Part shown: piece after piece, positions 1 to 64,000 of the stretch | Position numbering within the stretch: position 1 is the stretch's first letter | How the letters are laid out: the number at the start of each line of letters is the position of its first letter | Source of the DNA: Cafeteria roenbergensis | Lineage: Eukaryota > Sar > Bigyra > Bicosoecida > Cafeteriaceae | NCBI GenBank assembly: GCA_008330645.1 | Contig: VLTN01000002.1 | Span: 496,001-560,000 of the forward strand | DNA length: 64,000 nt | Direction of reading: 5' to 3' | Program-made: the position numbers and the translations under genes | The notes under the pieces: generated by a model | Database searches by the model: none | What the model saw: the letters and a program-made list of their open reading frames with translations, nothing else | Told to the model about the DNA's origin: nothing

Positions 1-176
1 GCAGATCAGCATTGGGACGCGCGAGCAAGCAAATGCCAGGGCGGGGGGGGGGGGGGGGGGGGGCAGCGGGACACTCGGAGCCAGCAGGCTCGGCGCACGA
101 GTGAACACCCCCCCAACGCGCACGCAAGCAGTCAACCAGGGGTGGAGGGGATCAAAGAGCCGAGGCGCGAGCTCGC
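1..176. other. 3' flank of the PPC-repeat gene with poly-G run
   Basis: No gene is visible here. The stretch lies downstream of the stop codon at 177-179 of the minus-strand surface-protein gene and presumably holds its 3' untranslated region. An uninterrupted run of about 21 G lies at 43-63, where slippage or assembly error is likely. Confidence 0.6.
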
Positions 177-3100
177 TCAGTCGTCGAACATGGCCGTGTA
201 GCCGCTGGCCGGCTCCGGGAGCGTGTCCATGGCGCCCGAGGGTCTGAAGGCCACGTACTGGGACTGGTACGCATGGTGGCGGCAGCGGCGGTAGACGAAG
301 AAGCCGATGCCGCCCATGGCCAGGAGACCGCCCGTGACGCTGAGCGCGATGATCGCGCCCTGCGGGAAGCCCTCCTCGGGCGCAGGCGGGGGCGGTGCAG
401 CGCCGGTGGTGGCAGTGGCGGAAGAGGGGAAGGCGATGGACTGGGTGGCAGACTGGCCGCCTGCCGCGAGGAAGAGGGACCGACGGCCAGATGAGCCAGC
501 CGGCGCGGAGAGTGCGCGCGAGTGCGCGGCCCCGCGGCGCATGGCGTCGGAGCGGGCGATCTCTGCCTCGGCGGGCCGCTCGGAGGCGTCGAGCCAAGCG
601 CCCTGGCGCTCGTCGTAAATTGCGGTGACGACGGCGTCCGCAAAGGAGGTGCTGAGGCAAGTCGCGTCGCAGGTGAGGATGACGTTCGCGGCGTACTCGG
701 AGTCGGGCGCGAGGCCGCCGACGCTGAGGCTGGTCTCGTCTCGCTCGGTCACGCGGGTGATGGTGCCGTCGCGGGAGGCGACGAGGTCCAGGCCGCAAGC
801 CGTGGTGCTGACGCCCTGGGTACCGGCAAAGCCGCCCTTGCGCATGACCACCTTGGCAGTTGTGCCCTTGGCGCGGATGCGGGCGCCGTTGGACTCCAGC
901 TCGGGGAGCGGCCAGGTCACGGTCAGGCCCACGCCAGTGGAGTCCTGGACAGCCGCCATGCTGGGGGACCTGCTGCCGGTGGGGCCGGTGCGCGGCACGA
1001 GGTAGTACGTGTCGTTGAGGCTGGCGGACACGGAGAAGGTCTCGGTGAGGAGGCCGCCGCCGTCGCGCGAGGCGAGAGCGCGGCGGCGAGAGCCAGCGGT
1101 GTCCACGGAGAAGTAGAGGCGGGATGCGAGGGAGGAGGGAACCACGACGCTGGCGCGGCCGCCGGAGCCCAGGGTAGCGGTGGAGGCCGCAAACGAGTGA
1201 TCGGCCTTGGAGGGCTTGAACGGGTTGGCACACACCCCTCCGCTGCCGGTGTCCGAGGCCAACGGGTCGCAAACGAAGAGGCTGGGCAGGCCAGGGCCGC
1301 ACGCTTCCAGGTTGATCTGCACGCGGGAGGCGCCGGAGCTCGGCTGGAGGAAGAGCTCGAACAGGGCGGCCTGTCCCTCAGGCACGGAGCTGGGCTGGGA
1401 CTGCCACACGTCGCCGACGACGGACGCAAAGTCGATGTAGCTGACGCCCGAACCGGCCTGGGAGGCGCCCACAATGCTAAAGTCGGTCGGACAGCTGGTG
1501 CCGAGGCCGCAGATGGCGGTGACGGAGATGAAATAGACGCAGGAGGACCCGGCGCGGGCCGTGCAGTGAGCGGCGCTGCCGGTGCCGACGATGAGCGTCC
1601 GGGAAGAGGAGCCGACGACGAGCGCGCTCATGGCGTGGTGGTTGGCGTTGGGGGCCTGGTCGGCCGGCGTGCACGCCTCGGCCGAGCACGAGGTGAGGAA
1701 GATGCTCAGGCCGGCGGTGCCCTGCAGCATGAGGGTGTCCAGCCGTGAGACGGAGAACTTGACGTCGTGGGCCGCCGCAGTGCCGTCCAGCTGGAGGGCA
1801 AAGACGCTCGGGACGATTGCGTCAGCGGTGCCCGTGGCGGGGGTGCCGTCCGAGAGCTGGACCGGGTTGGACTGCTGCACCGTCAGCGTGTACTCGCCGG
1901 CGAAGACGCCGAAGACGCCGAGGTAGAAGTAGCCCGGGCGGAAGTCCACGCTGGCCTGGCAGGTCTGGTTGTAGGCGGAGGCGCACGGGTCGTCGTGCGC
2001 GATGCGGAGGGAGTTGGAGGCGGAGGAGCTCACCTGCCAGGTGGCGGAGCACACGGGGCCGAAGGTGCCCCCCGGGCGGGCGGCGAGGCGGCAGGAGGGC
2101 ATCATTTGGCGGGTCGAAATGGCCACGTCGGCGGAGCCGCTGAAGAGGTTCAGGTTCACGGTGATGTCGGCGGACAGGTCCTCGATGCCGACTTGGAAGT
2201 GCTGCATCTCGCCGAGGGCGAGCATGCGGCGGCCCGAGGGGGCGTTGAGGCGCAGCGTCGTGATGGTCTCGCTGGGAGAGGCTGCGATGGTGAAGTGCGC
2301 GTCGGCGCTAGCCTGGCGGGAGCGCACGCCGATGGCGATGACGTTGCTGCTCGGGTGGTCGTCCTGAGTCCAGACCACGATGATGGAGTCGCGGCCGCCT
2401 CGGTTGTTGGGGTCGGTGGTGGCGTAGCGGAAGTAGGATGCGTTGGGGAGAGCGAAGCCGGCCGCGCCCGGGCGGGCGTTGGGGTCCCACTTGTCGGTGG
2501 CGAACAGGTCTACGGCGCCAAGCGCGGTAGAAGTCGAGATCGTGAACGTGGTGGTTGAGCCCACGGACACGGGAGGCAGGGTGGCAAAGTAATACCGGAA
2601 CTCGGTGCCGGACACGCGGCCCTGCTGCGGGGACCCGACGATGAGCTGCGTGACGGTGCGCTCGTTTACGGACGCCACGACGCTGAAGCGGGAGGCGAAG
2701 TAGGACTCCACGCCGATGATGAAGTTGCAGCCGCCGGCACCGACGGAGCGCCTGGCCGCGGCCCCGTCGGTCAGGGCCGAGGAGCTGGGGCAGTACGCGG
2801 TGGGGTCGCGCACCGTGATGGTGTCGTCGCCAAAGTCGGCCGCCTGCCAGGTGGCGTGCGAGCCAGAGTTGGGGCGCACGTCGGGCCCGGTCTCCACGGA
2901 CATGTAGAGGTCCGGGTCGCCGGAGAAGCCGGTGGCTGTCACGGTGAGCGCTTCCGAGTTGGGCGGTACGAAGATGGCAAAGTACATGATCTCGCCCTCC
3001 GAGGCGCTGGCAAACTGCGGCTGGCCGTTGCGGAGCTCCGTGACCACGCCGTTGGAGGCGAAGGAGATCTGGTAGCTGGTCTCCCGCGCGGCGTAGACGA

Positions 3101-6100
3101 GCGCGTAGAGCGTGCAGGTGGTGCAGAACGCGCTGTCGTTGGGGCCGATGTTGATGAGCTCCATGCCGCTGGCGCTCGTGGCGGCCTCGTCGTAGGTGCC
3201 TGGGGTGCGGCCGGGGGCGGTGCCCTTGCGGATGTAGAGGTCCGGGTCGCCGCTGAGCGGGCTGACGGCCACGCTGTAGGAGGCGTGCGTGCCGAGGGGC
3301 AGGCTGACCGGGATGGCGTAGAGCGCCGCCTGGCCCACCTTGAGGGAGCCGGTCTGCGGCTGGCCGTCGAGCAGCGTGGTGGCCGAGGAGCTGTTGACAA
3401 CCGCGACCAGGGTGAAGGAGGACCCGCCCTCTGCCGAGGGGTAGCCGTGGACGCCGATGTAGATGGGGCACTGCTTGATGCTGCCCGCGCCCCCGCCGGA
3501 CACCGTGCAAGCGGTGCCCCAGTCAGCGGCGGTGATGAGGATGTTCTCCTCCGACGACGACGAGAGCGCGCGCGCGTCCGCCCACGTGTTGTTGGGCCGG
3601 CTGCGGTCCGGGTGCCAGCTCACGAACAGGTCCGGGTCGCCGTTGTAGGGCGTGAGACGCACCGAGACGTCAACCCCCGGCTGGGAGATGAGCACCTTGT
3701 AGTACTGGTACTTGCCCGCGCCCACCGTGCCGTCCACGGGGACCCCGCTGGAGATGATGCGCTCGGAGCTGGGGCCGGACACGGTGATGGAGAACTGGAT
3801 CTCGGAGGGGGCGGAGTTGGAGTCCGAGCCCTGGATGCCGATGGCGTAGTCGGCGCCGGGGACGTAGTCGCGGATGGCCACGGTCTGAGAGCCGAGGGAG
3901 GTGGCAGAGCTGTACTTGAAGTCGGACATGACACTGTTTCCCTGGGAGCAGGGGGGCTGGTCGCCGTTCCGGCAAGTGAGCTTGGGGAAGGTGATGGGGG
4001 CGGTCGGGTCGGCCTGTGCCGCGCTGACGTACGTGTACGCCGAGCCAGTGACGGGGGACACCGAGACGAGCACGGGGTCGCCGCCCGTGGGGAGCGAGCC
4101 GGGCAGGTGGAAGGAGAAGAACACGATGTTTCCGCGGTCCACCTGGCCGGAGGTCGGCGACGCCAGGGCCAGGGTCGGCGGCGTGGTGGAGGCGGACACG
4201 CGCCACGAGGCCGAAGTCAGGGAGGCGGCGCGCACGGCGACGAAGAGGGTGCAGGGGAAGGTGGGGCCCGCCCCGAGCGGCTTCGCGCACATGGAGGTTA
4301 GGTCCGCCTGGGAGATGGCCACGGTCTCGTGGCCGCGGCCCTCCGAGCGGCGCACGCCCTCGGTGCCGGGGCCAGGGTGCGGCGTGGCCGCGACGTAGAG
4401 GTCCGGATCGCCGTCGAGGGGCGTGAGCGAGAAGATGGCGGGGGCGCGGGCCGACGCCACGATGAAGGAGTAGTAGGTGGAGAGCCCTGCGGAGGCGGAG
4501 CCGCCGACGCTCTGGCCGTCGATGAGGACGGAGCCGCCCTCGGAGGTGCGCGCCACGATTGAGAAGAGGGAGTCGGTCCAGGCGTACACCATGATGGTGA
4601 GCGTGCAAACCTGCGTGTCGGAGCACACGGAAGCAGGCGCCTCGCTGCGGCTGAAGCTGATGGAGTCGTCTCCGGAGCCGTGCGAGCTGCGGTAGTCCGA
4701 CACGGTCCTGGTCAGCGTGCGGTTGCCCCACGAGGCGTAGACGTCGGGGTCGCCAAACGACGGCGAGATGGCCACCTCCACGCGGTCCTCGTCGCCGGGG
4801 GCCAGGGAGACCTCGTAGAAGGCGCGGCGCGAGACGTTCAGCAGCTGCAGCTGCGGCTGCCCGGGCTGCAGGGCGGTCGGGCTGGAGTCGTCGGTGCGGA
4901 CGAGGATGGTGTACGCCGCGGCGGAGTCGTCGTCGCCTGCCACGCCAATGTAGTACTTGCACCGGGTCCCGACATGGCAGGCGTTCTGGTCGGTGGGGAA
5001 GATCTCAATGATCTCGCTGCGCAGGCGCGAGCCGCGGGACACCCAGGTGGAGGCGCCCGGTCCCGGCAGCGGGTTCGGGACACCGTCCCTGTCGTTGGAG
5101 ATGTAGAGGTCCACGTCGCCGCTGAGGGGCGTGAGCGTGAACGTGATGGCGTAGGCGCTGCCGGTGTACTGGAAGACGAAGTGGTCGAGCTCGTCCTTGC
5201 CCACCATGCCGTGGACCGACACGCCCTCGGGCACGATGATGGCGTTGCCCGACACAGCGGTGATGGCAAAGAAGGAGGGCTTGAAGGCGTAGACCCCGAT
5301 GCGAGCTTGGCAGGGGGCGTCGCGGTCGCAGTAGTCGTCGTAGACTCCGTCGCCCGGGCGGGCGAGCACAACGTCGTTGCCCGATGAGCTGAGGGAGACG
5401 TACTGGGAGTGCTCGGGGGTGGCCGGCTTGCCGTCCAGGGTGACGTAGCTGCGGGGTGCGTGGGGGGAAGGGAAATCGGGGGGGGGGCAGGATATGGAGG
5501 CGGGCGTGCAAGTGGCTTTCGGCAGCGGGGTTGAACCCGACGGGCTCGTCGTTGGTGTGGCGTCCCGGGTACAGACGGGAGGGCGGGCGTGCAGGCGGGC
5601 GTGAAGGCGGGCAGCGTGCGGACGGGCGGTCAGCGTGCGATCAGGCGTGCGGGCTCACAGGTCCGGGTCCCCGTACACAGGGCTGACCGACACCTGGAGA
5701 ATGTTCCGCTGCGAGGGGATGGCGTAGGTGAACTGGAGGTCCTCGCCCTGGGCGACGTACTGGAAGAGCGACTGGCCGTCGACGAGCGACACGATGGAGC
5801 TGTTGGTCCGCAGGTGGGCCATGATGTTGTATGTGGCATTGGAGCGGTATGCGGTCACGCCGATGTTGAAGGTGCAGGGGTAGCCGTTGGGGCACCAGGA
5901 GGCCTCGTGCGCGTAGTAGCGGATGACGTCGCGGGTGCTGCGTCGGCTCGACTTGCCCGCGTCGTGGTTGCTGTGGTCAGGCCGGGCAATGGTGGTTGAG
6001 GCGAAGCAGTCCGGGTCGCCGGCGTACGGGGAGAGGGAGATGAGGACCTCCGCGTCGGCGCCCGGGTCCGAGGGCACGACGAAGCGATAGTAGTCCCACG

Positions 6101-6818
6101 TGCCGTCCATGGCGTGGTCCACGAGGCCCACGCCGTCCTCGAGCTCGAGGCTGTCCGACGAGGGCGTGGCCGCGAGCAGGAAGGTGTTGTTGCTGTAGAA
6201 AGACCACGCCGCCGGAGTCACCATGATATAGAGGACGCACTGCGCACCCGAGCAATAGTCCTGGTAGAAGACATCCGAGGTGTGAATGATGTCGTAGTCG
6301 GCGCTCGAGTGCGACTCGCTCTTGTACTGCCAGTGCCCCGGCTCAGGGCCCGGGACCACGTTGGGTTCCATGGTGATGTACATGTCGACATCACCCGCGA
6401 TGGGTGCAAGGTTCACGTCAATGTGCTCGTAGAGCGGCGTGGTGCGGGGCACGGTCACGCTGAAATACGCCTTCTCCCCGCTGAGGATCCAGGAGCTGTA
6501 GAAGGTGGCAGGGGGGATGGGCGTGAAGTCAACATCCAGCACGTCGGCCACGGGGCTGGCGGCCGCGGCAGGCGCCGTGGGGGCGGGCGAAAGCGGGCGC
6601 GACCGTCCACCTTCAAGGACAGTCGTGGCCCGCAAGGACCTGGAGCGCCCCGAGGCGCCTTCGGCATCCGACGCGTCGGCGTCAACAAGCGCCGGGATGC
6701 TCGACACGCTGTTTGCGCCACCGCTGCCCCCCAGGAGAGGGGCCGGCTCGGCGGGACTGGCGCGCGACGCGCCCAGAGCGGCCACGGAAGCCGCCAGAAG
6801 GGCGACGATGCACCGCAT
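177..6818 (-). CDS. large secreted/type I membrane protein with tandem PPC-like (GDPDLY) beta-sandwich modules
   Basis: Two exons encode 2143 residues: 5659-6818 and 177-5448, with an intron at 5449-5658 (gtgagc donor, ccgcag acceptor). The join restores the motif GDPDLYV, which supports it. The start at 6818 was chosen because it opens a signal peptide (MRCIVALLAASVAALG). The body repeats, at roughly 120-180 residue spacing, a core of the form SPxxGDPDLYxS; at least eleven copies are visible, for example PLSGDVDLYI, PLDGDPDLYV, PYNGDPDLFV and PLSGDPDLYI. Such cores are typical of bacterial pre-peptidase C-terminal (PPC)-like beta-sandwich domains. A fibronectin-III-like stretch lies near 590-1000, followed by one transmembrane helix (about 320-390) and a short tail ending in MFDD. 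It is probably a cell-surface adhesion or glycan-binding protein. The PPC assignment rests on motif resemblance only. Confidence 0.8.
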
Positions 6819-7334
6819 GTTCTCGGGCGACGGGCTCAAGGCCGGAGCTTGGGCGGAAGGCTTGCGCGCTGGTGTTGGGAGTGCAAGGGGTGCACCTGAC
6901 CGGTCCGCGGGCCTGCTGTCGGCGGACGCGGGGCGCTGTGCGGGGTGCGTCGTGGCCCTGCTGTTCTCGGTGTTCCAGGCTCTGCGCCGGCCGCCGTTGC
7001 TGCCGTGCCCGCCGCTGCCGGGCAGGCCGCCCCGACTCACCGTCGCGCTTCTCCAAGCGGGGGCAGAACTGGGCCGCTGGGTCGGGGCTTCTCCCCCCGA
7101 GCCCGCGCATGGCCTTGGCATGCTTGCCGGTCGCTGCGCGGGCCAGCAGCCGGATTGCGGCTAGGCTGATTGAACTCGGCAACTTGCACCTCGACCCTCG
7201 CGCGGCACGCGTCTGCCAGGACGCGCGCGCGACCCGACCGCAAAGCAAAGTCTTGGCGCTTGCATTTCTGTTGCTTCGGAAAAGGCGATGAGGAGGGCCA
7301 ATGCCTCGATATGCCCCTCCGTGTGGAATTTCAC
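6819..7334. other. intergenic region upstream of the PPC-repeat gene
   Basis: This 516-bp gap lies between the start of the surface-protein gene and the stop codon of the NOL9-like gene. It should contain the promoter and 5' UTR of the former and the 3' UTR of the latter. No TATA box, RNA gene or conserved reading frame was recognised. Open frames run through it, but their composition looks random. Confidence 0.5.
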
Positions 7335-10121
7335 TCAAGCAAGCCCCTTTTGCCCCACGCGCTCCAAAGCGCCTCGCGGGCGATGCGCCGCCGCCCCTGC
7401 CGGCAAACGCGCTCCGCTCCGTCGCGCGAGCTTCTTCCTGGGCCCGCCCTTCGCCGCCGGGTGCCGCCCCGGCCGGACCTTGAGGCTCGGCGCGAGCCCG
7501 TGGCCAAGCGCTTGGAGAGTTTCCGGCTGTGGCGCCATGGGCACCGCGTGCCACAGACCTGCCTCTCCGCGCGCCTCCCCGCCAAGCGCCAGCTGCGGCG
7601 GCAGCGGCAGCGATGGCGACACTGCGAGGAAGGCTGCGGCGCAAGCCACCTCCGGCCTGACCGGCGTCCACAAAACGACGGCCATCGCGACCAAAGGCGA
7701 CACTCGCTTCCCCGCTGCCTTGCGGCCAGCCGCCCCCAGAACGGCGTCCCGCTCACACTCGAGCATAGGCCGCCTCAGCAGCATGGCAACACGCCGACAC
7801 GCGTCTTCCCCCGCGGCGCCACCGCTGCCTCCCAGCGGCACCACCGCGTGCGCGACGCCGCACCCCAGCCACGCGCTCTGCCCGGCCGCCGCCTCGACCG
7901 CGGCGGGGCCCCTCCCAGCCCACGGCTCGGTCACGGGCGGAGCCTGGAGCATCGAGACCACCCTGCCCTCGACAATAGCTGCCAGGTCGTCGGCCGCCTC
8001 CGCAGCACCGCCGCCGCCGCCGCCGCCGGCTGCCGCGAGCGCCTCCGCGTCGGGCCACACGCACCCCTCCCCACTCTGCAACACGCCCCAGCCCCCGTCC
8101 CCGATCGCGCAAGGAAGCACCACCACAGCCGAGCCCACGCTCCGAAGGGCTGCCCTCGCCGAGCCCGCGCCGGCGCGGGCGTTGAACGGGTCAGCCACCG
8201 GCCACCCCGCAGCAGCAGCCGCACCACCACTGCCGCCGCCGCAACCACCGGCGCCTCTGCCGCTTGGTGAGGCGGAGGAGGAGGAGGAGGAGGAGGAGGA
8301 GGAGGGGGCGGGTGGCGGCCCGCCGGCTGCCAGGCGAGGCCCGCCGCACGCGGCCGCGGCGCCTGCTCGCCCGCACAAGTACGATACCAGCCGCATATCG
8401 CGGGCGTCCCGGCCCGCCTTGAGGCCGCTGGCATGCCGCAGCGCAGCCGCGACCCCGCCCTCCACACAGGCCAGTGCCGCCGCGACGCTGGCCGCAACGG
8501 TGGCCTCTGAGGCCTCCGCCGCGTCAGCGCTCTGTTGCTTGGTCGGCGTGGCCTGAGGCGCCTGTGCTGCTCCGCTGCTGGTGCCGTCAACGGCAGGATC
8601 GTCGGCGCCGTCGCCGCCCAGCGGCACTCGCTCTTGAACTGCGGGGGCGCTGCTGCTGCCGCTGCTGCTGCCGCTGTCGCTGCCCCCGGCGGAGCTGTCC
8701 GCCTTGGCCGCGGCTGTTGCGGCCAGGGCGGGCCGTTTGGCTGTCCGCTCTCGGAGCCCCACGTCGCGGTCGCTGCCGTCTGTGGCCTCCGCGGCGGCCG
8801 CGTCGGCTCCAGGCTGCGCATCGCCGCGATTCGGCGGCGGAGTCTCGGCCGTCAGGCTCCCGGCCTCGGCCTGCGCGCCGTCGGCCGCAGCAGGGGGGCC
8901 GCCCCCGTCCCCGTCCCCGTCCCCGCCCCCGCCCTCCGACCACGCCGGAACGGACACCACAGTGCACGTACCCTCCACGTGCGCGCGGCGCAGCGAGGGC
9001 GGCGCGAAGGCTAGCAGCTGCTTGGAGCGCGCGGATCCCTCCACCGCCACCACGACGGTCGGCCCGACCGCAAGCATGGCGGCCTCCAAAGACGCCAGCC
9101 CTGCCCCACGAACCCAGCCGTGGGTGTTCACGATGAGCGGCGCGGGGCGGAGCCGCGACTCCCGCGCGAAGGCAGCCACCAGGCTGGACGTGGCGGCGGA
9201 GAAGAGAGCAGCGTGCTCGTCCACAGTCACCAGCCCCACCCAGCGGCACGCCACCATCTGGAGCGCCCCCCCCGCGGCGGCCGCCTCGGCGGCGGGCCCC
9301 GCAGAAGCACGGTTGGACGCAGCGCCTGGGGCTGCGTCCGCCGCCGCGCCGGGCGCTGCGACCGCCGCCGCGCCGGGCGCTGCGACCGCCGCCGCGTCCC
9401 CGGGCTGGGCGGCGAGCGCCGCGGCGTTGGCGGCTGCACCGCAGGTGCTTTGCGGCGGCAGCGTAGGAGGCAGGCGGGCTCCGACGCGCCACAGGCTGAG
9501 CGTGCCAGGCACTCCCCACTCGGGCTGGCCCGGGTCCAGGTCGAGGACGAACATGGGCAGCCGCTGCCCAGTCCGGCACTGCGCGGCGTCCAGCGCGCTC
9601 CGCCCGGCGCCGACCAGGCACCTCACAAGCGTGCTCTTGCCGAGGCCAGAGGCCCCAGCGACCATCACGACCGGTGCAGGGAGCGAATGCGCCGCCTCCA
9701 CGGGCTCCGCAGCAAACCCGGCCACGTCCGACTCAAACGCCGAGAGAACCATCCGCCATGCGCCCGGGAGCTCGATTGGGCGAAGGTGCTTTGGCAGCGC
9801 AGCCACTACGGCTGCCGCTTCGGACGCGCGCACGAGCGCAGTCCGCACGCTTGGCGCCTCAGCGCGCTTGCGCTTGCGCCGAGGTGCCTTGGTTCCCGGC
9901 GCCCCGGCCACCGTCACGGACGCGGCTTCTCTGCATCGCAACATCACGCCGGTGCCTGGCAAGGACACGGCGCAAGCCAAGGGCAGCGAATCGGTGAGCG
10001 GGCCATGCCCACATTCCACCGCACCGCTGTCGACGGTCAAGCTGTCACACCCGGCCCCGCACAGCAGCAGGTCTCCTGGCGCCATGCAGATGCGCACCCC
10101 ATCGTCGGGGGGCGCTGCCAT
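7335..10121 (-). CDS. NOL9: polynucleotide 5'-hydroxyl-kinase, NOL9/Grc3 family
   Basis: A single exon gives 928 residues from the start at 10121; an in-frame ATG at 10301 would add 60 residues. I prefer 10121 because the product then begins with the N-terminal beta domain usual in the family (MAPGDLLLCGAG). The P-loop is GASGLGKST, followed by the family hallmark LDLDPGQPEWGVPG, and later PLIVNTHGW matches the region after the Walker B strand. Family members phosphorylate 5'-OH RNA ends during ITS2 pre-rRNA processing in the nucleolus. The protein is longer than human NOL9 (about 700 residues) because of Ala/Gly/Ser-rich inserts: a repeated A-A-P-G-A segment near 9330-9415 and a poly-Ser run near 8270-8305. 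The next gene upstream on the same strand is the DEG/ENaC-like channel. Confidence 0.85.
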   Translation of the reverse strand: MAAPPDDGVRICMAPGDLLLCGAGCDSLTVDSGAVECGHGPLTDSLPLACAVSLPGTGVMLRCREAASVTVAGAPGTKAPRRKRKRAEAPSVRTALVRASEAAAVVAALPKHLRPIELPGAWRMVLSAFESDVAGFAAEPVEAAHSLPAPVVMVAGASGLGKSTLVRCLVGAGRSALDAAQCRTGQRLPMFVLDLDPGQPEWGVPGTLSLWRVGARLPPTLPPQSTCGAAANAAALAAQPGDAAAVAAPGAAAVAAPGAAADAAPGAASNRASAGPAAEAAAAGGALQMVACRWVGLVTVDEHAALFSAATSSLVAAFARESRLRPAPLIVNTHGWVRGAGLASLEAAMLAVGPTVVVAVEGSARSKQLLAFAPPSLRRAHVEGTCTVVSVPAWSEGGGGDGDGDGGGPPAAADGAQAEAGSLTAETPPPNRGDAQPGADAAAAEATDGSDRDVGLRERTAKRPALAATAAAKADSSAGGSDSGSSSGSSSAPAVQERVPLGGDGADDPAVDGTSSGAAQAPQATPTKQQSADAAEASEATVAASVAAALACVEGGVAAALRHASGLKAGRDARDMRLVSYLCGRAGAAAACGGPRLAAGGPPPAPSSSSSSSSSSASPSGRGAGGCGGGSGGAAAAAGWPVADPFNARAGAGSARAALRSVGSAVVVLPCAIGDGGWGVLQSGEGCVWPDAEALAAAGGGGGGGAAEAADDLAAIVEGRVVSMLQAPPVTEPWAGRGPAAVEAAAGQSAWLGCGVAHAVVPLGGSGGAAGEDACRRVAMLLRRPMLECERDAVLGAAGRKAAGKRVSPLVAMAVVLWTPVRPEVACAAAFLAVSPSLPLPPQLALGGEARGEAGLWHAVPMAPQPETLQALGHGLAPSLKVRPGRHPAAKGGPRKKLARRSGARLPAGAAAHRPRGALERVGQKGLA
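9333..9410 (-). repeat. short tandem repeat of about 24 bp inside the NOL9-like gene
   Basis: About three copies of a unit containing gccgccgcgccgggcgctgc encode Ala-Ala-Pro-Gly repeats between the nucleotide-binding core and the next conserved block. It is in frame and probably forms a flexible linker. Confidence 0.6.
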
Positions 10122-10515
10122 GGCCGCGCGTGCGCACCGCGATTGCGAAGGGCAACGCCGGGCTCTGCACGACCCCAAGCCCAACTCGATTTGCGATTCA
10201 CAGTCTTGTGGGGCTGCAGCCCGCGAGCCCATGCCCGGGTGGCTCCGGCTGCGAGCCCAGCTCCCATAAACGCCTTTGCCCAGCTCCGCGTGCCGGACCA
10301 ACGCCGGGTCTCACGGCGTGAGCGTGTCGCGCGGGAGGTGTCGGCAGTGCGGAGGAGTGTCGGCGCTCGCGAACTCGTTCGAGCCAGAGCATGCAGGGAC
10401 ATGCGATGCCCGCGAGCGGTCTATGGAATGTTCGGCGGCACCAATTGGGCGGGGACGCAATCAAGTAGGCTCGGACACGAAGGTGCCCCAGGTGCAAGCC
10501 CTCCCCCCCCTCTCC
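10122..10515. other. intergenic region, NOL9 upstream / channel downstream
   Basis: This 394-bp gap separates two tandem minus-strand genes. It holds the NOL9 promoter side and the channel 3' UTR. Nothing specific was recognised. If the upstream ATG at 10301 is used, 180 bp of this stretch would be coding. Confidence 0.45.
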
Positions 10516-13500
10516 TCACGAGGCGTGCGGCGAGCTCCCGGGCGCTGCCGCGGTGCCCGCAGGCGACGTGCTCGTGAGCTCGAGGCCACCTCGACCAGTC
10601 TGCTCGGCGGACGTTTCCACGGCCAGTGACTGGGCGGCTCGTGGCTCCCGCCTGGCGTGCGGGCTGAAGCGCCATCTCGGCGAGACACTGTGAAACACGC
10701 CGGCGTTTTGGGGGCTCCCGAACGCTGTCATGATCCCCATTGAGCGCATGCTCCAGTCGCGCTTCCGTCCCCCAGCGCCGCTGGGTGCGGCGCCGGCGGC
10801 AGTGGGGGTGGGGCTGGTGGACTGGATTGCCCAGAACCGGGGGTTGTCGAAGTCCTCCTCGATCAACGCGTTGCCGAGCCGACGAGCGCCAAAGCCTTGC
10901 TCGTGCACGCCAGGTCGGGACCAAGCCCGCGCCGTGCCCGTCCTCTGCTCGGCGTCGGTCTGGAGCCGGAGTTCGGTGTCGCGGCGCCGCCTCGCTCGGG
11001 TCTCCATCTGCTCCTTGCGCGCCTCAGCTGCAGACATTGAGACGGCGCAGCAGCACCACCCGAGCAGCAGACATGCGTCGCTCAGCAAGTACCCCACCCA
11101 TAGCGCGAGGGCCTCGGCATACTCGACCAGGGACAGGACCCCGAGGCCGGCGAGGGCCCAGGCCACTCCCCCGAGCAAGGAAGCCAGGTCCCATGCCTGG
11201 AACAGCTCGGCCCCGGGAATGTCCGAGAGCCACGCGGCGGCAGGCTTGAACGACTCGGCCGGAGCCCAGCGCGCTGGCAGGCGCACGACAACCCTGACGA
11301 GCTCGCTTGTGTCGGCCTCGTCGGCGCCTGCGCCAGCCGTCCGGTTGAGCGCCAGCATGCCGAGGCTGCGGGACACGTTCGCAGCTGCCACGCTCGCAAG
11401 CGATGCCACCCTCCGAAGCCCGATGGCGCTGCCGCTGTGCCCCAGCCTTCCCATTTGCACCCCGTTGACGAGCACCGAGTTTGACGGCCGATGCGCTCCC
11501 CCGCACTCCGCTGGGAGCTGACACGCGCCTGCGGCAGCCAGGCGGTCGTGCTGCGCTCGCACACACGCTGCTTGCGAAACCGAGCAGACGGGAAGGTTTG
11601 CCGGCGCAGGCCCAGCAAGGTCGCCACGAGGCCACGGCAGCAGGTAGCAGTCGCATGCGGCTGCCACTTGCTGAAGCCAGCAGGCACGCTGCTCTCGCAA
11701 CTGGTACGGCATGTCGCACCCGCTGTGGCCGCCTTGAGGTCCAGTGCGAGCAGCGGCCGAGAGCGACGCCACGAACCCCGGCGGCACTCCGAGCGAAGAG
11801 GGCAATCCTGCGTCGCCGACCAGCTCCCCTGCGCCGCTTGCTGCCCCAGTGGCGAACACAGGGTCCGTGCCTGGCGCCGTAAGCAGGACCCGAACACCAC
11901 TGGCAGCCGGCCCGCCTGCCAGGCCCCTCACGAGGCTGCGGGTGTAGTGGACTGGCGGGGCCTCGTCGCTCGCAACCGCAATGGCTCCGCCGTCAACCGG
12001 CCGCCCGCCAGCCTCGGACTGAGTGTAGTACCAGAAGTTGCTCACGCGCCAATAACACCACTGGTATCCTGCAAACCGCAGCGCGTAGCACGAGTGCGAC
12101 GCGGCCGGGCAAACGCAGCGGCAAGCGGTTGGAGTCCCGAACAGGTCCAGGTACATCGTCGCTGGCGCAATGCAAGACCCGTCTGCAGAGTAGGCGAGCA
12201 CGACAGGGGTGGGTGTCGCGCTGTACACCGGGCTTGCGGACGGGGGCAGCGGCGAAGCGGACGGCGGAGCGGCTGACGCAGAAGCGGCAGCAGCGGAGGG
12301 GCTTGGCAGCGTCGCCGTCGAGGACGACGACGGAGCTGGGACGGGAGTCCCTGTGCTGGACGGCGGCGGGGTCGTGGTCGCCGAGGCTGTTCCAGTTGGG
12401 GTGGGCGTTGCAGTTGACGTTCCTGTCATCGTCGCGGCTGGCGTTGCCGGCGCTGTCCCTGTCGGCGTCAGCGAGCTGCTGGGGGTGGGGGTGCTTGACG
12501 CGGAGTTGGACGGTGTCGGGGTCAACGTGGACGAGGGAGACACCGAGCTGGATGGCGTCGACGAGGCAGTCATCGACGTCGTCGGCGTCGAGCTCGTGGT
12601 TGCGGAGGCGCTTGGCGAAGCCGTCACGGTGGCCGAAGGCGAGGCGCTCGAAGAGGCTGTTCCAGTCGTGGAGGGCGACGTGCTGCTCGTTGGAGTGCTG
12701 GTTGCGGACACGCTCGAGGACGGGGAAGCGCTTGGCGACGCGGATGCAGAGGCTCCCGGCGAGAGCGATGCTGTGGCAGTGGCCGAAGGCGAAGCGGTTG
12801 CCGAGGACGTGGCTGTACTGCTCGGCGAGCTGGTCTGGGTCGGAGAGGTGGAGGCGGTTGGCGTGGCGGTCGAAGAGGGGCTTGCGGAGGCGGTGGGACT
12901 GGCCGAGGGCGTGGGCGTCACGAGCGCGGTGCCAGATCCAGAGGGGGTTGGGGAGCTCGTCGTCGTGGCCGTGGCAGAGGCCGTTGCCGTTCCGGAGGCG
13001 GTCGGCGTGCCTGTCGCCGTTGAGGCAGCCGAAGTTGTCGACGTTGGCGAGAGCGTCGGGCTGCCAGAGCGGGTCGGAGTGCCGGACACCGACGGCGTGC
13101 AGGATGCCGTTGTTGTTGAAGTGCTCTGCGCACTGGCAGTCATGCTTGGCGTTGGCACTGGCGTGGCTGTGGCGGATGCGGCTGGGGCTGTGGGGGTGAT
13201 TGACGGAGTCGAGGACGCTGCCGCTGGCGTCGCCGTGTGCGGCCCCGTCGTTGGGGCGGGGGCGGAAGTCGTCGTCGGCGACACCGAGGGAGTTGCAGTT
13301 GCATTCGCCCCAGACCCATTGGGAGCAGGACTTGCAGTGCTCGCTGGCTCCGCCAGGGCGTCCAAATCCAGTCCCAGTGCTGCGAGGCTGGACGTGAGCG
13401 AGCTCCCTTGCCTCGAGTGTAGAATAAGCTCCATTACAGGCTGTGCCTGGTGTCCCATGATCTCGGACGCAGAGTTCCATAGGTCCTGGGCGACTCGGAC

Positions 13501-14031
13501 GGCGTCTCCGTCGAGTGCCGGGACGCTGTCCTGATTGGCCGAGTATGCCTCGCTCGGCCAATGCACTGTCGCGGCAGCGCCGTCGCTCACGACGGTGGCC
13601 GGAGGGTGAATCGTGAAGCAGTTGCCCCAGTCGGCTGTGGTGGTCATGGAGACTTGTCCGGCTTGGCAGGCCACGCCTGCAACCGTGCACGCCAGCACAA
13701 GCTCGGGCAAGGAAAACGAGGCGGACGCCAGTTCATCGTTCGTCAGCCTGGTGGTTCCGAGCTGAAGTGACCGGGACGCGGCGAACCCGGCCTCGGAACA
13801 AATCGTCACAGAAGGGAGCGTCCAGTCATGGCCGCCGCTCATTCCTGCGGCGCGCAGCGTGGCTGGCACTTGAGCAGGACCCTCCCGCAGCACAGCCCCG
13901 ATTCCGATTGCCGCAAACACCGTTGCAGCGACGGACAGGAACGCCCACACAAACAGGCGCAGCGAGCCAGTGAACGCCAAGAATCTGCGACTCACCCAGG
14001 CGCCATCACGACGGCACGGGACTCGCTTCAC
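10516..14031 (-). CDS. DEG/ENaC-like (amiloride-sensitive-type) channel with mucin-like ectodomain insert
   Basis: A single open frame gives 1171 residues. The architecture matches DEG/ENaC subunits: a first transmembrane segment at about residues 22-46 preceded by FTGSLRLF (family consensus HGxxRL), then LPSVTIC (family FPAVTIC), later LGVPPGF and a Cys-rich block YQLREQRACWLQQ...CDCYLLPWP...VCSVSQAAC. A second transmembrane segment near residues 955-985 is introduced by DLASLLGG and ends in LSLVEYAEAL (family GASILTVLE). Between the first conserved block and the rest lies a Ser/Thr/Pro/Ala tract of about 390 residues (about 12190-13340). The C-terminal cytosolic tail is basic and about 180 residues long. 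Two features are unusual: the HG motif reads TG, and the G-x-S selectivity position appears to read G-L-G. Family members are trimeric cation channels; activity of this one is not assured. Confidence 0.72.
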   Translation of the reverse strand: MKRVPCRRDGAWVSRRFLAFTGSLRLFVWAFLSVAATVFAAIGIGAVLREGPAQVPATLRAAGMSGGHDWTLPSVTICSEAGFAASRSLQLGTTRLTNDELASASFSLPELVLACTVAGVACQAGQVSMTTTADWGNCFTIHPPATVVSDGAAATVHWPSEAYSANQDSVPALDGDAVRVAQDLWNSASEIMGHQAQPVMELILHSRQGSSLTSSLAALGLDLDALAEPASTASPAPNGSGANATATPSVSPTTTSAPAPTTGPHTATPAAASSTPSITPTAPAASATATPVPTPSMTASAQSTSTTTASCTPSVSGTPTRSGSPTLSPTSTTSAASTATGTPTASGTATASATATTTSSPTPSGSGTALVTPTPSASPTASASPSSTATPTASTSPTQTSSPSSTATSSATASPSATATASLSPGASASASPSASPSSSVSATSTPTSSTSPSTTGTASSSASPSATVTASPSASATTSSTPTTSMTASSTPSSSVSPSSTLTPTPSNSASSTPTPSSSLTPTGTAPATPAATMTGTSTATPTPTGTASATTTPPPSSTGTPVPAPSSSSTATLPSPSAAAASASAAPPSASPLPPSASPVYSATPTPVVLAYSADGSCIAPATMYLDLFGTPTACRCVCPAASHSCYALRFAGYQWCYWRVSNFWYYTQSEAGGRPVDGGAIAVASDEAPPVHYTRSLVRGLAGGPAASGVRVLLTAPGTDPVFATGAASGAGELVGDAGLPSSLGVPPGFVASLSAAARTGPQGGHSGCDMPYQLREQRACWLQQVAAACDCYLLPWPRGDLAGPAPANLPVCSVSQAACVRAQHDRLAAAGACQLPAECGGAHRPSNSVLVNGVQMGRLGHSGSAIGLRRVASLASVAAANVSRSLGMLALNRTAGAGADEADTSELVRVVVRLPARWAPAESFKPAAAWLSDIPGAELFQAWDLASLLGGVAWALAGLGVLSLVEYAEALALWVGYLLSDACLLLGWCCCAVSMSAAEARKEQMETRARRRRDTELRLQTDAEQRTGTARAWSRPGVHEQGFGARRLGNALIEEDFDNPRFWAIQSTSPTPTAAGAAPSGAGGRKRDWSMRSMGIMTAFGSPQNAGVFHSVSPRWRFSPHARREPRAAQSLAVETSAEQTGRGGLELTSTSPAGTAAAPGSSPHAS
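12190..13340 (-). repeat. mucin-like Ser/Thr/Pro low-complexity coding tract
   Basis: Imperfect short repeats of the type TPS-A-S and TAT-P-S encode the ectodomain insert of the channel-like protein. At DNA level it is a degenerate, roughly 6-24 bp periodic minisatellite. It leaves a Val/Gly/Glu-rich open frame of 441 codons on the opposite strand, which is a shadow. The tract is probably a heavily O-glycosylated extended stalk. Confidence 0.75.
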
Positions 14032-14466
14032 CTGCAGCCGGCGGGTGCCGCGAGTTGGGCGCCAGCGCCCGCGCAGTGGCGCAGGCCGCCCGCCCCTCCT
14101 TCCTGATCAGCCCGCCAAGGATGAGCGAGGCTCACCGCAGCTTGTGGGGACCGTGGGCACTGGTCGTCACTAGAAATTCTTGGCACGGTTTCCACCTCCG
14201 TGAGCGCGCAAGCGAGTCCACGTCATGCTCCCAAACGCCCTGGACAAATGTGGACACGCGCCTCAGTGGCGCGGGGAGTGGTGTCCCCGGCCGCATCCCT
14301 CCGCCAGAGGCCCGCAGAGAAGCGCCGCTGCTGTGCCGCAGAAGGAAACCGCAGCCTCGGGCTTATGACACCGCAGCCTGAACAGGCAGAGCTCCAGCGC
14401 CTCATAGGTCCCGCGCTGGTCCGTCACGTGCGCAGGGGGGAAAGCGCCGCTGCTGCGGGAGGCAGC
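14032..14466. promoter_or_regulatory. divergent intergenic region
   Basis: These 435 bp separate the start of the channel gene (minus) from the start of a small membrane-protein gene (plus), so they should carry both promoters. No TATA box or known motif is evident. Confidence 0.4.
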
Positions 14467-14817
14467 ATGAGCGCCGGCGCCACGCAGCTGCTCTTCGCTG
14501 CGCTAGCGGGGCTGGCGCTTGTGGCGGGCTCCCTAGCCGAGGCCGGAGCGAGTGGGTTTACGCGGGCCGAGACGGCGGCTGCCTGCGCCCCTGGCGAGCT
14601 GTTCAAGCGGGATTTCGCGGGGCTCGGGTGCTACCCCGATTCCGCAGACCCTCGATACTACGAGGCGGTCCACCAGCTCGAGGCAGAGCGGGCGGCGTTC
14701 CGGACATGGCTGTACGGCGGCATTGCCGCCGGCGTTGCGGCCCTTGCTCTCGGCGGTCTCGCCTACGCCGTGATAGGCGGCTGCTCCAGCTCCAAGTCCC
14801 AAAGAAAGGATGCATAG
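14467..14817 (+). CDS. small secreted/membrane protein, unknown
   Basis: The frame gives 116 residues from the ATG at 14467. That start was chosen over in-frame upstream ATGs because it opens a convincing signal peptide (LLFAALAGLALVAGSLAEA). After a short luminal part with a few Cys residues (AAACAPGEL, GLGCYPDS) there is one transmembrane helix at about residues 80-103 (WLYGGIAAGVAALALGGLAY) and a Lys/Ser-rich tail (SSSKSQRKDA). I do not recognise a family. It converges on QPRT with 264 bp between the stops. The mature protein would be tiny, about 90 residues, with both a cleaved leader and an anchor. Confidence 0.6.
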   Translation: MSAGATQLLFAALAGLALVAGSLAEAGASGFTRAETAAACAPGELFKRDFAGLGCYPDSADPRYYEAVHQLEAERAAFRTWLYGGIAAGVAALALGGLAYAVIGGCSSSKSQRKDA

Positions 14818-15081
14818 GCGCTTGGATCGCCATGCCGGTCGCGTGCTAGCGCGGTGGCGAGCTGGGCTTGCGCGGTCCAATCGCTGTTTCTTGTGGCTGG
14901 CCTTTGTCCACAACTTGATACGCCACGCATGTCCCGTCCCGCGGGCGTGCACACACACACACGAAGCACGCCCACGAGTGCCTGCGGGCACCACCTCCCT
15001 CCCCGTGCCGCCGCCTCCCCTCGGTCGCGCCGGCAAAGCCGGACGCCGGGAGGGCGGGCTGCCGCCGCTTGCGGACAGCGC
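14818..15081. other. convergent 3' region with CA repeat
   Basis: This gap lies between two converging stop codons. It contains a short (CA)n run at about 14950-14962 and nothing else recognisable; it is presumably two 3' UTRs. Confidence 0.45.
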
Positions 15082-16391
15082 CTAGGCCTTGGCCCCTGCC
15101 ACCTCGGCTGCATGGTTTGCCTCCCCGGAGGTGATGCCTTTGCGCAGTTTCAGGGAAAAGTCCAGGCAGGGGTACCCCTGCGTGAGGCTGCCCATGCTGA
15201 GAACGTCCACGCCGGGGCGCATGTACGACCCCAGGGTGTCGAGCCGGATGCCCCCGCTGGCCTCGACGAGCACGTGCGGGAAGGCTGCCTTGAACGCTGC
15301 TGCTGCGGCCTCCAGGGCGTCGGGCTCAAAGTTGTCCAGCATCACGACGTCCGCTCCGGCAGATGCGGCCTCCTTGGCCTCCTCCAGCGTGCGGGCCTCC
15401 ACCTCGATCTTGCTGGAGAAGCCGCACGCGGAGCGGGCCTTGGCCACCGCCTTCGGGATGGAGCCCGCGGCCCACACATGGTTGTCCTTGATCATGGTCA
15501 TCTGGCTCAGGTCCATGCGGTGCGTGCCGCAGCCGCCCACGAGCAAGGCGTACTTTTCTACCAGGCGGAAGCCGGGCGTGAGCTTGCGCGTGCCGGCAAC
15601 CTCACCGGCCCAGCCACTGGAGGCCTTGATCGCCGCCGCCTTGGCCGCCTCGGTGGCGATGCCGCTGGCCCTCGTGAGGATGTTAAGCGCCGTTCGCTCG
15701 CCCAGAAGGAGCATGCGGCGCGGGCCACGGACCGTCGCCACGTGCGCGACAGGAGAGATGGTCTCGCCCTCCGGCGCGAGCCACTCGACTGTGCACCCCA
15801 GCTTGCGGAACACGCAGTCGAAAAAGGGCACGCCCGCAAGCACGCCCGCCGATTTCCCCAGAAGCCAGGCCTCGTCCTCCTCAGCTGCGAGCCGGCGAGC
15901 CTGGCGGGCGGGGCGGAAATGGCTGGTCGCCAGGCGCGAGCGGCTTGCCACGCCCACGACGCGCACGTCCGCCGCGGCCGCGACTGTCAGGCGCGGGCGC
16001 ATACGCGAGGAAGCACCGCTGCACAACTCAGGTCGGCAGACACAATCGCACGACGCGCCCTAGGACGGCGCCAGAGGCGGTGCTCGCTCACAGCCCACGA
16101 CAAAGCCGCCAACATCAAAGCTGGGCGTGTCGTCTGCCAGGTACTGCGAAGGCTCGGCGCGGCGGCGCGGCGGATCCGAGGGGCGAGGGGGAACACGCAT
16201 GTGGAAGGGCCCCTGGGAGGCAGCTTGCGGCCGCCGATCCCTGCGCGGCGGGGACGCGGGCGAGCCTTGCGTGCGATTCAGTTCCAAGAACGCACGGCAT
16301 CGACGATCCGCTCCCACGTGGGCGGCAGCAAGTCGGCCCAGTTGACAGTGCCAGGGCCGCCTCCTGGGAGAGATGCAGCCATCGCGGCCAT
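15082..16391 (-). CDS. QPRT: nicotinate-nucleotide pyrophosphorylase (carboxylating), quinolinate phosphoribosyltransferase
   Basis: Three exons (16296-16391, 16092-16143, 15082-15884) give 316 residues; introns are 16144-16295 (gtgcgt/tcgcag) and 15885-16091 (gtgagc/tcgcag). Both joins were fixed by matching the family: [17 protein letters not shown] across the first, and [22 protein letters not shown] across the second, which aligns without gaps to animal QPRT. Core motifs include [17 protein letters not shown], the KDNH loop, [29 protein letters not shown] and SMGSLTQ. The enzyme converts quinolinate and PRPP to nicotinate mononucleotide, the entry step of de novo NAD synthesis. An ATG also occurs at 16382. 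The gene is divergent from PCID2, with 189 bp between the starts. Confidence 0.93.
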
Positions 16392-16580
16392 CGGGAGCCT
16401 GCTTTCTGGCCGGCTGCGGGAGTGCGCGCCCGAGCGGCAATCGGAGGCAATCGGCCGCCGAGCGGTGCGGCTCTGCCACGCAAAGGCGCGACGACGGCGG
16501 CAAGGCCTCGGTGCCGGGCCACAGCCTTGGCAGCCGCGGATCGTTTGGCCGGGCCGGGCGCCGGACGACGTGCGAGGCCA
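16392..16580. promoter_or_regulatory. bidirectional promoter region QPRT/PCID2
   Basis: These 189 bp between two divergent ATGs must include both 5' UTRs and both core promoters. The stretch is GC-rich with no TATA box. Confidence 0.5.
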
Positions 16581-18108
16581 ATGGCTTCCGCCATTGCTTC
16601 CCGCCTCGGGAAGGCGGTCAGGAGCGAGGACGGAGAGACTGCAGCCGGCGTGCTGCGCATTTTCAGCCGCCCCCTTGTGGCCTCAGCGCCGTCAGAGCGT
16701 CTCGCAGCTGCAGGAGCCGCGGTGAGAGTCCTGCCTTGTCGCTGGGGCCCTCGCGCGGGTGGCACGGCATCCGATGGCTGCCCAGCAGCGCCGCCGTCCG
16801 GCGCAGGCCAGCGCGCCGCGCTCGCGGCTCATCGGGGCCAGTTGAGCGTGCGCGCTCCAGCCTCCCCCCGGACTCTCCGGGGTGCCCCATGCTGTCCGTG
16901 CGGCTGCACTAGGCAAGGGCTGGCGCCGCGCCGCGTGGCCGCCGATGACCTGGAGGCGCCGTTTGCTCGCGCTCTTGCCTCGCCTGCGTGCGCAGGGACC
17001 AGGGGCGCTTGAGGCGGCTGTGAAGAGCGGAATCCGCGATGTGTCGTGGGGCCAGCTCCTCGCGAGAGTCTGCGTGGCGGCCCAGGCGTGGGCGGAGGGG
17101 CGCGCGGGCGACGCCCTCGAGGCGCAACTGGCCGCTCTCAAGCTGGCCACCGAGGTCACGGAGGAGGCGGAGACCAACTGGACCGTCCCAGTGCTCCAGG
17201 TTGTCGCGAGCGACGCCTTTGCGGTGGCGGTTGCCTGCTTCCGCGGCGAGGCGGAGTTCGCCGAGGAGACACGAGCCGAGCGCAGCGCCGTGCTGGAGCA
17301 GCTCGCCCAGTCCCTTCGCTTCGCCTTCGCGACCACGGCCGCGCACCGCCTGGCAGGCCTCGACCGGAGCCTCAGCAAGAAGCACGGCACCCTCGCCATT
17401 GGCCTCCTCATGCTGAGGACCTACACTCTCCTCGGGAACATCCGAGTGTGCGTGACCATGGTGCGGAGCATCGAGGGCCCCGGCTCCCTTCCGCTCTCCA
17501 GCTTCCCCAAGCACCAGCTCGTGCCTTACAAGTACTTCCGCGGCCGCATCGCGGTGTTCCAGGGCGACCTCGTCACGGCCCGCCAGTCGCTCGAGTTCGC
17601 GCTCGCCAACACCCCGGCCACGGCTCGCTTCCACCGCAACCGCTGTCGAATCATGGCCGTGCTCGTGCCGGTGATGCTTCACTTCGGCCGCGTGGCCTCG
17701 CCCGGGGCGCTTGCCAAGTTTGGCCTGCAGCACTACGGCCCGCTCTTGGACGCCTTCGTGGCTGGCCACCTGGGCCGGTTTCATGCCGCCATTGATGCCA
17801 ACAGGGCCATCCTGGTGCGCACGGGTGTGTTTGTAACGCTGGAGCGTCTGGGCCAAGCCGTGCTGCGAAACCTCGTGGCAAGGGCGCTGCCCCTTGCTGG
17901 CGGCAAGTCTGTCGTGGACCTGTCGATTGTAAGGGCAGCGCTCGCCCACGTGGGCGCGGCCTCGAGCCAGGACGCCGCGGAGTGCGCCCTCGCCGGCCTC
18001 ATTCGGCGAGGCTTCATCAAGGGCTACATCAGTCACTCTCACGGCAAGATGGTGGTGGCCACCAAGTCGTCGGCCCTACCAAGGACAGCCTTCAACGGGA
18101 GCCACTAG
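16581..18108 (+). CDS. PCID2: PCI-domain protein PCID2/Thp1-like (TREX-2)
   Basis: Two exons (16581-16721 and 16996-18108) give 417 residues; human PCID2 has 399. The phase-0 intron at 16722-16995 uses gtgaga and gcgcag after a pyrimidine-rich stretch. Exon 1 (IASRLGKAVRSEDGETAAGV) aligns with the N-terminal helix of PCID2, which is why I reject a start at 16882 inside the intron. The body has NWTVPVLQ, the conserved VPYKYFRGR, the PCI helices with NRCRIMAVLVPVML, and the winged-helix end IRRGFIKGYISHSHGKMVV. In other eukaryotes PCID2 with GANP/Sac3 and DSS1 couples transcription to mRNA export at nuclear pores. The end LPRTAFNGSH lies 770 bp from the next, convergent, gene. Confidence 0.9.
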
Positions 18109-18878
18109 GGCCGGCAGGGCGGCTGCGCGAGCGGAGCCATCGGAGCCAGCGGCACGCCGGGCCGTGTCCCGTTCGGTCCCCGGCTGGCTTCCTGCACACG
18201 CTTGCTGGTGTGTGCGCGCGTGCTTGGAGCGGCCGCTGGTTCGCTCGGAGGGATGGAGCGGCGGGGCTGCGCCGCTCTGAGGCCTCGCGCTGCCGAACAA
18301 GAGGGAGAGAGAGAGAGAGAGAGAGAGAGGGCGTGCATGTGTGCGCGGGCCCGACGCAGGGGCAGCAGCCTCGGTGCGCAGGGCGCTGCCAGGCTCAAAT
18401 GCGCCATGTGCGTGCAGCCCCAGCACCTTTCTTGTTTGCTCGCTTTTGCGTCAGGGGTTCATTCATCACTGAGAGCACCACCGAACGCAGTGCCTCGCCT
18501 GGCGACGCGCTCCGTGCCCCGGCACCACCGGGGAGCCGGCAGTGCTGCAGCCGCGGCCGCGTGGGCTGCAAAGCAGCGATGGTCGAGGAGAATGGCCGGT
18601 TCCTTCGCAGACGAGCGGCCACGGCCGAGCACGCACACATGCAGTTGAGTTGGAATGCAGACTTGAGTCCATTACACCAGGCGCCGCAGCGAGCGCCCGC
18701 CCGCCAGCGTGCCCAGGGCAGCAGCGCTGGGCACGCTGGCCAGAGCGCGATTCACGGCTGCACCTTGCAGCCGCCCCACGCCGTTGCTCGGGCAGCCGCT
18801 TGCCGCTCCCTGCGCCAGCGGGGGCGGGGGCGGGAGGCGATGGCAGCGGGGAGGGCTGCCACGCGGGGTCGCAGCCGT
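18109..18878. other. convergent intergenic region with GA microsatellite
   Basis: These 770 bp lie between converging stops. A (GA)n tract lies at 18301-18330. I checked for a spliced gene or a tRNA-like fold by eye and saw none; the open frames present are low-complexity shadows. It is probably two 3' UTRs plus spacer. Confidence 0.4.
18301..18330. repeat. (GA)n microsatellite
   Basis: About 28 bp of nearly pure GA dinucleotide repeat in non-coding sequence. Confidence 0.9.
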
Positions 18879-19973
18879 TCAACGGGTCCGGAAGTCGGAG
18901 TCGTCGACCCAGTTGTCGGGCTTGGCGCTGCGGAAGATGAAGCGCTCCATCTTGTCCGAGTCCACAAACGCGCTGTCCTTGAGGAGGGCGTCGCGGCTGA
19001 GGTCGGCGGTGAAGAGCCCCCCACGGGAGGCGCTCTCCTTGCGCGCACGCTCCGCGCGCTGGCGGGCCTGCTGGCGGCGCACGGTGTCCTTCTTCTCGGC
19101 CTCCATGGCGCGCCGGCGCAGGGACAGGGCAGAGTACTCTTCGGGGGTGAGGACAACGTCGAAGACCAGACTGGCGCCGGGCATGCCGACGTGCTGCTCG
19201 GCGGCAGCCGCGCGAGCGCCGGCAGGGGAGGCTGCCGCCACGTCCGACGCCGCAGACCGAGCGAGCGCCTTGGCCTCGAACTCGTAGATCGGAACGCGCG
19301 GCCGACGGGCCGCCGCCTTTGTCGCCGACCCCTCCCCAGGCTTCCAGCCGCCCTTGCGAAACACGGCAAAGAACCAGCGACGCAGCTCGCGCACCGACAT
19401 CTTGCCGTCCCCGAGCTCGCTAGAGTCCGCAACGGCGTCAAACACCGCGGCAAGCTGCTTCGATGGGAGCCCGGGCACCTGGCGGCGACCCTCGGTCCGG
19501 AACCAGGCGCGCAACTCCTCCAAGTCGAGGCGAGAGTCGTCCGTGACCCCGCTTGCTGCGCCCCCGCGCCCGGAGCCGCCGGACGACGCGAGCCCGCCCG
19601 GCCCACGCGCCGCCGATCCGGGGCGGCCGCCGCTGCGCCATGTCGCGTCCATGCCAGGCGACGCGGGCGAGACCGGCGCGGCGCGCGCAGGGGAGGTTGC
19701 ACGAGCAGCGGCAGCTGTGGCCGCGTGCTGCAAGAGCGCGCGCAGAGTCAGGCGCTGCTTCTCAAAGAGCACGGCGCGCTGGTCCGAGGAGTGGCGGACG
19801 TAAAAGTGCTCGAGCTCGTCGTTGCGCGCCTCGATAGCCGCCTTGAGCGCCCGCACGCGCTCGTCGTCGCCGGCATCGACGGCGTCGGCCCACAGGCGCT
19901 GCACCTCGCGCGTCTCAGTCTGGAGCTTGGAGGCCCGCCACAGGTCCAGGGGGACCCAGTCAATGTCGGCCAT
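18879..19973 (-). CDS. uncharacterised protein with EF-hand-like central segment
   Basis: One exon gives 364 residues from ATG 19973 (MADIDWVPLDLW); the frame is open further upstream, but that sequence looks untranslated. Features in order: an Arg/Glu-rich helical N-terminus (residues 1-95), a Gly/Ser/Ala-rich linker, then a pair of helix-loop-helix segments (LDLEELRAWF and ADSSELGDGKMSVRELRRWF) reminiscent of EF-hands with poor calcium loops, a highly charged coiled-coil-like region (MEAEKKDTVRRQQARQRAER) and a conserved-looking C-terminus (FIFRSAKPDNWVDDSDF). I cannot name the family. The head-to-head neighbour UBE2C begins 203 bp away. Confidence 0.6.
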   Translation of the reverse strand: MADIDWVPLDLWRASKLQTETREVQRLWADAVDAGDDERVRALKAAIEARNDELEHFYVRHSSDQRAVLFEKQRLTLRALLQHAATAAAARATSPARAAPVSPASPGMDATWRSGGRPGSAARGPGGLASSGGSGRGGAASGVTDDSRLDLEELRAWFRTEGRRQVPGLPSKQLAAVFDAVADSSELGDGKMSVRELRRWFFAVFRKGGWKPGEGSATKAAARRPRVPIYEFEAKALARSAASDVAAASPAGARAAAAEQHVGMPGASLVFDVVLTPEEYSALSLRRRAMEAEKKDTVRRQQARQRAERARKESASRGGLFTADLSRDALLKDSAFVDSDKMERFIFRSAKPDNWVDDSDFRTR

Positions 19974-20176
19974 CGAAGGCGCGCGCCGGCTCGCGGAGTG
20001 GGGCGGGCGGGGCCTCGGCTTGCTGCTCGCCGCCGCCAGGCCAACCGGATTGCGAGTTGCTCGCGAATCCTCGGGGCCGGCCAGCTGCTGGCCAGCTCTG
20101 CTCTCGCGTCGGTGGCAGCGGCCCACCGAACTCGCCTGCACTCTCCTGCCCGCCGCCCACCGCAGCCAGCACGACC
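19974..20176. promoter_or_regulatory. bidirectional promoter region, EF-hand-like gene / UBE2C
   Basis: These 203 bp separate divergent ATGs. An imperfect inverted repeat with arms ttgcgag and ctcgcgaa lies near 20047-20067 and could bind a dimeric factor; this is speculative. Confidence 0.4.
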
Positions 20177-21028
20177 ATGGCCTCCGTCCCGCGCTCCGAG
20201 ATGGCCACGGGCCCGTCGAAGACAGCGGACGCTGGCGCTACTGCAGCCGGGGCCGCGGCGTCCGGCAAACGGCTGCAAGCCGAGCTGATGCAACTGGTGG
20301 TGAGCTGCCGCTGCGCGCGCGCGCACCACAGACAGCGCTCCAGTGGGCTGTGCGCCCACGCGCGTGGCCTGCGTCGCACGAAGCGGCGCTCCTTTCGCCC
20401 GCCGGGGGGGGGCGGCTCCTGGCCGCGGCGCGCTGCCCGCAGCTCGCGTGAAGGCAGCCTCGACCTCACGGCAGCCCAGCACGCGAAGCGTCCCCGGGTG
20501 GCCTGGCCGCCGGCGCCAAGCAGCGCCAGCGTTGGGCCCGCACTGCGCTTGAAGGGTTCGCTTGTACGGCGCTGGCTCCACCGCCCCCTCCCCGCGGTGT
20601 TGGTAGCGACTGCGCAGATGGCTGCCGAGCCGGGCGTGTCGGCGTTCCCCGCGGGGGACAACCTCTTCGAGTGGATTGGTACCATCGACGGGTCGAAGGA
20701 GACTGTGTTTGAGGGGATGAAGTTCCAGATGCGCCTCGTCTTCCCGGCGCAGTACCCGTTCAAGGCGCCGCAAGTGACGTTTGAGACACCCATCTTCCAC
20801 CCCAACGTCGATGAGTCCGGAAACATCTGCCTTGACATCCTGAAGGAGGAGTGGTCCGCGGCGTACTCGGTCAAGACGCTCCTGGTATCCATCCGCTCGC
20901 TGCTCGGGGAGCCCAACAACGACAGCCCGCTCAACGCCCACGCCGCCGGGCTCTGGGACAACCAAGCTGAGTACCGCCGCGTGTGCGTGGCCAAATACGA
21001 GGAGGCTACCGGAGCCAAGGTCGCTTGA
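20177..21028 (+). CDS. UBE2C: ubiquitin-conjugating enzyme E2 C-like (APC/C E2)
   Basis: Two exons (20177-20299, 20618-21028) give 177 residues; the phase-0 intron at 20300-20617 is gtgagc/gcgcag. The join reads GKRLQAELMQLV|MAAEPGVSAF, matching UBE2C (GKRLQQELMTLM...). The N-terminal extension before the UBC fold, about 30 residues and Ala/Gly-rich, is the family's feature. The HPN motif precedes the catalytic Cys at residue 112 (GNICLDIL), followed by WSAAYSVKTLL and LLGEPNNDSPLN. UBE2C starts ubiquitin chains on APC/C substrates such as cyclin B and securin in mitosis. A canonical D-box was not obvious. The gene converges on SLD5. Confidence 0.92.
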   Translation: MASVPRSEMATGPSKTADAGATAAGAAASGKRLQAELMQLVVSCRCARAHHRQRSSGLCAHARGLRRTKRRSFRPPGGGGSWPRRAARSSREGSLDLTAAQHAKRPRVAWPPAPSSASVGPALRLKGSLVRRWLHRPLPAVLVATAQMAAEPGVSAFPAGDNLFEWIGTIDGSKETVFEGMKFQMRLVFPAQYPFKAPQVTFETPIFHPNVDESGNICLDILKEEWSAAYSVKTLLVSIRSLLGEPNNDSPLNAHAAGLWDNQAEYRRVCVAKYEEATGAKVA

Positions 21029-21511
21029 GAGGGCCGGGATGCGGAGGCGACCCGGGCGCGCGCACGCACGGCGTTGCGTGACCCCACCAGCGTAAGTTCG
21101 CGGAGCGAAGCCGACATATCGGTTGGCTGAGTGTTTTTACTTGTGAAGCTGTTTGTCGTGTGCGAAAATGCGTGGTGCGCTTGGACCATTCAGCTGCAAC
21201 GCACTTGTCAAGGCGGAAAGTTTTGTTCGTCCAGCACGCATTCTGACGCCTGCTGGTTGTGCCTTCGCGGGGCCAAGGGCGATGGCCGGGAGCGCGCTTG
21301 ATGCAGAGACATGCATGGCTTGCAACGCTGGAGCCGGGCCGCTGAGTCCGCGCGTTTCGGAAGTCGCTTCCGGGCCGTCGGCGCCACGCCGGTGCGCGTG
21401 CTGGCTGGCCTGCCTCGTTGCTCCGACGAGCGAGCCCGGCCCTCGCTTCAGCGCGCAGCCCTTGCGGCCCGCGCCCCCGAAGCTGCGGCGGCCACCCCTT
21501 GCCAAGCGCCA
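21029..21511. other. convergent 3' region UBE2C/SLD5
   Basis: These 483 bp lie between converging stops. The stretch is less GC-rich around 21110-21240 and holds no recognisable gene; presumably both 3' UTRs. Confidence 0.45.
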
Positions 21512-22688
21512 CTACTGCACCTGGCGCGTGTCGCACATCAACACCAGCTTGTCCGTTGCAACGAGGGGCCGGGCAATGGAGAAGGGCAGCACAAACGTCG
21601 AGCCGGCTTGCATCGACACGGTCTGCGCCTCGGAGCCATCTGCCGCCCCAGGAACTGTCACATCCCCGATGTCGTCCGTGATTGCTTCAACGAACACCAT
21701 TTGCTGGTGGCTGGGTTGTGACTCTGCGGGCCAGCGCGATGAGCGGGGAGACGCGCAGCTGCCTCTGGAGGCCTCGGGGCCGACGCCCAGCGCGCCGGCC
21801 TAGGCGGGCACCCCCCAACGCGCGGCTGCACTCTCACCCATGCTCTTCTCGATTCCTGCTGAATACTTCTCCGGGACTTGCGCGAGCACCTCATCTGTCA
21901 GGTGGTCGCCCAGGGCCACAAACAGCCGCTGCACGAACGTCTCCTCCTCCCTTGACAGCAGCTCCCGCCGCGCTCGCGGTTGCATTCCAACAAGCCCATA
22001 CACTTGGCATCGAATCTGCGTGCGCGCACCAGAAATGAACACACACAGCGGGCGTTGGGGCTGGGGAAGCGGAGGCGGGCTGGGCGAGCGCACCAGCACG
22101 CCACTGACGCGGGCGATGCCCCCGCTCCCATCCGATCCCCGGCGCCCCGCTGGCCACAACGGCAACGCACCTTGTGCAGCCTCGTGCGCAAGTAGTTTGC
22201 CAGCACGTAGCGCACGCGGTCCGCCTCGAGCAGGTAAATTGTGGACACCGCCGCGAGCTCCACGGACTGGGTTGCTTGCCTTGCCAGCCCCTCCTCTTGC
22301 TCTTTCAACAGGCTGCGGGTCTTCCAGACCAGGTCGGCCTTGTACGGAAGCAAGTCCGGGGCAGCCTGCGCGCAAAGGGACAGGTGGCGAGGCGGGGCCG
22401 AGGTGGCGCTGGGCGCCAGGCGAGGCAACCGGGTCGTCGGACATTCAAAAACAGCCCTCGAGGGCAACAGCGCGGCGCGAGCGCGCGCCAGGCAAGACCA
22501 CGAACCATTTCGTTGACCATGGCTTGCTTGAGTTGTTGATAGTCCTCGTTCACCTCGGGGAAGCGCCCGTCCCCGCCGCCCTCCCTAGCAATGCCGGACT
22601 CGCTCTCGTCCAGCCCGTCCAAGCCGTCCGCCTCAGCCAGCAGGCGGTCGATCTCGTCGGCGCCACCGGAGGAGCCATAGGCCGCCAT
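21512..22688 (-). CDS. GINS4: GINS complex subunit SLD5
   Basis: Four exons (22506-22688, 22171-22365, 21838-22015, 21512-21723) give 255 residues. Introns are 22366-22505 (gttcgt/gcgcag, the one atypical donor), 22016-22170 (gtgcgt/acgcag) and 21724-21837 (gtgaga/ccgcag). All phases close and the sum is a multiple of three. Alignment anchors: DYQQLKQAMVNEM|AAPDLLPYK, DRVRYVLANYLRTRLHK|IRCQVYGL, and the C-terminal beta domain MVFVEAITDDIGDV with IARPLVATDKLVLM, matching IAPLVASGAVQLI at the end of human SLD5. The N-terminus is acidic (DEIDRLLAEADGLDGL). GINS joins MCM2-7 and CDC45 into the replicative CMG helicase. It is slightly longer than the human protein (223). Confidence 0.9.
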
Positions 22689-23573
22689 TCCTCGCGGTCC
22701 GCACGCAACGGTGTGCCCTGCAGCCGGACTGTTGGCCGCAGATGGGAGCCCCTTCGGTGTGCTGGGCGCGTCGGCGGCGCCTCAAGTGCGGAGTGCAGAG
22801 CCGAGTTTGCCTTCGCCCAGGCAGCTCTCCGCCCCGGGCACGGCAGCAACAGGCAGCGATCGTGAGGTCAAAGGACTTTGCAAGGGTCGGTCTTGCCCGC
22901 CACGCCTTCACGGGCGCGGCCTTGGTCCGTCCTTGCCCTTTGCTGTTGGAGATGCGTGCGTGCTCTCGGGGCCAAGTCTGCGCATTTTGCCGCTGCGCGC
23001 AGCACGCCAATCCCATGCAGGCGCGCCCGGCGCGCTCTTGCACCGAGCCAATGCCGCGGTAGGCAGGGCGCCGATGCCACACGGGCCGTCAGGGAAGTGT
23101 TTCGCCACGCCTCGCATGCTTGGTGTTCCGTTTCCCCCGCCTGAGGCCCATCTTGCACTGGCGCGCTTCAAATGCTGCATGGATGGAATGCCCGCAGAGC
23201 ACTGCGACACTCCCAACCAGGTCTTGTCCGCCATGCCCTGCTTCATTTGTGCCAGGGGGCTCGCTGAGAGCGAGGCCGACTGAGGCATTCTGTGGGCTCG
23301 AGTGCGCTGGAAAGGCGCGGTCGCCGATGGCGCGGCCCCAAGCCCTTGACCCACCGGAAGCGCCGTGGCGCGTGCTGCGCAAGCAATACTTGCAAGTGGC
23401 AGCGGCAGCTCGAACGTCCTTCGCGCTGGCGACACCGGGCGCGGCGGGGGCCGGCAGAGCAAGTTGCAGCGAGGTCCGTCCTGGACTCCAAACACTCCGT
23501 GCTATCCACCTGCCTTGCCGCGCAGACTGGAAAGGGGAGGGGCCCAAGTCCAAGAGAACCTGGCGCGAACACT
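22689..23573. promoter_or_regulatory. divergent intergenic region, SLD5 / M14-like gene
   Basis: These 885 bp between divergent starts are the longest gene-free stretch here. They must contain both promoters and 5' UTRs. Frames are open on both strands but have no recognisable domain, signal peptide or family motif. A non-coding 5' exon of either gene could be hidden here. Confidence 0.4.
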
Positions 23574-26500
23574 ATGCCGTCTGCCCGCGTCGCGGCCCGG
23601 ACGAGGCTGCGAGGCACTCCCGCCTCGAGGGCCTTTCTCGGCCTGTCGGCTGTTCTTGCCCTCGGCGCATTTCCCGGCTCCCACGGCGCGAGTGTTTTCG
23701 GCCACCGCAACGTCAGCGACGCCCTGGCCCAGTTCGAGGGTCTGCTTGACATGGCCCGCTCGGCAGGGCTGAACGCCTCCAGCCGTCAGCTCGGGACCGT
23801 GACCAGCGCCTTTTGCTTCGGAAGCGCTTGTCCCTCGCTTGCCTCAGAGGACGTTGAGCGCGGCGGTGCTTCCCTCATGATCGCATCGCTCCACCGTGGG
23901 AACGAGCCGATGGCCCTCACGGCCACGCTCGAGGGCGTGCGAGCCCTGCTGGCGGAGGAGCAACATCGGCACCTGTTTGCGTCTCGGACCCTCTGGGTCG
24001 TGCCGGCAGTTGGTGCGCGCGCGTACTCTGTCAACGTGGAGAAGGCAGCCAATGGATCTCTCCAAAGCGACCTCACGGTGCGAAAGGCCCCTGTGACTGC
24101 CAGCAAGGCGGAAGGCGACGCGACTACGCAATGCGAAGACGCTAGCGCAGCCGGCGTTGACCTCGGCAGCAACTACGACACCCAAGTCGACGGCCAGACA
24201 GGCTCGGTCGCGAGCACGGACCCTTGCAGTCCCAACTTTGGCGGCAGCGCCCCGCTCTCGGAGCCCGAGCCGATGGCCGTCGCGGCTCTGGCGACGTCGC
24301 TCCAGCCGGCAGCCCTGCTGGAGGTGGGGGCTTTCGGCGCGGTGGTGCGGACCCCGTTCGCATGGGTGTCTGATCAGTCCACGCAGGGGAACCCGATTGC
24401 CGAGGAGCCAGAGGGCGGCAGGACTGCCTCTCGATGCAGAGCCGTCGGCGCCAGCGCCGTGGCGGCTCTTGACAGCGCGCCGCAGACCGCGGGACAGCCG
24501 GCCCCAGCGCCACACGAGTGGGTCTGGGGGCCGGGCGGAGCGCCCGAGGTCGACCAAAGGCTCATCGGCACTGCCACGGCTGGCGGGCTCGCGGACTGGG
24601 CAGCCGCGAAGCTGGCCATTGCCTCAGCGCAGGTCATGATGGGACCGGTCGCGACGGGAGGGGCGAGCGGGCCGTGTCGCGGCCACTCGCGCGTCGATGG
24701 CTGCCTCTGGCCCGGGGACGACGAGGTCGCAGCCCTCGCGTCCGAAGCCCAGCCGCTCTTTCTGGCCGCGCTCGCAGCAGCGGGGCCGCTTCCGCTCGTC
24801 AGTCTTGTCGCGTCCGAAGTGTCCCAGGCCGACACTGGCGACGATGCCGTCCATGCGAGGAGGTGCACTGCGCAAGTCAACGTCAGTGTTGCTAACGCAG
24901 GCTTAGTTGACGCTGGCCCGGCCTCGCTCCTGTGGATCCCAACCATCAACCAGGAAGAGCCCGCCCCGGAAAATGCTGCCTTTCCGAACTACATCACCGC
25001 GGAAACAAGCATGTGGAGCGCGGGCGAGGCGGCCGGGCTGGCGCGCCAGGTGGACAGCGCGGCTGCAGCCATGCTCGAGCAACAGCTCCTGCCGACAGCG
25101 ACCCCTGGCTCCGTGACCAAGAGCACTCGTCAGCTCTCTCACCAGACCGATCGCCGTCGCACTGCAAGCCTGTTGGATGGTGGTTCCGGCGGCACTGCAA
25201 GTGCGACCGCGACCCCGGCAGGGACTGCCGCTGCAAGTGCGACCGCGACCCCGTCAGCGTCTGTCTCCGCCCGCTGCAAGTGCGACCGCGACCCCGTCAG
25301 CGTCTGTCTCCGCTGCTGCAAGTGCGACCGCGACCCCGTCAGCGTCCGTCTCCGCCCCTGCAGCTGCGATCGAGACCCCGTCAGGGACCGCCCCTGCAGC
25401 TGCGATCGAGACCCCGTCAGGGACCGCCACTGCAAGTGCGACCGCGACCCCGTCAGGGACCGCCACTGCAAGTGCGACCGCGACCCCGTCAGCGTCTGTC
25501 TCCGCCCCTGCAGCTGCGATCGAGACCCCGTCAGGGACCGCCCCTGCAGCTGCGATCGAGACCCCGTCAGGGACCGCCCCTGCAGCTGCGATCGAGACCC
25601 CGTCAGGGACCGCCACTGCAAGTGCGACCGCGACCCCGTCAGGGACCGCCACTGCAAGTGCGACCGCGACCCCGTCAGGGACCGCCACTGCAAGTGCGAC
25701 CGCGACCCCGTCAGGGACCGCCACTGCAAGTGCGACCGCGACCCCGTCAGGGACCGCCTCTGCAACTGCAAGTGCGACCCCGTCAGCGTCTGTCTCCGCC
25801 TCTGCGTCTGCGTCTCCGCTCCCGACGCCGGTGGCGTTCATTACCGGCATGCAGGGGGCGCCTGTGCCGCTGCTGCACGCAGTGGCGTCGGCAGCAACTC
25901 TTTCCGGCATCCTGTCCGCGGCTGCCGCGGAGGCGACACTTCGGCTGGAGAACGGCCTGTGTGCGCTGGACCCGGCCAGCGTCGTTGGCGGGCGCCTCAT
26001 CATTTCGACCAGCGCCGGTTGCGTGGTCGTCGAGGTTCGTCTCTCGAACTCGACCGCGGCGCTCGGGGAGGCTGCGCTTCGGCTGGCGCCCTCAGACCCG
26101 ATTTGCAATGCCGCCGTGCGCCTGGCGCCGCTGCCCGAGCCAATTGCGTCGCCTTCCGCCACGCCCACGAGCGAAGCAACTCCCAGCCCCTCCGCTTCCA
26201 GCTCTCCCACGGCGACGCCTTCGCCACCCACCCCGTCTCCAGATGATGGTGGTGATGCCGATGCGTCTCCCTCACCTCCCGTGTTCTCAGCTTCGCCCAC
26301 GCCCGAGGGCGTGCCTGTGATAGCGTCCGTGTCGCCTGCCGCAGGTGGAGGGAGCGAGGACGCTGGATGGGGGGCTGGGGACTACGTCGTTGCTGCGCTT
26401 GTGGCGGCCACAGTGGTGGGCGCGGCCTTCCTTGGCATGCGCTGGATGAGGCGCGCGCAGGCCGGCGAAGGCTTCATGTTGGTGGGAGCTGACAGCGGCA

Positions 26501-27189
26501 GCGGCGGCGGCGGCGGCGCCCAGGGGCCTGGCCGGCGTCTAGGGGGCGCGGCTAGGGCGCCCCAACGCGAAAGCGCTCTGTCCCCAAGCGACTCGCCCGC
26601 CGATTCCGCCGGAGACATTGAAATGATGGAGACGGCCAGAGTGATGGCCGCGTCCGCGGCAGAGGCAGGGACGCCGATGACGGTCCAAGAAGCGCTGGCG
26701 GCGCTGCGCGGCGACCCGCCCTCCTCGCCTGCTCCAGCCTCCGCCCCGGCCAGGGGCGGAACCGCCCGCGGCCTTCGGCTCGGGGGGCAGCCTGTGACGC
26801 AGCCGAGCTCGCAAGCTCACTCGGCGGGGCGGCGCTCGTCGTCGGGAACAGCCCTGGCCAGCGCCACCGTTGCGGCAGCAGCCGCAGCTGCTGCGACTGA
26901 CCCATTCGCCGGCGACGGTGGCGGGTTCGACTCCTGGGACATCGACTTCGACGAGGACGACGCTGGCGACACAGCCCCCGCAGCGACCGCCACGCGGGTG
27001 GGAGGAGGGGGCGGGCAGGACGCCGAGGCGGCCCGTGCAAGGGAGCTGGAGTACACGAGCAACGCGGTGGCTGTCGGGGGCACGCTGCCGGAGAGCGCTG
27101 CCCCGGCGAGCCTTGGCAGGCTGGCACCTGTTAAGTTCAGCCGAAGGGCGGAAGACGACCAAGGCGACGGCTTTGATGACGACTGGTAG
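23574..27189 (+). CDS. M14-carboxypeptidase-like surface protein (probably inactive) with mucin-like stalk and TM; frame disrupted once
   Basis: The start at 23574 opens a signal peptide (AFLGLSAVLALGAFPGSHG). Residues 95-270 resemble M14 zinc carboxypeptidases: LHRGNEP at the HxxE position, GVDLGSNYD at GVDLNRNF, then ASTDPCSPNFGG and LSEPEP, which match the substrate-pocket region closely. Ligand and catalytic positions are altered: HxxE has an extra residue, NR is GS, and the third zinc His (usually in DFHS) is missing (LLEVGAFG). A Ser/Thr/Pro minisatellite stalk follows (25190-25830), then a second globular segment, another Pro/Ser tract, one transmembrane helix (26370-26440) and an acidic tail ending GFDDDW. 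One extra base near 25269-25273, relative to the next repeat unit, shifts the frame; upstream and downstream parts are each open only in different frames. Assembly error and true mutation cannot be told apart here. Confidence 0.65.
25192..25830 (+). repeat. coding minisatellite (36- and 42-bp units)
   Basis: About fourteen tandem units alternate between two kinds: one containing gcaagtgcgaccgcgacccc (ASATATP) and one containing gcagctgcgatcgagacccc (AAAIETP). Each is followed by PSGTA(T/P) or the longer PSASVSA. Units are nearly identical at DNA level, so the array is recent and length-unstable. No unit carries a stop in the three frames on this strand, so the frame shift near 25270 is tolerated as an open frame for some 900 bp. 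Confidence 0.85.
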
Positions 27190-27511
27190 CAGCCTGTGGG
27201 TGCTTATGCAGCCGGCGAGGTGTTTTCGTGCGTGTGCGTTTGCGGTTGCCGTTTGCTTGAGTTTGACGCACGAGGGGTGCTTGGCGACGCCCGTCGCCTG
27301 GCCAGGAGAGGAGGCGGCAGACCACGCGTTGCCAAGCCACGCACAGTGCGAGCGAATGCACAGCGCGCTCCTTCGAAACTCACACAGACAGACAGACAGG
27401 CAGGCAGACAGACAGACACAAGCTGGGCCCAAGCCGCGCCTGCCGTGCGACGACAGCCGAGGTGGCGATGGGTTGGCCGGCGGTCACCGCCGACGTGTGC
27501 GCATGCACCCC
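27190..27511. other. convergent 3' region with CAGA repeat
   Basis: These 322 bp lie between converging stops. A (CAGA/CAGG)n microsatellite occupies about 27382-27420. No gene was seen. Confidence 0.5.
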
Positions 27512-30500
27512 CTACCACTTGCTGAAGCCGAGCATCTCCACCCAGGGGGCGGTGCGGAATCCGAGCTCGTTGTAGAAGGCGCCGAACTCGTCAAAGCTGA
27601 TGGCCTGGGGAGGCTCGGCCAGCTCCCGCACGCGCATGGTGCGCAGGAAGGCACTCGATGCGACCTGGCGTCCCTCCACCACGGCCAGGCTCGCCAGGCG
27701 GGAGGCCGAGTGACGCGCCATGCTCGACGAAGCGGCAAAGATGCCGATGAGGAAGTTGGCGAGCACGGCGGCCAGCTCGTCCAGCGACAGGTAGCCGTCC
27801 ATGAGCGCCGAGGTGGTGAAGAAGGCGCTGCGCATCTTGTCCGTCTTGGAGCCGGCGCAGCATACGGTCAGGCAAACGGCGCACGCCGAAGCGTCCAGGC
27901 TGTCCTCCATGGCCAAGGAGCCTTGGTCCTTCTCTGCGGCGCTGGCCTGCAGGAGCTGTAGCATGGCAGAGAAGAGCGTGCTGAACCGGAGATCATCCCC
28001 TCCCCCCTCGCCGTCCGTGGCTGCCTCCCTTCGGACGGACCGAAGCACAGCGCGAAGCCCATCCGGGGCAACGCGGCGCGACGCGTCGGCTGCCTCGAAG
28101 ACCCGCGCGATAAGGTCCCGCGCCGAAGTGCGGCTCAGCCCCGAGCTGGAAGCCGCTGCCCTGAAGTCTGCCCTGTCAGCTTCCGAGAGGTTCACAGTGG
28201 TGGTCAGCTCGGTCTCGCGGCCGACCACGAAAGAGAAAACAGCAGCCGCAGAGCCATCCGCAGAGGCTGCCCCTGCGGCAGCAGCTGCTTCGGCGTGGCT
28301 GGCGCCGTTTCCAGCAAGCGCAGGCGTCGACCTGGACGGGGACGTCATGTCAATCGGTTCCGAGCCGCCCTCGTCCACGTCGCTGGTCTCTTCCGGGCTG
28401 TCGGCGTCGGGAGAGGCGTCCACTTGGGACGCGTCTTCGTCAGAGCGCTCGTCGTCGTCGTCGCCCTCCTCATCCTCATCCTCATAGTCGTCGTCATCGT
28501 CGTCTTCGTCCGTATCCTCGTCGGTCTGTCCCGGCATGTAATCCTCGTCGTCCGGGTCGTCCATATCGTCGTCCTCGTCATCGCCCCCTGCGAGCACGTC
28601 AGGCCACTTCCTCTGGTCCATAAGCTCGAGCCACTGCACCTCCACGTACCCGCCCCCGTTGTACCACTCGCCAAACTGGCCAAAGGTGACGAGTCCGTCC
28701 TCGCCCTGGACGTCCCTGCCCACGGTGGCGGCGATTCGGGAAGACACCGCGTCTGCCAGCTGCTGCACCTCGAAGAACGAGGGGTCTGCGGCGCGGCACG
28801 CGGACGACACGGCACAGATACCCGTCAGCACGCTGGCGAGCAGGGCGGCCAGTTGGTCGGAGTTGAGCCCGGCGTCCTCGTCGGCGTCGCCGCTGGCGGC
28901 AATTGCGCCCCCCGCCGCGTCTGCGGAGGCGAATGCGGTGAAGAGTGCGGCTAGCTTGTCGCTCTTGGAGCCGGCGCAGAAGGGTGCGATCGCGGCCCCA
29001 ACGGCCAGGGCGACCTGGTCGTCCTCGGCCATCGAAGACGCGGCCACAGCATCGGAAAGCCACGCGCACATGCGTGACAGATCCGTAACGCCGTCGCGCC
29101 CAATCACCTGCTCAAAGTCCGAGGCGGGGGCCATGGCCATGAGGGTGCGCTCGAGGTCGGCCGCAAGGACGGCGCCGCTCCCGGCTGCTGCGGCCTCGCG
29201 GGCGGCCTGCATCGCCGACGTCACGTGCAGTCGGTCGAGACCGCTGGAGCGGATGGCACGCTGCACGATCGCGCAGTCGGGGAAGGAAACCACGAGGGTG
29301 GTCAGGAAGCCCTCCCCCGGGGCGTCGGCACGGGGCATGAGGGGCAGCCGGAACACCTCGCCTTTGGTGACAAGCACGTGGTGCGGAGGAGCGGCGCCGT
29401 CCTCGGCGTCGCCCTCGCCCACGTCCTCCGCCTCGCCCTCGACGTCCTCCTCCTCGTCAACGACCACGACGCGGCCCTCGTCCGTGCGAGTCGACTTGGA
29501 GCCCGGAGAGGTGGAGACAGCTCCGGCAGAGGCGCCACCAGGGCGCTCCAGCGGGGCGGGGGGCCACTTGGAGATGTCCAGCAGCTCAAGCCACTGGCCA
29601 ACGGTGTGCCCGCCCTCGTTGTACCACATGCTCAGGGCCTCGAAGGAGAGGGCTGCCGTGTCCTCGTCCTCGTCCTCGTCGGAGGCGTCGCCGGCACCGT
29701 CGGAGCCGCGGGCCTGCGCTGCAAGGGCGCGCTGTGCCAATCCGGCCTCGAGGCCAACCTCAATTGCCAGGTGCGACATCCCCCGCGCAACGGCCGGGTC
29801 CTCGCCGCTGCCCATGCCGCCGTCGACGAGGCGTCGGGCGTCGTCCCCGGCCACGCCGCGAACAGCCAAGAGGCCCTGGATCATGGCGTGGAGCATGGCG
29901 CGCACGCCGACGTGGGACAGGCAGGACATGGGACGGTCGGCCATGCGCTCCGCGGCCATGGAAAACTTGGGACTCTTGGAGCCAGCGCAGAGCGGGAGAA
30001 GCGCGACGGCCAGCTCCTCCGCGGACGGGTCGCTGCCGAACCCGAGGCGAAGCGCGCTCAGCACCTGCGGCAGCGCCGCCGAGAGCCAGGCCCGCTCCTC
30101 AGCAGGGACGCCCGCGTCGGCCGCGCGGCGCGCGAGCGCGGCAGCGAAGGCTGTCACCGGGCTCTCCCGGCCACTGGCGCTGTCGAATGCCGAGCGCACG
30201 ACGGCAAAGAGCTCAGAAGGACTGCAGCGCGCCAGCGTTGAGGCCCGAGCAAGGCGGTCAGCGAAGACGGTGTGGCGGCCGGCGAAGGCCGCGACGGGGG
30301 TGAGCGCTTCATCCCGACCAGCGGGCACGAGGACGTGAATCGTGTGCTCTCCCGGTCGGAGGGACTGCACCCGCTCCAGGGCGTTGCGCGACGGCATGGC
30401 GGCCTCCTCCGCCTCCTCCGCCTCGTCGGGCCGCCGGCCGCCGGCCGACGCATCGTCGAACTCGGCCGAGACGTCCACGTCTTCCTCGTCGTCGCTGCCG

Positions 30501-33500
30501 CTGTCGGGCTCGCGCAGCATGGCCACCTGGCGGTCGTCCTGCAGAGGCCACTTGGACTGGTCAAGCAGCTCGATCCAGGGGACGAGGTTGTGGCCGCCGC
30601 TGTTGTACCAGGTGCCAAACTCCTGGAAGTCGATGCTTCCGTCGCGGTTCAGGTCCGCCGCGGCAAACACTGTGCCCGCAACCTTGGCCGCCTCGCGGCT
30701 GGCCGCGGTGCGCGTGGCTTCGTCCAGAGGTGCGGTTCCCGAGCGCAGAAGGGTGATGAGCGAGAGGAGGAAGGCGCGCACGTAGAGGGCGAGCTCTACG
30801 CGGCTGATGCGACCGTCGCCGTTGGCGTCGAAGAGGCGGAAGGCGAGGGCCAGCTTGTCGCTCTTGGAGCCCGCGCAAAGGATGCTGAATCCTGCAGCGA
30901 ACTCGGCAAAGTCCACGCGCCCGTCGAGGCTTGTGTCGAACGCCGCGAAGATGGAGCCGACGTAGGAGCGCACGGCAGCGGCGTCCTCGTCGGTCAGGGA
31001 GCTGCGCGGCACCACGCGCTCCATCACGCGAGCAAAGCCAGCCTCGTCGAGCGTGCGGCTGGCCTCGTCCGCCTCGGCGTCGAACAGCGTGTGCAGGGTG
31101 TCCGGGTCAAGGACGCGCAGGCGCGAGGCCGACGTGATGCGGCGAAGCTGCCTGGCGTCGCGGGCGGTGAGCTCTACTCGGAGCGGTGCGCCGTCAGCAG
31201 AGTCGGCCCCGCCCGGAAGGTCGAAGCCAAGCATCACCGTATCGTTGGACACGGCGCCCTCAGCGTCGTCCTCGTCGTCTGCAGCGCTGCTGGAGCCAGT
31301 GCCTGCCGAGGGCGCAGCGGCAGCGGCAGCGTCTGCGGCCGAGGCGGCGGCGGCACCACCGCTGCTGGGCTGCGGGGCCGAGTCCGCGAAGACGCCCCAC
31401 TTGCCGGTGGAGAGCATCTCCATCCACGGCACGAGCTCGTGGCCGCCGCTGTTGTACCACTCGCCGAATTCGGCAAACGAGATGAGCCCGTCCTTGTTGG
31501 TGTCTGCCTGCTCCAGGATCTTGCTGGCGAGGTCAGCCGCCATTTGGCGGGCAACCCGGCGGCGGGCTGACGCCTCCTCTGCGCTGAGGCGCGCCATGCC
31601 GGACCCGGCGGCGCCCCCGAATGAGATGAGGGCCGCAACGAACGAGGAGAGGTATTGCTCGAGCTCGGCGTGGGTGATGAATCCGTCGCCGTCGATGTCG
31701 AAGAGACGGAATGCGAGCACGAGCTTGTCGCTCTTGGAGCCCGAGCACAGCACGCTGAAGCCCGCGGCGAACTCTGCAAAGTCCACGGTACCCGACGCGT
31801 CCTCGTCAAAAACGTCAAACATGCGCTCAAGGCCGGAGCGGAGCTGCACGAGGGTCTCGGCCGGGATCGCGCCGGGGTCCACGAACGAGGACAGCGCCTC
31901 TGCGAATCCCTCGCGGTCCAGCTCTCCGCTGCTGTTCACGCGCTTGTTGAACGCCTCCAGGACTGCTTCGGGGTCTGCCGCATCGAGTCTTGCCTCGCGA
32001 ACGATGGTGGACATGCCTGCGACGTCGTGGGCAGACAGCGCCACAACGTTTCCCCCTGCCATCACGCGGAAGCCAAAGACGGCGTCGCGGCTGGCCGAGG
32101 CGCGCATGGAGCGAACCTGTTCCGTGCCCTCGCCGGCAGCACCGTCGCCCTCGCTTTCGTCCTCGTCCTCGTAGTCGCCACCCGCCTCTTCGTTCTCGTC
32201 GTCTTGGTCGTCGTCGGCGGCTTCGCTGTCGGCGTCTTCCTCAGGGCCCGCACCATCGCTGCCGTCCTGGTCGCTGCCCGCGTCGCCAGTGTCGTCGTCG
32301 TCGTCTTCTTCGTCGCCTTCGTCGACATCGTCAGCTTCCGGATCTCCAACAAACGCTGCCACCGAAGGAGACCATTTGCGAAGGTCAAGCATCTCGACCC
32401 AGCTCTCCGACTTGAAGCCGCCGGCGTTGTACCAGTTGCCAAAATCGATAAAGGACGCACTGCGCCCCGAGCCCGCATGCGCAAACACGCGGTGTGCAAC
32501 GCGCTTGGCCACGATCTCGCTCGTGGCAGCTACCGAGGCAGGCTCCGCATTTGCCGCCTGCTCCGTGAGGCCGAGCAGCGCGGCGACGAAGCCGCGAATC
32601 ACAAGCTTGAGCGAGTCACGAGTCACGAACGACGGGTTCTCATCGTCGCGGGTTGCCGGGTGCACGCCGGCCGTGGAGCCTTCCATGACGGCGGCAGCCT
32701 CGAAGGCTGACGCAATCTTCCCGCTCTTGCTGCCTCCAGCGAGCAGCGTGAGGGCGGCAGCGGCAGAGGCCGCCGGGACGCTGTCGTCGCCGTGCGGGTC
32801 CACGGCATACCACACCCGCCAAATGAGGCGCTGGGCCATCTCCACGCGCGCGGCAGGCACCCGTGCGGGCGACAGGAGCTCCCGCATGCACTTGATGAAG
32901 CCGTCGCGGGAGAGCGAGTTGTCGGGGCCAGCGTGGGCCACGACTGCCTTGCAAATGTCCCACGGGTCCACGAAGGCGATTCCTGTGACGGCGAGCGCGT
33001 CCTCCACGGCGGCCACGTCGCCCTCGGTGAGAAGGAACCAGCGGATCCCGGGGGCCGGCTGCTGGCCCGTCAGCCACTGCTGGTCGCCGTCTTCAAGGAG
33101 CTCGATGGAGGCGGACACGGCCGCGTCCGCGTCCTCCTCGGCGTCACCATCTCCAGCGTCAGCATCGCCAGCGGCCTCGTCGGCATCGCTTCCAGCCACG
33201 TCGGGCACGGCGCCGCGCCCTGTGGGCCGCCTGGGAGACGCATCAAGCGAGTCGAGGTCGGGCCACTTGGTCAGGTCAAGCAGCTCAACCCAACGCGCCT
33301 GCGAGGCGCCGCCCTCATTGTACCAGTCCGCGAAGTCGTCAAAGGCGACCGATCCGGAGCCGGAGGCAGTGCCGTTGCTCTGCCCCCAGGAGGCGGACCC
33401 CTCGCCGCTGAACTCCAGGATGCTGTCCGCAACGGAAATGGCCGCCACGTCGATCTCATCCCGCAAGGCTGCGGCATGTGCTGCGGTCAGCGCCGTCTCC

Positions 33501-36500
33501 TCGAGGAACGGGGCAACGCACAGCACGCCAAGCAGCGAGCGGAGCAGCTGCCACAGCCCGAGCTTGGCCAGGCGCCCCGTGGCGCTTCCGCTGAACGCCG
33601 CCCACGCGGCCGTGAGCTTCTCCGTCTTGCTGCCGCTGGCAAAGAGCGTGAGCGCAGCAGCGAGCTCCGGGGCAGACGCCCTGCCCGTGCTCTCGCGGTC
33701 CATGAAGCTGAAGAGCCGCTCCAGGCAGCCTGCGAGCCACTCCTGGCCTTCGTCGTCGTCGCGCGGGAGCACGGCCGCAAGAACGGTGCGCTCAAAGTCG
33801 GAGCGGGTCAGAGACGACCGCTGCGCCGACGCGGCGGACAGGACGAGGGTCACAATGTCGTCGGCAACGAGGCTGTCCATGCGAGCCGTGGACACGATGC
33901 GGGCCACAACGGCGCAGTCGGCGAGGGTGAGGCGCAGCTTGGAGGAGTCCACGAGCCCGCCGCAGCGAACGGCCACAGCGGCCACAGCTGCTTGAAGCGC
34001 CTCCGGGCGCCGGAGGAGGGGAAAGTCAAAGGCAGGCGTCTCCCAGCGCTGCGCGGGGCTGAGCCTTGCCTCGTCGTCCTCGTCGGCGTCGTCCTCGTCG
34101 GCGTCTTCGTCCCCAGCATCCTCCTCGTCCTCGTCCTCGTCCTCGTCTTCGGCGTCTGCCTTGGGGCGACTGGCCGAGAAGGCGGCGCGGCCCACGTAGG
34201 GAGCAGCGACGGTGGCCGACGCAGCAGTGCGCGAGTCGTCGAATCCGAGGCGGCGGCGGGCCACCGTGGCGGCAGCTACCGAAGGTGGCGACCACTTGGA
34301 GAGGTCAAGGAGCTCCAGCCACGCAGCTGGCTCGAAGCCGCCGGAATTGTACCACTGGCCGAACTGGGCGAACGTGATGCGAGACACCTTGGGGACGCCT
34401 TCGACCCGAGCAACGCTCTCAAACACGGCGATGGTTGCCTCCACCGCAACCCGCCGGACAACGGTGCGGCGGTCCGACGGGGACAGAGGGTCCGAGCCGG
34501 CCTGGACGAAGCCAAGCGTGAGCAGGTAGGAGCGGAAGAAGAGCCACAGCTGCATGTGGTCCAGCGAGCCGTCGCCCCCCTCGTCAAGGACGTCAAAGGC
34601 GAGCGCCATCTTGACGCTCTTGGAGCCGCCGCAGAAGAGGGAGAGGCCGACGATGAGCTCCGCAGTCTCTGCCTGGTCAGTGCCGGTCCAGTCGAACCAG
34701 CTGAACAGAGCGCGCAAAGCAGCGCGCCCGACGCGAAGCGCCTGCCCCTCGCAGCCGCTGCCGCGCAGCAGAGCCTCCATCGCCTGCGAGAAGGAGAGCT
34801 TCGAGATGGACGTGGTCGCCGACGAGTTCGACGCGGCAGCCGCCCGCTGCAGGATGAGCAGGTCGGTCGCCGGGCGCGTGGACATGCCTGCCGACGCGGC
34901 CACGGCGTGGAGGAAGTCGCAGTCGGCACGGGTGAGCTCCAGCACGTCCCCGGCCTCGGACACAACGAAGGAGTAAACGAGCGCCTCGTCCTCGTCGTCC
35001 TCGCCGTCGTCGTGGTCCGCCCCGTCCTCGCCAACATCGCCGGCGGTGTACTCCTCGTCCAGGCCCTGTGCCTGGGAGCTTCGAGCGCCTGGGGCAGCGG
35101 GCGGAGCGCGAGCGGACGGCGCCGGTACAGACGCCTCGGTGCTGCTCGGGCCCTCGACGCCAAGCTGCTGGCGTGCGCGTGCGCGCGTGGCTTCGTCCTC
35201 AGGGATGGGCGGGAGCTCGAGGCTGCCAGCCGAGGTGGGCCACTTGGTGTGGTCCAGCAGCTCCATCCAGACCGCGCCCTCCGCGTGGCCGCGCTCGTTG
35301 TACCACCGCGCGAAGCGAGTGAATGCGATGACGGATTGGTCTTCGCGGTCGCGCGTCTCGTCAAAGAGGCGGGACACCGTGTCCACCGCCCCGGACTCGA
35401 TGACGTGGCGCATCTCCACGACGGACGTGAAGACGTGGTCGCGGCAGAGCGAGGCCAGCCCCGTCAGCAAGGAGCTGATGCACTCCCATGCCAGGCCGCG
35501 GGTGAGGCCAGGGGCGCTGCGCGAGCCCTCGAAGAGGGTCCAGGCGACATCCAGCTTGCAAGACTTGGACCCACCGGCAAGGGCCAGCATGCCGGTGGCC
35601 AGGTGGGTCGCGTCTGCCTCGTCGCGCCTGAACTTATCGAACGAGTAGAAGACAGTTGCAAGCAGGGCCCCGGCACGACGGCGCTCGTCCGCGCGAAGGC
35701 TGGACACGTCGACCAGGCGCTTGGCGAGGTGGTCGAACCCCGCGCGGGTGATGACGCCGCCGTGGCTCTCGCTCATGACCGCAGCGGCCATCTCGGCAGG
35801 CGTGAAGCGATGAAGGCCCGTCAGACTGAGGAGCAGCGCCACACGGCCAATGTCGGAAGCGCGGCCCACGAGCTCGCTGCTGCGCCCGAGGTCGAAGCGG
35901 AATGCGATCGGGTCCTGGGAGTTGTCGTCCTCTGCGCTATCCTCGCTTGAGCCTTCCGAGGGGGGCGCAGCAACGCGGCTCTCGCTCAGGCTCGCAGCTG
36001 CCGCCAAGTTGCCCGCGCGCGATGGCAGGCGCGGCGGGGGCACCGCTGCCCTGGGCGCGTCGGAAGCGGCAGGAGCGGCCGCGGACGGCTCGCCGGCGGC
36101 GCGAAGCCACTTGTTCAGGTCCAGGAGCTCGAGCCACGGGCACTTGCCCCGGCCCTCCTCGTTGAACCAGCCAGCAAACTGCTGGAACGTGACGCGGCCG
36201 TTGCGATCGCCCACAGCCTCCGCGGCCGCGCGAACCACGTCCGCGGCAGCGTCGTCGATGCGGGCACGCTTCTCCTCCACGTCCTCGTCGTCGGTGCGCG
36301 ACGCCACTGCGCCGAACGCGGACAGGAGGGCGCGGAGGATGCGCCACAGCTCCGTGCGGGTCACGGCGCCGCTGGCCACCTTGCTCATCACGCTGAAGGA
36401 GTCCACGAGCTTGTCGCTCTTGTTGCCCGCGCACAGCAGCGAGAACCCGACGAGCACGTCCGGGAGCTGGGCAACGCCGTCTCCCGGGCGGTCGAAAGCG

Positions 36501-37856
36501 TCGAAGAAACGCGTGAGGAAGGCGGTGATGCGGCGCGTGTCCGCGCCCTGCACGGCCTGGGTGGGCACAAGGGAGCGCACCGCGGCGTAGAAGGCTTTGC
36601 GCGACAGAATACCCTCCGGCGAGCTGTGCGCCCGCAAGGCGGCGTCTGCTTCGGGGAAGGGCTTCGCCGCCAGCCCGGTCACGTTCACCGCGTAGCGCAG
36701 CTCCGCGATATCCTCTGCAGAGAACTCCAGCCCTCCAGCGTCCTCGCCTCCGGAGAAGTTGATTCGCAACACGCGATCAGACGCGGCGGCCTTTCCCGCG
36801 GCAGCGCCGGCCGCGGCGGCCCGCCGCCGGCCGTCCTCGCTGTCGCTATCATCCCCGATGCTCTCGTCCTCGCTATCATCCCCGATGCTCTCGTCCTCGC
36901 TCTCAGACGCGGAGTCGGCTGCGCAGCGGGGCAAGGGAGGGGGGGGGAGCAGGCAGCGTGCCACGCGGAGGTTTGCACCGGCAAGCGCAGGAGGGCTTCG
37001 CGGCGAGACACGGCACCAGCAGCGGAGGGACGAATGCAACGAGCGCGCGACGCGCCAGCACACCTGGGCCACCGGCAGGCGGCACATGGGGGCGGGGCGA
37101 GCGGGGGGGCGGGGGCTCACAGAGCAGCACCAGGGAGAAGGACTGGCCCGCAATGTTGCCAAACGACTTGGCTGCGTCCGCGACCGACATGAGCAGCCCG
37201 TCGCTCTCCCGCTCCAGCCCGACCACTCGCTGGCCGTCCGGGATCCCATCAAAGAGGCGCCGGCAGACGTTGTTGAAGGCGTCGTCAGCTGCGAGGCGCC
37301 GGGGCAGGCGGGGGAGCCAAGCAGGGCAGCGGCGGATTTGCAACAGCCTGGTCGGCGCCAAGCACGCGCTCCGCGCGGCCAGCAGGATCACCCCGGAGGC
37401 GCCCGGCCCGGCCCAGGCTGCCCCCCCAACGCAGCGGGCGCCGCTCGGAGGAGAGTCCGCCCCCGCCGGGCCTGCCCTTCGCCGCGAGCGCGGGCGGGCG
37501 TTTCCAATTGCGAGCCTGCTGATCTTTGCAGTGTCGCCCTGTGAGATGGTCAGACCGGCCGAGGGCGGCCTCTTCGCCGTGCACCGCCGCCACCCCTCCC
37601 CGCCCCTCCCCGCACCGCAACCCTCGAGGCTGGGGGGCGCCCGAACGCTGGGGGCGGGCGCGCTCTCGGGCTAGGGCCGGCTCGCGCGGGCGGAAGGGGA
37701 GAAGGCGCGCGGCCCTCGCCGTTGATGCCATCCGGCAGCCGCCCGAGGCCGCGACCCTGTCTGAGGCGCGTGCTGCCGACACTCACTGGTTTCCGAAGAA
37801 ATGGCAACGAACTGGGGCTCTCCGTCCCCCAGGCGGCACCGGATGGCCGCGGCCAT
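27512..37856 (-). CDS. giant EF-hand protein: ten tandem ~300-residue calcium-sensor-like modules
   Basis: Three exons (37787-37856, 37121-37288, 27512-36918) give 3214 residues; introns are 37289-37786 (gtgagt/tcgcag) and 36919-37120 (gtgagc/gcgcag). The phases close, and exon 1-2 form a short beta-grasp-like N-terminus (FVAISSET|TDDAFNNV). A Ser/Asp/Glu-rich stretch follows, then ten modules ending near residues 330, 620, 935, 1280, 1575, 1900, 2185, 2510, 2830 and 3192. Each has a beta-strand header, about four helix-loop-helix units, an invariant G-(S/N)-K-(S/T)-x-K motif (for example CAGSKSDKL) and a closing block of the type FGEWYNSGGHxxxPWxELLDxxKW. Only modules 6 and 7 keep three canonical EF loops each (for example DIDGDGFITHAE, DTNKDGLISFAE). 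Linkers are very acidic. It is probably a calcium-regulated scaffold; no named family is known to me. Confidence 0.8.
30540..32095 (-). other. modules 6 and 7 of the EF-hand giant: the calcium-competent pair
   Basis: In these two adjacent modules EF loops 2, 3 and 4 have Asp at position 1, Asp/Asn/Ser at 3 and 5, Gly at 6, a hydrophobic at 8 and Glu at 12. Visible loops are DEDASGTVDFAE, DIDGDGFITHAE and DTNKDGLISFAE in module 6, and DTSLDGRVDFAE, DANGDGRISRVE and DLNRDGSIDFQE in module 7. The other eight modules lack most ligands. Confidence 0.8.
36844..36897 (-). repeat. 27-bp perfect tandem duplication in the EF-hand giant
   Basis: Two identical in-frame copies encode EDESIGDDS twice, just after the beta-grasp-like N-terminus. 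The S-x-x-D/E composition would suit casein kinase 2 phosphorylation; that is inference. Confidence 0.8.
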
Positions 37857-38003
37857 GGCTCCTTCTCTCAGGCAAGGCCGCCGTCCGGAGTGGGCAGAGA
37901 GGCCGCTGCAGAGCACGCGGGAATCCACGTTCGGCCGGGATGCCGAAGCCGGCAGGCGCACCGCTTGCGAGCAGCCGGCTCGCAGCACACGATCCGCACA
38001 GCC
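37857..38003. promoter_or_regulatory. bidirectional promoter region, EF-hand giant / ankyrin-TPR gene
   Basis: Only 147 bp separate the two divergent start codons. GC-rich, no TATA box. This is the shortest divergent spacer in the window. Confidence 0.5.
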
Positions 38004-39740
38004 ATGGCCGCCGGCGGGGCATCTCAATCCGTGGACCCGGCTGTTCTGCGCGAGCAGAAGGAGCGCCTTCTCGCCTTCTTCACGGCCGCCAAGGGTGAGT
38101 CGCGGGCGAGGATGCAGAGCCCCGTCGCTTCCGCGCTTGCGCACGGAGCCCGACGCCGCCGCGGCCGGCCAGCAGGCGCAGGTGCGACTGACAGGTGTTT
38201 CTCGTGGTCGGTCCTCTCCTGCGCAGATGGCGACGAGCGCGCGCTGAAGGTCTCTTTGGAGTCCTTTGAGGCGGCCCGCGACGGCGGCGCCAAGGCTGCC
38301 GTTCTCGGCATGCGCGACGCCCACAGGCGTACGGCCTTGCACTTTGCCGCGAACCAGGGCCACAGCGGGTGCATCCGGATCATGCTCGAGCACTGCAAGG
38401 ACGCTGCCAACGCGGCAGACGAGGACGGCGCCACGCCGCTGATCATGGCTGTGCTTGGGCGGGCGCCCGGCGCCATCGACTGCGTGGAGACCCTCATCGA
38501 GTTCGGGGCGGACGTGAACGCGAGGAGGGAGCGGGAGATGGACACCGCGCTCCACATCGCCTCCCGAAACGGCTTCATGCCGGCGGTGGAGCGCTTGCTC
38601 GCCGCCAGCGCGGACCCGACGCTGCACTCCGTCGTCGGAACGGCGCTGCACGAGGCTGCAGCGGAGGGCGAGACGGCGGCCGTGAACGCAATCATCAAGT
38701 CCGTGGGATCCCACCCCGCGTGGCTGTCCGTGCCCGGCCCGCGCTCCGCGACGCCTCTCCTGCTTGCCGCAACGGCTGGCCACGAGGACGCCAGCGTCGC
38801 TCTCATCCGCGCCGGCAGCCCCGTCGCGGCGCATGCCACCAAGGGCGAGACTGCCCTGCACATCTTTGCTGACAACGGCCACCACGGCGCCGTTGCCGCG
38901 GCGCTGGAGCACGCCAAGGACGCCGAGGCGGCGGCGCGCAAGCCGGACGACGCCGGCCTGCTGCCCGTGCAGAGGGCGCTGCTCAAGGGTCACTCCAGCG
39001 TGGCAGAGCTCCTGTGGGGCGCCAGTAAGGACTCGTGCGACGCCGAGTCGCTGGACTCGCTCTCGGCGGCGACCAGTGCGGCCGCGGTCCCCTCTGGGGC
39101 AGGCGCAGCGGGGGACTCGGCATCCGCGGCGGCAGCGGCAGCGTCCGGGGCCGAAGATGCCAAGGCTGCAGCGGTATCGGCTCGCGAGCAGGCCGCTTGC
39201 GCAACCGTGGAAGAGGAGGCCAAGGCCGCGGACGCCTTCGAGAACGACGGCTCGGCGACGGCGGAGGCCGACGCAGAGGCCGCACTTGCCAAAAAGGCAG
39301 AGGGAAACGCCGCCTTTGGGAAGAAGCAGTACTCCAAGGCGGAGGGCGCCTACTCTGAAGGGGTGGCCCTGGACCCGCGCAACGCGGCGCTGCGCATGAA
39401 CCGGTCGGCGGCGCGCCTGCGCCAGGGCAACAACCTGGGCGCCCTGGCCGACGCCGTCATGGCCCGCAAGCTGGACGCCACGCTGGCCAAGGCCTACTTC
39501 CGCGAGGGCAGCGCCCGCATGGCGCTGAGGCAGTGGGAGGAGGCGGCCAACGTCTTCTTCGACGGGCTCAAGCTCAGCGACGTCCCCGAGATGCGGGACG
39601 GCTTCCAGGAGGCCGTTCGGCGCGGCAAGGCGGACCACGCCAAGCTGGAGAAGGCCAAGCTGGCGCAGGAAGAGGAGATTCGCGTCGAGGCGGTGCGCGC
39701 CGAGAAGCGGCTCCGCAGGGCCCTCGAGCGCAAGGCGTGA
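38004..39740 (+). CDS. ankyrin-repeat / TPR co-chaperone-like protein
   Basis: Two exons (38004-38094, 38227-39740) give 534 residues; the phase-1 intron at 38095-38226 is gtgagt/gcgcag and restores AAK|DGDERALK. Residues 60-320 contain about six ankyrin repeats (DAHRRTALHFAANQGHSG, DGATPLIMAV, MDTALHIASRNG, GETALHIFADNGHHG). After an Ala/Glu-rich linker, residues 415-515 form a three-repeat TPR. All five carboxylate-clamp positions used by Hsp70/Hsp90-binding TPRs are present: K and N in KAEGN, N in RMNRSA, K and R in KAYFREG. A charged helical C-terminus follows (KLEKAKLAQEEEI). Binding to an EEVD chaperone tail is therefore likely; the client specificity of the ankyrin part is unknown. Confidence 0.85.
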   Translation: MAAGGASQSVDPAVLREQKERLLAFFTAAKGESRARMQSPVASALAHGARRRRGRPAGAGATDRCFSWSVLSCADGDERALKVSLESFEAARDGGAKAAVLGMRDAHRRTALHFAANQGHSGCIRIMLEHCKDAANAADEDGATPLIMAVLGRAPGAIDCVETLIEFGADVNARREREMDTALHIASRNGFMPAVERLLAASADPTLHSVVGTALHEAAAEGETAAVNAIIKSVGSHPAWLSVPGPRSATPLLLAATAGHEDASVALIRAGSPVAAHATKGETALHIFADNGHHGAVAAALEHAKDAEAAARKPDDAGLLPVQRALLKGHSSVAELLWGASKDSCDAESLDSLSAATSAAAVPSGAGAAGDSASAAAAAASGAEDAKAAAVSAREQAACATVEEEAKAADAFENDGSATAEADAEAALAKKAEGNAAFGKKQYSKAEGAYSEGVALDPRNAALRMNRSAARLRQGNNLGALADAVMARKLDATLAKAYFREGSARMALRQWEEAANVFFDGLKLSDVPEMRDGFQEAVRRGKADHAKLEKAKLAQEEEIRVEAVRAEKRLRRALERKA

Positions 39741-40022
39741 GGCCCAGCGCTTGCTGCGAGGCCGCGTGAGAGGCAGTGCGTTGCGGCTGGCAGGGCGGGT
39801 GCAGCGGCTACGTGTGACAGTGAAGTGCTTCGTCGCGGCGAGGGCCCCGAGCACTATTGGTGGCTCCGAGCTGCGTCGCGCAGTCGAGTCGGCACGCGAG
39901 CGAAGCGCTTCACACAGCTGGCCGCGCGGTAGGTAGCTGCCTTGGGCGCGCCTTGGCCTGGGAAGGGGGGGGTGGGGTGGGGTGGCGCTTCGAGCTGAGC
40001 CCTCGAGCCGCCGATAAGCTGC
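39741..40022. other. convergent 3' region, ankyrin-TPR / FKBP
   Basis: These 282 bp lie between converging stops, with a G-rich run near 39961-39985. Nothing else was recognised. Confidence 0.45.
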
Positions 40023-40852
40023 TCAGTTGATGGCAAGGAGCTCCACCTCGAAGATGAGGTCGGCGTTGGGGGGGATGACGCCACCGGCGCCGCGGGCACC
40101 GTAGCCGAAGTCCGCTGCGAGAGGGGGTTGGCGGGCAAGCGGGCCGGGCGGGCAAAGAGCTCGCATCAGACAACGCGCAGCGGCAAGGATCGGGCTGCGT
40201 AGCCAGCGGCCTGCAAGCGAGCCGAGCGCAAGCGGCCAAGGAGGCTCTCACAGGTGATCTCGAGCTTGGCGGTCTCGCCGAGGCTCATCTGGGTGACGCC
40301 CTCGTCCCAGCCGCGGATGACCTGGCCGACGCCGATCTGCGAGGTGGGTGAGGGCATTGTGCAAACGGCGCGAGCCAAGGTGGCAAGGGCCTCGCAACTC
40401 CCGAACGACGCGGGTTGCCGGCCAGCGAGCGCTGGTCTCGTCTTTGAGCTCACCGTGAACTTGAACGGGGTGCCGCGGTCCTTGCTGGAGTCGAACTTGG
40501 CGCCGGAGGTGAGGGTGCCGGTGTAGTGCATGGTCAGCTTGTCGCCGGCCTTGGGGAAGGTCGAGCCGTCTGCGAAGGACTCGGGGGCAGGGGCGGGCAA
40601 GGGCAGCTACGCTCGCCTAGCGCCGCAGCCACTGCCACGGCCAGCGCGCTCGCGAGCCAGCCGCATGGGCGGAGGGACTCGCCAGCTTGGCTTTGCAAGC
40701 AGTGTTTTTTTTTTCTTTCTCGCCTCGGCTCGCAGCGGCTAGGAACAGCCGCAGGTCGGCGGGCCTCTGTTCGCGCTGGCAAGCCGCTGCGGCCGCCACG
40801 GGGCGGCCAGAAGCTCACCGCCGGCCTTGATCGTGGTCTTCTTGACACCCAT
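40023..40852 (-). CDS. FKBP1A: FKBP12-type peptidyl-prolyl cis-trans isomerase
   Basis: Four exons (40819-40852, 40454-40569, 40252-40336, 40023-40114) give 108 residues, exactly the size of FKBP12. Introns are 40570-40818, 40337-40453 and 40115-40251, all gtgag donors with tcgcag acceptors. The first exon codes only [11 protein letters not shown]. Active-site and FK506-pocket positions are conserved: [33 protein letters not shown] and IFEVELL. It is a cytosolic prolyl isomerase; in other eukaryotes it regulates calcium channels and, with rapamycin, TOR. A T-rich run on the plus strand lies in the largest intron, near 40700-40720. Confidence 0.95.
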
Positions 40853-41115
40853 GGTAGAAGCGGAGTCCTGGCTATCGATTGGCGAGTGCGCGCTCCGGGC
40901 GGCGAGGCGAGCAACGAGGAGGCTGGCAGAGCTCTCGGCAGCGAGTGGAGGCGGCTGTTGCGGAGGGACCGGCGGATTCAAGCGGCGCAGGAGCAAACAA
41001 GCTGCGCGACGACACGCAGATAGCCCTCCCCGACCCCCCCCCCCCCCCCCTCCCCGGCCACGGGGAGCACACGCAACGCAGCAGGCGACGGTTGGTCTCA
41101 GCGCCGGGGTCGCGC
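40853..41115. other. tandem intergenic region with poly-C run
   Basis: These 263 bp lie upstream of FKBP12 and downstream of the F-x-LG repeat gene. A run of about 15 C lies at 41035-41050, likely unstable. The FKBP promoter is expected here. Confidence 0.45.
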
Positions 41116-42726
41116 TCAGAGCGGCGGCTTGCGCCCCGTGATCCTGGACATGTCCTTCTTCCAAGAGCCGTCGCGATGCGGCATGTACGGGTCGTCCAGC
41201 TTCATGGACTCCTGGCCAGACATGGACATCGCCTGGCTGCGGTAGTCCGTGGGCTCGTCGCCCAGCACAAAGTTGGTGCGGTGCATGTTTTTGCGGACTC
41301 GGGGCACGCGCGCTGCCATGGTGTCAACGGCGGGCATAGCAGTGGTTGTGGTGTAGTCCGTGACGGCTTCGCTTCCCAGGGAGAAGTGGAGGCGCCCGAG
41401 CTCGCGGCGAAACTCGTCCAGGTCTGCGACAGATCACAGCGGCGCGAGGGGCTCCGGCGCTGGTTGCCAGGCCGAGCTCCGCACCGACCCGCGGAGGGTG
41501 GCGCGCTGGCCTGCGAGGCTAGGGTGCATAGAGGGCGCAGCAGCACCGGGCGGCGCGCGCTGCCAGCCCCGAAGCATCGCTCACCGGCCTTCTTGCGCGC
41601 GCGCTCCTCCGGGTCGACAACGCAGCCAGTTGTCTGCGCATCGGAGACCGTCGTGCTCCAGTCGGCGGCAGCCTCTCCCAGCGAAAAGTGCGTGCGGCGG
41701 AGCTCTGCGTTGACGAACAAGGGGGGCGGTGGAAGGGTGGCAGCCCCGGGGAGGAGGAGGAAGGGCCGAGGGGCCAGGTTCAGCCGTCGCGGCGGCAGGC
41801 TGATCTGGGCCAGGGCCTTGCCGCGGAGGGGCGCGGGCGGGCCGGCATTCGCTGAGTGCGCGAGCGAGGCGTTGCCCGCGCGCCCACGCGGCTTGGCGCG
41901 GCGCTTGGCTGGGCCATGGCCGAAAGGCGCGCGCTGGAGGCAGCGCCTGGCCTGCACAGGCGGCGGGCGGCGGTGCCCCCTCACCCTCTCTGACCACCTT
42001 TGCGCGGGAGCGCTCGGCCTTGGTGTCCATGACGGTAGGCGTGGCGTGGTTGAATGCGGAGGAGTAGTCGGTCTCGAACGTGCCACGGTCGTCGCCCAGG
42101 GAGAAATTGGTGCGACGCAGGTCCCGGCCCATCTTGGGTGGCTTGGCGGCCGCGATAGCCCCAGGCGAAGCTGCGGGGACAGCAACACAGGGCCAAGCCG
42201 TGAGCTCCGATGGTGGCTCGAGGGGTCTGCGGAGAGTCGCGGGCGGCGCTTGCGCTTTTGCAGCACAGGGCGGAAACGACTCTCACACACGAAGGCGTCT
42301 CCGTAGTCGGTGTGGTAGTCGGGCATCTCCGACCCCAGAGCAACGCTAGTCACTCGCTGCTTGGCCGCAAGCGTCTGGGCGAGCTTGCGGTCGTCGCCGG
42401 CGGCGGGATCGCGACGCCAGGCAAAGGCGTCCTTGGCGTCGGTTGACCAGTCCGCCTTGTCGTGCCCGAGGACGACTGCGGCCGGGACTCAGCGGTGGGT
42501 AATCGGCACAAAGACAGAAACGGCGAGCGGCGCTCGGGGCAGGATAGGGGGCAGGGTGCTTGCGGCCCCGAGGGTTTGGCAGCCCAGCTGTTGGCAAAGC
42601 CCGTTGCACAAGGGAAACGCGGCTTCTGAGGGCCGCCGCCGAGCCGCCTCGTCGCTCACACGTGGTCCGGTTGTTATGAACCTTGGCAGCCTGCTTTGCT
42701 GGCGATCCTGTCCCAGCGGCGGCCAT
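41116..42726 (-). CDS. F-x-LG repeat protein, probable axonemal/microtubule-associated candidate
   Basis: Five exons (42660-42726, 42287-42475, 41985-42170, 41585-41704, 41116-41423) give 289 residues. All four introns are phase 1, with gtgag donors and GCAG acceptors. The product holds six copies of a roughly 35-residue motif: TTFVLGHDKADWSTD, TSVALGSEMPDYHTD, TNFSLGDDRGTFETD, THFSLGEAAADWSTT, LHFSLGSEAVTDYTT and TNFVLGDEPTDYRSQ, each usually followed by a basic helix-like segment (TKAERSRAKVV, PEERARKKA). No signal peptide or membrane segment is present. Short aromatic-Gly repeats of this sort occur in several ciliary microtubule inner proteins, and the gene sits between FKBP12 and CDC123 near epsilon-tubulin. 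The ciliary role is inference; I cannot name the orthologue. Confidence 0.7.
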
Positions 42727-43046
42727 GGCGGCCGACTTGCTGTGCTCCAAAGGGCTTCTGCAACGATTGGAACGGCGATAATTTGGCAGAGCTGCCACCA
42801 ACTCGACGAAATTCTGCAATCGGCTCGAAATGCGAGGAACAAGCGCGGCGGGGGTGGGGGTGGGAGGGTTGGTCAGGGGGTACAAGTATATAAGCAAAGT
42901 GGCCTTGTGTGGGTGGCCCGGGCGTGCGCTGAGCTTGAGAGGGGCGTCCGCAATGGAAAGGGCGTGGCTGCGGCTGGACGCGGCGCGGTCCTCGGCGCTC
43001 TGCAAGCCTCGCACTCGCACTCCCGTTCCGAACAGCGCTGCGGGCG
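42727..43046. promoter_or_regulatory. divergent promoter region, F-x-LG gene / CDC123
   Basis: These 320 bp between divergent starts include a TATA-box-like tatataag at 42887-42894, about 155 bp before the CDC123 ATG and in its orientation. It was the only clear TATA-type element I noticed in the window. Sequence around 42740-42830 is relatively AT-rich. Confidence 0.5.
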
Positions 43047-44533
43047 ATGGCAGATGGAGCAGGCGACAAATGGAGCACGCCCCAAGAGCTTGCCGCTACG
43101 CGGGCAGAGGTGTGGCTCCCGGGCCTAGGGCGGCTGAGCCCCGGCTACGACGTGGTGCCTATCACGGACGACGTGCGCGAGTTCCTCCGAATGGACGGCA
43201 TCATGCTGCCCCCGCCACCTCCTGGGCATGTGCTGAAGGAGCGCGACCCGCGCTACGAGTCTCCCGAGGGTGCCGAGGGCGGCCTGTCCCTCGACGAGTT
43301 CCCAGACAGCCCGGGCGCCGAGAGTGGCGCAGACGCCGACGCCAGCAGCGAGGCGTCCTCGCTGAAGCCCCCCCCGCCCTTGGCCGAGTTCCAGGTGGAA
43401 ATTTCAGGCGTGTTTGAGGCCCATGGGCCCATGCTGGTTCCGCGGCTCAGCTGGGTGACTCCGTGGGACGGTGCGTGGATGAACGGCGAGGAGGCGCAGT
43501 GCGGCTCGGTCGGCGAGGTTCTGACGGTGCTGAAGGCATCCGACGCGGTCACTGAGGCGATGGGCACGGAGGTGGACGCGCCGCCGCCGGGGGGCGCCCT
43601 GGGCCCGCCCAACGCGTCACTGGTGCTGTTGGACTTTGACGACGTGTTTGCCCGCCCGGAGCGGTGCTTCCGGGCCTTCGTGAGGGGCGGCCACCTCCTT
43701 GCGCTCTCGCAGCTGCGCGCAACACGGTTCCTCCCGGAGGCCAAGGCGCTGCGCGAGGTGGCAGTCGGCGCCGCGGAGAGCCTCATCGATGCGGTGTCTG
43801 GCCGCGGAATCGACATTGGCGCCGCAGATGCTGTCTTCCTCAACACGTGTGAGCTGCTCCGCAAGCCGGGAGTGCATTCGCGCACTCTCTCTGTCTTGCA
43901 CGCGCTCCGTTTGCTTGCGCCAGAGCAGTGTCAGAGCCCTGTGCCGCCACCGGCACGCCGCTCACATGCCTCTGGCGCTTGCCCCACGCGGTCGCAAGCC
44001 GACCTCCCCCCCGTCCCCCGCCCGCCCAACAACAATAATAAAGAACACGCTCTTGCCCCCGAATATCCCACCCGCTTGGGGCCTCTTCCGCTCCCCCCCC
44101 CCCCCCGCTGCTTGCCGCCGCAGTCATGGTCGACTTCGCAGTGACTCCCAAGGGCAGGCCTCGCCTCCTGGACCTTCATCCCCTCGCGCCCGACTCGGAC
44201 CTGCTGCTGCTTGAGCCGTCCGACCTCGACGACGCACAGGCCCGCTGCCTCGCGGAGGACGCAGCCACAGCAGAGGCAGCCGCTGGCCCCGACGTCCCAG
44301 CCTTCGTGCCCGAGGTGCGGCTGGTCGAGAGCGACAAGGAGGCCACGCCGGAGCTCGCCCGCCGCCTCGAGCTCATGCCTCTCCCGGCGGAGCTCGCCGT
44401 CCTCATGTCCCAGGCAGCCGGCGCATCGGGCGGCGCTGCAGCTGCTGCGTCGGGGGCGCAGGCCGGGGGAGCGGCGGACAGCCTCGAGGGAGCCATTCGC
44501 ATGGCGGCGGCGGCGGCCAAGGCCGAGAAGTAG
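43047..44533 (+). CDS. CDC123: CDC123/D123 family, eIF2 assembly factor
   Basis: Two exons (43047-43848, 44124-44533) give 403 residues; the phase-1 intron at 43849-44123 is gtgagc/ccgcag. The join restores the beta strand FLNT|FMVDFAV followed by GRPRLLDLHPLAPDSD (family VWLIDFNPFGEVTD). Other anchors are VPRLSWVTPWDGAWM (family PKLNWSSPRDAYWI), LKASDAV, and RCFRAFVRGGHLLALSQ (family EFRCFVKENKLIGISQ). CDC123 is an ATP-grasp-fold protein that assembles the eIF2 heterotrimer. The C-terminus carries an Ala/Gly-rich extension. In the intron-retained reading the frame ends at 44144. Confidence 0.9.
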
Positions 44534-44646
44534 TGTCGCAGCGGCTTCTGTCCCCAGCAGCCTGCTCGGGGTAGCACCCGCTCTACCGCTGACCAGCCCT
44601 TCGCCTGGCTCAACCCGAGGCCGGTGGCCAGCTGAAACCTGCCCGG
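44534..44646. other. convergent 3' region CDC123/TUBE1
   Basis: 113 bp between converging stops; nothing recognised. Confidence 0.4.
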
Positions 44647-46691
44647 CTAGACCCCGCGCCGGCCCAGCGGGGCCCTAGCCGCAGCAGCGCCGCCTGCCAC
44701 GGCCCTTGGTCCTGGAGCTGGGTCGCCGCTCCGCCCCCCAGCGAGGCCGATTGCCGCCAGCACGGCCTGGTCGCCCCCCGCCGCCCAGTCGTCGGGCGGC
44801 GTGTGGCTGGCGTCCATATGCTCGTAGTCGTCGATGAGGCGCGAAAACGTCTCCTCCGCCCCACCGAAGAAGCCGGAGGCGCCGCCGCTGGTGCCGTCCT
44901 CGCCCATCATGTCCGTGTAGTGGTGGAGGTGCGCCCGAGCCGTGTAGAGCCGGGCGAAAGACCCGCGCATCCTGCGGAACGTGTTTGCGATTCCGCAGTT
45001 GTTGGAAAGCGCCAGCACCGATCGAGTGGCGTCAAGAGGGGGTTCCGAACAAATGCCCGTCTTGAAGCCGTCGGGGTTGAACCAAGCCAACTGCATCGTC
45101 GATCGCAGCCGCTCGATGTTGCGCTGCACGTCTGACACGAGCACGTCGCCGCGCGCCAGCAGCCCACACGCCAAGTACGTGTGCGCGGGCGTGTCGACGG
45201 CCAGCAGCGCGTTGGACCTGCGCACCGGCGTTGCAACAGAGGGCGCACAGCGAGGCGCGCAGAGCGGAGTGTTGTCAGCGCGGTGACGCTCCGCAGCGAA
45301 GCGCAAGCATGGCCAGCTGAGGCGCGGGCACTCACGGGTCGACTGCGTCGCTGAAGAGGGCGTCGGCAGAGCGGGGCTCGCCCGGCAGCAGCCTGCTGCC
45401 AACCGTAGGGGCGCGGCCGCGGCCGCCGCGGCCCTGCGCCCGGCGGACTCCTGCCGCCGCCATGGTCACGGCGGGGCTCAGCGAGGGCACGAGGAACTGC
45501 ATTCCGCTGAACGGCACCAGGTTTGTCGTGATCTCGTTGAGGTCAACGTTGAGCGGGCCGGGGAAGCGCATGCCTGCCGTGAGACCTGTGAGCATGCGAG
45601 CAGCGAGCTCGTTCATCGAGTCGAAGGCCCCCTTGCGTTCCGCAGCTGCGGCTTGCGCGCTCGCCGCGCCGGGTGTGGCTCTCGAGCTCGCGCCCGAGCG
45701 CCCCGCCAGCGTTGCAGCCCGGTCGACGATTGACGAGAGCGCGCCGTTCTCCACGGGCATCACGCAGTCGGCGTGCTCTGACAGCTGCGCCAGCGCCAGG
45801 GCGGTGTTGTACGGGGACGTCACCACGTCGTCGTCCTCGCTGGGGAACACAGCTGCAAGAGAGGCCCGGTGTGTGTGGCAGGGGCGAGGGGGGGCGGAGC
45901 AGATCGACCGTCGGGCAGCGCCAGGCTTGCAGCCAAGGTGAGGCACGGGCGGAGAGGCACTGGCCTGGCGACCCCGCAGTGCACCCGGACGATACTCACG
46001 CGACACGAACCGATAGAGCTCTGGGAAGGCGTCGTGCAGCTGCCCAAGGATGTACGTCCCGAGGCCGGATCCCGTGCCGCCGCCCATCGAGTGCAGCACG
46101 AAGAAGGACTGCGGGGACTCGCACGCCTCCAGGGCCGTCCGCACGCGCTCCAGGATGGCGTCCCCGTATTGGGGTCCGTACTCGCAGAAACCGTGCGCCC
46201 TGCGGATGGGCGGGAAGGCGCCAGCGAGCTCGCGAGCGGGCCGAGGCATTTGTTGAGCACGACAGCGCGCGACGGCGCCTCGCGGCCCGGCCCGCGTCAG
46301 CCTGGCTCCCACCACAGCGCAGTGCGCGCCGGCCGCACCAGTTATTCCCGCTGCCTGAGACGTCGGTGATCACCTGGGACTCGTCAAACAAGTCGCGAAG
46401 CGGGCCTGACAGCACTTGGCTGACCACTCCCTCCTCCATGTCGACGAGAACAGCTCGCGCGCGCAAGGACGCAACCTTGGACACGGATGCGCCACTGCCG
46501 TCCACAAACGACTCCACGTCGCGGGGCACGCTGTAGCGCTCGTCCACGTTTCGAAAAAACGCGGACATGGCCTCGTCAAACACGCCGTCTGGCGACGCCG
46601 CCGCATGCTCGCGAAGCGCCAAGTCCCAAAACCGCCAGCCAATCTGGTTGCCGCATTGCCCGACCTGGACGGTCACGAGCTCGCGAGGCAT
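44647..46691 (-). CDS. TUBE1: epsilon-tubulin
   Basis: Four exons (46339-46691, 46000-46199, 45336-45852, 44647-45217) give 546 residues. Introns are 46200-46338 (gtgcgg/ccgcag), 45853-45999 (gtgagt/ttgcag) and 45218-45335 (gtgagt/gcgcag). Phases 2, 1, 2 close. The start MPRELVTVQVGQCGNQIG has the tubulin N-terminal GTP motif; FFRNVDERYSVPRDV, ARAVLVDMEEGVV and GSGNNWAHGF are epsilon-specific, and HSMGGGTGSGLG is the tubulin signature. Later anchors are SEDDDVVTSPYN, MNELAARMLTGL and LAWFNPDGFKTGICS. The Ala/Ser insert near 45640-45720 and a Gly/Ala C-terminus account for the extra length over human (475). Epsilon-tubulin is needed for triplet microtubules of centrioles and basal bodies, so the organism is expected to build cilia. 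Confidence 0.94.
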
Positions 46692-46869
46692 GCGCTCCCT
46701 TGCAGTGCAGGAGCGTGAGCGCGTTCGCATCGTTCCAAATAAATGTTTGAATGAATCAATATCTGAGCGCATCACGATTCAGCGCTTGGCACCGGGAGCG
46801 ATGAGTGCACTTTGGCACGCTTCGTTGCGCGGAAGCCACTTGGGGGGCGCACTGCAGCACCCGTTGGCT
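46692..46869. promoter_or_regulatory. short AT-rich spacer upstream of TUBE1
   Basis: These 178 bp lie between TUBE1 and the upstream giant gene on the same strand. The part at 46730-46785 (caaataaatgtttgaatg) is conspicuously AT-rich for this genome, and its minus-strand reading lies directly before the TUBE1 ATG. It may act as a promoter element, or as a 3'-end signal of the giant gene. Confidence 0.45.
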
Positions 46870-49800
46870 TCAGTCAAGCGGGGGGGTGCGGCCCTCGTGC
46901 ACCTCGCCGGTGACTGCATTGACCCACACCACGACGCCGTCGCGCTTCGCCTCTTCACCCCCGCTTGGCTCTTCGGAGGTGCGTTCCCAGTGGCCCGCTC
47001 CTGCCGCCCGGCCGCTCCGCGCGTCTCGGGGCGCGGAGGGAGGGCCGTCGGCAATGAGAGGCGCGTCGAACAGCGCCCGTGCGTTTGCTGCCTCCTCGGC
47101 GCGCTGCCGCTTGCGAAGAGCAAACTCCATCCCTGGGGGGGGGGCAGGGCGCCATCCGGCCTTGCCGCGGCCCGTGGCCATCCTGCCGGCGAACTTGCGC
47201 CTCTTGGGGCTTGCAGTGGCCTGCGCTGAGTCGGCCAGCGAATCCAGCGCGTAGTTCCAGGCGCTTCCCTCCTCCGTGAGCAGCGGGGACTCCTCGTGCC
47301 GGGCCGCGTGACGGCGCGTCACGGCGCCAATGGCAACCATGGTGGCAGGGCGCCGGTCCCAGCGGGGCGCCGACCACCTGGACTCGCCGGTTGTGCGGTT
47401 GAACCAGAACTGCTCCTCGTCGCTCCCAGGGGGCGCCTCGTGCTCCTCCCACTCTCGCGGGTCGGCCCCGTGAAGCAGCGGCGGACGCCCCTTTGGCGGG
47501 CACACGGCGGCCGCCTGGTCCTGCCCGTCCCGCCACCGGCTTGCTTCCGAGTCGTCGGGCGCGAAGGACCGCGCTGCCAGCCGCTCGAATCCGCGGCCGT
47601 CGAGGCGGCGCCTCCACCCCTGCGGCCCAGGGCGAGGGGCGCGCCCCCGCCACAAGCCGGCGAGCTCGCAGCCCCCCCCAGAAACGACGCCAAAGCCAGT
47701 CACGATCCCGCAGGCGCGCAGGCCCTCCCAGTCAGCCACCAGCGTGGGTCGAGTCCACGCCGAGACCCCCGATTCCGCGTGGAACCAGTACCTGGCCATG
47801 GGCTCCTCTCCCGGCGGGGCTGGCTCCGGGTCGACGCGCATCCACCCGCTCAGAGGCCCCTGCTGGGCGGCCGCCCGCCGGAGCACAGCAAGCGCGTCGC
47901 GGGTGCGGTAGCCGCGCCAGACCCGCTGGATGAGCAAGGCGCGGTCGCCGCTGGCGGCGTTGAGCATGCGGGCCGCCACTTCCTTCGCCTCGGCCGTGGC
48001 GCGCTTTTCAAGCATGCGTCGGAAGGCCTCGTGTCCGTCGTAGTCCCGTCCTCCGCGCTCCTGCAGCGCGAAGGTGAAGACCTCCACAAGTCCGCGGCGC
48101 GTCGGCGCGAGGTCCATAGCCCGCAGGAAGAGCGGCTCCGCGGCGTCGACCTGCCCGTGGACGAACGTCAGAACCAGCGCCATGCCCAGCAGCGCTTCCG
48201 GGTCGTCCGGGCGGCGCCGTAGGGCCTCGGCGAAGAAGCCCCTCTCCGCGTCGGCGAATGACTCGCCTCCCTTGGCGATGTCAGCGCGCCTGGCCCGCTG
48301 CGCGAGGGCCTCAATCACCTCCATGCTCTCCCCCATGGTTGCCGCGAGCAGCAGGCAGAAGCCGTAGAGGATGAGAGGGTGGTCGGGGCCGCGGCGAGCC
48401 ATGTGGTCCACAAGACCCAGGTACAGCGGCCTCGCGCGTTCCAGCGAGCGCCCCACCGTCTGGCACCACAAAGCGTAGTTCATGCGCGCAACCACGCTCT
48501 TCGGGCTGTCGAGGTAGGCAGCCTCGGCCCCCTCCATCTTCTCCACGGCCCTGCGGCGCGCTCGCTCCTCGCGCAGGCGCACAGCCTGCTTGTAGTACCA
48601 CTGCACCGTGCGGGCCGCAGTGTCCTCCTCGTCCGTCCAGCCGCGCCTCAGCAGCTGGTCCAGCGCCAGCGACTGACGCCGCTCGGCCCGCAACCACGCC
48701 CGTGGCTGGCCGATGCGGCCCTCGCCGTCCGCCCAGCGCCTGTGGAGCGGCCCGGCAGGCGGGCTGGCTGGCGCACGACCAGCAGCTCCCGCCGACGCCG
48801 CGGAGGCCGCGGTGGCCGCGGCAGCGGAGCCTCCAGCCGCCGTCTCGCCGCCAGCCCCCGACAGCACCGCGGCCGCGGCGCGCTCCGCGGACGCGCTGGC
48901 TGCCGCGCGGGCGTCGTCACGCACAAGCCCGTCGAAGAGAGCGTCCTCCTGCTCCGCAGACAACTCGCGGAAGCGCGGCTCGTAGGCGCGACCGAACCGC
49001 ACCGCGGTGGCCTCGGCCCCCTCGCCCGCCCGCCAGTCGCGCCAGCGCAGGTACACGCGCGCCGCGTCGCCGGGAACGGCGCCAAGCGCAGCGCGGGGCA
49101 AGCGAGGCAGGTGGCCTTCTTCCAGGTCGCCCGCGGCCGCGGACCCCGCCGTGCTTGGCCGGCCGTCTGCCCTTGAGAGCGGCCGGTGCTGGCCGGCGAG
49201 GACGTCGTCCTGGTCGGTCACGTCCTCGCCCTGGCCATCCTGGGCCCGCCACGACAGCGAACGTCCCATTTGCAGGCCGGTGCCCAGGCGTCGCCGCGGC
49301 CCGGCCTCTCCCGAGGCGGCGCGGTCGAGCTCAACGGTCCACACTGAGTCAGACGACCCGTGTTCCACAAGGGGCGACAGAGCCCCCGTGAGGTCGACAG
49401 AGCCGCTCGGCTGCCGTCCGGCCACGGCTCGTGTGTCCCCGCCGCGAGGCTCCTTGCGCTCCGTCTTGGCGGAGGCGATCGCCGCTTGGAGACCTGCCCA
49501 GTCGCGGCCGGAGGCGTGACGCAAGCTCGGCGGCGGCACCACAGCGAACTCCAGCCAGCCTCTCCACCGCCGCAGCGGCGGCCAAAACGCCGATGCCATG
49601 GCGCGCCAGTGCGCGGTGTCCCCCGGAGGCGCCCAGAGCATCTGTCGCGCCCTGGCCGTGTTGGCGAGCCTGCGCCCGCAGAAGCCCCTCCAGACCCGCT
49701 GGATGCTGAGGGAGCCCCATGCCACCGCCTGCTCCTCCCACTCCATGAACCACAGCCGGCGGCCCAGCAGCCCGCGCCACACGCGCTGGATGTCCGTCGC

Positions 49801-50597
49801 AGCGCGCCGCGCCCGGCGCCGGCGCTGAGCCTCCCGCCTCCCCAGCCAGCCCCTCACGACTCGCTGCGCTTCCACGGCCGCCACTCGGAGCACGCGGATG
49901 CTGCGGAGGGCCCGCAGCGCCCTGCCGCGCCGGAACCCGGCCTGGATGCGCCTGGCCGCCGCAATGCGCGTCCTCGCCTCCGCGACCTCCGCCGCAAGGT
50001 CGCGCTGCTCAGCTGCGTAGTCGGCAACGGCCTCCTCCCCGACCTCGTCCCGGAGAGGGTCCCGCCGCCGCCGCAGCTCCACCCGGCTGGGAAGCGCGTC
50101 CGTGCCCCCGCGCTTCCTGGCCTGCGCCCTGCCCTCGCCCTTGGCAGCGAGCCTTGCCGCGGCTGTCGCCTCCGGGTCCCGCAGAGCCACGCGGCCAGTG
50201 GAAGGGTCCCGCCACACCACGCGCGCGCGGTCCGGGTCGAACACGGCCTCCCACCCGCCACCAAGCTCCGCCGGGCGATTGGCCCGCGACTCTCCAGTCG
50301 CCCTGTTGAACCAGTACTCGGAGCCGTCGCCGAGGCGGTGGCGCCGCTCCCACGCCATAGCCTCGCCCTCCTTGGTGATCGACGACAGCCCCGGCCGCGC
50401 GCTCCGCGGCGAGGAGGTGGCGGCGTCAGCGTCTCGCCGGCCGGACCTGACCCCTCCGTGTGCCGCACGGGCCGCGCCAGACACTGGCTGCAGCCCCCCA
50501 CCAGGCGCTGCGCCGTCATCGTCCCTGCCGCCGCCGCCGCTGGCGCCCCCTCCGTCATCGGCAGAAGCACCCGGGTCCGTGCTGGCAGCAGCGATCG

Positions 50598-50636
<39 letters not shown>

Positions 50637-53600
50637 TCGCCGGCGCCCCCCACGCGGCCGACGCGGCCGGCTGCGAAGCCTGCAAGCCGCCACCCACGCC
50701 CTTGCCGCCGCCATCGTCGTCCGAGTCGCTGAGTGGCTCGGCCTCGCCGTCGCTGTCGCTGCCGGGGAGCGGCTCTTCCGTCCACCGCGTCACAGCCTTG
50801 CCCAGGCGGGTGCCAATCTTTGCGACCCGTTGAGGCCGCTTAGGCCAGGACCGAAGCACAGGAGCCGCCGCCGAGGCCCGCGCCGCATCGGCATCAGCGC
50901 TGCCGCTGGCCTCGTCGCCCCGCTGCGACGGCGCGGAGCCGGCCGGGGCATTGCGCCGGCCGGCCGGCGAGACCGAAGCAGGAGCCTCTTCGAGGCCTGG
51001 AGGAGCTCCACCGCCGCGGCCCCTGGCTGGAGCGTAGCTCGCAGTGTACTCGTCCTCCGGCCTGCTGGAGAGCAGGGCATCGCCTTGCTCAGCGGCGGAC
51101 TCCCCTCCGGCCGTGCCGACCCACCCGAGCGACGCGCCCCACGCCCGAGGACGCTGCTGCGCCTCGCCGTCGCCGCCGGCGCCCTGCGCGTTCTGGCTGC
51201 GCTCCGTTGCCTTGCGCGCGGAGGTTGGCTCCAGCGCCAGCGGGGTGCCGTCGGGGGCGACGAGCGCCGCTCCCGAGGACGAGGCAAACGGGTCCGGCGG
51301 CCCGCTGATCGTGGCTGCCCAACCAGTCTCAAGGCTCCGAGCCGCGGCTTGGCGCTTGGCCTCGGCCTGGGCGTCCTGCTCTGCGAGCTGCTGGCCCAGC
51401 TCCGCCTCCTCGCGGGAGAGCACCTCCAGGCGGCGCACGGCCCTGCCGGCCGCGTCCAGCTCCACCTGCACGAACTCCTCCAAGAGCAGCGCCTCCGCGC
51501 CGCGCTGGCCGTGCACCCTGGCCTCGCCGAGGGCAGAGCGGTGGGCAAAGTTCTTGAGGTTGGGGTCGCACTCGTGCCGGAACAGCTCCCGCAGGCAGTC
51601 GAGCCGGCCGAGCGCGCAGCAAACGTGGATGGACGTGTCGCCGTGGCTGTTGCGGTCGTTGGGCGTGGCGCCGTGCGCAAGCATCGCAGCCACGGCGTGC
51701 GGCTGGTCCGCCCGGCAGGCCGCATGGAGCGGGGTGTCGCCGGCCAGGTCCCTCGCCCTCACGTCTGCGTCCGCCTCAAACAGCAGCGCGATGGCCGCAG
51801 CTCTGCCGGTCTCTGCAGCCACGTGCAGGGCCGTTCTGCCTCGCGTGTCGAGCACGCCCGTGTCTGCGCCCCGGGCAAGAAGCACCGTTACGACGGCGTC
51901 AAAGGAGGCGCTCGCGCCGGCACCGGCCACCAGGGGCGACGAATCGCGCTTCTGGGCCGCGGCCGTTGCGGGGGGGCTCTGGTTGGGGGACGGGAGGGGC
52001 GCGCCGCCGCCTTCGACCGGGGGCTCGTCCGCCGGCCCCGCGCAAGCCAGGTGCAGCGGTGTGAGGCCGTCGCCGCGGCGCGGGGACACAGCAGCGCTCC
52101 CCTCGTCGATGAGAAGGGCGGCGATGTCGGCGTGGCCGATGGCCGCGGCGTGGTGGAGCGGCGTGCAGGCGTCGGCGTCGCGCGCGACCGTGGATGCCGG
52201 GTAGGTCCAGCGAAGCATCACCTCCACGACGCCGGTGCTGCCGGCAGCAGCGGCCACGTGAAGCGGCGATCGGCGGTGCGAGTCCACGGCCTCGAGGTCC
52301 GCCCTCTGGTTCAGCAGCACGCTGACCAGCCCAGTCCAGCCCTGCTCCGCAGCGACGTGCAAGGCCCGCCTGCCCTGCGCGTCCGCGGCGTCAGGGTCGG
52401 CCCCGCGCGTGATGAGGTACTCGCAGAGCTCCTCGCGCTTGGGGTACGGCCGGGCTGCGCACAAGAGGTGCAGGGCGGTGCGGCCCTCGCGCGGCTCCCG
52501 CGCGTTGGAGTCCGCCCCCCAGCGAAGCAGCAGCTTCAGGACGCGCCGGCGCCCGTGAAGGGCCGCCCGCATCACGGCCGTGTAGCCCGCGCGGTCCGTC
52601 GCGCTGGCTGCCCAAGCGCCCCACGCCTCGAGGGTTCGCCTCACGGAGGTGAAGTCTCCGCGCTCCACGGCGGAAAGCAGCGCCTCTTGCTGCATCCACC
52701 GCACGTCGCGCCGCACCGCGAAGCCCCTCCATGCCGCTTGCACCCTCCTCGCCGCGCGGAACCGCCTGCGCAGCCTGCGCGCAACTGCCCTCGCCATGGC
52801 CCCGCGCCACACTCGCTGGATCAGCTTTGCAGCGCGGACCCGCCGCACAATGCGCTGGTATCGGAGCCGGGCCCACGCGGAACGCCACCACGCCTGCATG
52901 GAGCGAGCCGCGGCGCTTTGCTGAACCAGCCTCCTGGCCGCCACCAGAGCGCGGCGCCGGCGCACAGCGCGCTGCATCGCCGTGGCCGCCACCAGCCTCG
53001 CGGCGGCCGCAGCCTCCACCCACCGCCGCCACCCGACGAGCCTCTCCCGCAGGCCGGAGGTCATGACGCGGCGGGCCATGCGGCGAGCTGCGCGGCGCGC
53101 CTTGACGCGCTCCTTCCACGAGAGCACGGCGCGCCACGCGCCCCTGAGCACGATGCGGCGGCCCATTGCGCGGGCACGCTCCGTCCTCTGCCTGGCCGCT
53201 TCCAGCACGGCGCACGCCAGGCGGCGCTCCTTGCGCCGGCGCCAGAGGCGCTGCACGCGGGCCGCGCACCGGTTTTGCAGCACCACAGTGCGAACGCCGC
53301 GGCCGCGCCACAGGGACTGGCACCACTGGGCGACGCGCAGGCGCGCTTCGTCCGCCCGCCGGTGCCAGTCTGTCCAGGCGGCCAGCGCGCGGGCTGCAGG
53401 CCGCTTGGCCATCCTGGCGGCTGCCTGGCGAGCGGCTCTGGCGGCCGCAGCCTTGGTCGCCAGGCCCTCAAAGGCCGCTCGCAGGCTCCGCTGCAAGATG
53501 CGGCGAAGCACCGTTCGACTCCCGGCCTGCTGTCCGGCCAGGACGGTTGCCAGGGCACGCGCTGCCCTGACTGCTGCAGCCTTGCGCCACCACCGCTGCA

Positions 53601-56600
53601 GCCTCGTCGCAGCTTCGCGCTGCCGCCTCTGCCTCGCTGCGCTGCTCGCCCAGGTGCGAAACCGCGAGGCGAGAGCGAGGCGAAGGCCTGCGCGGGCAGC
53701 CTTGCCCTGCCTCACGCGCGCGGCCCAGGTGCTGAATGCCACTCCCACGCGACGGCCCAGGATGCGCTGGGCCATGGCGCGAGACGTGTGCCAGTGCTGC
53801 CTCGCGCGCGCCTCCACTGCATCGAGCAGCGCGGCCTCCCGCCGAGCTGCCTCTGCCTGGCGCGCCGCCTCGGCGTTCAGCCTGGCGACCTCCCGGCCCT
53901 TGGCGGCCATCACGGCAAGCAGACGCCACGCCCGCCGGCGGCGCCACGCCCACTGGATCCGCAGCACCATCCGCTGCAGCGACTCGCGCGAATCGGCCCC
54001 CTCGCCGCTGGAGAGCGCGGCAGCCTGGCGCGCAGCGTCCTCGGCGCGGCGCTCGGACCGGACCGCGCGCTGCACTGCCATGTGCATCAGCACCGCCCCA
54101 GGCGCCCACCACTCCAGCGCGCGGAAGGGGCCGGCGCCCGGCACGGGCGCCGTTCGGGAGCGCCGCTCTTTGCGAGGCGGACCGCCCACCCCCCCGCCTG
54201 CATGGGCCATCGCCGTCGAGGCGGCCGCAGCCGAGGACGAAGCCCCCGGTCGCCGCGCTCCCGGAGCGGCCTCGGAGCGCTGCACGTCCCGCCACGCCTC
54301 TGCCTCGTCCGCCTCCCACCGCTCCACCTCCAGCCGCAGCGCTGTCAGCTCCTGCTGACGCTCTGCCCGCTCTGCCGCCGCGTCGAGCGCAAGGGACTGC
54401 AGCTCTGCCAGCTCCGACACGGCAGCAGCGCCGTCGCGGGCCTCGTCCTGTCGGCCGCTCTGCTTCTTGGCAGAGGCCGGGTGCGCGCCCGCATCGCCGT
54501 CTGCGGCGGAGCCGCTAGCCAGGCTGCCGGGCGGGTTCCCGAAGCTGCTCCCGCCAAACGGCCTGCTCATGCTGCCCAGGCCCGAGAGACTCGTCGCGGC
54601 CGACACAGGGTCGCTTGGAGGCGGCGACGGCCCCGCAGTCGGTCGGGGCTGGGAGCGCTTGGCTCGGCGGGCCGCAGCCTTCCGGGAGGCCTCCTCTGCC
54701 GCCGCTGCAGCCAGCCTGGCCTCGGCTGCTCTGGCCTTCTCCTTGACTGCCTCAGCCTGCCTCCCCGCTGCCATGGCCCGCTGAAGCATTGCCAGCGACC
54801 CGGGCGCCATCGAGTCGCCCTCCCGAGCCGCCCGTGCCGCGGGGCCAGACGCGGCGAGCTCCATCGCCCGCCGGGCCCGCGACCTGGCCATCATGCCGGC
54901 CGCCGCGATGACGTCATCGGGAGCGGAGCGGCAGAGCCCTGCGAGCCACGCAACAAACGGGGCGGCTGGTACGAGCGCGGCGCTGTGGCCGGGCACGCGC
55001 CGCACCACCCCGGCCCGCGTCGCGGCTGCCCACAGCCAGTCGCGCAGGGAACGCTCCCCGGGGCTCAGCTGCACGGGGGGAGGGGGCGCGCTCGGGTCGG
55101 CAGGCGGACCCGCAGCAACGCGGTCGTCGTCCGTCGCGTCGCCGCAGGCCAGCTCTGCCTCCCAACCGTAGCCGGCCGCTGCGTCGTCCGCGGGCAGGGG
55201 CGCAATGTGGTCCCGGGCCCGCTCCACCAGGCGCGCAAGCACGCGCACTGCGGCCTGCTCCGTCAGGTACGCGGCCGCCGCGCTCCTGTCCCCGCCACCT
55301 CCCCGGGGGTCGACCAGCACCTTCACGGCGGTTTCGCGAGGCACCGACGCGAGCGACGCGCCCCGCCCAAGGGCGAGCTTGTCCGCGGCGGCGAACCGGA
55401 GCCCGCACTCGGCTTGCACGACGGCCCGGGCCCTCAGGAAGGATCTGGCCGCGGGCGCCGGCAGCAGGCCGCGCAGGGCGTCGGCCAGGAGGGCGAGCTC
55501 CGCGCAGTCGTCCCGGTGCCGCTGCAGCCCGGCGCACAGCATGGCGGCGTGGCCCCAAACGGTCGACGCGACCCCGAGGGAGGCTCGCATGTGCTCCGCC
55601 ACGGTTCGTGGGATGTCGTCGAGGGGTGTTTCGGGCGCGGAAGCAACTGCGCCGCCTGGCGCCGGCCGCCCGAACGGCTCCTTCTGCCGCTGGCAGGCGG
55701 CTGCGACGGCGTCCCACAGGCTTTCGGCTTCCACCAGAACCCAGCCGAGCGCCCGGGGTGCGCCGCCGGGCTCCAGGGAGCCGGCGGCCGCCGTCCGGCT
55801 CGGCACCCGCCCGGTCGCTCCGCCGCGCTCTGCTGGGCGGGGCGCGCGGCCCGTGCCAGAAAAGCGGGTTCGCATCAGCGTGGCGCTTGCCTTGGCAAGG
55901 CGCGCGCGCCCGGCTCTGCCCGTCGTCGCTGCCGGACCGCCCCTGCCGCCCTCCTGGGGTCCGCGGTCGGACGGACGCCCGGGCGCCGGGTTCCCCACAG
56001 CCAGGCGCAGCGCGGCGGCGAATGCCGAGTAGCCGAGAGGCAGCGCGAAAACGTGCCCGCCTTCCCTGCCCTGCGCGCCCACGGACAAGCTCTCCGCGAC
56101 GGCTCCGCCGGCGCCCGAACGAGGCGCAGCAGCCAGAGCACCACCGGCCCCGCCATGGTCGTCGCCGTCGCCACTGCCGCCGCTGGCGGCAGCAGCAGCG
56201 GCGGCGTCGTTCCCGCCGCCAGACCATGCCTGGCCCGACCACGGCCCGGCGCGAACCCCCCTGTCGGCAAGCTCCCGCGCCCCGGCGGCCGCGGGAGACG
56301 GCTCGTCTTCGCGAGCGGCGGCGCCCCCCGCGGCGAGCGCGCTCGAGTCCCACGGGGCCGAGATGGGGCCCCGCATTGGGCTCCTTGGTGGGCCCACCGG
56401 CTGCCTCAGCCACGCTGGCGCCATCGCCGGCCCTCCCCTCTCAGCCAGCGCCATCTCGACAAGCGACGTCTCGGTGAGTGTCTTCAGGCCGGCCGTCCGC
56501 CGGGCCAGCAGCCGGGCTGCCGTGCCCTCGCCCCACGCCTCCTTGGACTCATCGCTCTGCGCCGCAGAGTCGTCTCGCGGCCCGCCGTCCCCGGTGAGAG

Positions 56601-57474
56601 AGGCCGCACCCAGCGGGCTCGCGCTGCCCCTCCCCGGCTCGAACGCGCCCGCTGGCGCTCCCCGCAGCGGCCTGAGGCGGCGTCTGGGAGGCTCGTCGCC
56701 TCCTTGCTCACCCCAAGCCTGCACCACGCCGCCGCCTCCCGCACGGGCCACCCCCCGATCCGACTGCCCGCGTTGCAAACCCTGTTTCGCGGCACGCCGC
56801 CCGTGGGGCACGCTTGGCCCCGCCCGCCCGGAGGCGCTCCCGGCCCGGGGCAACTGCCTGGCAGTTGCCGCCAGCGCCTGAGAGTTTGCTGCGAGGCCGC
56901 CCCGGGGCGGCCTCGCAGCGGACGGCATCGCTCTTGCCGGAGCGGTTGCGCCCAGCGCATCTTGGTACGCGCGAGCGGTCCGCTTGGCTGCCGCGGCCTG
57001 CTGAGGCCGGCCGCCCTGCTTGCGGCCCTTTCGCTTGGCGCGCGTGTCCTGTCTGACCCTGCGCGCCGCCCCCGTCGCGGCCATGGACGCATCCGCTTCT
57101 TGCAGCAGCTGCCGCGCCCAGGACGCCGCGGCGTCGTCGCCACCGCCCAAAACGTCTCCGGTGGCGTCGAGCAAAATTGTGTCCAGCGCCGAGCCCCCCG
57201 ACTCTGGGCGCGCGGGTGACCCGGGGCGCGCCGCCCCGCGCCGCCCCGGCGCGGGTGAGAGGCGATTTCGCCGGCTGCCGCGCCCTGCCGCGCTTTGCAG
57301 CGGGCTCGCCGGCCGGCCCAGCGGAAACGGCTCGCCCCGCACCAACCCCTCTGCAGCAGCCGCGGCCTCCGCAGCGTGCTCCATCGGGTCCTTCCACACG
57401 GCGCCCTCGGCAGCATCGATTGCCGCCGCTGCTGCCAACAGTGCGCGGCGGCTCTCGTCCATGGCGGCCGCCAC
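46870..57474 (-). CDS. giant scaffold with W-repeats, IQ motifs, ankyrin repeats and WW domains
   Basis: A single open frame gives 3534 residues starting MAAAMDESRRALL. Order of parts: an Arg/Gly/Ala-rich low-complexity first 1100 residues; residues about 1165-1580 with Trp/Arg-rich helical repeats resembling SFI1/ASPM-type units (AFSTWAARVRQGKAAR, RFRTWASSAARQRRQ) mixed with IQ-like motifs (RVQAAWRGFAVRRD); about eight ankyrin repeats at 1615-1970 (GRTALHVAAETGRAA, GDTPLHAACRADQPHA); a WW-like domain near 2380 (GSEYWFNRATGES); a second IQ cluster 2508-2610; TPR-like helices about 2990-3125; another IQ near 3180 (LIQRVWRGYRTRD); and three more WW-like units to the end (EQFWFNRTTGESRW). IQ motifs bind calmodulin or centrin. 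Its place next to TUBE1 suggests, but does not prove, a basal-body role. The absence of introns over 10.6 kb is unusual beside its neighbours. Confidence 0.8.
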
Positions 57475-57791
57475 TGGCCCTCGCTTGCAGCGGCACGGGC
57501 AGTGCGCCGAACGGCAACGCGCTCACCCCCGCCCCACTGCCGCGCGTGGAGCTCGCCTTGCGTCTGCGGGTGCTGCAACACGACCCCGAGGCCGTGCCCC
57601 CGCGCCCCGCTGGCCCTGGCCGCTCTTGCCGACTCCGCAGGCCAGGACGCTTGCGAGCGAGTGTGGCAAGGGGCCGACCTCCCCAAAATAAATAACTCAT
57701 GGCAATAGGGCTTTGGTATCGGGGCCGGCTCGCTTCCTGATTTCGAGCGCAGAGTTGAGCAAGACACACGCAAATCGGGCCCGCCGGGGAC
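57475..57791. promoter_or_regulatory. spacer upstream of the IQ/ankyrin/WW giant
   Basis: These 317 bp lie between two tandem minus-strand genes. An AT-rich patch (aaaataaataactcatgg) lies at about 57684-57702. The promoter of the giant gene and the CLPTM1 3' UTR are expected here. Confidence 0.45.
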
Positions 57792-60427
57792 TCACGTTGG
57801 GCGGCAGGCGAGCGTTCCCGTCTCAACGAGGCCTACATACGCGTGCTTGTCGGTCTTGAGGCGCCTGGGCGTTCTCTTCAAGCCCTGAGCCTTTTCTAGC
57901 GCTCTGAGCTCGTCCTCGCCTGACATGCCGAACTCGTTCACGCGCTTGGTGTCCACGGGGTAGGCGCAGCGCTGGTACAGGTACACGAAGAAGATGATGT
58001 CATCACGGAACGTGGCCAGGCGGTGCAGCGTGGGGGCAGGGATGACAAAGGCGAAGATGTCGTCCACAAAGGTGTTGAGGCTCTTGTAGACCATGGCCTT
58101 CCAGGGCATGTGCGCGACGCTGCGGAGCTTGTAGTTGAGGTACACCTGGGGCACAAGCAGAACGAAGCCAAAGGCGTAGACGAAGCCCACCAGGGAGGAG
58201 AGGACCCAGGAGTACCACGACTTGTGGCGCGCGTAGAAGAGTGAGTAGCCGGCGTAGCCGAGCATGAGCGGGAGCGCGATGGCGCCCAGGTTGGAGATGG
58301 CCTCGTCGTCGTACTGCTTCGTCTTGGATCGCACGTACCCGTCGTCCTTGTCCGCCCAGTTCAGCTTGGGCCACCCGTCGACCCAAGAGAGGCTGACTGC
58401 CACGGCCTTGCGGAGCTTCCACACCTCGATGGCGGTCCCCACGCAGTTGGACAGCAGGATCATCCAGGACGTGTTGTTGTCGAAGAGGTACAGCAGGATC
58501 ACCACCTGCACCACCACGTTGATCAGGATGGACTTGACCGACAGGCCCTCCATGGTCTTGGCCCGGCGCCAGAAGCTGATGTCGGCCCGGAAGGCGAGGA
58601 ACTCGAACACCATGTGCAGGGTCGAAACGACAAAGGTGAGGCCCAGCAGCCACGGGTTCGTCTCGAGCACCACCTGCTTGAGCATCTCTGCCTCCCCCTC
58701 GCGCTGCACGCCCAGAGACTGCTGCGTTGCCGACTGCGACGTCCACTGCGTCATGAGCGTCCAGTACATGAGCGACACCCCCTCCCACGACACCTCCAGC
58801 GGCATGCTCTCCGTGGTCGCGTTCACCTCCCGCAGCCGGCTCGAGAGCAGCCACCAGTCGTTCACAAGCGTCAGCGGCACGTACCCCTGCCCGTCCGGCG
58901 TGACCTGCATGAGGTCGGGCACGTGGGGCGGGATCTTGCCCTTCTGCAGCGTGGGAGAGTCCACCACCGTTGCCACGTGCAGGGTGGGGCGCCAGTAGGG
59001 AAGCACAAGGCCGTCGCCAGCCTCGCCGTCGGCGCCCGAGGCCGAAGACGCGTCGGCCCCTCGCGCCCTTCCGCTCCCTCCAGCAGCCCCGCCTGCGAGC
59101 GAGAACACGTCGGCGCCGTCGTCGGACTCGTCCTCGCCGCTCGCATCGGCTGCCGCGCCGATGCCGAAGGAGGGCTGCTGGCGCTGCTTGGGCTCGCCGG
59201 CGCCGGCGCCCTCCGAGAGCGCCTGCGAGGCGTCGTCCAGGAGCGAGCGAAGCTCAGCCTGCTGCTTCTTGGGGCGGTGCAGCACAACCGGGTAGAGAAC
59301 CCGAACGAAGCGCTCCGGGTGGTCGGTGCACGACACGTCGCGGGCGCCCCTGCGGCCGCCAGGCGGAACCGCGCAGAGCAAGACGTGCGCAACGAGCGTT
59401 GCGTTGCGCTCCCTGACCGCCGCCGGCAGGGACACGTTCACGAGGAGGCTGCCTCCAGAAGTTGCGCCAGAGGCGAGCTTGAGGTCGCTGGCGTGCCACA
59501 GGAGGGCAGTCGCCTCCTGGTCCGCAGCGCCGCCGGCCGCTCGCAGCGCCTCCCAAGCGGGGGCCTCGTTCGTCGCCTCAGGCTCGCCCGGCTGCCCGTC
59601 GGCAGATCCGCTGGCCGTGCCCGTGGCCTCCTTGCTCGCCGCCTTGAACACGCTCTCGCCGCGCGAAATCGCGGTGATTGCGCGGCCGATGAAGCCCTTC
59701 TCCCACACCTCGCTGAGCGTGCCAAGCAGGGTGAAGGAGGTTTGGGGCGCCGATGCGCTCGACTCCTTGACCCGGAAGGCGGCCTGGCCGGCGTCCAGCG
59801 CGTCGGGCATCGTGAAGTCCAGGTCTGGGCTGCTGCTGGTGGAGAGGAACACGTACATGTCAAACCCTGTTCCCTGCGGCCACAGCTGCGGGAGCACGCG
59901 GCCGGCGGGCACCTGCGGCGCACGCGGACCACAGGAGCAAGGGCGCGAGCGAGGCGCTGACCCAGCCGCACAGGTGGTACAAGAGGACACGCGGCGCGCG
60001 CCAGGGGAGCTGCGGGGCCGTCTGTGTCCGAGGCAGCGGCGTGGGCAGGAGCCATGCGTCATCTCACGGCGTCAAGCGCCCGCTTTCGAATGGCCTCGAA
60101 TTCCTGGAGCGCCGGGTGCACCGTTGGGGAGAACGCCATCCCGAAAAAGCTTGCCAGCGGGTTGTCCGCCGCAGAGGGGGGCGTCGGCGCCTGGGTGGCG
60201 CGCGCAAGCTTCGCTGCGGACTCCATCGAGGACGCGAAGCCGTCAGAATCAGGGTCCACCGCTGCCCCCGCCGGCGCCGATGGCGACTTGCCGCCAGCCT
60301 TTCCCCAGCTTGTCATTGTCGACACCAGGAAAACGATGCCGACGACCTGGAGGCCCAGCTGCAGCATGTTGCCCTGCGGCGGCGCCCGCTCTGCAGGCGC
60401 GCCTTCGGCCGCGTTTCCAGCAGCCAT
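57792..60427 (-). CDS. CLPTM1: CLPTM1-family multi-pass membrane protein
   Basis: Two exons (60068-60427, 57792-59912) give 826 residues; the phase-0 intron at 59913-60067 is gtgaga/ccgcag. Exon 1 (start MAAGNAAEG at 60427) supplies the first membrane helix (LQLGLQVVGIVFLVSTMTSW) and the join gives LDA|VPAGRVLPQLWPQGTGFDMY. A luminal domain to about residue 430 carries an Asp/Ser/Gly-rich insert. Then come the family's membrane segments and blocks: LLETNPWLLGLTF-type start, FEFLAFRADISFW, EGLSVKSI, LYLFDNNTSW, KSWYSWVLSSLVGF, PQVYLNYKLRSVAHMPW, FVDDIFAFVI, VYLYQRCAYPVD and the signature RVNEFGMSGED. In animals CLPTM1 acts in the ER on receptor assembly, and the paralogue CLPTM1L scrambles glucosaminyl-PI. 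Either role is possible here. Confidence 0.93.
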
Positions 60428-60870
60428 GGCAAAACAGCAGCGAGCAGAAAGCAGCGCAAAGTGGGAGGCCCGAGTACGGGAGTGCCGAAGCCCCCTGCGC
60501 CTGCTCAAGTGACACTGCGGGAGGCCACCTCGTTTGCCGACTTGCTTGTCGCACTGCTAATATTTGTCGCCTCCAGGCGCCAGAATGCCGGGTCCGCGTC
60601 GGCGCAAGTCGCAGCCGGCCTGCGGACAGGCGTGCCGCTTGTTCAGTGAGTTGGGTGCTTCTGCGCGCAGGCGCGCGTCCCTGGGTGCGCTTCGGCCATA
60701 CACGGGGCTCAATGGGTCACCACCACGCACACAATGGCGACGAGTGATGATGAGCGCTGCTCGAGCCCCGGCTTCTTGAGGCGCGGCTGCGAGCGCGCGG
60801 CAACTGCCGGGGCGCGGCTGGCAAGTCGCAGGTGGTGTCCGCCCCGGGCCGCCTCCGCGACTTGGCGCGG
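60428..60870. promoter_or_regulatory. spacer upstream of CLPTM1
   Basis: These 443 bp lie between the CLPTM1 start and the stop of the TTLL gene, both on the minus strand. They contain a less GC-rich stretch near 60535-60570. No gene was recognised; small open frames look random. Confidence 0.4.
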
Positions 60871-63753
60871 TCAGGGGCTCAAGGAGACGGTCCCATCTGC
60901 CCAGGAGCCGTAGCGCTCGACTGTCGCGCGCACAAGGGCGCGCATTGCCCTTCGGGCGGAGTCTGCTGGAGACGCGTCCTTGGGGTCAAAGCTGGCACTG
61001 CCGGCAGTCGTCCCCGCGGCGGCGCTGGTGCCAGAGCCAGCCGCAGGCCGCCCCGCCGCCCCTCGGAATCCCGACCCGTGTCTCGCAGCCTTGAGCTGGC
61101 CTAGAGTCGGCTGCGCAAGCAGCGACGGGACGCTGGCTGGTGCTCGGCCTCGTGGCGGCGGCAGCGGCGGCCCGTCGTCGAGCGGATGAGGGCCTCCTCT
61201 GCCGCCGGCCGAGGCCGACTCGCCCGCGCCCGCGTGCGCGCCCGCACGTGCAAGTGGCCGCGCCGCGCTGACCTCACGGCCCGGGCTGGGGCTGCGGGAC
61301 GTGGACGCGCACCGCTGCCTCGCCGCCTCCCGATCCGCAGCGGCGGCCATGGCGGGCGCGTCCGCGTGGAGCCAGGCGCTCGCCACGTCATCGCAAGCCG
61401 CACCATCGTGGTCTAAGCTTGAGGCTAGCCTGCGGCTCAGCTGCTCTGTGCGCTCGTCAAAGGGGAAGACGAGCTCGAACGTCGACGGGTACCGCGTGCG
61501 GGCCGAGTACGGGGACGTCAGCGGGTCGAACGGGCCGCAGGCTGTGCCGCTGACGCTGGACCGCGCTGAAGGCTCCTCGGCCAGCGTCCCGGCGCGCGGG
61601 CCCTCGCTGGCCGGCCGCCCCGAGAGCGCTGGACTCGTGCCGCCAGCTGCGCAAGGCTGCAGCGGCCGTGCGGATCGAAGGTCGAGCCGCGCAGATGCCG
61701 CTTGCTTTGCCGGGCTCGAGGCGGACTGAAGGCTAGCGAAGCGCTGAGCTTCCGCGGACACGAGCTGCACGGTGTCTCGAACCAGCGCGGGCTTGAGACC
61801 TGCGTCTGCGATCCCCTCCACGGAGAGGGCAGGCGAGGCGTTCACCTCCAGCAGCCAAGGACGGCCTTGCTCGTCGAGCATCACATCGAGACCCAGCAGC
61901 TCGAAGCACGCCAGGTCGCCACGGCTGCCGGCCGGGCGGCCGGCCGACGAATGCTCGTCCCGGAGGCCCCCGACGCGCCCCCCGCGCGAAGCCGCGCGCG
62001 AAGTCGCGCGTGGAGCCATGCGGGGCCGCCGCGCGCCTCCCGCCTCGGAGGCGCTTTGCGGCAGCGCAAGGCATGTGAGGCACACCAGGCTTCGGATCGC
62101 GTCCCAGCATCCGGCCAGCGGGTCGTCCTCCTCCCCCACCCCAGCGGCAGGGCCCGGTGCGTTGCTCTCCGCGACAAGGTCTGGAGTCGTGCTGGTGCCT
62201 GCCGGCGGAACTGGCTTGGCGATGGCTCTGCTCGGCGCCTGGAGGGCCAGGCGCGGCAGCGACCCGAGCCGCAGCGGAACGACGCGCGGCGTCGAGTCGT
62301 CGTCGTCGTCGTCATCGCCATGTTCCCGCGCTGCTGCCACGGCCCCCAAGCTCAGCCCCTCGAGGGGCTTGCGCGGCAGCGATGGGAGCACCAGCCTCCC
62401 TGCCCTCGGAGCGGGAACTGACAGCGAGGGCGCGGGGCAGCCGCGAGCTCCGGAGGCCGCCCGTCTGGCGGCGCGGTCGAGAGCCAGGCGGCGACGGAAC
62501 TCCCGCAGCCTCCACTTGCAGCCAGGACCAATGCCGTTCTTGTGGTCGCCGAACGTAGCCGAGTCCTTGTTCAGCGACGTGTTTGTGAGGTGCGCGTGAA
62601 CGTCGGACAGACTCGCGCACCAGCGCTCGGCGGGGCCCGGAGGCGGGGCGTGCAGCATAAGGCCGGCGTCGCCGTTGCCGCCGCATGCATCTGAGCCCAA
62701 GACGGCAGTGGCCGCGCTTTCCGCCCCAGGCCCTGCCCGGGGCCGCGCCTGCCGGCGCCGCCCGCTGGTCGGGGAGGGGTCGCTCGACACCCGCCCGCGC
62801 GCAGGTCCTGTGGCCTGCGGCCTCGCTGTCGAGCGCCACGGCTCCGGGATGGCCGTGGCGCGTAGCAGGGCGTCGCTCACATGGGGGCTCCACGTGCTTT
62901 GCTGTCGGGGGGGGGGGTCCCAGGCCAGCTCTCCGTCGCTCACTGCCCGGGCGGAGCCAGCCGGAGCGGCGGCAGGAGCGGGCGGACGAGCCTCCACATG
63001 CTCAGGGCGGGCAGCCGCGTACGGCTTGGTGGCGAAGCGCACGAGCCCATCGTGGTAGAGGAACGCCCTGAGCGGCCGCACGCTGGTCACCACGACGTAG
63101 AGGCGCAGGTCGAACTTATACCCGTTGGCGCACAGCGGCCTAGCAAGGTACCGCTGCACTACGCTGCCCTGGTCGATGCTCACGTCGCCAGGCCCGCGAA
63201 CCACGCAGACCTTGCGTCCCCGCGACAGGTCCGACGGCTTGCAGACCCAGAGGCCGTCCCGAACTGCCCAAGAAGGGTCCGACGGCGCCACTGGCACGGA
63301 CGCGGCGGAGCACGCTGCCTGGAACCGGTGCCTCTCCGAGGGCAGGCAGAAGCCCTCGGGGTGGAAGCCGTAGGCATCCGCGCCGTAGGCCATGCGAAGC
63401 CTCGACATCGCCCGGAGCAGCCGGTCCTTGGCGCACACGCCAGCGGCGCCGGCGATTCGGTTCACTCTCTGGTGGAGCCGAGCGGATGCCATTTCCTTCC
63501 GCGTAAACCCGCCGCATCGGAACCACAGGTGCCAGTCATCCTCGCTGTCCGCGTCTTGGTTCCAAATTCGCCACCCTGCGCACTCCGCAGCGCCACGCGA
63601 CTCTCTGGTCGGCAGGCCCGTGCGGCTGCCTGCAAATGGCGCTGTGCTCGGCTCCCTGCCCAGCTCGTTCTCACCTTGCGCGGCCAAGGCGTCGGGCACC
63701 GTTTCGGGGGTCGAGTCGATCCGGAGCACGGCCTGCATGACCACGGCCGGCAC
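60871..63753 (-). CDS. tubulin-tyrosine-ligase-like (TTLL) enzyme, probable polyglutamylase
   Basis: One exon gives 960 residues. The start MPAVVMQAVLRIDSTPE fits the family's first strand. TTL-domain landmarks: HQRVNRIAGAAGVCAKD (family HxxVNHFP...ltrKD), GFHPEGFCLPSE, DGLWVCKPSDLSRGRKV (ATP-grasp lysine), VVQRYLARPL, KFDLRLYVVVTS, LRAFLYHDGLVRFATKPY, HLTNTSLNK, and the Mg/ATP site FELLGLDVMLDE...WLLEVNASPAL. Two large inserts split the core: about 115 residues between KPY and HLTNTS, and about 180 residues between HLTNTSLNK and FELLGLDV. The C-terminal 330 residues are Ser/Ala-rich and basic. It most resembles TTLL2-like glutamylases. Such enzymes modify ciliary tubulin, consistent with TUBE1 nearby. 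Confidence 0.88.
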   Translation of the reverse strand: MPAVVMQAVLRIDSTPETVPDALAAQGENELGREPSTAPFAGSRTGLPTRESRGAAECAGWRIWNQDADSEDDWHLWFRCGGFTRKEMASARLHQRVNRIAGAAGVCAKDRLLRAMSRLRMAYGADAYGFHPEGFCLPSERHRFQAACSAASVPVAPSDPSWAVRDGLWVCKPSDLSRGRKVCVVRGPGDVSIDQGSVVQRYLARPLCANGYKFDLRLYVVVTSVRPLRAFLYHDGLVRFATKPYAAARPEHVEARPPAPAAAPAGSARAVSDGELAWDPPPRQQSTWSPHVSDALLRATAIPEPWRSTARPQATGPARGRVSSDPSPTSGRRRQARPRAGPGAESAATAVLGSDACGGNGDAGLMLHAPPPGPAERWCASLSDVHAHLTNTSLNKDSATFGDHKNGIGPGCKWRLREFRRRLALDRAARRAASGARGCPAPSLSVPAPRAGRLVLPSLPRKPLEGLSLGAVAAAREHGDDDDDDDSTPRVVPLRLGSLPRLALQAPSRAIAKPVPPAGTSTTPDLVAESNAPGPAAGVGEEDDPLAGCWDAIRSLVCLTCLALPQSASEAGGARRPRMAPRATSRAASRGGRVGGLRDEHSSAGRPAGSRGDLACFELLGLDVMLDEQGRPWLLEVNASPALSVEGIADAGLKPALVRDTVQLVSAEAQRFASLQSASSPAKQAASARLDLRSARPLQPCAAGGTSPALSGRPASEGPRAGTLAEEPSARSSVSGTACGPFDPLTSPYSARTRYPSTFELVFPFDERTEQLSRRLASSLDHDGAACDDVASAWLHADAPAMAAAADREAARQRCASTSRSPSPGREVSAARPLARAGAHAGAGESASAGGRGGPHPLDDGPPLPPPRGRAPASVPSLLAQPTLGQLKAARHGSGFRGAAGRPAAGSGTSAAAGTTAGSASFDPKDASPADSARRAMRALVRATVERYGSWADGTVSLSP

Positions 63754-64000
63754 GCGCGAGCAGCTCGGGACCGGGCGGAGCCGCGAGGCCTGGCTGCCAC
63801 CGTCGTGCTCGCCTCGAAGCCTCTGAGGCCAGCCTTGTGTGAGTGTGGCTTCCTTCTCCCCGCCCTCCCCCCCCCCTTGCAGTCAGTAGCTGTTCGCCAA
63901 AGTGGGGGCACTCCGGGGCGGTTTGTCTGTGTGTGGCAGCGTTCGCGGTCGCCCTGGCTGCAACACACCGAGTGTTTGGCTGAGGCAAACATAGCCTTGT
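63754..64000. other. upstream flank of the TTLL gene
   Basis: 247 bp at the window edge, with a C-rich run near 63860-63880. The TTLL promoter is expected here; nothing specific was seen. Confidence 0.4.

Follow-up and report, generated by a model that had tools for sequence, protein, structure and literature searches.

A ten-module EF-hand giant of Cafeteria roenbergensis, a probable scaffold with two calcium-sensor modules at its centre

The window analysed here is a stretch of 64,000 nucleotides from Cafeteria roenbergensis, a marine bicosoecid nanoflagellate, with a GC content of 67–77% per 2 kb; an excerpt of PMC6972860, a paper with four assemblies, gives 170 contigs, 36,327,047 bp and 70.1% GC for the Cafeteria strain BVI assembly. 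On the minus strand, a giant gene of three exons runs from 37856 to 27512 and encodes a product of 3214 residues (3215 codons including the stop), the length reported in an earlier note on this DNA. The splice junctions, read by eye, consist of GTGAGT and GTGAGC donors with CAG acceptors.

37787..37856, minus strand: exon 1, with the ATG; begins the N-terminal domain of about 80 residues (predicted from splice signals and frame by eye)
37121..37288, minus strand: exon 2, remainder of the N-terminal domain (splice signals and frame by eye)
27512..36918, minus strand: exon 3, all ten modules and the stop codon (open frame)

Long ORFs also lie on the opposite strand. A spurious ORF in a GC-rich genome was ruled out by the EF-hand matches of the whole protein in Pfam (E about 1e-34) and by the ten homologous modules on the minus strand. 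About 150 bases (37857–38003) separate the start codon of the giant gene from that of a divergent plus-strand ankyrin-repeat gene (ORF 37722–39740, likely ATG near 38004 by count), and this head-to-head layout suggests a shared promoter. Elsewhere in the window, a second giant ORF (46870–57474, minus strand, 3534 residues) is rich in ankyrin repeats and matches a WW domain below threshold; a plus-strand ORF of 2619 residues, with no Pfam match at E<=1e-4, lies opposite. Other minus-strand frames carry a CLP1-type P-loop domain (7338–10301) and an FKBP domain (40169–40600) or belong to the CLPTM1 (57795–60062) and tubulin-tyrosine-ligase (60874–63753) families, and a plus-strand frame (23292–26243) has an M14 zinc carboxypeptidase domain.

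The N-terminal domain has by eye the appearance of a small beta/alpha domain. It has no Pfam match at E<=1 and only weak, unrelated matches in the PDB (best E 0.03), and a second copy was not found in its own genome. Ten homologous modules follow, located by BLASTP, alignment and loop scoring, with ends 283–363 residues apart, in keeping with the ten whole-module repeats at a spacing of 280–360 that had been proposed.

36107..36778, minus strand: module 1, residues 127–350, without a complete calcium loop
35240..35914, minus strand: module 2, residues 415–639, without a complete calcium loop
34292..34990, minus strand: module 3, residues 723–955, without a complete calcium loop (AlphaFold model, pLDDT 91.5)
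33263..34009, minus strand: module 4, residues 1050–1298, without a complete calcium loop
32372..33121, minus strand: module 5, residues 1346–1595, without a complete calcium loop
31397..32089, minus strand: module 6, residues 1690–1920, three complete EF loops (AlphaFold model, pLDDT 88.9)
30548..31246, minus strand: module 7, residues 1971–2203, three complete EF loops
29564..30352, minus strand: module 8, residues 2269–2531, without a complete calcium loop
28604..29365, minus strand: module 9, residues 2598–2851, without a complete calcium loop
27515..28249, minus strand: module 10, residues 2970–3214, without a complete calcium loop

In module-against-module BLASTP (ten-sequence database, low-complexity masking off), E was below 2e-5 in 44 of the 45 pairs and 0.24 for modules 4 and 5; five of the nine pairs of module 8 span only the last 28–30 residues, that is, the C-terminal block alone. 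Trimmed to 224–263 residues, all ten could be aligned as one profile. The eight modules without complete loops group together at 86/80 in a weak module tree (20 rows, 0 of 17 inner branches starred, bootstrap unsettled), a grouping that may reflect long-branch attraction. The nine linkers between the modules are 47–118 residues long. The two most hydrophobic stretches of the protein, in windows from 2769 and 3128, fall within EF3 helices of modules 9 and 10.

Only six of the 40 calcium loops are complete, all in EF2–EF4 of modules 6 and 7, the two modules to which the earlier note had confined its six canonical loops; EF1 is incomplete in all ten modules. Strict patterns and loop scoring agree on five of the six, and the remaining one is found by loop scoring.

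31772..31807, minus strand: module 6 EF2 loop, DEDASGTVDFAE
31664..31699, minus strand: module 6 EF3 loop, DIDGDGFITHAE
31469..31504, minus strand: module 6 EF4 loop, DTNKDGLISFAE
30902..30937, minus strand: module 7 EF2 loop, DTSLDGRVDFAE (loop scoring; stricter patterns miss it)
30794..30829, minus strand: module 7 EF3 loop, DANGDGRISRVE
30620..30655, minus strand: module 7 EF4 loop, DLNRDGSIDFQE

Six complete loops placed randomly among the 30 EF2–EF4 loops would occupy precisely two modules in full with a probability of 45/593775, or ~8e-5 (post hoc arithmetic). The loss of ligands described for the other eight modules holds in that none has a complete loop, but not throughout, as EF2 of modules 1, 3 and 4 retains four of the five scored positions. 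Judged by their sequences, the loop-incomplete modules have likely lost calcium binding; since so much of EF2 is retained in modules 1, 3 and 4, weak binding may occur there. Modules 6 and 7 are 51–70% identical from EF2 to the end (36% in the connector before EF4) and 26% identical over the header plus EF1, where other pairs average 19% and reach at most 30%. A recent duplication is disfavoured by this low figure for the header plus EF1, and retained calcium binding would be the simpler reason for the likeness.

What kind of domain is the module? With the whole protein as query, the Pfam models EF-hand_1, _5, _6, _7 and _8 score above cut-off, which places it in the EF-hand superfamily. When nine modules were scanned singly (module 7 left out), only module 6 was above cut-off; modules 1, 3, 4 and 10 gave sub-threshold EF-hand matches, and modules 2, 5, 8 and 9 gave none. 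A profile of all ten modules matches calcineurin B, neuronal calcium sensor (NCS) proteins, NOX5 and dystrobrevin in the PDB, and a profile of the eight loop-incomplete modules matches calcineurin B (6.3e-7), NOX5 (1.3e-5) and dystrobrevin (4e-5). The AlphaFold models of module 6, with complete loops, and module 3, without, have identical elements in identical order and match dystrophin and NCS-1 structures. The idea of one shared fold is thus upheld by the two of ten modules that were modelled and by the alignment of all ten in one profile.

The module is, then, a four-EF-hand domain of the neuronal-calcium-sensor, calcineurin-B and dystrophin kind. Profiles and models thus assign it to a superfamily that already has a name, the outcome that the earlier note had itself set against its claim. 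Novelty of the module or of its GSKSxK signature is not supported: the profiles match known proteins, which also conserve that linker. The statement that no described family has this layout survives in part: it fails for the domain, but the array of ten copies with its C-terminal clasp, built of familiar parts, remains unusual, and no relative was found in viral, phage or prokaryote collections. In titles and the beginnings of abstracts on giant or repeated EF-hand proteins of protists, oomycete and stramenopile EF-hand architectures, EFCAB6 and Cafeteria EF-hand proteins, the ten-module layout was not found. Literature searches with the motif letters, or with giant or degenerate EF-hand terms and stramenopiles, found nothing.

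What do all ten modules share, if not calcium loops? The signature G-[SN]-K-[ST]-x-K occurs in every copy, as had been claimed. The WYN...W block, also said to be in all ten, is more variable: W-x-E-[LM] is universal, but WYN is found in only eight modules (module 1 has WFN and module 10 FYN) and the full WYNxGG in only seven, modules 1, 2 and 10 retaining the second G only. A closing K-W, absent from the earlier list, is present in 10/10. Ten alignment columns are invariant: GxKxxK contributes three (its G and its two K), EF4 a Phe, the WYN block its Asn and Gly, and W-x-E its Trp and Glu, with the closing Lys-Trp making up the remaining two. Among the eight loop-incomplete modules, seventeen columns are kept in seven or eight copies. 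GSKxxK accounts for four of these, EF4 together with the C-terminal block for twelve, and the last is an Asp near the start of the header helix. Five polar residues (the two Lys of GxKxxK, the Asn, the Glu and the last Lys) are kept in all eight, and because these residues are so specific, the suggestion that selection acts on something besides calcium in most modules is supported. That Lys, Asn and Glu are kept argues against spacers without features of their own; it favours either a clasp within the molecule or a partner site that the modules have in common.

In the models of modules 6 and 3, the GSKSDK stretch sits between the EF2 and EF3 helices, forming the linker between the two lobes. 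Opposite it, the printed alignments have GDKEQK or GNKEEK in calcineurin B, GSPMDK in NOX5 and GELNDK in NCS-1, and dystrobrevin has GKIMDK. The G and the last K are therefore old, since the same linker is conserved in these four proteins; the first K, kept in all ten copies, is a consistent trait of the giant protein. No other gene with the WYN...W block was seen in the genome with modules 6 and 3 (two of ten) as queries, a search that short or intron-split copies could escape. A loose pattern found no such block in the examined loci outside the giant gene, and a DNA pattern, which catches four of the ten modules, gave four matches in the genome, all within the giant gene. A similar module, with W-x-E-L-L-D-x-x-K-W, may also occur in oomycete proteins.

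Comparison with known systems shows how the parts have been put together. Modules 6 and 7 (2/10) follow the pattern of the NCS family, in which EF1 is dead and EF2–EF4 are complete. However, NCS proteins such as NCS-1 and recoverin are single small N-myristoylated proteins of about 200 residues with an N-terminal Met-Gly, whereas the giant protein has ten domains in 3214 residues, starts with MAAAIR in the three-exon model, without Met-Gly for myristoylation, and adds the K-W clasp to its modules. Calcineurin B and the regulatory EF domain of NOX5 are among the best profile matches, over EF2–EF3 with the linker. These are single domains, unlike the ten found here, and calcineurin B has four complete EF loops, whereas EF1 is complete in no module; a catalytic domain has no Pfam match in the giant protein.

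The EF region of dystrophin, which keeps its fold after calcium loss and is probably closed without calcium, offers another comparison. The dystrophin/dystrobrevin EF region is the best VIA match for both models, and F-L-D-W...V-W-L-P-V-L of dystrophin resembles F-x-x-W-Y-N...W-x-E-L of the modules. The closed two-lobe EF fold with a helix after EF4, characteristic of this superfamily, is found in the two models as well; in the dystrophin/dystrobrevin region four EF-hand motifs form a compact cluster, as an excerpt of PMC1790709 describes. Dystrophin and dystrobrevin have a single copy with a ZZ domain after it. The giant protein has ten copies, and neither a ZZ domain nor EF-hand_2 or EF-hand_3 has a Pfam match in it at E<=1. 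Searches of the genome with EF-hand_2 and EF-hand_3 gave no candidate and are weak (the EF-hand_2 control gave no match, the EF-hand_3 control one, below cut-off). The sequence link of the modules to dystrophin itself is no better than shuffles. For these reasons, membership in the dystrophin family was set aside. The region nevertheless serves as a precedent for docking by a pseudo-EF region, as the dystrophin EF hands together with the WW domain are the beta-dystroglycan site in the part of PMC10789850 that deals with it.

Made of familiar parts, the giant protein probably acts as a scaffold, most likely a cytosolic one, with its calcium sensor in the middle. Behind the small N-terminal domain, its ten tandem four-EF-hand domains would form beads on flexible, mostly acidic linkers. 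Modules 6 and 7, with their NCS pattern, should bind calcium, while the other eight would be pseudo-sensors that, by analogy with dystrophin, hold a closed two-lobe shape without it and provide fixed units for docking or spacing. GxKxxK in the inter-lobe linker and N-x-x-G...W-x-E-[LM]...K-W at the end of EF4 and in the short C-terminal helix may form a clasp or a shared partner site, the clasp tying header, linker and C-terminal helix to one another. An effect of calcium on shape or on the binding of partners would then be confined to the central part of the array. We give this reading, in which eight pseudo-sensor modules of fixed shape flank two NCS-like sensors, a probability of about 0.5.

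Could the eight modules instead be a passive spacer or elastic string, folded beads that drift without partners, with a specific function in modules 6 and 7 only? Their fast divergence is what a spacer would predict: end branches in the module tree are 1.12–2.05, against 0.37 for module 6 and 0.70 for module 7, and identity to module 6 is only 22–29%. However, the polar residues kept in all eight exceed what a bare hydrophobic core needs, and exon 3 has stayed one open frame of 9.4 kb, so that we regard a spacer as distinctly the less probable explanation. A flagellar role seems unlikely. Here, the protein would be an axonemal multi-EF scaffold at the doublet microtubule, like EFCAB6, with regular spacing and calcium-sensitive stiffness. 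EFCAB6, a ciliary inner-junction protein, also has multiple EF-hand motifs in one chain (PMC8595878), a likeness in general description. Finally, the acidic linkers and six EF loops might store calcium, with the modules as mere carriers. The protein has a net charge of -276, all nine linkers are net negative, and linkers 5–6 and 9–10 are 44% and 42% Asp/Glu. In a buffer the EF loops should have been retained, yet 34 of 40 are incomplete, which makes this explanation very improbable.

The domain itself is ordinary. EF-hand domains that keep their fold after calcium loss are known singly, as in dystrophin; eight loop-incomplete copies beside two calcium-competent ones in one chain amount to a built-in comparison between what the fold needs and what calcium contributes. 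Should the clasp prove to be a ligand site common to the modules, the protein would be a ten-valent docking array. It is a tentative and rather doubtful further step to see in it a protist scaffold of a new class, produced by ten-fold multiplication of a calcium-sensor domain: eight calcium-independent docking modules with a common clasp or ligand site would surround two working sensors, and a calcium pulse would act only centrally.

Outside the genome, no relative was confirmed among 24, 11 and 3 pattern-matched stretches of viral contigs in three scans or among 39 such stretches of prokaryote genome contigs in each of two; these contig scans rest on one or two short peptide patterns and are weak negatives. 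Phages searched with module 6 as the sole query likewise yielded no confirmed relative, and BFVD gave no match at E<=0.001. Within the genome, contig C60 (L039, L040) has a sister ORF of 2648 residues (19569–27515) in which six stretches match the module well and several others weakly; it has nine complete EF loops by the strict pattern and lacks the WYN...W block; the frame upstream of it (from 18681) has two more EF loops by eye. On contig C17 (L041), an ORF of 1921 residues in the frame from 365848 matches the module clearly in three places and weakly in some more, and contains five complete EF loops. At least two further multi-module EF giants thus occur in this genome, and the window's protein stands out among these giants by its few loops and its clasp.
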